Shown here: positions 1 through 31,897 of the stretch, in pieces | Position numbering within the stretch: the stretch's first letter is position 1 | Layout: every line of letters begins with the position of its first letter | IMG/VR virus record: IMGVR_UViG_3300022074_000215 | Coordinates: 1 to 31,897 of that record | Source: a virus | Reading direction: 5' to 3' (one strand) | Length of the DNA: 31,897 nucleotides | Program-made: the position numbers and the translations under genes | Notes under the pieces: model-generated | The model's input: only the letters and a program-made list of their open reading frames with translations | The model's database searches: none | What the model was told of the DNA's origin: nothing

Positions 1-1
1 T

Positions 2-394
2 CCATTCGATTTCTGGCAGGGTGCTAACTTCAAGTTAAAGGCAAAGAATGTTGCCGGATATCGTAATTATGATTCTAGTGAGTTCGCTGCTGTATCACCA
101 TTATTAGATGATGATGATGCAATGGAATCAATCTGGAAGAAAGAGTTATCTCTTTCTGAGTTTGTTGAACCATCACAGTTCAAGACATATGATGAACTTA
201 AAGTTCGTCTAGAGTATGTTCTTGGTAAGAGAGGTGCTAGACCAGCAGTTCAAGATTCAGAAGTTCAAGAAGAAGAGTATGAGACAACTCCTGTCGCAGA
301 GACAAGAGAAACAGTTTCATCTGTTGCTTCAAGTTCGAGTGAAATTGAGGATGACGATACACTATCGTATTTCCAACGACTCGCTGAAAACTAA
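2..394 (+). CDS. 32: gp32 single-stranded DNA-binding protein, C-terminal part (5' end outside window)
   Basis: The frame is open from base 2 and ends at TAA 392-394, so only the last 130 residues are present. The visible part begins with FDFWQGANFKLKAKNVAGYRNYD, split here as FDFWQGANFKL and KAKNVAGYRNYD, which matches the end of the T4 gp32 OB-fold core (T4 has DGANFVLKVKQVSGFQNYD). It is followed by a KFK-S/T-YDEL segment and a Ser/acid-rich tail ending in DDDTLSYFQRLAEN. In the T4 family gp32 coats ssDNA during replication, recombination and repair, and its acidic tail recruits replication and recombination partners. The first in-frame ATG inside the window (122) is internal and not the real start. 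An intrinsic terminator follows 8 bases after the stop. Confidence 0.9.
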   Translation, partial: PFDFWQGANFKLKAKNVAGYRNYDSSEFAAVSPLLDDDDAMESIWKKELSLSEFVEPSQFKTYDELKVRLEYVLGKRGARPAVQDSEVQEEEYETTPVAETRETVSSVASSSSEIEDDDTLSYFQRLAEN

Positions 395-401
395 AATACT
401 T

Positions 402-424
402 GGGAGGGCAACCTCCCTTTTTTT
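402..424 (+). terminator. Intrinsic terminator after gp32
   Basis: A 6-bp stem, GGGAGG (402-407) with CCTCCC (412-417), encloses a GCAA tetraloop of the stable GNRA class and is followed directly by seven T residues (418-424). It lies between gp32 and the convergent gp53 gene, whose stop codon overlaps the T-tract at 423-425. On the minus strand the same hairpin lacks an immediate T-run, so termination should mainly act on gp32 transcripts. Confidence 0.9.
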
Positions 425-1088
425 ATGGCATGGATATATTTAAATTTTCTGTTTGAACTGTTGTATCATTCACAAATTGTGATGACTTTCCATATATCAT
501 TATATCTCTAAAATCATTTAAAAACTGTTGTAGATATTCATTTTTAAGAACAAAAATAAATCTTTTATTATCATTTAGTCTTGTTTCATGAACATAGTTG
601 GAGATTCCATTTCTAACATTTGTTCCTGATTTTGTCACATAAGTTCCAAGCATATTATCATAATATTTTACAGTAAAATTAGAATTAACTTTTTTACCTT
701 TTGGTAGTACTAAGTGACCCTCACTATCTCTTATTTCTTTTGTTTCATAATATCTTGTTTCATCTATATTTTCACCATACTTATTTGCAGAATAGTTGTA
801 AATTTCTGAAGGATTAAGAGGCCATTCATCACGAATATTAACAATACCTGCACAGGTTATTATCACCCAATCTAATGATGCTGAACCATATAATTCTTCT
901 GCAACATTATCAGGTCTACTTCCCATTGGTATTTCATACTTATTAAAAACAGTTAAACTACTTTGAAGATCCTCTCTTAATTGAACACGACGAAAAAAGT
1001 TTTTAACTTCCAAGTATTCAAGTGACGAATTTTTATCACTTAGAAATGATGGATATTTAATATTAGGTAATTCTCTAAAGTAAGACAT
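423..1088 (-). CDS. 53: gp53 baseplate wedge subunit
   Basis: This 221-residue protein resembles T4-family gp53, the wedge component that helps join wedges around the hub. Visible features are the N-terminal MSYFRELPNIKYPSF segment, a central region rich in PMGSRPDNVAEELYGSASLDWVI (read as two blocks, PMGSRPDNVAEELYG and SASLDWVI), and WPLNPSEIYNY. That 'device present, short travel, next wedge' layout is typical of gp53 in marine T4-like phages. T4 gp53 is slightly shorter (about 196 residues). Its ATG (complement of 1086-1088) overlaps by one base the stop of the gp48-like gene, so the two are translationally coupled. It is the last gene of the four-gene minus-strand operon. Assignment is from remembered family pattern, not a search. 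Confidence 0.8.
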   Translation of the reverse strand: MSYFRELPNIKYPSFLSDKNSSLEYLEVKNFFRRVQLREDLQSSLTVFNKYEIPMGSRPDNVAEELYGSASLDWVIITCAGIVNIRDEWPLNPSEIYNYSANKYGENIDETRYYETKEIRDSEGHLVLPKGKKVNSNFTVKYYDNMLGTYVTKSGTNVRNGISNYVHETRLNDNKRFIFVLKNEYLQQFLNDFRDIMIYGKSSQFVNDTTVQTENLNISMP

Positions 1089-2062
1089 TAGAAACCAACT
1101 CCTCCTGCATCATCATAATCTACATCATAAATTGGTTCTAATTCTTTGAATGAAAGATCTATCTGCATTGAAACTGGTGTTGCATCATCATAGGTTGTAT
1201 ATACACCTTCTCCAGTATAATTGACAGAAACATTAGTTAAGAAACATTGTTTGAATTTATGTAAAAATGGATGATCACTACCACCTTTTTTATAGCGAAG
1301 TTCAAATACATTTGGTGTTTTTAAAAACATACCCGATCCACCGATTGATCCTGTGTTTTTAGTTTTAGGAGCCATGTTTGATTTGAATGATCTTATAATA
1401 TTCTTACATTCCTGTGCCTCTGAAGGACTTCGAGGTGTCATCTTAAATGAAAAATTGAAACTTCTTAGTGTAGGGCCATTAAAAAGTAATTCCATATTTG
1501 GGTTGAAGATCTGACCTGTTTGTCTTGCTAATAGATCCGCAGCAGATACGTTACCTCCTAAAGCACCTATGGCAGCAGATGTTGCTTTGACATTGGCAAA
1601 TTGTGCTGCAGCATCCATGATCGAAGAGTCAGTTCCAACTGTATTCTTCATCTCAGAGGTCATATTTTTTGTTGCTGCTTCATATCCTGCTTCATCTCCT
1701 TTTAACATTGCTGATAATGCTTCACCACCACCTTCAATAGCAGAACCAACTAAACCAGCAGCAGCACCCATAAGAGTATTCATTTTACTCTCACCGTAAT
1801 CTACAGCGTTACCATCTTGAATGTTTGATGGCATTTGTAATATTACACTTCCTAGAATTTTTTTTGCTTTATCTTTCGTTCCGTTTGGGCCAATACGACG
1901 AGTTCCGGGTGCACCAACTAAACTACCACCAGACGCTTGTTTGGTTGGTTGATATTCTACGATTGTAAACTGCAAATAGTCAGTCGTTTCTGTCAGGGCC
2001 TCTAATGGATAGCGAAATCCACCCCCTCTTATCGTTTGTTTTAATATTCTACCGAGTACCAT
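1088..2062 (-). CDS. 48: gp48-like baseplate tail-tube cap protein
   Basis: The product has 324 residues. The N-terminus carries RYPLEALTETTDYLQFTI, close to the RYPLE...TDYL start of T4 gp48. The C-terminal half has a tail-tube-type beta domain with FNFSFKMTPRSPSEAQ, FLKTPNVFELRYK and CFLTNVSVNYTGEGVYTTYD. In T4, gp48 caps the baseplate hub and gp54 then starts tube polymerisation. A central Ala/Gly/Met-rich segment (roughly residues 80-170) looks like an inserted helical region. It overlaps gp53 by one base. A gp54 identity was considered, but the N-terminal pattern and the separate gp54-like protein at 2890 favour gp48. Confidence 0.78.
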   Translation of the reverse strand: MVLGRILKQTIRGGGFRYPLEALTETTDYLQFTIVEYQPTKQASGGSLVGAPGTRRIGPNGTKDKAKKILGSVILQMPSNIQDGNAVDYGESKMNTLMGAAAGLVGSAIEGGGEALSAMLKGDEAGYEAATKNMTSEMKNTVGTDSSIMDAAAQFANVKATSAAIGALGGNVSAADLLARQTGQIFNPNMELLFNGPTLRSFNFSFKMTPRSPSEAQECKNIIRSFKSNMAPKTKNTGSIGGSGMFLKTPNVFELRYKKGGSDHPFLHKFKQCFLTNVSVNYTGEGVYTTYDDATPVSMQIDLSFKELEPIYDVDYDDAGGVGF

Positions 2063-2072
2063 ATTTCTTTTT

Positions 2073-2420
2073 TTAACTATTTAGACGTATTTTACCAAAA
2101 GGTAATGCCTGAAGATCTTTTATCTCTTCAGCATAGACACGATATGTCTGACCAACCAAATTTGAGAACGAATAAGTGCGGTATTGACCATGATGAAAGT
2201 TAACTCCACGAAATCCCCAAGAGTATACTTCTGTGACTGCGACAAGTGGATTGACATCAAATCTTGTATCTGCTTTTTTTGGCACATACGAAAATACAAA
2301 AAATTGACCTGCCTCTGGAGGAGACACACTATCACTGATAACTTCCTCTAGTTGAGTTACTAATTCACTAGGATCTTCGATACCTATGAGTCGATCTAAT
2401 ACTGGACTTATGCGATTCAT
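2073..2420 (-). CDS. Unknown conserved-type protein between gp4 and gp48 (115 aa)
   Basis: I do not recognise a named family. The protein is short, mostly beta-strand in character, with a hydrophobic/aromatic middle (EAGQFFVFSYVPKKADTRFD, then a VYSWGFRGVNFHHGQYRTYSF stretch starting near residue 66). There is no signal peptide or membrane segment. Its ATG overlaps the gp4 stop as ATGA at 2417-2420 and it sits directly before the tube-cap gene, so a role in the tail or in head-tail completion is a reasonable inference from context only. The strong coupling within the operon and full-length frame make it a real gene. Confidence 0.75.
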   Translation of the reverse strand: MNRISPVLDRLIGIEDPSELVTQLEEVISDSVSPPEAGQFFVFSYVPKKADTRFDVNPLVAVTEVYSWGFRGVNFHHGQYRTYSFSNLVGQTYRVYAEEIKDLQALPFGKIRLNS

Positions 2421-2854
2421 TTGATTCCAAGTTCATCCTCTGTCATGATTTTAAATTCATACAAACGGTCTTTACAATAATCAACTGCTGCTTCCCATTT
2501 TGCTTGGTTGCGAGCATATTCATAAACTTCACGTAAATATCCTTTTGTTTGTCTTTTTGGTCTTGATGGAGGTTTTGTTTGTCTTTTTGGTTTAACTTCA
2601 ATAATATATTTTTTAGTCTTTCCCGTTGTCTCTTTTAATTTGACATAAAAGTCTGGAAAGTATCGATGCACTCGATTATCAATTGGAGAACGATATGGTA
2701 TTACAATCTCCTCACTTCCCCATTCGAGTATATTTTGATTCAAATCACAGTAAACCATGAATTTCCTCTCCCAAAGTGATCGATAAATGATGTTTGAGGG
2801 GTTTCCTTTATACTTTCGCGGGTATGATGGTGAGTATCTCCCTTTATATGACAT
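2417..2854 (-). CDS. 4: gp4 head completion protein
   Basis: The 145-residue protein matches T4 gp4 (also called gp50; about 150 residues), needed to complete the DNA-filled head before tail joining. Diagnostic features are the basic N-terminus MSYKGRYSPSYPRKYKGNP, the SLWERKFMVYCD segment and a nuclease-like core: E near WERK, then RYFPDFYVK, then IIEVKPK. The PDFYV...IEVKPK pair resembles the D...ExK signature of PD-(D/E)XK nucleases, a fold previously noted for gp4-type proteins. It is the first gene of the minus-strand operon. Its start codon is the complement of 2852-2854. Confidence 0.85.
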   Translation of the reverse strand: MSYKGRYSPSYPRKYKGNPSNIIYRSLWERKFMVYCDLNQNILEWGSEEIVIPYRSPIDNRVHRYFPDFYVKLKETTGKTKKYIIEVKPKRQTKPPSRPKRQTKGYLREVYEYARNQAKWEAAVDYCKDRLYEFKIMTEDELGIK

Positions 2855-2859
2855 AAATA
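2852..2859 (+). promoter_or_regulatory. Late promoter box CATAAATA
   Basis: CATAAATA fits the NATAAATA late-promoter form described for marine T4-like phages and lies 30 bases before the GTG start at 2890. It overlaps the gp4 start codon on the other strand, so this short interval is a divergent control region. A near-match ACTAAATA lies on the minus strand (complement of 2882-2889) and could serve the gp4 operon, but that is weaker. Confidence 0.55.
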
Positions 2860-2889
2860 TATAAAAACAAAGTCATAAAGGTATTTAGT

Positions 2890-3612
2890 GTGTCGTTAGT
2901 ACAAAGAATCACAATGACTGATGCCAAAGTCAAATTTGGCAACCTATCATTAAACAATCAATATCAAGTTCACTTCGCTGGATTTAATTCAAGCATTGTA
3001 AATTACATCCGAAATAATCTTGGAATACTTAATGCAGACGATTTTATCTCTCGTCAGATGGGTATCCTTTGTTTTGATGCGTCATTACCTACAACTGCTT
3101 TAGCAACTGCAGAGGTCAAAGATAATTTTATGGGTGTTCCTCAAGAATTTGCTCATTCTAGATTATATACAGATATTGATTTTTCTTTCTATGTTGATAA
3201 GGATTATACTCTACTAAGAATATTTGAAGGATGGATGGATTATATAACCAGTGGTGCAGAGAATGAAGTTGGAGACTTACAGAAACCATTTTATCGTAGA
3301 ATGAGATATCCAGATACTTATAAAGTATCTTCAATGTATATTTCTAAGTTTGAAAAAAATCTTGATCGTGCGTTATCATATCAGTTTATCAATGCATTTC
3401 CAAAGTCAATCACACCAATACCAGTGACATATGGAAACGCTGATATATTAAAGGTATCTGTGAGTTTTAACTATGACAGATACGTCGTTAATCGTAAAAG
3501 AAGACAACCAAGTCTTTTATCTACTGGTTTAAATCTGTTTAATTCATTTAGATCAAGTGAGAGTAGACCTGAACCATATAATTCTAATAGACCAGAGACA
3601 GTAGACACATAG
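2890..3612 (+). CDS. gp54-like baseplate tail-tube initiator / tail-tube-fold protein
   Basis: The 240-residue protein has the tail-tube fold pattern shared by T4 gp19 and gp54: SLPTTALATAEV, a strand with DIDFSFYVDKDYTLLRIFEGWMDYI (blocks DIDFSFYVDKDY and LLRIFEGWMDYI), then FINAFPKSITPIPVTYGNAD and VSVSFNYDRYVV. T4 gp54 carries the same order (P-E-N-R-L..., A-M-Q-D-W-V, C-I-P-I-S-V-S-A-P-E-L, T-F-A-Y-R). gp54 starts tail-tube growth on the gp48 cap. I chose GTG 2890 because AAAGG at 2877-2881 is a good ribosome site 8 bases upstream. ATG 2914 is the alternative. A gp19-like tube protein cannot be fully excluded, but length (240 versus about 163) argues for gp54. Confidence 0.6.
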   Translation: MSLVQRITMTDAKVKFGNLSLNNQYQVHFAGFNSSIVNYIRNNLGILNADDFISRQMGILCFDASLPTTALATAEVKDNFMGVPQEFAHSRLYTDIDFSFYVDKDYTLLRIFEGWMDYITSGAENEVGDLQKPFYRRMRYPDTYKVSSMYISKFEKNLDRALSYQFINAFPKSITPIPVTYGNADILKVSVSFNYDRYVVNRKRRQPSLLSTGLNLFNSFRSSESRPEPYNSNRPETVDT

Positions 3613-3642
3613 TAAAAAACATTGTATAATGTAGTATAAATA
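3602..3642 (+). promoter_or_regulatory. Tandem sigma70-type and late promoters before gp26
   Basis: TAGACA (3602-3607), a 17-base spacer and TATAAT (3625-3630) make a near-consensus sigma70 promoter that overlaps the end of the upstream gene. A full late box TATAAATA follows at 3635-3642, 20 bases before the gp26 start. Together they could allow both early/middle and late transcription of the gp26 cassette. Found by eye; no transcription data. Confidence 0.6.
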
Positions 3643-3661
3643 AAATACTGAATAAAATATC

Positions 3662-4390
3662 ATGCCATTACCCAAGATTAATACTCCAACGTATGAATTG
3701 ACTCTTCCTTCAAATAAGAAAAAAGTTAAATACCGTCCTTTTTTAGTCCGTGAAGAGAAGATATTAGTTCTTGCTTTGGAATCTGAAGACCAAAAACAAA
3801 TTACTGACGCGATTATACAAATTATTGGTGATTGTTTAATTACAAAAAATATTGACGTAACCAAGTTACCTACTTTTGATATTGAATATTTGTTCTTAAA
3901 TGTGAGATCAAAATCAGTTGGTGAAACAGTTGAAGTAAATGTTACCTGCCCTGATGATGGTAAAACTAAAGTTGAGACATCTATCAATATAGATGATATT
4001 AAAGTTATAAAGGATAAAAATCACAAGTTAATTGTTCAACTTGACGATAAGTATTCTATGAAATTGAAATATCCAACATTAGATCAATTCATTGAAAATA
4101 ATTTTGATTTTGAAATGGCAGAAGCGAAAGAATCAGTTTCAGCAGCGATGTCGATGCTATCAACATGTATTGATATGATTTATGATGATCAAGAAAGTTG
4201 GGATGCATCTGAAAGCACAAAAGAGGAACTTGATGAGTTTATTGATCAAATGAATACTAAACAATTTCAAGAGGTTGAACAGTTTTTTAAAACTATGCCT
4301 AAATTAAGTCATACGTTAAAGGTTAAAAATCCTCAAACTGATGTTGAATCTGAAGTTGTATTGGAGGGTCTGGCAAGTTTTTTCAGCTAG
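3662..4390 (+). CDS. 26: gp26 baseplate hub assembly protein (probable tail-assembly chaperone)
   Basis: The 242-residue protein matches the T4 gp26 baseplate family: N-terminal PLPKINTPTYELTLPS, then KYRPFLVREEKILVLALES, a zinc-free VNVTCPDDG segment, and an acidic helical C-terminal half. In T4, gp26 is genetically needed for hub assembly. The stop TAG (4388-4390) follows TTT TTC AGC. The heptamer T TTT TTC (4378-4384), a 6-base spacer and a strong hairpin predict a -1 frameshift into the gp51-like frame, giving a 302-residue fusion. No clear Shine-Dalgarno lies before ATG 3662. Promoters lie at 3602-3642. The tape-measure-like gene follows, as with lambda G/GT/H. Confidence 0.88.
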   Translation: MPLPKINTPTYELTLPSNKKKVKYRPFLVREEKILVLALESEDQKQITDAIIQIIGDCLITKNIDVTKLPTFDIEYLFLNVRSKSVGETVEVNVTCPDDGKTKVETSINIDDIKVIKDKNHKLIVQLDDKYSMKLKYPTLDQFIENNFDFEMAEAKESVSAAMSMLSTCIDMIYDDQESWDASESTKEELDEFIDQMNTKQFQEVEQFFKTMPKLSHTLKVKNPQTDVESEVVLEGLASFFS

Positions 4391-4419
4391 GTATGGCTCA
4401 TATGAGTCTGGAGTCATAC
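4378..4419 (+). promoter_or_regulatory. Predicted programmed -1 ribosomal frameshift signal
   Basis: The slippery heptamer T TTT TTC is at 4378-4384, in the correct phase (zero-frame codons TTT and TTC, gp26 residues 240-241). Spacer AGCTAG (4385-4390) is 6 bases and includes the gp26 stop. Stem GTATGGCTC (4391-4399) pairs with GAGTCATAC (4411-4419): nine pairs with one G-U, around an 11-base loop. After slippage reading continues CAG CTA GGT ATG GCT, which is the frame of the gp51-like gene. All three elements of a classical -1 frameshift site are visible; efficiency is unknown. Confidence 0.8.
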
Positions 4420-4569
4420 TATAAAGTTAACTTTGCCTTGGTTCAGCATCATAAATACTCTTTGACAGAGATAGAAAATATGATGCCTTGGGAACGAGAT
4501 GTCTATGTAACTCTCTTGAAACAATATATTGAAGAAGAAAATCTAAAAGCACAACAACGTAAATCATAG
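4393..4569 (+). CDS. 51: gp51-like baseplate hub assembly protein, short; probably made as gp26-gp51 frameshift fusion
   Basis: This frame of 58 residues (MAHMSLESYYKVNF, then ALVQHHKYSLTEIENMMPWE, then helices ending KAQQRKS) resembles the short 'baseplate hub assembly catalyst' proteins of marine T4-like phages. Its pattern of hYSLxEIExMxPWERDxYVxLL is that of tail-assembly-chaperone C-terminal (T-type) domains. T4 gp51 is much longer, so the name is tentative. ATG 4393 lies inside the frameshift hairpin and has no spaced ribosome site. ATG 4402 is in the loop with AGGT 9 bases upstream. Expression as a -1 fusion with gp26 (302 residues) is likely, with some independent initiation possible. 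The stop overlaps the next gene's GTG by one base. Confidence 0.72.
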   Translation: MAHMSLESYYKVNFALVQHHKYSLTEIENMMPWERDVYVTLLKQYIEEENLKAQQRKS

Positions 4570-6194
4570 TGGCGAAAGCATTACCAAAAATTAATGACAT
4601 AAAGAAAACACCTATGAAAGAGGTGTTAGGGGAAGGTGATGCACCTAAAAAAGGAAGAGGAAGACCTAAAAAATTACAGACACCTGCAGAGGTAGAGGCA
4701 GATATAAATCTAAGAGAATTTCAAAAACTTAAGAAAAAATTTGATAAATTAAAAGCATCTAAAAAGGCAAAGATAACTCCAGCAAAACTTTCTCCTGCAT
4801 TTTACGCATTAGATGCAGGACTTAAATTAGAGGAGGAAAACAAAGTCCAGACAGAGAAGATAACAAAATTAATTACAATACAAAAATTACATAGAGAAAA
4901 TCATCAGAAAGAAAAATCAGAAATTGCAGAGATTAACAATGTGTTGACTGGCATTGCTGAATTTATCAAGTCAGATTATGAGTCAAGAGTTGACGCAGTA
5001 GATACAGATAATAGTCAAATGAGAGAAGACGCTGCTAAAGACGATCAAGCGAAAGAAGAAAAGGGATTAGAAGCAACTGGTAAGAAAACAGGTAATAAAA
5101 TAGGTAAAACAGCACAAGGTATTATATCTCCAGTTAAAGGTGTATTTCAAAGATTGATGGATGCAGTCACTGCAATAGGTCTAGGTATAGGTGCGAGTGC
5201 TGCATTCAAATTTCTTGCAAGACCAGAAATTTTTGAGAAGTTAACTGGTGTTTTTGATTTTATTGGAAAACATTTTAAGTGGATTCTTGGTGGATTAGGT
5301 GCAATTGCTTTGATTGGAATAATTGGGCCTATTATTGCGATTGGATCTGCTATTGGAGGTGTTATCGCTGCAATCGCGGGTGCTGCTGTCATTGTTGCTA
5401 AGATTGCTTTGATCATAGGAGGTATTATATTAGCAATCAAAGGTGCTACTGATGTATTCAAATGGTTGCGTGGTGATTCACTAGGTGATTCAGTAGTGTC
5501 AGATGCGAGAAAAGAAAATAGAGAGAGTATGAAAGAACAAGGTGTTGAAAAGGCACATATAAGTGGTATTTTTGGTGAAAGATATCGTGTGGAGCGTGAT
5601 GGTGAAATGGTGAAATTAAAGTATAAAGAACTCACACCAGATGAACAGGCAATTGTTGATCAGTTCAAAGCAAGAGATCAGGAAATTAAAGATACAGCAA
5701 AAGAGAGAAGGCAAGAAAAAAGTGCAGCAGAGAAGAGAATAAAAGGAGAAAGAAAGGAGGAACTACAGAGACTGAATATGGAGGCAAAACAGACTAAGGA
5801 TTTTACTGCTAAAAAAGCATTTGAGAAAGAGACAAAAAGATTAATTAAAGAAGAACATGGTGAAATTGATAAAAAATATGAAGAGACATTTACTGCAAGA
5901 AAGGTTGGGGGAGATGCTTCTGGATTAACAATGGTCGGTGAGGATGGCCCCGAAATTGTTGATTTCAAAACTGCTGTAAACATAGTACCGGCACATCGAA
6001 CTCAGGAGACTCTAAAAACTCTAGGGGAAAGTGGTGGAACAAATGTTATATCGATGGATTTACCTCCAATTACAACACCTGCACCAGAGGTCAATGTAGG
6101 AACACCTCCTGCTACTACAGAACAAAGTATTCCTTCGATTAACCCATTTAACACTTACATGGTGCTTACCCCAGAAATTCTAAAGATTAGTTAA
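4569..6194 (+). CDS. Tape-measure-like protein with hydrophobic centre
   Basis: The 541-residue protein has a basic N-terminus (KKGRGRPKK near residue 28), coiled-coil-like charged helices (about 45-165), a hydrophobic Gly/Ala/Ile block (about 195-300, several possible membrane-spanning helices), a second charged coiled coil, and GLTMVGEDGPEIVDFKTAV at about 453-471. The GE-x-GPE motif is a familiar C-terminal feature of tail tape-measure proteins. Length is close to the T4 tape measure gp29 (about 590). Position directly after the gp26/gp51 pair also fits. Start GTG 4569 overlaps the upstream TAG; no later start gives a better context. The tape measure sets tail length and may enter the host envelope. 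Confidence 0.68.
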   Translation: MAKALPKINDIKKTPMKEVLGEGDAPKKGRGRPKKLQTPAEVEADINLREFQKLKKKFDKLKASKKAKITPAKLSPAFYALDAGLKLEEENKVQTEKITKLITIQKLHRENHQKEKSEIAEINNVLTGIAEFIKSDYESRVDAVDTDNSQMREDAAKDDQAKEEKGLEATGKKTGNKIGKTAQGIISPVKGVFQRLMDAVTAIGLGIGASAAFKFLARPEIFEKLTGVFDFIGKHFKWILGGLGAIALIGIIGPIIAIGSAIGGVIAAIAGAAVIVAKIALIIGGIILAIKGATDVFKWLRGDSLGDSVVSDARKENRESMKEQGVEKAHISGIFGERYRVERDGEMVKLKYKELTPDEQAIVDQFKARDQEIKDTAKERRQEKSAAEKRIKGERKEELQRLNMEAKQTKDFTAKKAFEKETKRLIKEEHGEIDKKYEETFTARKVGGDASGLTMVGEDGPEIVDFKTAVNIVPAHRTQETLKTLGESGGTNVISMDLPPITTPAPEVNVGTPPATTEQSIPSINPFNTYMVLTPEILKIS

Positions 6195-7318
6195 TGTCAT
6201 CAACAGCAGAACTAAAAAAAATAAAACTCAACGTCACTAATATCAAAAGTGTATTATTGGATGGTAAGAAGGCTGTTGATGACAAAAAGAAAGATCGTGA
6301 GGATTTTTTAAATAAACTGGCAGAGGAGAAAAAACAAAAACAAGAAGAAAAGGGTCTTGAAAAACCCATAAAACCTGAACAAAAGAAACCTGATTTAAAA
6401 TCTCCTGTCAAGTCATCGATGGGATTGATGAATCGAATATTTAGCTTTGTAGGTGCAATAGTCGGTGGTATTGTTGTGAAGGCACTTCCTGATATAATAG
6501 ATGCTGTTAAAAAAGTTATTGAGTATGTAAAACCAATATTTCAAAAAATAGTAGAGGGATTGCAACCAGTATTTAAATTTATAGGAGGATTTTTTAAAGA
6601 TACAGGATCTTATGATTCTGAAAAAGAGAAAGTAGATGGAAACATAGAAGAAGCAAATTTATTAAGTACTGGTATTGGTGATCAAGCAGGTGAGTTAACT
6701 AAAGCAGGTGAAGATGTTGCAAATGAAAATAAAGGATTAGGAAAAAATTCTAATGCGTTAGGTGGTGAAGAGAAGGGATTACTAAAAGACCGAGAAGAGA
6801 GAAAGGAAGATAATGAGGAGATGAAAGAGTTTGAGGAAGAACGTAATGAATTAAAAAAAGAAGCTGAAATTGCCAAAAAAACTGGAGAAACAGATATATC
6901 AGGTACTCTGAAGAAACAAGCAGGTGGTGAAGAATTTACTTCCGATCCTACAACAGTTACGTTAGAGAGTTCAAATACTACAAGTGAAGATTCTAATTTT
7001 CTTGATAAAGTATCTAAATCAAAATTTACTGGTGTAAAAGTGCTAACTGCACCAGTAGCACCAGTGCGAGAAGATTTTCCAAGAACAAGAGCAGGAATGA
7101 AAGCTTATATGACTGCTGTTAAAAACTATAATGTACAATACAAAGAATTTAAACAAACACAAAAAAATCTTATCAAACCAAGTGAGAGTAATAAGAATGG
7201 ATTAACTGCGTTAAATAAGACAGATGGACTCACTAGCATGAATGGTTCAGGTAGCACAACGATTGTTTATCAAAGACAAGTAGTACAAGTTCCAGTTGCA
7301 ACACCAATTAAAGTATAA
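6194..7318 (+). CDS. Tape-measure partner-like tail protein (unknown)
   Basis: The 374-residue protein has the same architecture as its upstream neighbour on a smaller scale: charged coiled coil (about 1-75), an amphipathic/hydrophobic stretch LMNRIFSFVGAIVGGIVVKA near 76-95 followed by helices to about 137, then acidic coiled coil (about 145-235) and a Thr/Ser/Pro-rich tail. No catalytic motif is visible. TAATG overlap joins it to the 541-residue gene and its own end overlaps the hub gene. It may be a second tape-measure or hub-core subunit; this is inferred from composition and position only. Confidence 0.6.
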   Translation: MSSTAELKKIKLNVTNIKSVLLDGKKAVDDKKKDREDFLNKLAEEKKQKQEEKGLEKPIKPEQKKPDLKSPVKSSMGLMNRIFSFVGAIVGGIVVKALPDIIDAVKKVIEYVKPIFQKIVEGLQPVFKFIGGFFKDTGSYDSEKEKVDGNIEEANLLSTGIGDQAGELTKAGEDVANENKGLGKNSNALGGEEKGLLKDREERKEDNEEMKEFEEERNELKKEAEIAKKTGETDISGTLKKQAGGEEFTSDPTTVTLESSNTTSEDSNFLDKVSKSKFTGVKVLTAPVAPVREDFPRTRAGMKAYMTAVKNYNVQYKEFKQTQKNLIKPSESNKNGLTALNKTDGLTSMNGSGSTTIVYQRQVVQVPVATPIKV

Positions 7319-8580
7319 TGTCACAGAAAGCATCAGCACCAGCAATATATGAAGTTCTTACGATAAGTAAGGATGGTAAAGAGTCAGTGTTAAAAGCAAA
7401 GACTATCAACTTCAACTATTACGAAAGTTTATATTCTCCCGTAATTACTGCTAACATGATGTTTCTTGATGCAGGTGGTTCTACTCCTGATAAGAAAGAA
7501 AATTTAACAAGTATTAAAGATGGTTTACCAATTACAGCGTTAGAAGATTTGCAGGTTAAGATACAAACAAAATTTGGAACACTTGATTTTACGAAAGACC
7601 CATTCAAGGTAACAAGTTCTCCTATAATGCATCAGGAATCTAATCGTCAAACTGTTTTGCTTAATTTGGTGAATAGTAAAGAAATAAAAAATTCAGAGTT
7701 ACCTATTTTTGATCGATTTGTAGGTAAAATTAGTGACACAGTTACTAAGATACTTCAGCAAAAACTTCAAATAAGTCAAGATAAAATTAATGTAGAGTCA
7801 ACAAAAAATTCATATGGTGTTACTGGAAAAGGTAGAGGTGCTCTAAATATTGTTCTTGATTTATGTCGTAGATCAGTTCCTGTCAAAGGTGACGCTGGAT
7901 ACTTCTTTTTTCAAACACAAGATGGTTTTAACTTTAAATCAATAGATGCATTATTATCCCAAGATTCAAAACAAAAATATATTTACTCTGGTGCTTTGAA
8001 AGAGAACCTTGATAATAGTGATAATGATTTTAAGATTGTTTTAGCACCTACGGTCAAAAAAGATCAAGATATAACACAGGCATTAAAAAATGGAACATAT
8101 GTAAATCGAAATGTATTTTTTAATCCACAAACTTTTGAGCATAGTGAAATTGTGTTCAGTGTTAATAAAGATGGTGTCAAGAAAACTTTAGGTGGAGATT
8201 TACCAATTAAACCTGAAGAAGTAGAGGGATTTACAAAAACAAATCATCATATACTGGATATTGGTTCTTTTGAGGCACAAAATCTCACACCAAATAATGA
8301 TCCAAGAGAGTGGCAAGCAACATCTCAGATGAGATATAATTTACTTCATTCTATTGTGATAAAAATACAAATTCCATGTAATGCTGAATTAAGAGCTGGA
8401 GATATTATTGAAATTGAATTAGAATCACAGCAAGAAGATAAGGTTGAATCTCCAACTGATGAACAACAGAGTGGTAAATTTTTAATTTTACATTTGTGTC
8501 ATCACTTTGATACTCTAAGATCATTTACATCTTTAACACTGGTTCGTGACTCTTATGGTATAAGGAGGAGTAAAGACTAA
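7318..8580 (+). CDS. gp27-like baseplate hub protein
   Basis: The 420-residue protein looks like the hub family of T4 gp27 / P2 gpD. There are two beta-rich domains: YEVLTISKDGKESVLKAKTI with an N-terminal strand pair, then a middle part with DRFVGKISDTVTKIL, GRGALNIVLDLCRRSVP and FFFQTQDGFNFKSIDALL (the 'read back the state vector' part of gpD-like proteins), and a last domain with LRAGDIIEIELESQ and HHFDTLRSFTSLTLVRDSYG. In T4, gp27 forms the trimeric ring above the gp5 spike. Length is near gp27 (391). One-base overlaps on both sides and the OB-fold gp5-type gene next support the assignment. Confidence 0.7.
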   Translation: MSQKASAPAIYEVLTISKDGKESVLKAKTINFNYYESLYSPVITANMMFLDAGGSTPDKKENLTSIKDGLPITALEDLQVKIQTKFGTLDFTKDPFKVTSSPIMHQESNRQTVLLNLVNSKEIKNSELPIFDRFVGKISDTVTKILQQKLQISQDKINVESTKNSYGVTGKGRGALNIVLDLCRRSVPVKGDAGYFFFQTQDGFNFKSIDALLSQDSKQKYIYSGALKENLDNSDNDFKIVLAPTVKKDQDITQALKNGTYVNRNVFFNPQTFEHSEIVFSVNKDGVKKTLGGDLPIKPEEVEGFTKTNHHILDIGSFEAQNLTPNNDPREWQATSQMRYNLLHSIVIKIQIPCNAELRAGDIIEIELESQQEDKVESPTDEQQSGKFLILHLCHHFDTLRSFTSLTLVRDSYGIRRSKD

Positions 8581-9308
8581 TGAAAGAAGAATTATTTGAT
8601 AGTTTTTTTACTGGTGGTGCAGAGTTCTGGATCGGTAAAGTTGTAGCGATTGATGCTCAGAAACAAACTGCACAAGGATTCAGTTGGGGTTGGAGATATA
8701 AGGTTCGTATTTTTGGTACATATTCTAATAGTGATAATATTGAAGATAAAGATTGTCATACAGCGATGGTCATGCTTGGTGTGACTGATGGAAGTGGTGG
8801 TGGAGGAAGAACAAGAGCAGTTCGTATTACTCAACATGATATTGTATTTGGTCTGTTCATGGCTCCTGATCAGAATTTCCCTGTAATTATGGGTGTTCTT
8901 GGTCGAAATAAAAGCACTGTCACTGGAGGTGGTAAGTTTGGTATTCTCTCTGGATTTACAAAGTTCTTACAAAGAGGATTAACTGAAAATCAAGAATTTA
9001 ATGAATGTGATTCACTTAATGTTCCGAAAGTAAAAGAAAATAGTTCTAAAGGTAGAGGTAGAGGTAGAAGTGTAAATCGAAATCAACTATCACAAATAGG
9101 AGAAACAAGCACCGAATCTAAAGTTAACACAAGAACAGAACCAGAGGGATCAACTCAATATGATACAGAGGGATTAGATCAAAGTGAGATTGATGCTGCT
9201 GTCGCAGAGGAAAAGGAATTCATACAGACACAGAATGGTAATTATAAGGACAGTAAAATTATTAATGAAACTGATAATACTGGTGAAAGTGCACTTGAAA
9301 TCTTCTAA
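8580..9308 (+). CDS. gp5-type OB-fold spike base protein lacking lysozyme domain
   Basis: The 242-residue protein begins with an OB-fold of the gp5/gpV/VgrG type: FWIGKVVAIDAQKQTAQGFS, WRYKVRIFGTYSNSDN, then VRITQHDIVFGLFMAPDQNFPVIMGVLG. T4 gp5 has the same order (FVGVVEDR...GRVRVRVVG...GTRVYGHFLDKWKTNGIVLGTYGG). There is no lysozyme domain or C-terminal beta-helix; instead a GRGRGRS segment and an acidic low-complexity tail follow. A strong ribosome site AAGGAGG (8563-8569) lies 10 bases before ATG 8580, one of the best in the window. It probably docks on the gp27-like ring and carries a separate spike, perhaps the protein at 11526. Confidence 0.68.
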   Translation: MKEELFDSFFTGGAEFWIGKVVAIDAQKQTAQGFSWGWRYKVRIFGTYSNSDNIEDKDCHTAMVMLGVTDGSGGGGRTRAVRITQHDIVFGLFMAPDQNFPVIMGVLGRNKSTVTGGGKFGILSGFTKFLQRGLTENQEFNECDSLNVPKVKENSSKGRGRGRSVNRNQLSQIGETSTESKVNTRTEPEGSTQYDTEGLDQSEIDAAVAEEKEFIQTQNGNYKDSKIINETDNTGESALEIF

Positions 9309-9314
9309 TAAATA
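9307..9314 (+). promoter_or_regulatory. Late promoter box AATAAATA
   Basis: AATAAATA fits the NATAAATA late motif, overlaps the upstream stop codon and lies 20 bases before ATG 9334. GGGGA at about 9320-9324 is the likely ribosome site. Confidence 0.5.
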
Positions 9315-9333
9315 ATCATGGGGATATAGTATC

Positions 9334-11523
9334 ATGGCAGAAATTACAACAAAACAAAACGAAACAGGAGAGTTAGATATTTTTACTACACCACCTCCTA
9401 ATTTCCTTTCGTCAGATCAAATAGAAAACTTTTCTAAAATTATAAAGGATAATTCACCTTATCTTCAAGAACAGATAACAGACTTGAAGAAGAGATTTCC
9501 TGAAGATCTTGGTGATATATCACCATTTAGTGACGCAGAAATTTCTGATTTTTCTGGTCTAGTTTCTGATGAGTTTCAAGATAGATTATCACTCTATGAG
9601 AAAATTGCACTACCAGATGTCACTTCGATATCTTCTACAACTGGGTTTACAGTGATTGCTGCAGATCCAAATAGTGCTCGATTTGCTGAAAGAACTGATA
9701 CAGCAATGAAGAATTTCTTCAAAGTTGCATCAAAAGTTGAAAACTTTAATTTAGATTTATCAACTGAATTACAGAAATTGACTAAAATGGTCGGTAACTT
9801 TTCAAAAACATTTATTGGTAAAATATCAGACTCATTGGGACAAGGACTCGTTTCTTTTATTGATACCAGTATGATGAATCAAGCAAATTTGATATTTAAA
9901 CAATATCAACTTGCACAACTTCCTAGATCATTAGCATTAAAAGCAGTTAAATCATTTCAATCTTCATTAATCGGCCCAACCAACAAACTCTTTGATGGTC
10001 TTGGATGTTTAACAGATAAGGTGGTTGGTGCGATGTCTGGTGTTATTAGTGATATGTTGACATCTATGACTAAAAATATGTTAAATGCACCAACTTGTGC
10101 AACTCAACAATTTATAGGTGCTTTAACAAATAAAATTGCTGATTCAATGGATAATGTAATCGGCCCACTTCTTGGGCCCATCCAAAGTATTTTAAGTCCA
10201 ATTGGTGCAAAGTTTCCTATAAAGGATAAAATCATGGGTGGTATAGATTTTATGAGTAAGGTCGGTGGTTTATTTAAATGCACATTACCAGAGAAGCAAA
10301 CATCATCATTTAAGTATGCAATTGATGGATTACTCAAGAAAGATCTTGGAGGAGATGAGCATAAGTCATTATTAGATGGTGCAATGAATGCTGCTGCAAC
10401 AACAAATTCATTTTTAGACAAGGCAGCATCTGGATTATCAAACTTTGAAAAGGCATATGGAAAGTGGTCAATATTTGGATCTCCAGTAGATAGTGGTGGT
10501 GCTCATGAAAGTGCTTTCACTGGTGGTAATTGTTATACGGGAAATGATTTTGCATGTGGCCCAGCAGATGTAGATTTCTTTGGAGGAAATGGTGGTAGTG
10601 GTGCTACAGGAAATGTTATTTTAGGTAATTTCTTAACACGATTTGATAAAGATGATTTATATGGTAGTTTTCAAAAAACAGCAAGTATAATTGGAGTTGA
10701 GATTACTGACCCTGGCTCAGGATATACTTCACCTCCACTTATTTCTTTTGGAGATAAGTGTGATCAGGGATATGGTGCTTATGGTAAAGTAAATATTGAT
10801 AAAAATCCAGCATCACCGACTTACGGACAAGTAACATCAGTCACAATGACAAGTATTGGTGAGAATTATCCTATTGATGCTTCTAAAACAACTGTTAACG
10901 GACAGTTCCCAGAAGTCTATATTGATGATATAATAATAGAAGATCCCGGATCTAACTACCAAGAAGGAGATTCTATCAGTGATGATATACGACCTATAAT
11001 TGAAACAAACCCAGAATCACCTAATTTTGGTAAAATTGTAGCGATTGAAATCGTTGAACAAATACCTTATAATAGATTTCCAAATATGAATGTAACATCT
11101 GAAACTGGTTTTGGAGCAGTTATTCGACCAATTATGTCAACTATTAAGACTCAACCTGTACCTGAAGAGGTTGTTGAAAATGGTGCTGTTAGAAGAGATA
11201 GAGCAGTCAGAGATATACAAGGTCGAAAGGTAAGTCAGGTATTCAAGGTTGTACAATGTGTTGGAACGTATCCAGCGATGACAATCACACCACTTACTGT
11301 ACAGAAACCAATTATTCAAGATATAGAAGAAACACCAGAACCACCAACTCCAGAGACAAATGTTCCCGACACCACAACCCAAACTATTCCAAGTGCTGAT
11401 ACTACAACTCCAGCAGTTGATAACACAAGTCAACAAGCGACTGGACAGAGTAACACTTCTACTAATAATAACAATACTGGTAGTAGCGGGTCTGAGGGAT
11501 CAGGTGGGGGTTACGGATACTAA
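9334..11523 (+). CDS. Large virion structural protein (baseplate/tail), function unknown
   Basis: The 729-residue protein has an alpha-helical N-terminal half (about 1-380), with long helices, two Gly-rich turns and Cys residues at a GCLTD and APTCATQQF, then a Gly-rich linker (about 385-430). Two beta repeats follow with ITDPGSGYTSPP (about 457-468) and IEDPGSNYQEGD (about 535-546), and a Thr/Pro/Ser/Asn/Gly tail ending GGGYGY. The x-DPGSGY motif recurs in phage baseplate and fibre proteins and also occurs in the 2106-residue protein of this window. A gene between the gp5-type OB protein and the spike-like protein suggests a baseplate or hub location. No enzymatic motif is visible. Confidence 0.7.
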   Translation: MAEITTKQNETGELDIFTTPPPNFLSSDQIENFSKIIKDNSPYLQEQITDLKKRFPEDLGDISPFSDAEISDFSGLVSDEFQDRLSLYEKIALPDVTSISSTTGFTVIAADPNSARFAERTDTAMKNFFKVASKVENFNLDLSTELQKLTKMVGNFSKTFIGKISDSLGQGLVSFIDTSMMNQANLIFKQYQLAQLPRSLALKAVKSFQSSLIGPTNKLFDGLGCLTDKVVGAMSGVISDMLTSMTKNMLNAPTCATQQFIGALTNKIADSMDNVIGPLLGPIQSILSPIGAKFPIKDKIMGGIDFMSKVGGLFKCTLPEKQTSSFKYAIDGLLKKDLGGDEHKSLLDGAMNAAATTNSFLDKAASGLSNFEKAYGKWSIFGSPVDSGGAHESAFTGGNCYTGNDFACGPADVDFFGGNGGSGATGNVILGNFLTRFDKDDLYGSFQKTASIIGVEITDPGSGYTSPPLISFGDKCDQGYGAYGKVNIDKNPASPTYGQVTSVTMTSIGENYPIDASKTTVNGQFPEVYIDDIIIEDPGSNYQEGDSISDDIRPIIETNPESPNFGKIVAIEIVEQIPYNRFPNMNVTSETGFGAVIRPIMSTIKTQPVPEEVVENGAVRRDRAVRDIQGRKVSQVFKVVQCVGTYPAMTITPLTVQKPIIQDIEETPEPPTPETNVPDTTTQTIPSADTTTPAVDNTSQQATGQSNTSTNNNNTGSSGSEGSGGGYGY

Positions 11524-11525
11524 TC

Positions 11526-12062
11526 ATGAGTCAAAAAGAAAGTAGACAACTTGAACTATTTGGAGGTAAACTCCTATTTGAAACAGGAACTGATGAACAA
11601 TCAAATGCAGGCCCTGCTGCATATATCATGGAATCATCTACCCAAGATAAAACTAAGTATAGTCAGAGTTTGCATGAGGGTAGTGGATTAGCAAGAGTAA
11701 GTGCGGATAAAACACTACAGGTAGAGTCTGGTGCAAAATGTGATAACAATGAGGCAGGATTTAATTTAACAGTTCATAATGGAAATACTCTAATCACTAA
11801 CATGAATGGAGATATTTCAATTCAAGGTAGAAAAATAACAATTGGTGCACATGATGAGTTAGTGTTACAAGCACCAAAGGTAAGAATTGGTTTTCTTGGT
11901 GGTGAAACAACGGATATTAACTTAGTTAGTGGTAAAATACAATTAAAAGCAAGATCCTCATGTAAATTAAATAATAAGATATTGTACAGTAGTACATTCG
12001 CTGCTTTTGCAAGAGCATTTGTGTCAGTTAACAAATGGTATAACAGTCTTCCTTCAGGATAA
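11526..12062 (+). CDS. Spike-like beta-helix protein (gp5 C-terminal/VgrG-type)
   Basis: The 178-residue protein contains short alternating strands typical of the triple-stranded spike: FNLTVHNGNTLITNMNGDIS, IQGRKITIGAHDELVLQAPK, VRIGFLGG and INLVSGKIQLKARSSCKLNN. These resemble the beta-prism of VgrG and the gp5 C-terminal needle. The C-terminus is helical (FAAFARAFVSVNKWYNSLPS). It may form the membrane-piercing needle that in T4 is fused to gp5. ATG 11526 lies 3 bases after the upstream stop, and the stop overlaps the next ATG. The alternative is a different beta-helical tail protein. Confidence 0.6.
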   Translation: MSQKESRQLELFGGKLLFETGTDEQSNAGPAAYIMESSTQDKTKYSQSLHEGSGLARVSADKTLQVESGAKCDNNEAGFNLTVHNGNTLITNMNGDISIQGRKITIGAHDELVLQAPKVRIGFLGGETTDINLVSGKIQLKARSSCKLNNKILYSSTFAAFARAFVSVNKWYNSLPSG

Positions 12063-13672
12063 TGGCAGATTACACACAACAAGGTTTATATCAAGAGGGT
12101 AATTCATTATTCGATGATATCTTTGCGTTTGGAAATCTTGAAGTGCAAAATATTAATGTTGTTGGAATTATAACAGCAAAAACATTTTCTGGTGTAGATG
12201 CAACTTCATTAAAAGATACGGGTGGTACGGTAAAGATACAGGCAACAACAACGGGTGCGACTCATTCGGGTCGTGCAGTGTTTAATGAAGTAGAGTTACA
12301 AGGAAAAGTATATGATAGTGATGGAGATTTTGGTACAAGTGGACAAGTTTTATCATCAGACGGAACTGATATCGAATGGGTCAACGCAGGTTCTCTATCT
12401 GCTGGATCTGCAGCACAAGTTACTGTAGCGAATGAAGGATCGGATACAACTTGTTTTCCATTATTTTCTACTGGAGCAACAGGAAACTTACAAACAAAGA
12501 GTAATGCTAACTTAACTTTTAATTCATCAACTGGTGCTTTGAGTGCTACATCTTTAAGTGGATCAATTAATGCGAGTAATTTAACTGGAACTATAGCATC
12601 TGGTAGGTTGACTGGAACTTATGGCATTAATATTTCAGGAAATGCTGGAAGTTCTGATACTGTTGATGTCACCTCAGAAACTAGCACATCTACAACTCAA
12701 TATTTGCTGTTTACTCATACACATGGGTCTCAATTAACCATTAAACAAGATACTGGTTTGAGTTATGTACCTAGCACTAACCAACTTACTGCTAGTGGTG
12801 GTTTTTTTGGAGATCTTGAAGGTAATGTAACTGCAACAAGTATATCAGGTACACTTCAAACAGCAGCACAAACAAACATCACATCAGTTGGTACACTGAG
12901 TGGATTAACAGTCGATGGTAATGTTGTTTTAGATAGTACAAGTAATTATCTTCACATCAAGGGTGCACTTTATGATAAGGATGGACAGTCTGGAAGTGCT
13001 GATCAAGTTCTTGTATCTACAGGAACACAAGTAGATTGGAAAGATACAACTTCATTGACTGCAAGTAATTCGCAAAAGATTACTATCACTGAAAGTGATA
13101 CAAATACTGCTTTTCCAATTACATTCTCTGCGGCTCCGGGTCAGTCTGGTGGAAATACTTTACTTTCTGATAATCAGTTTACTTATAATGCATCTTCAAA
13201 TACTGTGACTGCCGGAACTTTTAGTGGTTCAGGTGCAAGTTTAACAAGTTTAAACGCAAGTAATTTAGGAAGTGGTACTGTTGCTAACGCTAGATTAAGT
13301 GATTCGAGTCTTTTTGTCACAGGAATGATTATGATGTATAATGGATCATCTGCACCTTCTGGTTGGGCAATATGTAATGGTTCAAATGGAACACCAGATT
13401 TAAGAGATCGATTTATTGTTGGTACTGGTTCTTCATATAGTCTTGGTAATACTGGTGGTGCTAATTCTGTAACTCTTACATTAAATCAGATACCAGCACA
13501 TACCCACACGTATGAAAGAACTGATGTGGGTATTAATGTTGCTGATAGACCATGGCCTGCAAACAATAATGATTGTGACATGACAAATCAAAATACCAGT
13601 TCAGCAGGTGGTGGACAGTCACACGAAAACAGACCACCATACTATGCTCTTATGTTTATTATGAAATTATAA
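12062..13672 (+). CDS. Tail fibre with C-terminal phage tail-collar domain
   Basis: The 536-residue protein has a repetitive fibre shaft (segments such as SGSINASNLTGTIASGRLTG, SLTASNSQKITITESDTNTA and GASLTSLNASNLGSGTVANA) and a C-terminal collar domain starting near residue 420: MIMMYNGSSAPSGWAICNGS, TPDLRDRFIVGTG, QIPAHTHTYE and the terminal NRPPYYALMFIMKL. This is the Phage Tail Collar architecture of T4 gp12 and related short fibres; the gp12 His residues of the HxH type (AHTHTY) can bind metal in the receptor-binding knob. It probably is a short tail fibre or receptor-binding protein. The upstream TAATG overlap couples it to the spike-like gene. Confidence 0.85.
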   Translation: MADYTQQGLYQEGNSLFDDIFAFGNLEVQNINVVGIITAKTFSGVDATSLKDTGGTVKIQATTTGATHSGRAVFNEVELQGKVYDSDGDFGTSGQVLSSDGTDIEWVNAGSLSAGSAAQVTVANEGSDTTCFPLFSTGATGNLQTKSNANLTFNSSTGALSATSLSGSINASNLTGTIASGRLTGTYGINISGNAGSSDTVDVTSETSTSTTQYLLFTHTHGSQLTIKQDTGLSYVPSTNQLTASGGFFGDLEGNVTATSISGTLQTAAQTNITSVGTLSGLTVDGNVVLDSTSNYLHIKGALYDKDGQSGSADQVLVSTGTQVDWKDTTSLTASNSQKITITESDTNTAFPITFSAAPGQSGGNTLLSDNQFTYNASSNTVTAGTFSGSGASLTSLNASNLGSGTVANARLSDSSLFVTGMIMMYNGSSAPSGWAICNGSNGTPDLRDRFIVGTGSSYSLGNTGGANSVTLTLNQIPAHTHTYERTDVGINVADRPWPANNNDCDMTNQNTSSAGGGQSHENRPPYYALMFIMKL

Positions 13673-13684
13673 AATGTTCATGGG

Positions 13685-13713
13685 TTGACAAAAATACCTA
13701 TATATGCTAGGAT
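13685..13713 (+). promoter_or_regulatory. Strong sigma70-type promoter with extended -10
   Basis: TTGACA (13685-13690) is consensus, the spacer is 17 bases, and TAGGAT (13708-13713) is preceded by TGC, giving an extended -10. The predicted start of transcription lies a few bases before GGGAG (13725-13729), the ribosome site for ATG 13736. This is host-polymerase style control inside a late structural region. Confidence 0.7.
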
Positions 13714-13735
13714 ATTAAAAAATCGGGAGTCTTTC

Positions 13736-13975
13736 ATGAGCGATGCATCAGTGGTTAAGACGATAATCGATATATGTTCAAGGTCTTTCAAGATTGTAAG
13801 TGATCAAGGTCACATACAATTAGTTCAGTGTGATACGGTTCAAGAATTTATGGATGTTCTTGAGGTCTGTCAAGAGTTTTGTGAAGATGACATGCTCATC
13901 TATTCAGAGATAATTACGAAACCAAAAAGAGATAGAAGAACAAGAAAAAGGAAAAAGCAAGAAGAAACTGAATAA
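13736..13975 (+). CDS. Small unknown protein with basic C-terminus (79 aa)
   Basis: I do not recognise the family. The N-terminal two-thirds looks like a small alpha/beta fold (SVVKTIIDICSRSFKIVSDQ, VQCDTVQEFMDVLEVCQEFC) with three Cys residues, and the end is strongly basic (KPKRDRRTRKRKKQ), which could bind nucleic acid. I chose ATG 13736 because GGGAG lies 6 bases upstream and the longer in-frame TTG (13685) is actually the -35 box of the promoter. The gene has its own sigma70-type promoter, unlike the structural genes around it, so it may be an early regulator. Confidence 0.68.
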   Translation: MSDASVVKTIIDICSRSFKIVSDQGHIQLVQCDTVQEFMDVLEVCQEFCEDDMLIYSEIITKPKRDRRTRKRKKQEETE

Positions 13976-13978
13976 ATA
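13962..13978 (+). repeat. 17-base direct repeat copy A
   Basis: Identical to 26137-26153. It covers the last codons (ETE and stop) of the 79-residue gene and the late box before the 82-residue gene. Confidence 0.7.
13971..13978 (+). promoter_or_regulatory. Late promoter box AATAAATA (copy A of a 17-base repeat)
   Basis: AATAAATA overlaps the stop of the upstream gene and lies 11 bases before ATG 13990. With the preceding AAGAAACTG it makes a 17-base sequence (13962-13978) that occurs again exactly at 26137-26153. Confidence 0.5.
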
Positions 13979-13989
13979 GTCAAAAAGAT

Positions 13990-14238
13990 ATGAAAAGATT
14001 TCAAGAATTTACTGAGAATGTAGATAAGGTTGCTGCGTTAAAAGCGAAGCAAAGGACTGCTGTTGATAAATTTAAATCAAGTGGTACTCCTGATCCAAAA
14101 CCAAAACCTGAGAGAAAAGTTCATCAAGGAAATGTTGAAACTGAAAACTTAATTGCTAGAAAGCAAGCGAAAGCAAAGGCAATGGCAAGAAAGGCTGAAA
14201 TCCGTGCTGAAATCCAGAACGAGAAACAGGATAAATAG
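13990..14238 (+). CDS. Small charged helical protein (82 aa), unknown
   Basis: The protein begins MKRFQEFTENVDKVAALKAK and continues as an almost wholly Lys/Ala/Glu/Arg helix with a Pro-rich break (TPDPKPKPERK). MKxFxEF starts are frequent among small T4-like virion and scaffold proteins, but no specific family is recognised. It stands between two NATAAATA late boxes and ahead of the giant fibre gene, so it could be a small virion, scaffold or fibre-assembly component. It lacks cysteines, signals and membrane segments. Confidence 0.6.
   Translation: MKRFQEFTENVDKVAALKAKQRTAVDKFKSSGTPDPKPKPERKVHQGNVETENLIARKQAKAKAMARKAEIRAEIQNEKQDK
14230..14237 (+). promoter_or_regulatory. Late promoter box GATAAATA
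   Basis: GATAAATA fits the NATAAATA motif, overlaps the upstream stop codon and lies 28 bases before ATG 14266 of the 2106-residue gene. No strong ribosome site is seen before that ATG. Confidence 0.5.
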
Positions 14239-14265
14239 ATCATAGACATATTTTGTAAGTAAGCG

Positions 14266-17200
14266 ATGCCACTTAATAAGTTAGAGAATTTTATAAAGAA
14301 CACTGAGGGTAGGATTCTCTATGTAAATCCAAATGACTTGGATGCAACAGACAGTATATCAAATCAAGGAAACTCTTTAGCACAACCGTTCAAGACGATC
14401 CAAAGGGCTTTATTAGAGTCTGCTAGATTTTCATATGTAGAAGGGAATAACAACGATTTAATCGAGAAGACAACTATATTACTATTTCCCGGAGATCATG
14501 TAATTGATAACAGACCCGGATTTGGTATTAAAAATGTGGGTGGTGTCGCAAAGGCAGTCGCCCCAGATGGATCAGGATCAAATGGTGCACAGACAGATGC
14601 AATCGAAACTTTATCGTTAAACTTAACCTCTAACTTTGATTTAACACAAGAAGATAATATTCTCTACAAATTTAATAGTATTAATGGTGGTGTTGTTGTT
14701 CCTCGTGGTACATCAATAGTCGGTCTTGATTTAAGAAAGACAAAAATAAAACCAAAATATGTTCCAAATCCATTTGATAATTCAGTTGCTGCAAGTGCAC
14801 TTTTTAGAATCACTGGTACTTGTTACTTCTGGCAGTTCTCTATCTTTGATGGAGATGAGTCGGGTTTAGTATTTACTGATAGTTCAGATTTTAGTGTAAC
14901 TAATCGTTCTAAACCTACATTTTCACACCATAAACTTACATGTTTTGAATATGCTGACGGTGTAAACATAGATGATCGATTTAATTTAACTGATTTAGGA
15001 ATATATTATAGTAAATTATCAAACGCATTTAATAAAGTTGCAAGATTTATTGATACTCAAGATAGATTTCCCGCAAGCACCACAGGTTTCTCTCCACAAA
15101 GACCTGAATTTGAGATTGTTGGTGCATTTGGATCAGATCCAATTAATATTGCAGCGATTAAATCTGGTGATGGAACAACTCCAACATCAATTATTACAGT
15201 TACTACTGCAGCAGATCATACACTAACAACTGGTACACCAATTAAAGTTAAAGGTGTTGATGATTTAAGATATAATTTATCTACAAAAGTTCAGAGTGTA
15301 ACGGGATTAAGAACATTTACATATTTACTACCATTTGTACCTGACGATTTAGCAGCATCACCAAGCACATCAGCAGGAACAATAACAATTGAAACTGATA
15401 CAGTCTCTGGTGCATCACCTTATATCTTCAATATATCTCTTCGTTCTGTGTACGGAATGAATGGTATGCATGCTGACGGTGATAAGGCAACTGGTTTCAA
15501 ATCAATGGTTGTTGCTCAGTTCACTGCGATATCACTTCAGAAAGATGATCGTTGTTTTGTGAAGTATGATCAAGAATCTAGAACATATAAAGGAATTAAT
15601 TTACCAACAACACCCTCTACAGGTAGTGAATTAGCAACTTTATCTTCATCTCAAGACCCAACAAAGGTTTATCACTTAGATTCTGATGCAGTTTATCGAA
15701 AAGGAGACGAAACATTCCATATCAAACTATCAAATGATGCGATTATGCAAATCGTATCTGTATTTGCGATTGGTTTTAATAAGCATTTTACAGCAGAGAC
15801 TGGTGCTGACGCATCAATTACAAACTCTAACTCTAACTTTGGTCAGTTTGCGATTGCTTGTGATGGATTTAAAAAGGATGCATTTGGAAAAGATGACGCA
15901 GCATATATCACTCAAATCATAACACCAAGAGAAATTACATCTACTCAAACAAACGTAGACTGGCAGAGAATTGACGTTGCTAAAACCAAGACTGTTGGAA
16001 TTTCAAGTCACTTATATCTCTTTGGATTTGATACTCTAGATAACGTTCCACCAACTGTAATTCAAGGTTATCGTGTTGGTGCTGCATCAAGTGATCGATT
16101 ATTTGTTGACTTTACAAACGCAAACGTAGGAACTGGTGTAAGAGAAGCAACCATCCGCATGATGGATGTTGCAGTTGGATCAGGAACTACGGGTAATGAT
16201 TCAAGTACAAAACTATACAAAGTAACATCTGGCCCAACTGATAATACATTTACAATTGGTGAACATAAGTTAATTACAGGTGAAAAAGTCAGAATAATTA
16301 GTGATTCTGGTGATTTACCAGAGAATTTAGTAGAAAATACTGTATATTTTGCGATTGTTGTTGCTGGATCACCAAGTAATCAGATAAAATTAGCATCATC
16401 AAAAACAAATGCTGATAATAATGTTCCATTAATTGTATATAAAGGAACAAAATTAAAGATTGAAAGTCGTGTGTCAGATAAAGCTGCTGGTGATGTAGGA
16501 TCACCATTACAGTTTGACGCAACTAATGCTAATTGGTTCCTTAAAACAAATATTAACAGTGAGATATTCCAAACTGTTAATGCACAGGGAACATCAGGAT
16601 TAGGAGCAAATACACCTGTATCATTCATACAGAGAACTCCTGACGAAAGATCACTTGATGAGAAAATTTATAAGATTCGAGTTGTTGTACCAAAAGAAAG
16701 TGATAATGCAAAGAACCCAGAAGAAGGATTCATTGTACAGGAATCAAGTACAACTGGTATTCGATCTGATTTATCTGTAACTCTACAAAATATTGATGGT
16801 AATGACTATAATTATAAGAGAAATTACAGATTCATAAGTACATGTTCAGAGTTATCTGATGTTGTAACTATGGTATCAGTTGCACCTCATGATTTAAAAG
16901 TTGGTGAAAGAATATTTGTTAGAAACTGTACTGATGACGATGCAAACGGAACATCAACTGGAACGTTTGACAAGGGTTATAATGGATCATTTACTGTTGC
17001 ATCAGTTGTAGACGATAAAACATTTACATATAATGCTCAAGATACGAGTGGAGTTGTACATTCCATTGGTAACTTTACAAGTGTTGTTACAACAGACGCA
17101 TCAAGAACAACTACTCTTCCAAGATTTGAAAGAAATGATATCAAGAGTAACTTCTACATCTATCGAAATGAAACAATTAGTCCGTACATAAAAGACACTC

Positions 17201-20200
17201 AAGATGGTATCTACCATTTATTCATACTTCATGCTGATAATCCTATCACTGAAGAATTTACTGATCTTAAATATGGACAAAATGTTGTTGATTTATATCC
17301 ACAATTAGATCGAGATAATAATCATTCAAATCCACCAGCATCCGTATCATTTGCGAAGAGAGCACCGATTGGTGATGTTGCAACAGATGATTTAAGAAAG
17401 AGTATTACTAGAGAAACAACTGATAAGATAATTAAAGATTTTGCATATGGTAAGCGAGTTACAGGTGTAACAACTTACTTCTCATCTGGAAATGTAGGTC
17501 TTGCTACGATTACATTTGATCGACCTCATGGATTTGGTGCTGTTAAATATAGAAACTCAATTAGTGTCGCTGGTGCAAACCTTACAAACGGAACATTTCA
17601 TGGTATTAAATTATTCAACTCTGATGGATCAACATGGGATGGTGCGAGAGCATCTGTTGTAATTGCTGGTGGACAAGTTGGTGTCGTTACAATCACTGAA
17701 GGTGGATCTGGATATACTGCTGAAACTCTTGTGGTTGATAGACAATTTATTGGTGGTGGTTCAGCAACTGCTGCACAAATAACAGTCACAAACGTACATG
17801 GATCATCTGGTATTTCAACAAATATTGGAGATTCAGTTCAATTAACAGGTATTGGTACTGCAACTGACGGATTATATCGAATCGCAACTATACCATCTAC
17901 GACACAAATATCAGTTGCATTGACTGCAACATCACCAAGACCACAACTCGATCAGTACGCTATCAACTTAGGGCCATCTGCTGAAGTAGCAAGTGAATCA
18001 TTCTCTGTTGATACAACCACGTTTACAACTACACTTGGTCATGGATTAGTAAGTGGTCAAAAATTCAAAGTACTAGATGCTAATAATCAGAATTTAGGAT
18101 CATTCCATGTCAAAACTAAAGTATCTGCAACATCATTTACTGCTGTTACAACAATTGATCTTGGTACTCCAAAATTCATTCTTCCAGACGGAGTTGCATC
18201 TGCAACACCACTTTCTGATAAAGAGAATGAGAATGTTGGTTCAAGAGGATTAAGTTTCTATGCTGGAGATTATTTCTTCTTAGGAGCAAATGCAACTAAC
18301 TCTACAACAATTACCGTTTCATTACCAAATAGTGGTAACAACGATGCTGCTGCGATCAGATCAAGATTCCCAATTGGATCTTATCTACAGGCTGGCGATG
18401 AGGTTATGAGAGTCAAGAGTACTTCTGTATCTGGTTCAAGTCAAATACAAGTTATTAGATCAGCACTTGGAACTCCACAACAAAACCATTTAGCAAATGA
18501 TATTGTAAGAAAAATTACTCCAAGAGCAATTGAATTTAGAAGACCATCTATTATTCGTGCTTCTGGTCACACATTTGAATATCTTGGATTCGGGCCCGGT
18601 AACTACTCAACTGCATTGCCACAGGTTCAGGTCAGAACATTATCAGAACGTGAAGAGTTCTTAGTACAGTCACAAGAAAGATCATGTGGTACTGTTGTTT
18701 ATACAGGTATGAACAATAGAGGTGACTTCTTTATTGGTAATAAGAGAGTTAGTTCTGCAACAGGTCAGGAGAGAACATTTGATGCACCGATTGCAACTGT
18801 AACGGGTGAAGATCCATCAAGACTATCAGTCATATTTGATGAAGTAATTATTAAAGAAAGATTAGTTGTTGAGGGTGGTAAATCAAATACAATTCTTACA
18901 CAGTTCGATGGCCCTGTTACATTTAACAAGTTAGTTAAGGTTAACGAGGATCTAACTGTTAACGGTATTATGAAGTTGAATAATACCTTTGAGATTACAA
19001 ATACAACTCAATCAAATAATAAAGATACAGGTGCTTTAGTTATTGAGGGTGGACTTGGTGTAGAGAAGAATCTTAATGTCGGTGAGATGTTTAAGGTATC
19101 TGGTGTATCTACAGTCGGAAGTCTTGGTGTCACAACTAACTTTACTGTCGGTGGTATATCAACATTCACAGGAGAGGTTAACTTTAGTGGTGGACTTGAT
19201 GTTCGTAACATTGATATTGGTATCGCAGACGCACAAACAATCAACACTGATAGTGGAGACTTAGTTCTTGATGCTCAGTCAAATACAGTTCAAGTTAATG
19301 CAAACTTATCTGTCGGTGGAAACATTGCTGGTAACTTCTTAGATATTGATAATGTAAACATTGATAGTAATACAATTACCACACAGTCAGGTAATTTAAT
19401 TCTTGATGCGAATGGATCTAGTATAGTTGATGTTCAGGCAACTGCTGAACTTGATGGACTTAAATTCAATGGTGTTGCAGAGGTTTATACAAGTGTTGAT
19501 ACAGATCTTGCATCAGTATCTTCAAGTCATGATACTCTTGCATCTGCAAAATCGATTGCTGCTAAGATCGCTGCGATTGATACAACACTTACAGTCGGTG
19601 CTGATTCTGGGTCAAATGATAATGTCACAGTTGGAACTGACACACTTAACTTCGCTGGAACAACAAATGAGATCGAGACAACTGTATCAAATAATCAAAT
19701 TCAAATTGGATTACCAAATAATGTAACCATATCAGGAACTTTGACTGCAAATGGAAACGTTGATCTTGGTAATGCAACAAGTGATACTATCACATTTACA
19801 GGTAGAGTTGATTCTGATCTTGCACCATCTGGAACAACCAGAGATTTAGGAACTTCATCAAACAAATGGAGAGATTTATACATTGATGGTGTTGCATATG
19901 TTGATGATATTCATGCTGCTGATTGTGACATAAACGGTGGATCAATTGATGGTGTAACTATCGGTACAAACAGTGCGGTAACTGATCTACGAGTTGATAA
20001 TGTTCAGGTTAATGGTAATACAGTCACAACAACATCTGGCAACTTAGTGCTTGACTCTCAAAATGGAAGAGTTCAAATAAATGACGTTTTAGATGTTACT
20101 GGTAGAGCAGAAATTGATAGTGTAAGGATAGATGGTAACACCGTTGATACCATGTCAGGTAATTTAATACTTGACTCTAATGGTGGTGTAGTTGATATAA

Positions 20201-20586
20201 ATGATAATGTTGATATTTCTGGAACATTAACTCTAGGTAACACACTATCTGGTACGACTGCGACATTTACTGGCGATGTGACCGCACTTACATCTGACAT
20301 AAGATTAAAGACCAACATTGAACCAATTGAAAATGCACTTGACAAGGTTCTAGGTATAAATGGATTTACCTATAATCATAATGAAATTGCAGGTGAACTA
20401 GGTCTTGATACTGAAATAAGATATGCTGGTGTGTCTGCACAAGATCTTCAGGAAGTTTTACCTGAAGCAGTTAAACCGTGTCCAGCCAGTGATGAATATC
20501 TAACAGTTCAATATGAAAAGGTTGTACCTCTTCTTATTGAAGCAATTAAAGAACTCAAATCAGAAATCGAAGAACTTAAAAAATGA
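14266..20586 (+). CDS. Giant virion structural/fibre protein with C-terminal S74 intramolecular chaperone
   Basis: The 2106-residue protein starts MPLNKLENFIKNTEGRILYV and has a pectate-lyase-like beginning (NSLAQPFKTIQRALLESARF; TTILLFPGDHVI), typical of large structural proteins of marine T4-like phages. The middle has many beta repeats, including a GGSGYT motif at about 1146-1151. From about 1560 it becomes a fibre shaft with repeats such as TTSGNLVLDSQNGRVQIND and NLSVGGNI. The last 97 residues are a Peptidase S74 chaperone: TSDIRLKTNIEPIENALDKV, YAGVSAQDLQEVLPEAV, and a coiled-coil end. Ser2010 and Lys2015 form the expected dyad, so cleavage between 2009 and 2010 after trimer folding is likely. 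Likely a baseplate-attached tail fibre. Confidence 0.8.
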   Translation: MPLNKLENFIKNTEGRILYVNPNDLDATDSISNQGNSLAQPFKTIQRALLESARFSYVEGNNNDLIEKTTILLFPGDHVIDNRPGFGIKNVGGVAKAVAPDGSGSNGAQTDAIETLSLNLTSNFDLTQEDNILYKFNSINGGVVVPRGTSIVGLDLRKTKIKPKYVPNPFDNSVAASALFRITGTCYFWQFSIFDGDESGLVFTDSSDFSVTNRSKPTFSHHKLTCFEYADGVNIDDRFNLTDLGIYYSKLSNAFNKVARFIDTQDRFPASTTGFSPQRPEFEIVGAFGSDPINIAAIKSGDGTTPTSIITVTTAADHTLTTGTPIKVKGVDDLRYNLSTKVQSVTGLRTFTYLLPFVPDDLAASPSTSAGTITIETDTVSGASPYIFNISLRSVYGMNGMHADGDKATGFKSMVVAQFTAISLQKDDRCFVKYDQESRTYKGINLPTTPSTGSELATLSSSQDPTKVYHLDSDAVYRKGDETFHIKLSNDAIMQIVSVFAIGFNKHFTAETGADASITNSNSNFGQFAIACDGFKKDAFGKDDAAYITQIITPREITSTQTNVDWQRIDVAKTKTVGISSHLYLFGFDTLDNVPPTVIQGYRVGAASSDRLFVDFTNANVGTGVREATIRMMDVAVGSGTTGNDSSTKLYKVTSGPTDNTFTIGEHKLITGEKVRIISDSGDLPENLVENTVYFAIVVAGSPSNQIKLASSKTNADNNVPLIVYKGTKLKIESRVSDKAAGDVGSPLQFDATNANWFLKTNINSEIFQTVNAQGTSGLGANTPVSFIQRTPDERSLDEKIYKIRVVVPKESDNAKNPEEGFIVQESSTTGIRSDLSVTLQNIDGNDYNYKRNYRFISTCSELSDVVTMVSVAPHDLKVGERIFVRNCTDDDANGTSTGTFDKGYNGSFTVASVVDDKTFTYNAQDTSGVVHSIGNFTSVVTTDASRTTTLPRFERNDIKSNFYIYRNETISPYIKDTQDGIYHLFILHADNPITEEFTDLKYGQNVVDLYPQLDRDNNHSNPPASVSFAKRAPIGDVATDDLRKSITRETTDKIIKDFAYGKRVTGVTTYFSSGNVGLATITFDRPHGFGAVKYRNSISVAGANLTNGTFHGIKLFNSDGSTWDGARASVVIAGGQVGVVTITEGGSGYTAETLVVDRQFIGGGSATAAQITVTNVHGSSGISTNIGDSVQLTGIGTATDGLYRIATIPSTTQISVALTATSPRPQLDQYAINLGPSAEVASESFSVDTTTFTTTLGHGLVSGQKFKVLDANNQNLGSFHVKTKVSATSFTAVTTIDLGTPKFILPDGVASATPLSDKENENVGSRGLSFYAGDYFFLGANATNSTTITVSLPNSGNNDAAAIRSRFPIGSYLQAGDEVMRVKSTSVSGSSQIQVIRSALGTPQQNHLANDIVRKITPRAIEFRRPSIIRASGHTFEYLGFGPGNYSTALPQVQVRTLSEREEFLVQSQERSCGTVVYTGMNNRGDFFIGNKRVSSATGQERTFDAPIATVTGEDPSRLSVIFDEVIIKERLVVEGGKSNTILTQFDGPVTFNKLVKVNEDLTVNGIMKLNNTFEITNTTQSNNKDTGALVIEGGLGVEKNLNVGEMFKVSGVSTVGSLGVTTNFTVGGISTFTGEVNFSGGLDVRNIDIGIADAQTINTDSGDLVLDAQSNTVQVNANLSVGGNIAGNFLDIDNVNIDSNTITTQSGNLILDANGSSIVDVQATAELDGLKFNGVAEVYTSVDTDLASVSSSHDTLASAKSIAAKIAAIDTTLTVGADSGSNDNVTVGTDTLNFAGTTNEIETTVSNNQIQIGLPNNVTISGTLTANGNVDLGNATSDTITFTGRVDSDLAPSGTTRDLGTSSNKWRDLYIDGVAYVDDIHAADCDINGGSIDGVTIGTNSAVTDLRVDNVQVNGNTVTTTSGNLVLDSQNGRVQINDVLDVTGRAEIDSVRIDGNTVDTMSGNLILDSNGGVVDINDNVDISGTLTLGNTLSGTTATFTGDVTALTSDIRLKTNIEPIENALDKVLGINGFTYNHNEIAGELGLDTEIRYAGVSAQDLQEVLPEAVKPCPASDEYLTVQYEKVVPLLIEAIKELKSEIEELKK

Positions 20587-21659
20587 CACTCCCATCATCT
20601 CCGAACTCAATAAGTATGAGTCAGATAGCCAATGAGTTTGGTTACACTCAAGGAAGTGCAACTAAATTAGGAGATTATCGTACACTAGCAAATGGATCAA
20701 ATTATCCTCAGTCAATCGGTGCATTATCCTTTAGTTCAATTGATGGTGGTGGATCTGTTGCAACAGGTTCAAATCCAATAAACATGGGATCTTTTAGAGG
20801 TACACAACTTCAACAGGTTGTGAATTTCTGGTCATCAGGTGCTGGTGGTTTTAGATTAAATGCGAAGTCTAGATATAATAATAATGGAATGATTGGTAGT
20901 AATAATCAAGTTGCAGTTGTCGGTGGTTATCGAACAAGACCATCTAATTCAAGTGGAACAAAAGTTCATATTCATGTAAATCAGGCGATTGGATCTGAAA
21001 GATTTGACCCAGACCATTGTGCATTGAGAACTGGATCATGGGATGGTAGTACAACATTACAAGTTGATGTTGGTGGTTCAGGAAGAATACAAGGTGCTGG
21101 TGGATTTGGTGGTAATGGAGCAAATGGAGCAACTGGTGGTAGTCAAGGTGGTGCAGGTACAAGTGGATTAGGTGTTGAATATTCTCCTACTCAAGTAAAC
21201 ATCACATCAGGTGGAATTATATCTGGTGGATTTGGTGGAGGAGGAGGTGGCGGTGGTGCGCATGACCACGACCACAAATCTGAAAGAACTGCTTCTGGAA
21301 GTGGAGGTGGTGGAGGTGCAGGACTACCAGTAGGTCAAGGTGGAACTGGGCCAAATAATGGAACAAATGCTAATAATGGTTCTGCTGCTACAAATGGAGA
21401 ACTAGCGGGAGAAGGTGGAGGTGGAACAAATAATGACGGGGAAGCATATGGTGGAACTGGTGGTGATGGAGGATCACCGAATGAAGCAGCAGATAATGGT
21501 GCTAATGGATCAGGTGGAGAAGGATCAGGCGGTGGAGGTGGAGCCGGTGGTGCAGAAGGTGCTGCAATAAGAAGAACAAATGGATCAATAACGGTCAATA
21601 TAAATCCAGTAAGTGCATTAAATGGTAGAGGATCAACGACAGCAACGACTGTGCAATAA
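20583..21659 (+). CDS. Glycine-rich tail-tip adhesin-like protein (gp38-type)
   Basis: The 358-residue protein starts with TLPSSPNSISMSQIANEFGY, a motif found at the start of many virion proteins of marine phages. From about residue 160 it is dominated by Gly-rich blocks (GAGGFGGNGANGATGGSQGG; runs of six or more Gly near 215-225, 245-250 and 315-320) separated by variable, polar segments. This resembles T-even type gp38 adhesins, in which polyglycine helices hold receptor-binding loops. A His/Asp loop HDHDHK (about 227-232) sits between Gly-runs. It overlaps the fibre gene by ATGA, matching the 37-38 gene order of T2-like phages. The family name is inferred from composition and context. Confidence 0.6.
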   Translation: MTLPSSPNSISMSQIANEFGYTQGSATKLGDYRTLANGSNYPQSIGALSFSSIDGGGSVATGSNPINMGSFRGTQLQQVVNFWSSGAGGFRLNAKSRYNNNGMIGSNNQVAVVGGYRTRPSNSSGTKVHIHVNQAIGSERFDPDHCALRTGSWDGSTTLQVDVGGSGRIQGAGGFGGNGANGATGGSQGGAGTSGLGVEYSPTQVNITSGGIISGGFGGGGGGGGAHDHDHKSERTASGSGGGGGAGLPVGQGGTGPNNGTNANNGSAATNGELAGEGGGGTNNDGEAYGGTGGDGGSPNEAADNGANGSGGEGSGGGGGAGGAEGAAIRRTNGSITVNINPVSALNGRGSTTATTVQ

Positions 21660-21678
21660 ATAAAATCTGTGTTATAAT
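21655..21678 (+). promoter_or_regulatory. Late box AATAAATA and extended -10 TGTTATAAT before oxygenase operon
   Basis: AATAAATA (21655-21662) overlaps the end of the adhesin gene. TGT-TATAAT (21670-21678) is a consensus extended -10; its -35 is poor (TGTGCA at 17 bases). Transcription would start about 15 bases before ATG 21699 and read all eight coupled genes to 26150. Confidence 0.58.
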
Positions 21679-21698
21679 ATAATTACGAGATTTTATCT

Positions 21699-22277
21699 AT
21701 GGCATTTGAGACTGATTTAATTAGAAGATATACTGGTGCTTTCACAAAAAACGATTGTGAAAAGATCATTCATGGTATCAAATTTTTTGAAGATAATAAC
21801 TTATTATTTTACGATAGAGAGATATTAGACAGACAAGATCATAAAGTGATAAACGTCACTCATGAATATGACTTTTCGATGTCGAGTCGAATATGTGAAG
21901 AGATGTTTCCAAAATTAAAACCTTGTGTCGATGAATATCTAAAAGCATTTAGTATTTTAGGACAGAGAAAATTTTTAATACATGATTTAAAATTGAAAGA
22001 GATACCAGCTGGTGGTGGTTTTCATGCGTGGCATTATGAGACTGGTGCATTATCAGTTGCAGCAAGACAATTTGTGATTCAAGTATATTTAAATGATGAT
22101 TTTGATGGAGGAGAAACAGAATTTTTATATCAACAAAGAAGAGAACAGGCAGTCGAAGGGGATGTTCTTATATTTCCCGCATCATATACTCATACTCATC
22201 GAGGAAATCCACCATTAGGTGGCACTAAATATCTTGCAACATCATGGGGTATCATTCAAAATGATAATAATATATAA
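21699..22277 (+). CDS. 2OG-Fe(II) oxygenase, HxE variant
   Basis: The 192-residue protein has the double-stranded beta-helix pattern of 2-oxoglutarate/Fe(II) oxygenases: GGGFHAWHYETG (106-116), FVIQVYLNDDFDGGETEF, VEGDVLIFPASYTHTHRG and GTKYLATSW. Predicted iron ligands are His112, Glu114 (instead of the usual Asp) and His167; Lys177 would bind the oxoglutarate carboxylate. Such enzymes hydroxylate protein, nucleic acid or small substrates using O2 and 2OG; the substrate is not visible here. It is the first gene of the oxygenase operon behind an extended -10 promoter, and the next gene overlaps it by 17 bases. Confidence 0.82.
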   Translation: MAFETDLIRRYTGAFTKNDCEKIIHGIKFFEDNNLLFYDREILDRQDHKVINVTHEYDFSMSSRICEEMFPKLKPCVDEYLKAFSILGQRKFLIHDLKLKEIPAGGGFHAWHYETGALSVAARQFVIQVYLNDDFDGGETEFLYQQRREQAVEGDVLIFPASYTHTHRGNPPLGGTKYLATSWGIIQNDNNI

Positions 22278-22608
22278 AGTTACGGATTACTTTCCAGAAA
22301 CTGACCAGATCGCTGTCAAGTTCTGTCATGAAAAATCATCTAAACCAATAGATGATTATAATGCTATTTCAATAGATTGTAAAAATATAGAAACATATGA
22401 TATTGAAAGTTTTTCAGAGGATTTAGTTAGTAAAAGTGGATTAAGAAAATTAGAAAAACAAGATAGAAAATTAACTACATTAGAGGAAAATCAGTCAGAA
22501 AAATTAGATGGAGAATTAAACATACGAGATTTGATTGGTAAAGTAATCGGGGTTGATTATCCAACAAAAATTTATAGTAAAATTAAGATGAGAAGGGTGG
22601 AATTATGA
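22261..22608 (+). CDS. Unknown small protein in oxygenase operon (115 aa)
   Basis: The protein (MIIIYKVTDYFPETDQIAVK, then FCHEKSSKPIDDYNAISIDC, a helical acidic middle and YSKIKMRRVEL) resembles small conserved unknown proteins near fibre genes of cyanophages. It looks like an alpha/beta fold of a 40-residue strand-rich head, then a helical middle with LRKLEKQDRKLTTLEENQ, then a strand-rich end. I chose ATG 22261 rather than an upstream in-frame ATG (22219), which would bury 59 bases in the oxygenase gene. Overlap with the next gene is ATGA. The gene may act with the oxygenases, but nothing in it shows how. Confidence 0.65.
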   Translation: MIIIYKVTDYFPETDQIAVKFCHEKSSKPIDDYNAISIDCKNIETYDIESFSEDLVSKSGLRKLEKQDRKLTTLEENQSEKLDGELNIRDLIGKVIGVDYPTKIYSKIKMRRVEL

Positions 22609-23078
22609 ATTTTAAAAGATCATTTAAAAAGTGTGAAGAATTTAGAATATGTTGTGCCTATGGAGATAAAGGAGTTGTTTATGTTGAAGAGCATGAAAAG
22701 AATAAAACATTATATTCAATACAAGTAAAAGGTTCTGGTAGATGTGCTACTGTCTTTAGTTCTGATTATATTGAGGGAAATGAAAATGATGCTAACTTTG
22801 GATGTATGAAACCATATATCGGTAAACATCTTATCTTTGAATCCTATGAACCTTTTATCCAGTATGGATTTAGCACTTTAAGTTACGATCAAGATTGGGA
22901 TGGTGAACTTGTAAAGGGATCATTTCAAGGTAACGAGAATAGTTGGTTAGTATGTTTCAAAGGTAATCCGATAATAAATGGTATCGAACTTAAAGTTATG
23001 GATTATGCAAAACTAGATAATAAACATTATGATGTACAATTAAATGATTCCTTAGTTGGTGTATTCACAAAATTATGA
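22605..23078 (+). CDS. Unknown protein in oxygenase operon (157 aa)
   Basis: I do not recognise a family. The protein looks beta-rich with a compact fold: FRICCAYGDKGVVYVEEHEK, LYSIQVKGSGRCATVFSSDY, HLIFESYEPFIQYGFSTLSY, WLVCFKGNPIINGIELKVMD. There are five Cys residues (CCAY, RCAT, GCMK and one late Cys), unusual for this phage, but no known metal motif. No HxD iron-binding motif is present, so it is not another 2OG enzyme. ATGA overlaps on both sides keep it in strict co-translation with the oxygenases. Confidence 0.65.
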   Translation: MNFKRSFKKCEEFRICCAYGDKGVVYVEEHEKNKTLYSIQVKGSGRCATVFSSDYIEGNENDANFGCMKPYIGKHLIFESYEPFIQYGFSTLSYDQDWDGELVKGSFQGNENSWLVCFKGNPIINGIELKVMDYAKLDNKHYDVQLNDSLVGVFTKL

Positions 23079-23770
23079 CCCTTAAGATAACAGATAATGT
23101 AACTAGAATTGAAAAAGAGGTTCAAGATGGTGATTTTAATTTAAATTTAAAAGATCACATATTATATCTACCATCTTTTATCAATTCTGATGTATGTAAA
23201 GATATAGTGAATAATTTAAAAAATGTCGGACTTGATAAATCCACACCATATACTGATGGGTTATTAAATGATTATACAGATTCTTATTTTGATCCTGACA
23301 TTTCTACAATTACAGATATAAAAAATAAAGTAAGTCAAGATGCTTTAAAATTATATGCAGAAAAAGTTAGAGCATATGATTGGTCATATCATAACTCAGA
23401 TAAATTTTTCCCATCAGAAATGATTGTAAGAAGATATAATAATAAATCTGAATTTAGTTATCATTATGATGATATTGTTGAGGAAATATTCCCACATTGG
23501 TTTGTTAGAAGAAAGAATATATTAACTTGTAATGTCTATTTAAATGATAATAATGAATATGATGGTGGTGATTTACATTTTGCATCCTGTAATCTTACAT
23601 TCAAACCAAAGATAGGTGATGTTATACTTTCACCATCAAACTGGATGTTCTTTCATAAAGTAAATGAGATTACATCTGGAGTGAGATACTCTGGTACATA
23701 CTGGTATTATTATGGTTCAGATAAAAAAGTTGGAAAAGGTATTAGTCATAGTAAAAACTTTTTAAAATGA
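23075..23770 (+). CDS. 2OG-Fe(II) oxygenase, prolyl-4-hydroxylase type
   Basis: The 231-residue protein has YLPSFINSDVCKDIVNNLKN near the N-terminus, then the catalytic beta-helix: EFSYHYDDIVEEIFPHW (His130-x-Asp132), NVYLNDNNEYDGGDLHFAS, KPKIGDVILSPSNWMFFHKV (His194) and SGVRYSGTYWYY (Arg204 for the oxoglutarate carboxylate). All four expected ligands are in place and correctly spaced, so it is probably active. The DGGDL motif and order match the P4H/PKHD group. The substrate is unknown; the operon context next to fibre genes suggests a phage structural protein or host target. Confidence 0.86.
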   Translation: MTLKITDNVTRIEKEVQDGDFNLNLKDHILYLPSFINSDVCKDIVNNLKNVGLDKSTPYTDGLLNDYTDSYFDPDISTITDIKNKVSQDALKLYAEKVRAYDWSYHNSDKFFPSEMIVRRYNNKSEFSYHYDDIVEEIFPHWFVRRKNILTCNVYLNDNNEYDGGDLHFASCNLTFKPKIGDVILSPSNWMFFHKVNEITSGVRYSGTYWYYYGSDKKVGKGISHSKNFLK

Positions 23771-24429
23771 TTAGATATACAATGTTAGAGACACAAATTT
23801 CTGAAGGAGAACATACTTCTTGTCATTTTTGTGTAGATAAATTTGAAGGATTACTTGATAAAGGACTAGACTTATCAAAGTATGAATTATCAATTACAGA
23901 TCCTAAAACACATTTTCACGTTCACTATTTAAATCGTGATGGCGATTATATTGAAAAAGAAGTTCTAGATGCCTATGATATAAATGTTGACTTTCCTGTC
24001 ATATTTTTTGGTAGAGAGTTACCTTATCGAGATGGATTTAGATGTGCATATCATTTAAGCACTTTGAAAAAATTAAAGTCACCATTTATAAAAGATGTTA
24101 TAAAAATAATAAAATTATTTAAGGGAAACTATATTGATATAATACTTGCGAGTGATTTTACACAAGATGGTGAGATAAGAAATAAAGATGTTAACATTGA
24201 AATCATACCACATATCAATAATCATAAGGAGATAGGTGAAATATTAGAAAATAATTTTGAGTTACCTAAACTAGATTATTACAAGGAGAGTTTTAATGAT
24301 TATAATGAAAAAGATTTTGCGTGGCATATTAAGATTAAATTATTTCGATATATAAAAATACCGATAGTAAAATTTTATAGAACATATCCTAACAATCCAT
24401 ATCTACATTTTAAATATTATGATAAGTAA
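23767..24429 (+). CDS. Unknown protein in oxygenase operon (220 aa)
   Basis: I recognise no family. The N-terminal half has a His-rich stretch THFHVHYLNRDGDYIEKEVL (about residues 48-67) and two Cys in HTSCHFCVDKFEG, a CxxC metal-like pair. The middle has a hydrophobic helix pair (VIKIIKLFKGNYIDIILASD) and the C-terminus is basic and aromatic (KIKLFRYIKIPIVKFYRTYP). It is not a 2OG enzyme by motif. The upstream overlap is ATGA and the downstream overlap is 11 bases. The C-x-x-C/H-rich N-terminus could bind a metal; this is speculative. Confidence 0.6.
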   Translation: MIRYTMLETQISEGEHTSCHFCVDKFEGLLDKGLDLSKYELSITDPKTHFHVHYLNRDGDYIEKEVLDAYDINVDFPVIFFGRELPYRDGFRCAYHLSTLKKLKSPFIKDVIKIIKLFKGNYIDIILASDFTQDGEIRNKDVNIEIIPHINNHKEIGEILENNFELPKLDYYKESFNDYNEKDFAWHIKIKLFRYIKIPIVKFYRTYPNNPYLHFKYYDK

Positions 24430-24949
24430 AACTGATTTGAAAAATTTATACGAGTGGGCAAAGCATAAAGATTTTCCTGTTAGAAAAACTCCTACGACAA
24501 GTGGACTTTATAAAAAACCTTATGGAACTAATAAAATTCATTCATATTGTAATAAAGATATTTTTAGTTTTCCTCTGAAGTTTGGTCGTAGAAAAGTAAC
24601 CATCCGTGAAAGTTTAATGCCAACAAATATTGCAAATATATTTAAGAATGAGGATATATTATATACCGTAGTTTCAATATTTCAAAGTGGAACTTTCTTA
24701 AAACCACATCGTGACCCACACATATATCAATTTCCATATAAAAGAATACAAATACCACTAGAGATACCAGATAAAAATAAATGTTACATGGAGTGGACTG
24801 ATATAAAAGGTGGAAGAGTAGATTGGGATGAAGGTGTGCCACAAGTTTGTGATGTTATGCATCATACTCATCAGGCATTTAATAAGTCAGATAAGGATAT
24901 GGTTATGATGTTTATAGATGTGAAAATGGATACTGAGGTAGAGTTATGA
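24419..24949 (+). CDS. 2OG-Fe(II) oxygenase, aspartyl/asparaginyl beta-hydroxylase type
   Basis: The 176-residue protein has SIFQSGTFLKPHRDPHIYQF (His97-x-Asp99), then RIQIPLEIPDKNKCYMEWTD and VCDVMHHTHQAFNKSDKDMV with His151 and Asn155, and a final MMFIDV strand. The PHxDP, R-x-x-x-P-L and H-x-x-x-N order is that of the aspartyl/asparaginyl beta-hydroxylase group, which hydroxylates Asp/Asn side chains in proteins. The usual C-terminal Arg before the last strand is replaced by Lys/Asp (KSDKD), so oxoglutarate binding may differ. ATG 24419 overlaps the previous gene by 11 bases and its stop forms ATGA with the next gene. Confidence 0.75.
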   Translation: MISKTDLKNLYEWAKHKDFPVRKTPTTSGLYKKPYGTNKIHSYCNKDIFSFPLKFGRRKVTIRESLMPTNIANIFKNEDILYTVVSIFQSGTFLKPHRDPHIYQFPYKRIQIPLEIPDKNKCYMEWTDIKGGRVDWDEGVPQVCDVMHHTHQAFNKSDKDMVMMFIDVKMDTEVEL

Positions 24950-25521
24950 ATGATATACAAATAGATGTCATAGATAATTTCTTTGATGAGGAATTACAAG
25001 ACGAAATTTTTAAAAAAATAAAGTCTTCTAAGTGGTCTTTCAATGGGGGTAGTTTGAGGAATCCTATCTGGCATGTTGACAATTTAGAACAGGATAAATT
25101 CTTTAGTCATTATGTTCAAGATTTGATTCTGAACAAATTTAATTTAATCAATTCAAAATGTATAAGGATATATGCGAATGGTCAAACAGGTGGTATGAAT
25201 GGAGATCCACATATAGATGATGGACATTTAACTTTCTTATATTTTGCAAATCCAACTTGGAATGTTGATTGGGGTGGTCATCTTGCATTTTTAAATATTT
25301 TAGGTAAAATGTATGATGGTGATGAATATGGAAATGTAGGTCAATCTTGGTATGATTGGGATTATGCACCAAGCATTGAAGATGAAATTGAAAAGGTAAT
25401 AACCTATAAACCAAATAGAGGAGTTCTCTTTCCCTCTAATCTTGTTCATTATGCGATGGCTCCCCATACATTTTTTAAAGGCATGAGAATCTCACTCGCA
25501 TACAAATTCTTTTTATATTGA
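24946..25521 (+). CDS. 2OG-Fe(II) oxygenase, P4H-like
   Basis: The 191-residue protein starts with IDVIDNFFDEELQDEIFKKI, a classic entry helix of this group, then shows GDPHIDDGHLTFLYFANPTW (His89-x-Asp91), WGGHLAFLN, ITYKPNRGVLFPSNLVHYAM (His168) and GMRISLAYKF (Arg181). All catalytic ligands are present, and GGHL replaces the usual GGEL/GGDL. The layout resembles bacterial P4H-type hydroxylases with small-molecule or protein substrates. A 30-residue acidic loop (DGDEYGNVGQSWYDWDYAPS) lies between the strands and may line the substrate site. Overlaps are ATGA upstream and TGATG downstream. Confidence 0.85.
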   Translation: MNDIQIDVIDNFFDEELQDEIFKKIKSSKWSFNGGSLRNPIWHVDNLEQDKFFSHYVQDLILNKFNLINSKCIRIYANGQTGGMNGDPHIDDGHLTFLYFANPTWNVDWGGHLAFLNILGKMYDGDEYGNVGQSWYDWDYAPSIEDEIEKVITYKPNRGVLFPSNLVHYAMAPHTFFKGMRISLAYKFFLY

Positions 25522-26150
25522 TGGAAACACTAGATACAGATTTATATAGAGATCCATTTCCCCATATGATTGTAAAAAACTTTTATAATGATAGTGAGTT
25601 GAAGTTGATATGGGAGGAACTAGATTTTTATACCAAACCTGATAAGTTATTAGATGCGAAATATTATGGTGGGGTAGTGACTCATACTAATTCAAAAGCA
25701 TTATGGTTAGATAAAATATATAAGGATAAATATCGAAGTCTATCTAACATATTAACTGTCAATCGAAAAGTATTTGATTCAGCAATTCTTGACGCATTTT
25801 CATCTGTTCATGATTGTTGTTCAATCGCTAGACATTCAAATAATGATCAAACAAAGATAAGATATTATCATGACGGTGATTATTATGAACCACATACAGA
25901 TAAAACTGTTCAATTTTTAGGTTTTTCATATTTCTATCGTGAACCAAAAAGATTTCAAGGGGGTGAGTTAATCTTTCCTAAGTATGATTATACTTTTGAT
26001 TGCCCTAATAATTCATTGATTATGATGCCCGGCTGGGTAGAACATGGTGTGTCTAAAATTTCAATCAAAAATTCAGATTACTTTGATGGATATGGAAGAT
26101 ATGCTGTTACGAGTTTCTTTAGTAATAAAGATAAGAAAGAAACTGAATAA
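25521..26150 (+). CDS. 2OG-Fe(II) oxygenase, P4H-like
   Basis: The 209-residue protein has DPFPHMIVKNFYNDSELKLI at the N-terminus, IRYYHDGDYYEPHTDKTVQF with His125-x-Asp127, GFSYFYREPKRFQGGELIFP, SLIMMPGWVEHGV (His175) and GRYAVTSFF (Arg193). The full iron and oxoglutarate set is present. ATG 25521 forms TGATG with the upstream stop; an in-frame TTG at 25518 is less likely. It is the last gene of the operon. Its final codons and stop overlap the 17-base repeat that carries a late promoter for the next fibre gene. Confidence 0.85.
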   Translation: METLDTDLYRDPFPHMIVKNFYNDSELKLIWEELDFYTKPDKLLDAKYYGGVVTHTNSKALWLDKIYKDKYRSLSNILTVNRKVFDSAILDAFSSVHDCCSIARHSNNDQTKIRYYHDGDYYEPHTDKTVQFLGFSYFYREPKRFQGGELIFPKYDYTFDCPNNSLIMMPGWVEHGVSKISIKNSDYFDGYGRYAVTSFFSNKDKKETE

Positions 26151-26153
26151 ATA
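26137..26153 (+). repeat. 17-base direct repeat copy B with late box AATAAATA
   Basis: AAGAAACTG followed by AATAAATA (26146-26153) is identical to 13962-13978. In both places it covers the last codons of one gene and a late promoter before the next. ATG 26173 lies 19 bases downstream. The two copies bracket the 12-kb fibre, adhesin and oxygenase block. Confidence 0.7.
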
Positions 26154-26172
26154 ACTAAAAATCTTATTATAA

Positions 26173-28893
26173 ATGGCTGATATAAGAAAGACCTTTAATT
26201 TCAGAGATGGGGTACAAGTAGACGATGAAGTTCTAGTTGTTAGAGGCAATCGTGTGGGTTTGGGTACTACGAGTCCAGATCAATTATTAGACGTAAGAGG
26301 AAATGCAAATATAACAGGAGTTACATCTACAGTAAACTTTAATGTAACTGGTGTTGGTACATTTAATCAGATTAAACTCGGAAGCGGAATTATATTAGGA
26401 AATGCGGGTGTCATCACAGCAACCACATTCTCTGGGGATGGTGCATCACTTACAAATATACCAACTTCACAATGGACAGATGTAGGAGCAGCATCAATAT
26501 ACAATGACGGTAGCGTGGGAGTGGGGACTACCAACCCAGCCAACCCTTTCCAAGTGGGTGGAGATCCTAATAATGGTATAGGAGTTGGATTTAGTACATC
26601 AGGCAATATAAAGGCATCTGGTATCATTACAGCGACCACGTTTTCAGGAGCATTAAATGGTAGTGTCACAGGTAATGTAACTGGAAATCTTACAGGTAAT
26701 GCAGATACAGCGACTTATGCAGGGGTAGCAGGGGTAGCGACTGTTGCACAAAACTTGACAGGAAATCCAAGTATAAGTGTAACTAACGTCAATGCTTCAG
26801 GTGTTGGAACATTCCCAAATCTGGTGACAACTGATTTAAGCACAGTCACCTTGAAGGGTTACAACTCACTCAGAGCCCCACATGGTACAACAGTTACGAT
26901 TGTTGTTACAGTTGCAGCAAAGACAGCAGCACACAGATATAACGGTTCAGGTAGTAGTAATGGATTTAAACTTGATGGTGTCGAAGCACCTTACTTAACT
27001 CTCACACCCGGCCGTACTTACCGTTTTGATGTTTCAGATGGTACAAACGCAGGTCATCCATTAAGATTTTATTATGATGTAGATAAGACAACACCATATA
27101 CTACAGGTGTCACAGCATCAGGTAATGCAGGTGTATCAGGAAGTTATGTTGATTTAGTTATCTCAGATACTACACCAAGTGTCTTACATTATCAATGTTC
27201 ATCTCATTCTAAGATGGGTAACTCAGTTCAAACTGGGTCAAATATTTTAGATACAGAGCATAACTCACAGGTACGAGGTACGTTAACTGCAACTTCATTG
27301 GTTGGAGCATTAACTGGTAATGTCGCAGGTAATGTTACAGGTAATTTAACTGGAACTGCTGTTACTTCAACTACATTCTTTGGAAACGTAACTGGTACAG
27401 GAATAACTGCTACAACATTTACAGGGTCATTAGTCGGTGGTGTAACTGGAAACGTCACAGGACTGATAAATTCAGTCGGTGTATCTACGATTACTAGATT
27501 ATCTACAACAAATATAACTGCTACTGGTGTCTCTACATTTACTGATATTGATATAAGTGGAACAGCAGACTTACCAAATGTTTATACATCAGGTATTGGT
27601 ACATTTACGAGATCATTTGCGACTAATTTAAATGTCTCAGGTGTCTCTACATTTGGAAATAATATTGTTGCACAGGGTAATCTAGATGTAGATGGACTGA
27701 CAACTTTAGATGATGTTAATGTATCAGCAGCTGCTACGATTGCAAAGGCAGTTATCTCTGCACTTAATGTCTCAGGTGTCACAACATCCACAGGTGGATT
27801 TGTAGGTGCATTGACAGGAAATGCAACTGGATTATCAGGTACACCAACTGTAGTTGTTAATGGATTAACAGCAACCACATCAAAGTTAGGTGTGTCAACA
27901 GCTACGAGTATTGGTATAGGTACTGACACAGCAAATGCAAATTTACAAATTCATAATGCTTCAGGTGCATCATCTATTGTAGTTGGTCAAAACTCAGCAG
28001 TTGCAGATAATAATTTACAATTAAGATATGGTGGTGGAGCATCAGCATATAGTACTTCTGACTCTGTTGACTTAATTAACTATGGAGATGGAAACCTTAA
28101 CTCATTTATAACTGGAACAAGTAATTTCAATTGGTTGAAAGGAAATTCAAATATCTTGATGTCTCTTACAGATTCAGGTAATTTAGGTATTGGTAAGACA
28201 GACCCTACTGATAGATTACATGTTCAAGGTAATGCCAGAATTACAGGTGTGACTACATTTACTGGAAATGTCACGATGAGTAACTTGACAGTTCCAATAC
28301 TGAATATCGCTGACGTATCTGCAAACCTAATTGGTAATGTTAACTCTGCGGGTATATCAACATTCAGACTTATGCACATAGATGGTGTAGGAGAGGGTAT
28401 TGGTGTTGGTGGAACTGCAAGTGGAAACTTTATTAACGCTGGTAATACACCATTGAACACAACATTTGTTGGTTCTGCAACTACTAACACCAGTAGAATT
28501 TTCTCTAGAGAAGGTGCTGTAGGAGTTGGAACTGATAGATTTACACATTTAGGAGGAGGTTCCGTTCCATCATTGGAAGTGAGAGGTGCGACTATGGTTC
28601 ATGGTGGTTTCTTTAAAGTTGGTGGAAAATCATCCCCTGTAACAGACCAAAATGCAAGATCACTGATCGACTTTAGTGAGGCCACTTCTGCTCATGACGC
28701 AGGTAATCCACTTGCACCAGTAGCATACATGATTGTACCAAGAGGTACAACAGCACAGAGAAACGCTCTAAGAGATGGTATTTCAGGTTCGACAACTCTG
28801 ATGACAGGTTCGATGTTCTATGATACTGATTTAAATAAATTATGTGTATATGACAATGGTGGTTGGAAAGGAGTTACACTCGGAGCATTGTAA
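26173..28893 (+). CDS. Tail fibre protein with embedded cupredoxin-like domain
   Basis: The 906-residue protein has an N-terminal ADIRKTFNFRDGVQVDDEVL motif shared by fibres of marine T4-like phages and a repetitive shaft: VGLGTTSPDQLLDVRGNA, ITATTFSGDGASLTNIP, GNVTGNLTGNADTA and many copies of SGVSTF/TGVSTF. At about 232-355 a non-repeat domain is inserted with LTPGRTYRFDVSDGTNAGHP and SVLHYQCSSHSKMGNSV. His295, Cys342, His345 and Met348 have type-1 copper-site order. The C-terminus (about 815-906) ends SMFYDTDLNKLCVYDNGGWK and GVTLGAL, a common fibre end domain. It probably forms a trimeric tail fibre. It is behind the AATAAATA late box. Confidence 0.8.
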   Translation: MADIRKTFNFRDGVQVDDEVLVVRGNRVGLGTTSPDQLLDVRGNANITGVTSTVNFNVTGVGTFNQIKLGSGIILGNAGVITATTFSGDGASLTNIPTSQWTDVGAASIYNDGSVGVGTTNPANPFQVGGDPNNGIGVGFSTSGNIKASGIITATTFSGALNGSVTGNVTGNLTGNADTATYAGVAGVATVAQNLTGNPSISVTNVNASGVGTFPNLVTTDLSTVTLKGYNSLRAPHGTTVTIVVTVAAKTAAHRYNGSGSSNGFKLDGVEAPYLTLTPGRTYRFDVSDGTNAGHPLRFYYDVDKTTPYTTGVTASGNAGVSGSYVDLVISDTTPSVLHYQCSSHSKMGNSVQTGSNILDTEHNSQVRGTLTATSLVGALTGNVAGNVTGNLTGTAVTSTTFFGNVTGTGITATTFTGSLVGGVTGNVTGLINSVGVSTITRLSTTNITATGVSTFTDIDISGTADLPNVYTSGIGTFTRSFATNLNVSGVSTFGNNIVAQGNLDVDGLTTLDDVNVSAAATIAKAVISALNVSGVTTSTGGFVGALTGNATGLSGTPTVVVNGLTATTSKLGVSTATSIGIGTDTANANLQIHNASGASSIVVGQNSAVADNNLQLRYGGGASAYSTSDSVDLINYGDGNLNSFITGTSNFNWLKGNSNILMSLTDSGNLGIGKTDPTDRLHVQGNARITGVTTFTGNVTMSNLTVPILNIADVSANLIGNVNSAGISTFRLMHIDGVGEGIGVGGTASGNFINAGNTPLNTTFVGSATTNTSRIFSREGAVGVGTDRFTHLGGGSVPSLEVRGATMVHGGFFKVGGKSSPVTDQNARSLIDFSEATSAHDAGNPLAPVAYMIVPRGTTAQRNALRDGISGSTTLMTGSMFYDTDLNKLCVYDNGGWKGVTLGAL

Positions 28894-28903
28894 AGTAGAA
28901 CAC

Positions 28904-28932
28904 TTGACAATTATACATACCTTTGGTATGGT
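28904..28932 (+). promoter_or_regulatory. Sigma70-type promoter with extended -10 and an overlapping palindrome
   Basis: TTGACA (28904-28909), a 17-base spacer and TATGGT (28927-28932) preceded by TGG make an extended -10 promoter. A perfect palindrome CATACC-TTT-GGTATG covers 28916-28930 and so lies across the spacer and the -10. It is a candidate operator. AAGGTGG (28956-28962) directly precedes ATG 28963. Confidence 0.58.
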
Positions 28933-28962
28933 TGTCGGAGAGGTATATAAACTTTAAGGTGG

Positions 28963-29649
28963 ATGCCAGACATTTTTAATGTTTTCCCATTGACGATATA
29001 TGTTGATAAGGTAAGCAAGCACGAGATTTATAAAGAGGATTTTTACAAGTTATATCCGAAGTATGATTATGTCGAGAATGAGAGATCGAATACTGTAAGT
29101 GAAGGACAGGTTGACCCACTCATACATCTCGAACCATCTTTAAATCCATTATTCACAGAGATCGCAGGTCATGTGAGAAGGTATATACATGATACTTTGA
29201 AGTTTCGAGATATATTCAACATCACATTCACAAAGACATGGTTGTCTCGTATGAGAGATTGTAGTGAGATACCTTTACATATACATTCGACAAGTCATAT
29301 TTCATTTGTATATTATTTAAATACCCCACCAAATTCACATAAACTTACATTTCATAATCCACATTGCTCAAATAGTTTATTCAAGACATCAACTTCTGAT
29401 AAGGGCATTGCTGATATGAATATGGTAGAGGAATATAATTTACTGAACTCAAATACATTCTATCTGAATCCACAGGAGGGATGTGTGATTTTATTTCCAA
29501 GTAGTGTGTTGCATGGAACTGAATCGGTGGTGTCAGATTTCAAAGGTGAGAGGTTGGCGATAGTCGGTGACATCACATTAATATTAAAAGAAGAACATCT
29601 ACAATTTACAAATGGATATGTCGATCAAAAGTATTGGAGACAGTTCTAA
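28963..29649 (+). CDS. 2OG-Fe(II) oxygenase, Oxy_5 type
   Basis: The 228-residue protein starts PDIFNVFPLTIYVDKVSKHE and has TKTWLSRMRDCSEIPLHIHS, TSHISFVYYLNTPPNSHKLT, a variable loop, and EGCVILFPSSVLHGTESV followed by GERLAIVGDITLIL. This is the pattern of the putative 2OG-Fe(II) oxygenase group with H-x-H-P-x-S-type first motif (His106, His108), distal His184 and Arg197. The family is common in marine T4-like phages. It stands alone behind its own extended -10 promoter, away from the operon, and immediately upstream of uvsW. Confidence 0.78.
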   Translation: MPDIFNVFPLTIYVDKVSKHEIYKEDFYKLYPKYDYVENERSNTVSEGQVDPLIHLEPSLNPLFTEIAGHVRRYIHDTLKFRDIFNITFTKTWLSRMRDCSEIPLHIHSTSHISFVYYLNTPPNSHKLTFHNPHCSNSLFKTSTSDKGIADMNMVEEYNLLNSNTFYLNPQEGCVILFPSSVLHGTESVVSDFKGERLAIVGDITLILKEEHLQFTNGYVDQKYWRQF

Positions 29650-29664
29650 AACTGACACATAGAC

Positions 29665-29693
29665 TTCCCAACGTAGGTATTTTTTGCTATAAT
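29665..29693 (+). promoter_or_regulatory. Extended -10 promoter before uvsW
   Basis: TGC-TATAAT (29685-29693) is a consensus extended -10; TTCCCA (29665-29670) at a 17-base spacing is a 4-of-6 -35. The predicted start is about 29700, just before AAAGGA (29704-29709). Confidence 0.65.
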
Positions 29694-29714
29694 GAATATA
29701 TCTAAAGGATTTTG

Positions 29715-30887
29715 ATGCAACTAAGACCCCACCAAGAGAAAGCAATTAAGGCAATGTTAAAGCACGACAAGGGACAAGTGATTGTTCCTACTGGTGGTGG
29801 CAAGACTATCTGTATGATACAGGATGCCATTGAGCAATTCAAGAGTGATACACTCAAAACTATTGTGGTAGTTGCACCTCGTATTCTATTGGCAAATCAG
29901 TTGAGTGAAGAGTTCCTTGAGTTTATTGATGACGTTGATGTACTTCATGTTCATAGTGGAGAGACACATCATGAAAGTACAACTAAGTCTAAAGTAATTG
30001 AGGAGTGGTGTTGGGCAAGTAAAAGACATCAACTCATATTCACTACATATCATTCTTTACATAAGATACAAGATGCTACAGCTGCATTAGTAGATACTGT
30101 TTATTTTGATGAAGCACATAACGCTACTCAGAGAAACTTTATTGAAGCAGTAGAGCATCATTCAATGTATGCACCTCGCAACTATTTCTTTACAGCGACA
30201 CCGAAGCACTCATATACACCTTTCAAGGTTGGTATGAATGACACAGATATATTTGGTGGTGTCATTTGTAATGTTGGAGCCCCTAAGTTAGTCAAGCAGG
30301 GATATATTTTACCACCTAAAGTCAAGATCAAGAAGTTCAATATCCTTGAAGATAAGCAAGAAGTTGCTGAGAGAGACTCAAAGCATTTAATTGAGACACT
30401 TGATGAGAATGGCATCAATAAGAGTTTAATTTGTGCAAGATCAACAAAGCAGATTGTCAGACTATTTACTGACTCAGATTTTGCTCTTGATCTTGAGAAT
30501 CGTGGATACTCATGGATGTTTATTACAGCAAAGACAGGTGGTGTTATCAATGGTAAGAAAGTTGATAGAGAAACATTTTTCAATACTCTCAACAGTTGGG
30601 GTCAAGATCCAAACCACAAATTTGTAGTTGCACATCATAGCATACTTTCCGAAGGTATCAATGTCAAGGGTCTTGAAGCGGTATTGTTCATGAGAAAGAT
30701 GGACTTCATAGGTATCAGTCAGTCTATTGGTCGTGTAATCAGGAAGGGCGATGCTTCAAAGACATTCGGATTGATTTGTGTACCAGTTTATGATAAGGTT
30801 GGTCTAAGCACTTCTAGGAGTGTTGAGGCAGTAGTTGATACTGTATTCAATCAAGGTAAACCAGCCATCTCAGTAGTCAGATCATGA
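29715..30887 (+). CDS. uvsW: UvsW-like DNA/RNA-DNA helicase (DEAH, SF2)
   Basis: The 390-residue protein has SF2 helicase motifs in order: Q-like LRPHQEKAI (3-11), Walker A PTGGGKT (25-31), Ia VVAPRILLANQL, motif II DEAH (132-135), motif III FFTATP (158-163), and motif VI QSIGRVIRKG (336-345). In T4 UvsW unwinds branched DNA and R-loops and shifts replication to the recombination-dependent mode. T4 UvsW is about 500 residues; this copy starts at the helicase core and lacks the N-terminal DNA-binding domain, as marine relatives may. I chose ATG 29715 because AAAGGA lies 5 bases upstream; an in-frame TTG (29712) precedes it. The end overlaps the next gene by ATGA. Confidence 0.82.
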   Translation: MQLRPHQEKAIKAMLKHDKGQVIVPTGGGKTICMIQDAIEQFKSDTLKTIVVVAPRILLANQLSEEFLEFIDDVDVLHVHSGETHHESTTKSKVIEEWCWASKRHQLIFTTYHSLHKIQDATAALVDTVYFDEAHNATQRNFIEAVEHHSMYAPRNYFFTATPKHSYTPFKVGMNDTDIFGGVICNVGAPKLVKQGYILPPKVKIKKFNILEDKQEVAERDSKHLIETLDENGINKSLICARSTKQIVRLFTDSDFALDLENRGYSWMFITAKTGGVINGKKVDRETFFNTLNSWGQDPNHKFVVAHHSILSEGINVKGLEAVLFMRKMDFIGISQSIGRVIRKGDASKTFGLICVPVYDKVGLSTSRSVEAVVDTVFNQGKPAISVVRS

Positions 30888-31423
30888 AGAAAAACTCATT
30901 CTCTTATAGCGAAGGTTCATATCTAAGTCTCAAAGCAACAATGCACAAGTGGGGAGATCCCAACTGGACAAGGTTTCTTACAAGAATATTTTATAACTCA
31001 ATGTTTGGTGCGGGTACAAATCCAACTGGATTTATAAGTGAGTCCGCACTTCAAAACAAATTAAATAAGGAGAAAACTTGTCAAGATCATTACTTGAGTC
31101 CACAGTTCATGGGTCGTATGATACTTGATAATCAAGAGAAATATCTATCTGATCTTGAAACCTACACAAAGATATTCAATATTGCTTGTTCGACTGTTGA
31201 GGTTACAGTTGAGGAGAATAGCATACTCAGGCAATACACATCGAATAAGGATAATGATTATAAGGTGTTTGTACCCACAGATCAGAAGTATGAGAGAGCA
31301 GGGATTAAGTTATGCAAGAGACCAGAGGGTAAAAAACTATGGAAATATGCACAATTAACAGAAGATCAGTTGTTTTTCCCTGATGATCTGATAGAATATG
31401 AGAAACAGTTTTTAGTATCATGA
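30884..31423 (+). CDS. Unknown protein downstream of uvsW (179 aa)
   Basis: I do not recognise a named family. The N-terminus has SEGSYLSLKATMHKWGDPNW and the middle GFISESALQNKLNKEKTCQD, HYLSPQFMGRMILDNQEKYL, followed by a helical stretch (TYTKIFNIACSTVEVTVEEN) and FVPTDQKYERAGIKLCKRPE. The fold looks mixed alpha/beta and soluble. The HxLSPQxxGR motif with the following helix could mark a restriction-endonuclease-like or DNA-binding protein, but no catalytic set is confirmed. It overlaps uvsW (ATGA) and the next gene (ATGA), so it likely serves DNA metabolism with UvsW. Confidence 0.68.
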   Translation: MKKNSFSYSEGSYLSLKATMHKWGDPNWTRFLTRIFYNSMFGAGTNPTGFISESALQNKLNKEKTCQDHYLSPQFMGRMILDNQEKYLSDLETYTKIFNIACSTVEVTVEENSILRQYTSNKDNDYKVFVPTDQKYERAGIKLCKRPEGKKLWKYAQLTEDQLFFPDDLIEYEKQFLVS

Positions 31424-31647
31424 CAGATAAAGAACTCAGATCACTATACAATTTCTACAAGAATAGTGAGAAAGGATTTGTAACGAGGGATGGGTATGCA
31501 GCTATCCCATCTGACGGAAAGAAGGTCGGTGTGGTGTACATGGGAGAGATACTTAAGTTTTGTCGTAACGAGGACTCAGCACATAACTTTATAGCACAAC
31601 ACAGAAAGACGGTCAAGAAACTGTCACAAAAGAATGGCACAGCATAA
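31420..31647 (+). CDS. Unknown small protein (75 aa)
   Basis: The protein (MTDKELRSLYNFYKNSEKGF, then a YAAIPSDGKKVGVVYMGEIL segment, then a basic helix ending KKLSQKNGTA) is soluble and has no motif I recognise. ATGA overlap puts it in the uvsW operon. Its stop lies inside a perfect palindrome (31641-31657), so the palindrome would end or regulate this transcript. Confidence 0.62.
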   Translation: MTDKELRSLYNFYKNSEKGFVTRDGYAAIPSDGKKVGVVYMGEILKFCRNEDSAHNFIAQHRKTVKKLSQKNGTA

Positions 31648-31657
31648 AATTTATGCT
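31641..31657. repeat. Perfect palindrome AGCATAAA-A-TTTATGCT
   Basis: Eight-base arms around a single A. It overlaps the stop of the 75-residue gene and is followed by TATAAT (31660-31665). Too AT-rich and without a T-tract for a confident terminator; a DNA operator is as likely. Confidence 0.55.
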
Positions 31658-31683
31658 AATATAATAATATAGATAAAAGGATT

Positions 31684-31824
31684 ATGAAACACAAAGTTGA
31701 ACTCTATGTTGCAGGGCGAGTCTTTAATGAGCAAGTCTATGCAAAGAACTATGATGAAGCAAGACAGGTAGCACTTGCAAGAAATCCTAATGCTAGGGTT
31801 GTAAGTGTAACTGCTGTTCTATAA
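31684..31824 (+). CDS. Small conserved-type unknown protein (46 aa)
   Basis: MKHKVELYVAGRVFNEQVYA, then KNYDEARQVALARNPNARVV and SVTAVL. The product is a strand-helix-strand miniature fold, similar in look to short unknown proteins common in cyanophages. AAAGG (31676-31680) lies just before ATG 31684 and TATAAT (31660-31665) stands 19 bases upstream without a good -35. The stop overlaps the late box TATAAATA of the following gene. It is too short for most gene callers but the ribosome site, codon usage and protein-like pattern support it. Confidence 0.62.
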   Translation: MKHKVELYVAGRVFNEQVYAKNYDEARQVALARNPNARVVSVTAVL

Positions 31825-31827
31825 ATA
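31820..31827 (+). promoter_or_regulatory. Late promoter box TATAAATA
   Basis: A perfect late box overlaps the stop of the 46-residue gene, 19 bases before ATG 31847. Confidence 0.55.
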
Positions 31828-31846
31828 AGGAAACTCATATAGTATC

Positions 31847-31897
31847 ATGCACGATCAAAACTCAATCGACAAAAATGAGACACCCTCTATGAAATAT
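31847..31897 (+). CDS. Start of a gene cut by the window edge
   Basis: Seventeen codons (MHDQNSIDKNETPSMKY) are open to the end. The late box at 31820-31827 suggests a structural or late gene. There is no good ribosome site before ATG 31847; ATG 31889 is in the same frame. The product cannot be assigned from this length. Confidence 0.35.
   Translation, partial: MHDQNSIDKNETPSMKY

Follow-up and report, generated by a model that had tools for sequence, protein, structure and literature searches.

A conserved slippery heptamer and a probable -1 frameshift joining gp26 to a gp51-like domain in marine T4-like phages

The gp26 locus and its slippery heptamer

The window, a stretch of 31,897 nucleotides of viral DNA (IMG/VR record IMGVR_UViG_3300022074_000215), carries on its plus strand, where the rest of the gp26 locus also lies, a tail tube protein gene at 2890-3612 (PF23849, E 8e-18; phrog_45 tail tube, E 7e-38), and directly 3' of it gp26 at 3662-4390. 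The 242 amino acids encoded by gp26 match PF12322 (E 3e-73) and phrog_150 (E 3e-80) and would constitute the short form of a tail assembly chaperone (TAC-N). The 3' end of the gene reads AGT TTT TTC AGC TAG, and the protein ends in LASFFS. Codons 239-241, AGT TTT TTC, place the heptamer T TTT TTC at 4378-4384 in the X XXY YYZ phase, one codon ahead of the TAG stop (4388-4390), which closes a spacer of 6 bases (4385-4390). A -1 slip on the heptamer would continue with CAG CTA GGT ATG, and this frame (4384-4569) is open until the stop at 4567-4569, yielding a fusion of 241+3+58 = 302 residues. The stop of gp26 is followed by a hairpin at 4391-4419, with arms at 4391-4399 and 4411-4419 and a loop of 11 bases, which spans an in-frame ATG at 4393. 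The heptamer at gp26 codons 240-241, the spacer including the stop, the nine-pair hairpin over ATG 4393 and the 302-residue fusion in a frame open to 4569 had all been named in the initial annotation, and the sequence bears them out.

The continuation in the -1 frame resembles gp51 and would form the C domain of the chaperone (TAC-C). Its 58 amino acids match phrog_634 (E 5e-29), a family named 'baseplate hub assembly catalyst'. A second match, to positions 241-278 of phrog_150 (E 2.7e-6), the family of gp26, suggests that some members hold both parts in one protein. By membership in PF12322, phrog_150 and phrog_634, the proteins of the window fall within the T4 gp26/gp51 family. The 58-residue frame can also be read from its own ATG (4393-4569), located two bases past the gp26 stop (TAG GT ATG); the only possible ribosome binding site for this ATG is an AGG one base upstream. 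The next gene, at 4569-6194, starts with the last base of the gp51 stop and encodes 541 amino acids with charged ends and a long hydrophobic middle. Its match to a tape measure family (phrog_4197, E 0.032) lends weak support to a tape measure gene, and the genes 3' of the locus in phages phiM19 and Syn33 match tape measure families with E 1.8e-5 and 2.2e-10, respectively, the Syn33 gene having better matches to families named endolysin. The setting of the site is thus firm on the side of the tail tube gene and tape-measure-like, on weak matches, on the downstream side.

Among the 26 selected plus-strand ORFs of the window, the site is the single case of T TTT TTC in phase, and T TTT TTN is found in phase five times in their 9,417 codons. 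The bare motif shows no enrichment in the window, with 10 occurrences on both strands against 15.0 expected, so the evidence for the site lies in its position, phase and conservation.

Two further arrangements were observed elsewhere in the window. The adjoining ORFs at 8580-9308 and 9334-11523 match positions 16-200 and 256-654 of the tail lysozyme family phrog_1922, a pattern as if a gp5-like gene had been split in two. An in-phase T TTA AAA ends at the stop of the ORF at 23075-23770, and the next ORF runs from 23767.

Conservation of the slip site and of the downstream frame

A first scan returned 80 loci, of which 75 were used, the matches in L033, L071, L076, L077 and L079 being cut at a contig end. 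All 75 loci with uncut gp26 ends, read by eye, have an in-phase heptamer, either T TTT TTC or T TTT TTT. The wider set joins these loci with those of a wider scan, nine named phages and two contigs from bacterial bins. A closed gp26 frame was obtained in 167 of 174 records; in the five loci above and in L091 the frame extends past the contig end, and T4 (L090), missed in a reading of forward frames only, was checked separately. Counting heptamers in phase and at most 45 bases from the gp26 stop, we find T TTT TTN in 164 of 166 fetched loci and, since these loci include duplicates (for example L019 and L171), in 98 of 100 representatives at 80% protein identity. With the second copy of the window included, the count is 165 of 167 records (T TTT TTC, T TTT TTT or T TTT TTA), 148 of which share the distance between heptamer and stop seen in the window. 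The representatives carry TTTTTTC in 75 cases, TTTTTTT in 21 and TTTTTTA in two; the two records devoid of the site are Vi01 and D531. The named phages, 29 in number, are a sample of the phage collection and no census. Two contigs binned as Saprospirales and Actinomycetota genomes (L171 and L172) carry the phage locus and are probably phage contigs in metagenome bins; the L171 contig and the IMG/VR contig of L019 are of equal length (18,731).

The codon preceding TTT varies between relatives (AGT, GAT, AAT, TCT, GCT, GGT), but its last base is T throughout. Seventy-one sequences were aligned by codon, and of the 233 gp26 codon columns represented by at least 60 of them only two have an invariant third base. 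These are residues 239 and 240, whose codons end within the first four bases of the slip site; residue 239 itself varies despite its invariant third base. The pattern points to selection acting on the RNA, beyond the protein alone. The placement of the slip site is far beyond chance, and the invariant third-base columns rule out a chance motif.

A C-domain profile derived from the nearer loci matched 164 of 167 records, and every match lies at the gp26 stop in the -1 frame; no C domain was detected by the profile in the +1 frame of the records examined, and a +1 frameshift was rejected on this ground. The three records without a match were L121, where the contig ends, L089 and L088. In a later check the profile stayed below significance in BUCT608 (L089, E 0.21), V45v66 (L176, E 1.7) and D531 (L088, E 0.078), and the C domain of these three phages is a reading by eye.

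Start codons ahead of the core of the C domain were scored in the interval from the upstream in-frame stop to the core, which includes sequence 5' of the heptamer and is thereby lenient towards starts; four loci lacking the scoring motif (L039, L044, L121 and L085) were left out. No ATG, GTG or TTG is available in 42 of 160 loci and 36 of 95 representatives, only GTG or TTG in 33 loci and 31 representatives, and ATG somewhere ahead of the core in 85 loci and 28 representatives. In the many relatives devoid of a start codon, slippage is the only ordinary route to the whole C domain.

The gp51 records of cyanophages Syn33, Syn19 and S-P4 (L082, L083 and L184) give truncated proteins annotated from an internal Met, while the conserved -1 frame begins at the slip site, and no gp51 is annotated in the records of Aeh1 and AsFcp_4. 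Passages of the comparative study by Sullivan et al. (2010; PMC3037559) put cyanophage gp51 at about 20% of its usual length and list it as missing from Aeh1. Slippage from gp26 would explain both the short cyanophage gp51 and its apparent absence from Aeh1, the missing part being gp26 itself.

Two explanations dispense with slippage altogether. The run of T could be kept merely for two phenylalanines needed at the end of gp26, and the Phe-Phe pair is indeed nearly invariant. A pure coding constraint of this kind is contradicted by the third-base pattern: the first Phe is always TTT, and the preceding codon is always T-final whatever its residue. Elsewhere in these genes Phe is encoded by TTT in 791 and by TTC in 307 of 1,098 codons, Phe-Phe is written TTT TTC in only 11 of 108 instances, and the three of eight T4-type gp26 genes that keep Phe-Phe all use TTC TTT. 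The chance that this explanation holds is negligible. The other explanation treats gp51 as a small protein in its own right, whose translation is coupled to the gp26 stop and begins at ATG 4393, the heptamer being incidental. The closeness of this ATG to the stop agrees with coupling, as do the ATG overlapping the stop in KVP40, BUCT608 and others, the separate short gp51 annotated in GenBank records, and the 85 loci with an ATG somewhere ahead of the core. Coupling offers no start, on the other hand, in the 36 representatives without one or in Aeh1, and would have to rely on GTG or TTG in a further 31; gp51 of Syn33 and Syn19 is annotated from an internal Met only, ATG 4393 of the window sits inside the stem of the hairpin, and the third bases of the slip site are invariant. 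We regard coupling as very improbable, although re-initiation at ATG 4393 after the stop may still occur in the window itself.

Programmed -1 frameshifting at the 3' end of gp26, producing a short and a long form of the chaperone, is thus the reading in which we place high confidence. Most ribosomes would terminate at 4388 and release the 242-residue TAC-N, that is gp26, and a minority, shifted back one base at T TTT TTC, would bypass the stop and complete the 302-residue TAC-NC, composed of gp26 and the gp51-like C domain. By analogy with the G/GT proteins of lambda, both forms might hold the tape measure protein, probably encoded by the next gene, during tail assembly and be gone from the finished tail.

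The hairpin downstream of the stop

The stem starts 6 bases past the heptamer and contains nine pairs, one of them G-U, with a possible tenth G-U pair between 4390 and 4420. Folded alone, the hairpin has a predicted energy of -10.0 kcal/mol, reached by 1 of 200 shuffles; with the flanks included (4385-4430) 8 of 200 shuffles fold as well, and the longer fold of 4360-4440 is unremarkable (z -0.73, 49 of 200). Compared with synonymous recodings of the same peptide, folding is stronger at p<0.05 in 38 of 97 representatives, where about 5 are expected, and the window itself has p 0.010. The weakest representatives in this test form no structure at all.

Conservation of the stem was followed at the pair positions of the window in 40 distinct sequences from loci with at least 48% gp26 identity. 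At least 9 of 11 pairs form in 27 of these sequences, and only 3 to 6 pairs in the other 13. The proportion of paired cells is 76.8%, against 72.6% in shuffles, above all 500 shuffles and every slid version of the stem. Double-changed cells number 13 against 5.6; none of the 500 shuffles reaches this count or the covariation score. Pairs changed on both sides show no excess (4 against 2.7 in shuffles, reached by 92 of 500), nor do pair types (58 of 500 shuffles reach the observed number), and the control slid by -2 has more double-changed cells, 19, than the true stem. Whole stems with a changed pair are found in L159 and L147 (G-U to U-A) and in L035 (U-A to G-C). Columns 8/26 hold six U-A cells, four of them in sequences not forming the stem and the other two in L159 and L147.

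These figures bear on the possibility that the slip site is real and the hairpin a by-product of coding constraint with no part in slippage. A by-product agrees with the many heptamer-bearing relatives devoid of a comparable hairpin, with the 13 of 40 nearer sequences that form a partial stem, with the unremarkable numbers of double-side pairs and pair types and the richer slide of -2, and with the restriction of whole U-A stems at columns 8/26 to two sequences. Against it stand the excess over synonymous recodings, which control for the encoded peptide, the paired and double-changed cells and covariation score beyond all shuffles, and the three stems kept whole through a changed pair. We consider the by-product explanation doubtful, if still a serious contender, and the stem may stimulate slippage.

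The hairpin was rejected as a universal element of the signal, being absent in many relatives that carry the heptamer. The initial annotation had suggested checking relatives for a stem kept with compensating changes. Within the clade of the window such a stem is supported, by the 27 of 40 sequences with at least 9 pairs and the three changed pairs; in many relatives the stem is missing. To judge from its distribution, the stem looks like an addition at the level of the clade.

Relation to T4 and to other tail assembly chaperones

A different arrangement is seen in eight phages whose gp51 is a separate protein of about 250 residues (T4, CGG4-1, JS98, DP45, JK32, kvi, Ac42 and 50AhydR13PP). T TTT TTN is absent from the final 45 bases of gp26 in all eight, and the -1 frame of their gp26 gives no match to the C-domain profile (best E 2.0). 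In CGG4-1, A AAG GGG occurs in phase 31 bases ahead of the gp26 stop. T4 gp51 matches the whole of PF12322 with residues 1-201 and phrog_634 with residues 147-246, and its match to phrog_150 extends to position 280, while T4 gp26 matches only PF12322 and phrog_150, the latter to position 235, and has no phrog_634 part. As read from these profile matches, T4 gp51 is a genome-encoded N plus C form. The T4 proteins are homologous to those of the window; T4 has two divergent genes, one of them holding both parts, and no slip site.

T TTT TTN in phase, followed by a short -1 frame, occurs in 16 other named phages: AG-345-L05, Syn33, Syn19, S-P4, phiM19, Aeh1, AsFcp_4, KVP40, K491, Aeromonas 65, BUCT608, V45v66, Atu_ph04, RHph_Y68, ORM_20 and SRB7757. 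The C domain is recognized at E below 1e-5 in 14 of the 16 and is not significant in BUCT608 and V45v66.

A third class comprises 23 records, some of them nearly identical: phages Vi01, KP6, rabagast, D531 and Cygsa01 and 18 IMG/VR contigs found with the Vi01 protein. In all of them the C domain lies in the -1 frame and no tandem heptamer is present; the profile match has E 1.6e-4 or lower in 22 of the 23 and stays below significance in D531. No relative emerged when the D531 protein was used for a scan. At this Ackermannviridae-like junction (L087, L179, L180, L088, L211 and L185-L202) the stop overlaps TAATG in some records and TAATT in others, and is preceded by ATT TTC, or by CTT TTC in D531. 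These records speak against the frameshift reading: the initial annotation had held that relatives keeping both parts without the heptamer would refute it, and such relatives exist among the distant Ackermannviridae-like phages, though not among the nearer relatives of the window. Taken together, the three arrangements allow a tentative and rather improbable reading in which T4-related phages have three routes to the long form: a slip on T TTT TTN, a separate full-length gene, or an uncharacterised Ackermannviridae-like route. On this reading the stem may also lock the internal ATG in the clade of the window, so that no free C domain is made there. For the third route, equally doubtful candidates are slippage on the conserved ATT TTC, initiation at AUU, or a C domain made on its own.

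An AlphaFold2 model of gp26, computed from 71 sequences, has a mean pLDDT of 90.8. Its best match in the PDB is the HK97 tail assembly chaperone 2OB9, a weak one (Foldseek E 0.9) that aligns 84 residues with gp26 1-86, the first third of the protein, at 12% identity (Z 7.7, rmsd 4.0), where Z under 8 may reflect a common arrangement. A second structure comparison returned 3FGX (Z 8.0), 2OB9 (Z 7.7) and 3KLU/YqbN (Z 7.3), with the next rows at 4.8 and below, although Z values of this size can reflect no more than a common arrangement; we take 3FGX and 3KLU/YqbN, both uncharacterised, to be prophage tail chaperone-like proteins. Among the named viral models that gp26 matches, most belong to the baseplate hub or its assembly, and the remainder are largely uncharacterised. 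Sequence searches of the PDB, run with alignments of gp26 and of the C domain, yielded no match at E <=1. The modeled fold of gp26 thus weakly resembles the HK97 chaperone.

The initial annotation had proposed that gp26 and gp51 of this phage are a G/GT-type chaperone pair joined by a -1 slip. The proposal is supported by the conserved slip site, by the C-domain starts missing in many relatives and by the N plus C parts of T4 gp51, with weaker backing from the HK97-like fold and from the gene order, firm upstream and weak downstream. In lambda G/GT, a -1 slip near the end of a gene lying between the tail tube and tape measure genes gives a short and a long chaperone form, as proposed for the present locus; lambda differs in its slip heptamer and is not known to need a clear hairpin. 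The conserved tail frameshift is said to have been treated by Xu, Hendrix and Duda in 2004. The tail assembly chaperones of T4-like phages were reportedly identified by Vladimirov and colleagues in 2022, according to whose abstract, reportedly, several T4-like groups retain frameshifting and T4 uses genes 26 and 51.

Two points of the initial annotation fail. The hairpin is a feature of the clade only, and such a pair is not undescribed, as frameshift-made chaperones of T4-like phages are already in print. A passage of PMC12846349 cites Vladimirov, Gautam and Davidson (Virology 2022, 566:9-15) for poly-T slippery sequences in T4-like TAC-N genes, and a passage of the PRFect paper (PMC10885494) cites the same work for T4-like phages with a short and a separate fused long gene and no frameshifting. 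As far as these citing papers convey it, the published short and long forms and poly-T signals are of the kind seen here, and the principle is already known. PMC12846349 also argues, in the part concerned, for a -1 frameshift at an invariant GTTTTT 5' of the tape measure gene in the similar locus of phage Adele, a member of Vandenendeviridae and so of another family than the phage of the window. In listings and some passages of the literature on a gp26/gp51 frameshift or chaperone, no paper was recognised on the site in marine phages. What the present analysis contributes is breadth across uncultured marine relatives, tests of third bases and start codons, a stem at the level of the clade and a comparison that sets the locus against T4-type phages.

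If the frameshift reading holds, two T4 proteins assigned to 'hub assembly', whose role is unclear, would find a place in the general scheme of tail chaperones. In passages of a review of the T4 tail (PMC3004832), gp26 and gp51 are hub assembly chaperones and gp51 is absent from the particle; the same passages mention recent genetic work that supports gp26 as a part of the hub and thereby argues against a gp26 chaperone that is only transient.

Follow-up and report, generated by a model that had tools for sequence, protein, structure and literature searches.

A gene cassette in marine T4-like phages pairs 2OG-Fe(II) oxygenases with a gp38-type adhesin and may encode tailoring of the receptor-binding tip

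Introduction

Mimivirus encodes collagen hydroxylases that act on its own structural proteins. In marine T4-like phages, few unexplained protein families are as common as the 2OG-Fe(II) oxygenases, which tend to be assigned to nitrogen metabolism or DNA repair. That cyanophages can carry many of them is already known: S-SCSM1 has 24 copies (PMC9602691). Sullivan et al. (2010; PMC3037559) proposed that the cyanophage enzymes reprogramme nitrogen or carbon metabolism, and a repair role has been put forward on the basis of their position next to uvsX, uvsY and uvsW (a view reported in PMC9146016). For a second enzyme that will concern us, the cyanophage halogenase VirX1, a review (PMC8407142) reports only unnatural substrates. 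In the open-access papers that we searched we found neither a link between adhesins and oxygenases nor a candidate role for halogenases like VirX1.

Among isolated phages, Syn9, Syn10 and HTVC008M have layouts similar to that of the locus described below. Syn9 and Syn10 each combine fibre and Gly-rich protein genes with two halogenase genes and a 2OG run (2OG-like in Syn10), and HTVC008M has a reverse-strand 2OG run adjoining fibre and baseplate genes. Our own locus lies in a window of 31,897 nt, positions 1 to 31,897 of IMG/VR record IMGVR_UViG_3300022074_000215, from a marine T4-like phage.

Results

The core of the locus (positions 21699-26150) comprises eight genes on the + strand which, as originally predicted from the sequence, overlap by 1-17 bases (in order 17, 4, 4, 4, 11, 4 and 1); the second starts at ATG 22261 and the eighth at ATG 25521. 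All genes of the window named here are on the + strand. The run is preceded by a long tail fibre gene that anchors the cassette (FIB, 14266..20586; 2106 aa; phrog_529, E=0) and by the adhesin gene ADH (20583..21659). It is followed by a second fibre gene whose position is mobile among relatives (FIB2, 26173..28893; phrog_30742, 2e-72), by a further oxygenase gene, OX10 (28963..29649), and by a UvsW-like helicase gene that forms the right-hand anchor (HEL, 29712..30887; PF04851 and PF00270). The T4-type late promoter TATAAATA is not in excess in the window, and none lies ahead of G1; promoter-like sites are near chance level.

Five of the eight genes had been put forward as 2OG-Fe(II) oxygenases that are not close copies of each other. 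Pfam and PHROG matches bear this out, as does conservation of the metal-binding triads among homologues, and identity to G1 is 15-22%. G1 (21699..22277) and G4 (23075..23770; PKHD/PiuC-like, PiuC 1.8e-7) match PF13640 above the cut-off. G7 (24946..25521; phrog_274) and G8 (25521..26150; phrog_61, 6e-20) fall below it, and both match PHROG 2OG families strongly. G6 (24419..24949) is of the Asp/Asn beta-hydroxylase type, scoring 38.6 bits (1.3e-9) against PF05118 (Asp_Arg_Hydrox) where the curated cut-off is 22.6; it is 41% identical to the P-HM1 DiO protein. Every triad residue named in the original prediction proved correct: H112/E114/H167 in G1, H130/D132/H194 in G4, H97/D99/H151 in G6, H89/D91/H168 in G7 and H125/D127/H175 in G8. 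Among 17-118 homologues the histidines are 100% conserved and the acidic residues likewise (the G1 position being E/D); the basic position that follows the distal His, for the 2OG carboxylate, is K/R in 98-100% of homologues of G1, G4, G7 and G8, whereas G6 and OX10 show no comparably clear basic residue. OX10, of the PF13759 type (5e-16), has an HxH...H iron set (H106, H108, H184) that is conserved among its homologues. On these residues, G1, G4, G6, G7, G8 and OX10 are members of the 2OG-Fe(II) oxygenase superfamily that should bind Fe(II) and, less clearly for G6 and OX10, 2-oxoglutarate, with 2OG- and O2-dependent turnover predicted. A PDB search for direct homologues of G1 and G6 gave none. 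PHROG annotation can mislead within the superfamily, as several of the family names do (‘DNA endonuclease V’, ‘ferrochelatase’ and ‘minor coat protein’).

The original observation was thus correct, and slightly understated: beyond it lie the sixth oxygenase, OX10, and the fold of G3 (22605..23078). The AlphaFold2 model of G3 (pLDDT 96.2) is that of a cupin, its Foldseek matches being HutD (5e-5), YhaK and BacB, all of them cupins. The conserved alignment columns of G3 include no invariant or nearly invariant His that could make up a metal-binding set, and it is probably not a metal enzyme. G2 (22261..22608), which accompanies G3 in almost all loci, and G5 (23767..24429), which is linked to G4 and G6, gave no usable match in family-profile searches (Pfam, PHROG, NCBIfam); G5 has homologues in nine viral contigs and no match in a search of phage records.

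ADH is Gly-rich, and its model (pLDDT 93.6) adopts the gp38 adhesin fold, which makes it a putative receptor-binding tip. Foldseek matched the model to PP01 gp38 (PDB 9v85) and S16 gp38 (6f45), for which VIA gave Z values of 17.2 and 18.9, respectively, the latter over 244 residues. The Pfam GP38 profile (PF05268) is matched by 8 of 67 ADH homologues and not by ADH of the window itself.

The coupling of oxygenases to this adhesin extends well beyond the window. Every complete FIB-to-HEL cassette with ADH contains a 2OG oxygenase (52/52), and so do all 22 of those whose loci were not found through an oxygenase (at least one in each), although these counts are not independent because the loci are related. 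G1 is the usual gene immediately 3' of ADH (31 of 41 ADH neighbours). The enzymes come after the adhesin in related contigs and stay adjacent to it when FIB2 moves, and at five loci they adjoin it even though they lie on the opposite strand; loci L104, L250 and L070 are exceptions, with ADH but no 2OG gene immediately downstream. The distance between oxygenase repertoires correlates with ADH distance in a partial Mantel test that controls for HEL, the FIB C-terminus and FIB2 (0.28, p<0.001; 0 of 1000 permutations), a test that only partly controls for linkage between neighbouring genes. In the same analysis the repertoire does not correlate with HEL, FIB C-terminus or FIB2 distance. The linkage with fibre genes that the original prediction had made its test was therefore found, but it tracks the gp38 adhesin and not the fibres; likewise, of the two proposed modification targets, fibre or adhesin, the correlation argues for the adhesin and not for the fibres.

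This dependence bears on the published metabolic proposal, namely that consumption of 2-oxoglutarate reprogrammes the host's nitrogen or carbon metabolism (PMC3037559). The many copies elsewhere in cyanophage genomes, such as those among the 24 of S-SCSM1 (PMC9602691), are in keeping with it, but it does not predict that oxygenase content should depend upon adhesin type and track the adhesin over the backbone, nor that six divergent enzymes should sit within a fibre operon; for this locus we regard it as quite improbable. It may still hold for 2OG copies elsewhere in the genome. Among complete isolates that were not picked via a 2OG gene, enrichment near fibres is modest: 7 such genes lie within 5 kb of fibres against 2.7 expected (p 0.058), and 24 within 20 kb against 10.8 expected (p 0.004). 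Numerous 2OG genes of cyanophages are distant from fibre genes, which, like the modest enrichment, weighs against an adhesin-directed role.

Cassettes differ freely in how many enzymes they encode (1 to 6) and in which kinds, and this disfavours the earlier suggestion of one sequential pathway on a single substrate. The G4-G5-G6 module recurs, 83-84% identical, at locus L093 beside an adhesin of only 44% identity, so the enzymes are not bound to one adhesin allele, and we rejected that possibility. At least eight changes on the HEL tree are needed to account for three adhesin states. Could the interval simply be an insertion hot spot, where frequent recombination near the adhesin lets selfish or neutral morons accumulate, 2OG genes among them? 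It is indeed a mosaic that takes in methylase, nuclease and PurN-type genes as well; yet one enzyme superfamily, or else a halogenase, dominates its contents and is matched to adhesin type. Moreover, G1 and G8 persist across related loci more than any other oxygenase, and dN/dS of the oxygenases against three close relatives is 0.03-0.21, that is, they are under strong purifying selection. We consider a mere hot spot rather improbable; recurrence in tens of contigs, together with these dN/dS values, indicates that the arrangement is not due to chance.

The halogenase belongs to a sister cassette, in which the gene order in most of 42 loci is FIB, FIB2, HAL, ADHH, the last encoding another type of gp38-like adhesin; among laboratory cyanophages, S-SRM01 has a locus of this halogenase type. 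Complete cassettes with ADHH have a halogenase in 25 of 25 cases and a 2OG gene in only 3 of 25; among ADHH cassettes retrieved by a route other than the halogenase, 4/4 have one. The cassette halogenase (e.g., L229:8794-10299) scores 294.7 bits against PF04820 (cut-off 21), and W255, W257, I259 and P260 of its WxWxIP motif are invariant across six aligned cassette halogenases, which places it by sequence in the flavin-dependent tryptophan halogenase family. The two adhesin types also differ in composition, and the contrast survives clustering at 50% identity: ADHH has 4-12 Trp and at least 10 Cys, including a Cys-framed, Trp-containing insert, whereas ADH has 0-5 Trp and never more than 7 Cys. 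For ADH, its content of D, N, P, K or H does not rise in the expected direction with the presence of G6, OX10 or G7, and Asp content is reduced instead of raised at loci that carry the Asp/Asn-hydroxylase-like G6, a point against hydroxylation of ADH.

These cassettes also inform the proposal of an AlkB-like DNA repair function linked to the neighbouring uvsW gene. Such a proposal has been published, and HEL is indeed the right-hand neighbour. However, a 2OG gene is near HEL in 19/19 cases with ADH and in just 2/16 without it (at least 2.5 kb being visible), and 21 of the 24 halogenase-type cassettes that were not found through a 2OG gene keep HEL with no 2OG at all. Nor does the repertoire follow HEL, and the best oxygenase matches are not AlkB families. 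With these HEL data we reject the repair link for this locus as very improbable. A defence role was also considered: the sole PADLOC match is to a generic 2OG model that it classes as CRISPR-associated, and we saw no defence context.

A further explanation places the substrate on the host surface: in the infected cell the enzymes would alter lipid A, LPS or surface glycans, for instance as a block to superinfection. Enzymes and adhesin would then move together since they relate to one and the same receptor, and covariation would be expected here too. G6 resembles the lipid A and ornithine-lipid hydroxylases LpxO and OlsC, and G7 resembles FlmC (NCBIfam), all far below curated cut-offs. Against this, relatives include PKHD-type and PF13640 enzymes besides the lipid-type ones, the enzymes sit among structural genes, and the explanation has no place for the Trp-containing insert of the halogenase-linked adhesin, which a tryptophan halogenase would need. 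We judge host-surface modification to be unlikely.

Discussion

We favour, as a fairly probable reading, the hypothesis that the cassette is a swappable adhesin-tailoring island: the oxygenases would hydroxylate the ADH tip, and the halogenase would act on the other tip type. From the genomes we infer that the adhesin is the substrate, what type of modification it would receive, when this would happen and how binding would be affected. Encoded in one structural-gene run with fibre and gp38 adhesin, the oxygenases would hydroxylate ADH side chains, most likely in the Gly-rich receptor-binding tip, inside the infected cell and before or during fibre assembly; several enzyme subtypes would leave several marks. 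Recombination may swap enzyme sets between phages, and by this proposal tuning of the host-contact surface would involve its chemistry and its sequence together. In the sister lineage, the flavin-dependent tryptophan halogenase in the same slot may have as its target Trp residues of the Cys-framed ADHH insert. More tentatively, we can envisage a general case: marine T4-like phages may carry exchangeable islands that act on their own receptor-binding tips, with 2OG sets hydroxylating one gp38 class and a halogenase halogenating the Trp-containing, Cys-framed class. If so, the chemistry behind host range would be encoded in enzymes too and not only in the adhesin sequence, which by itself would not suffice to read host range; some 2OG genes would have to be reclassified, with host recognition replacing ‘auxiliary metabolism’ as their role, and VirX1 and similar cyanophage halogenases would gain a natural substrate.

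ADH is like the gp38 of T-even phages S16 and PP01 in its fold, its Gly-rich tip and its place after the long fibre gene. Its coupling to oxygenase genes sets it apart from them, and we know of no description of gp38-oxygenase gene coupling in enterobacterial phages. The cyanophage 2OG arrays (S-SCSM1, Syn9, S-SSM5, S-SSM7) share with our locus the enzyme superfamily, the divergence of the copies and, in part, proximity to fibre genes; the literature treats them as auxiliary metabolic or repair genes, whereas those of the window make up a cassette linked to a gp38 adhesin. VirX1 of cyanophage Syn10 (PDB 6QGM) belongs to the same enzyme family as the cassette halogenases, but these stand apart as a subgroup that shares about 30% identity with phage halogenases outside it. 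The mimivirus collagen hydroxylases offer the parallel of a virus that hydroxylates its own structural proteins, as we propose from the genes of the window phage; they differ in that the virus is a eukaryotic giant virus, the enzymes are different and the target is collagen Lys/Pro.

Oxygenases and adhesin of the window

The 31.9-kb IMG/VR record carries T4-like tail genes (tail tube, baseplate hub and lysozyme, fibres, helicase). Gene coordinates confirm that eight genes with 1–17 base overlaps lie at 21699–26150, and the original prediction of five different 2OG-Fe(II) oxygenases among them also holds: their mutual identity is low, they fall into two Pfam families (PF13640 for four, two of these under the cut-off; PF05118 for one), and every iron-binding residue that had been named is kept across homologues. 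A sixth 2OG oxygenase (28963–29649; PF13759) lies behind the next fibre gene. Against three close relatives, oxygenase dN/dS is 0.03–0.21; we therefore conclude that these genes are maintained. As regards annotation, these 2OG oxygenases match phrog_274, phrog_2297, phrog_3531 and phrog_1644, named ‘DNA endonuclease V’, ‘DNA endonuclease’, ‘ferrochelatase’ and ‘minor coat protein’; the same labels are present in phage records, for example Syn9 and HTVC008M. Elsewhere in the window, a TnsA-like endonuclease N-terminal domain (2417–2854, minus strand; PF08722, 1.7e-24) is encoded between the genes for gp53 and the tail tube.

The adjoining Gly-rich protein, ADH (20583–21659), was modelled with 67 homologues (pLDDT 93.6). 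Its only clear PDB matches are the gp38 adhesin tips of phages PP01 (9v85; VIA-align Z 17.2) and S16 (6f45; Z 18.9), and 8 of the 67 homologues match Pfam GP38; what had been called an adhesin is therefore a receptor-binding tip.

Cassette layout in related phages

We collected about 250 loci by scans with three genes of the run (g5, g1 and g6), and later with two neutral anchors: the long tail fibre gene (FIB) and the UvsW-like helicase gene (HEL). Locus maps share the frame FIB, (FIB2), ADH, G1, [variable], G8, (FIB2), HEL, in which G1 and G8 are oxygenase genes. The FIB–HEL interval holds 1–6 oxygenases in many combinations; the second fibre gene, FIB2, shifts position while the enzymes remain adjacent to ADH, and this adjacency is kept even in five loci where the two lie on opposite strands. 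All 52 complete cassettes with ADH contain a 2OG gene (22/22 when loci found through an oxygenase are left out), and in FIB- or HEL-found loci, leaving out those with ADH at a contig edge, one lies within 3–4 genes of ADH in 41/41. Three exceptions (L070, L104 and L250) occur among loci that lack HEL; two of the three have oxygenases elsewhere close by.

Other cassette genes were also seen. G2 and G3 occur together as a pair and accompany the adhesin; G3 (window 22605–23078) has a confidently predicted cupin fold with no conserved His, and may be an assembly factor or substrate-binding partner. Two cassettes have a formyltransferase (PF00551, PurN-like; L207:7801–8328) between adhesin and oxygenases, and in one phage a putative DNA methylase and restriction endonuclease, assigned by eye, replace part of the cassette (L134:5433–7170). 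Proteins with His motifs by eye and no Pfam match (L139:9216–9857 and L098:9411–10004; one cupin-like, one HxD...H) mean that enzyme numbers per cassette are probably lower bounds.

The enzymes follow the adhesin

From their position next to uvsW, earlier authors associated cyanophage 2OG genes with DNA repair, a view reported in PMC9146016. We find a nearby 2OG gene in 19/19 HEL loci with ADH, versus 2/16 without. Across 31 cassettes, enzyme repertoire correlated with ADH distance after controlling for HEL, the FIB C-terminus and FIB2 (partial Mantel, 0.28; 0/1000 permutations), a correlation that closeness of adjacent genes can inflate; as a counterpoint, no signal is seen for the FIB C-terminus, although it overlaps ADH where that gene begins. 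Once ADH was included, none of HEL, the FIB C-terminus and FIB2 correlated with repertoire in these cassettes.

A halogenase counterpart

In S-SRM01 the corresponding slot holds a flavin-dependent halogenase, beside a protein labelled ‘gp37-gp38 adhesin tip complex’, with a helicase next. A halogenase profile search gave 42 IMG/VR loci, most with the order FIB, FIB2, halogenase, a second Gly-rich adhesin type (ADHH), a protein of ~110 amino acids, HEL. ADHH proteins have a Cys-framed insert in their Gly-rich half (CNWWGNCWW in S-SRM01), and are richer than ADH in Trp (4–12 versus 0–5) and Cys (at least 10 versus at most 7), a contrast that persists at 50% clustering. Halogenase occurs in 25/25 complete ADHH cassettes (4/4 of those not found through it) and in 2/52 complete ADH cassettes; 2OG genes occur in 3/25 ADHH cassettes. 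For ADHH the pairing is partly by selection, as it was the halogenase that led to most of these loci. The three adhesin states changed at least eight times on the HEL tree, so the pairing of adhesin type with enzyme class was kept through repeated switches.

In L229:8794–11481, L112:11681–14262 and L273–L311, a flavin-dependent Trp halogenase gene lies directly upstream of that for a gp38-like adhesin whose insert contains Trp and is framed by Cys, which suggests a candidate enzyme–substrate pair. By analogy, this supports reading the oxygenases likewise as paired with the adhesin as substrate. Adhesin tailoring is, on balance, the most likely role for them: genes, folds, triads, selection, co-occurrence and covariation are observed, and we infer substrate, target residues, timing and binding effect. 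A search of ADH amino-acid composition for a trace of target residues showed nothing in the direction expected. The main rivals are that the enzymes modify the host surface and that the interval is a moron hot spot.

Isolated phages and known systems

A single block in Syn9, and likewise in Syn10, combines two halogenases and a series of 2OG genes with fibres and Gly-rich proteins. HTVC008M has a reverse-strand five-gene run adjoining fibre and baseplate genes, 4/5 annotated as 2OG oxygenases, and S-SCSM1 has 24 2OG genes, some beside fibres. In 13 complete isolates, 29/116 2OG genes are located 10 kb or less from the long fibre, versus 11.8 expected by rotation (p 0.0008). In the seven isolates whose selection did not rest on a 2OG match, the excess at this distance is weaker (12/55 versus 5.5, p 0.054), and within 20 kb the count is 24/55 (p 0.004). 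Some cyanophage 2OG genes are not adhesin genes.

VirX1, a flavin-dependent halogenase given with unnatural substrates only in a review (PMC8407142), comes from Syn10. The open-access papers that we searched contained no account of a modular island that is linked to a gp38 adhesin and exists in both a hydroxylase and a halogenase version. Cyanophage 2OG gene arrays are already known, and mimivirus collagen is a known case of a virus hydroxylating its own proteins.

Follow-up and report, generated by a model that had tools for sequence, protein, structure and literature searches.

What is a folded domain with the residues of a putative copper site doing inside the shaft of a phage tail fibre? 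The window (the whole stretch of DNA analysed here, 31,897 bases) is a virus record with myovirus tail genes, among them those for a tail tube, a baseplate hub, a tail lysozyme and tail-fibre proteins. In one fibre protein of 906 residues, fibre-type repeats of the GNVTGNLTG kind flank a stretch of other character, with GNVTGNLTGN upstream and GALTGNVAGNVTGNLTG downstream. The first-pass annotation of this DNA had described a non-repeat domain of about 120 residues interrupting the fibre repeats and carrying His295, Cys342, His345 and Met348; all of these residues and their numbers proved correct. Its placement at 26866-27240 holds at the end, which falls at residue 356 (27240), and is about five residues too early at the start. 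The ligand candidates lie in two motifs, GHPLRF from residue 294 and YQCSSHSKMG from residue 340. The features referred to below are the following.

26173..28893, + strand: tail fibre gene, 906 amino acids (open reading frame; PHROG tail families phrog_30742, 2.1e-72, and phrog_3269, 7.4e-44)
26173..26847, + strand: N-terminal part, residues 1-225, with fibre repeats at its end (phrog_3269 match over residues 1-190; common to fibres that lack the domain)
26881..27240, + strand: cupredoxin-like domain, residues 237-356 (AlphaFold2 model, pLDDT 96.4, pTM 0.89; Foldseek and VIA matches to copper proteins)
27055..27057, + strand: His295, first putative copper ligand, in G-H-P-L-R-F (His in 425/425 copies; aligns with the plastocyanin ligand His)
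27196..27198, + strand: Cys342, putative thiolate ligand (Cys in 425/425 copies; sole Cys of the domain)
27205..27207, + strand: His345, putative ligand (His in 425/425 copies)
27214..27216, + strand: Met348, putative axial ligand (Met in 424/425 copies; one residue later in the remaining copy)
27268..28890, + strand: distal fibre, with renewed repeats and then a faster-evolving C-terminal part (sequence; dN/dS 0.21-0.59 against 0.14-0.23 for the domain)

The N-terminal part (residues 1-225) would be the baseplate-proximal end of the fibre. Around the fibre gene are five genes for 2OG-Fe(II) oxygenase-like or Asp/Arg-hydroxylase-like proteins (23075-23770, 24419-24949, 24946-25521, 25518-26150 and 28963-29649), assigned by Pfam, two of the five below the curated cut-off. 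Their products might hydroxylate tail proteins.

Predicted fold of the inserted domain

A cupredoxin fold had been suggested for the domain, to be checked by structure prediction and fold comparison and to be dropped if the predicted fold were unrelated. The prediction is cupredoxin-like, and the unrelated outcome did not occur. A first model, covering residues 216-366 and built from 39 alignment rows, had a pLDDT of 76.9 overall and 84-97 in the blocks spanning residues 51 to 140; its best PDB matches were to rusticyanin (E 1.9e-5; VIA Z 8.8, rmsd 2.8 over 100). A second AlphaFold2 model, of residues 237-356 and from 51 more diverse rows, reached a pLDDT of 96.4 and a pTM of 0.89, with eight strands. 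Foldseek comparison of this model with the PDB gave rusticyanins and a copper nitrite reductase at ranks 1-9 (E 7.7e-4 to 1.1e-2, TMq 0.51-0.55), a single match having E <=0.001 and the TM-scores being moderate, at about 0.5. Ranks 10, 12 and 23 were SO1698, a Shewanella protein that carries the description aspartic peptidase. By VIA the best match was the nitrite reductase 2dv6 (Z 9.2, rmsd 2.5 over 98 residues), and the 50 matches listed were all copper proteins, namely nitrite reductases, rusticyanins and laccases. Because the structural scores are moderate, we limit the claim to a predicted cupredoxin-like fold (a Greek-key beta-sandwich) and propose no close kinship to any one family.

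Searches of family databases call for the same restraint. The window protein reached no curated Pfam cut-off. For PF00127 (plastocyanin/azurin) it gave no match at E up to 10, and only one of 39 relatives matched (best E 0.027); the domain is therefore not filed as a member of PF00127. PF25489, the At5g54830-like domain, resembles the phage domain over 112 of its 120 residues (E 0.00068) and was the best Pfam match of 18 of the 39 relatives, counting E up to 1, yet the score of 20.1 bits falls short of the curated cut-off of 27 bits. NCBIfam gave weak matches, mostly to unrelated families; its amicyanin model, TIGR02657, did not match the window domain and matched one of the 39 relatives at E 0.076.

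The putative copper site and its ligand register

The four candidate ligands lie at or beside strand ends and in a loop of the model. His295 (domain residue 59) stands directly ahead of strand 61-64, Cys342 (106) is the last residue of strand 101-106, and His345 (109) and Met348 (112) lie in the loop ahead of strand 114-117. This placement between strands is the arrangement known from cupredoxins. Moreover, when the domain family (39 diverse domains) was aligned by hhalign with 32 PF00127 sequences, the ligands paired His with His, Cys with Cys, His with His and Met with Met, at a score of 37.3 and a probability of 83%; the best of 60 column shuffles scored 18.1 and the reversed alignment 9.4. 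With the four ligand columns masked the score dropped to 16.8, the level of the shuffles, so it is the ligand motif that carries the sequence link to PF00127.

The first-pass annotation had likened both the ligand order and the C-x2-H-x2-M spacing to plastocyanin and azurin. The order stands. The spacing does not, since cyanobacterial plastocyanins have C-x2-H-x4-M, unlike the phage domain. Azurin has C-x4-H-x3-M, and C-x2-H-x2-M is the spacing of amicyanin. The phage spacing also occurs in one fetched PF00127 protein (L192) and in the C-terminal domains of two nitrite reductases. Profile searches of the PDB found copper proteins with weak E-values only; in these alignments the phage loop is matched by the Cys-His-Met loops of pseudoazurin and nitrite reductases. 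Copper proteins made up two of three matches in one search (best 0.11; the third was a desmoglein), four of six in another, where the top match, a SUMO protein (E 0.0056), and an scFv are regarded as chance, and five of seven in a third (best 0.013), where Elongin-B and a toxin component are regarded likewise. A single-sequence PDB search gave no match.

One further protein deserves mention here: a 148-residue PF00127 protein encoded in a Prochlorococcus single-cell genome (L189; G001:C5:112545-112796). With its HPFYIKT...CSPHASFGMGG it has the look of an intermediate between plastocyanin-type proteins and the phage domain.

Two trivial explanations of the motif can be set aside. Chance is excluded by its rarity, the C..H..M pattern arising 7 times when the fibre protein was randomly permuted 20,000 times, together with its conservation across the wide survey of domain copies described below. 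An internal disulphide is excluded because the Cys is the only one in 423 of 436 domains.

Conservation and decay of the site

The first-pass annotation had proposed a survey of other marine phage fibres for the motif. The H...C-x2-H-x2-M set recurs in relatives with as little as about 30% identity. All four ligand residues are invariant in the window domain and 38 relatives at >=53% identity. Among 39 diverse domains, with identities as low as 29%, six columns never vary, three of them the His, Cys and His, and Met is present in 38; the exception is gp7 of P-HM1, where it comes one residue later (C-x2-H-x3-M). Six domains were left out of this alignment (the second domains of L172, L174 and L176; L178; L180; and L162:4296-4685, whose site is intact), and it is to be read together with the wide survey. 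That survey comprised 436 domains, of which 425 span both ligand regions. His, Cys and His are found in 425 of these 425 copies and Met in 424. Since one locus set repeats contigs of another, the raw counts run too high and clusters are the better unit: at 70% identity the site is complete in 47 of 48 clusters, and the remaining cluster has its Met shifted one residue towards the C-terminus. Some loci had been fetched with patterns containing ligand residues; in the subset fetched by patterns without them, 28 of 29 clusters have the complete site. By comparison, the median column is conserved in just 46% of 47 clusters, and mean pairwise identity is 38%. A natural loop-length variant, C-x4-H-x2-M, occurs in S-SKS1 (L508, Cys583 of the protein). 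Ligands that persist through changes in their spacing are what a metal site leads one to expect.

These data bear on the suggestion that the window carries a decayed cupredoxin. With the four residues intact in 424 of the 425 copies spanning both regions, the site is maintained, and for the window copy the suggestion falls. Decay does occur elsewhere. Of the 11 domains in the 436 that fall short of both ligand regions, three are cut by contig ends (L354, L355, L360) and eight are decayed, without the Cys-His-Met region: the second domains of L172, L174, L176, L179, L165 and L162, and L178 and L180. The decayed second domains belong to proteins of S-H9-2, S-H9-1, ACG-2014h, S-CAM4, Syn1 and P-SSM7, and the single ones to S-CREM1 and MS29; several share their protein with an intact copy. 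In these proteins, then, the fold can outlast the site.

Such copies are the natural starting point for a reading without metal, in which the cupredoxin fold would serve as a receptor-binding or spacer domain and the four residues would be kept for packing or hydrogen bonds. Ephrins employ the fold without copper, the eight decayed copies occur in the same kinds of protein, and masking the ligand columns abolishes the sequence link to PF00127. We nevertheless consider this reading unlikely, given a lone Cys, two His and a Met that stay invariant across clusters with a mean pairwise identity of 38% and through loop-length changes.

If a metal is bound, it need not be copper. A lone Cys with two His and a Met could plausibly bind a different soft metal (zinc or iron, for instance) in a structural role within a cupredoxin-like fold, and iron is known in the fibre tips of T4 gp37 (PMC11705849). 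The fibre itself has no HxH motif anywhere in its 906 residues. Moreover, the conserved Met as fourth residue and the C-x2-H-x2-M loop suit copper more than zinc, and we give a site for another metal a low probability. A mononuclear copper site is the best explanation for a cupredoxin-like fold that bears a complete and invariant His-Cys-His-Met set and a single Cys.

Distribution among phages and cells

By tblastn, the window domain as query found 76 of 50,697 phage records, mostly of cyanophages, together with Pelagibacter and Methylophilales phages. Divergent copies reached further: that of P-GSP1 found 339 records and the gp9 copy of ACG-2014a 321, from organisms named as Synechococcus or Prochlorococcus phage, cyanophage, marine virus or, in one case, uncultured. 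Among the matches listed, 23 of 30 (P-GSP1 query) and 9 of 12 (ACG-2014a query) carry the annotation gp9 or baseplate wedge tail-fibre connector. The hosts identified belong to the aquatic, mainly marine, plankton. In all eight cyanophage gp9 proteins examined (L501-L507 and L162), a sample from the hundreds of records found, the domain is C-terminal and its site intact. Further copies lie in tail fibres, gp7, baseplate proteins and other virion proteins.

Fibres like that of the window need not have the domain. Among 39 loci sharing the N-terminal part of the fibre, 24 (N-terminal identity 58-100%) carry it around residues 240-380, 12 with sufficiently long reading frames and 40-50% N-terminal identity are without it, and three are too short to judge. 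The 12 domain-less fibres indicate that such fibres can be assembled without the domain.

Recent pick-up of a cellular gene finds no support. A plasmid search for the domain gave no match in 72,556 records, and of 145 genomes in the same class as the Prochlorococcus single-cell genome one had the domain, on a contig (41,291) equal in length to an IMG/VR virus contig. In Flavobacterium and Planctomycete contigs (L085 and L084), phage head or tail genes adjoin the domain.

A proposed role near the baseplate-fibre joint

A receptor-binding role had also been put forward. Two results argue against it: the domain sits just after the N-terminal part, and when the window is compared with 10 relatives, all 10 pairs give the domain a lower dN/dS (0.14-0.23) than the distal fibre (0.21-0.59), a result to be taken with care because the repeats are hard to align and dS is high in some pairs. 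Proximal position, slow evolution and recurrence at the C-terminus of gp9 together suggest conserved mechanical work where baseplate and fibre meet, rather than the reading of hosts.

Computation places the domain, with its fold and conserved ligands, at this point in the chain and across these phages. The explanation that we favour goes beyond this: a mononuclear, type-1-like site, most likely for copper, within a conserved module near the baseplate-fibre joint that would serve as a spacer or joint stabilised by the metal. As a whole this explanation has somewhat better than an even chance of being right. In the tail fibre of this marine phage, a cupredoxin-like beta-sandwich inserted in the proximal shaft would hold one mononuclear ion, most likely copper, through His295, Cys342, His345 and Met348 in an amicyanin-type C-x2-H-x2-M loop. 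Free copper being scarce in the host cytoplasm, the site would probably be vacant there and would take up its metal after the virion arrives in the periplasm or in seawater. Once bound, the metal would staple and stiffen a rigid module at or near the joint. That the domain binds a metal at all seems to us quite probable, and that the metal is copper reasonably likely; the structural role at the joint is put forward tentatively.

A different use of the same site would be as a redox sensor or electron-transfer module, with Cu(I)/Cu(II) cycling at the host envelope triggering or gating fibre deployment. Cupredoxins with such a fold are mostly electron carriers, the type-1 ligand set is complete, and the domain is found at cyanophage gp9, whose T4 homologue participates in triggering contraction. 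However, the fibre showed no recognisable second redox centre, and the hosts include heterotrophs (Pelagibacter, Methylophilales), so that a photosynthetic partner would not be general. On balance this use is improbable. Still less probable is its boldest extension, in which a working blue-copper site would be standard in the virions of marine T4-like cyanophages and other ocean phages, placed where baseplate and fibre join (C-terminus of gp9 and proximal fibre), its copper binding or redox state would lock or deploy the fibres, and adsorption would depend on the trace copper of seawater.

Virion copper might instead be recognised by a copper-uptake receptor of the host, or virions might scavenge or deliver copper, on the model of the Trojan Horse idea put forward for iron in HxH fibres (PMC11705849). 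The aquatic, mainly marine plankton hosts would fit. The domain, however, is conserved and lies outside the faster-evolving distal part, and it recurs in gp9 and baseplate proteins, which are not known as receptor readers; a copper Trojan horse is very unlikely. The stapled structural module remains our preferred account of the domain.

Relation to known systems

The phage domain shares its fold and the ligand order His...Cys-His-Met with amicyanin, pseudoazurin, plastocyanin and rusticyanin; its ligand register is that of plastocyanin and its ligand-loop spacing that of amicyanin. Its first His precedes Pro, as in multicopper oxidases, and not Asn. Unlike the single-domain cupredoxins, it sits in a virion protein and lacks a curated Pfam match, and an electron-transfer role for it is putative. 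The copper nitrite reductases offer tethered counterparts, with the cupredoxin domain N-terminal in 2dv6 and 6tfo and C-terminal in 6hbe and 9cck; the Y-x-C-x2-H-P-x-M-x-G loops of the latter two align with the phage profile. Those domains are tethered to an enzyme, whereas the phage fibre has no recognised enzyme domain.

Among phage proteins, the nearest counterpart is cyanophage gp9, the baseplate wedge tail fibre connector (phrog_677), whose C-terminal domain belongs to the same family; 50 of 51 members of the set A3 match phrog_677. There the domain is terminal in a short connector, whereas in the window fibre it lies inside the shaft. HxH iron sites are described for the tail fibres of T4 (gp37) and of Alteromonas phage R22Y (PMC11705849). 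The present proposal likewise puts a metal site in a phage tail fibre, but in a folded domain of its own that has Cys and Met and no HxH. Cyanophages also carry plastocyanin genes (petE; PMC3037559); these are separate photosynthesis genes, whereas the cupredoxin-like domain of the window is part of a virion protein. The papers searched, few of them from subscription journals, yielded no description of phage tails with a cupredoxin domain.

Should the domain bind copper, then the tails of hundreds of sequenced phages that infect the most abundant bacteria of the ocean would bear the metal in stoichiometric amounts, the metal chemistry of phage tails would reach beyond iron, and phage stability or adsorption could depend on trace copper. 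An easily purified domain and the gp9 of laboratory cyanophages provide test material. Even a purely structural site would account for a domain annotated so far as "tail fibre" or "hypothetical".

Outside the tailed phages, BFVD matches to the domain model included A0A481Z6J5, A0A481YY19 and other small "beta-sandwich proteins" of Pithovirus and Marseillevirus relatives (TMq 0.78 and TMt 0.76 for A0A481Z6J5). These giant-virus proteins are possible single-domain relatives of the phage domain.
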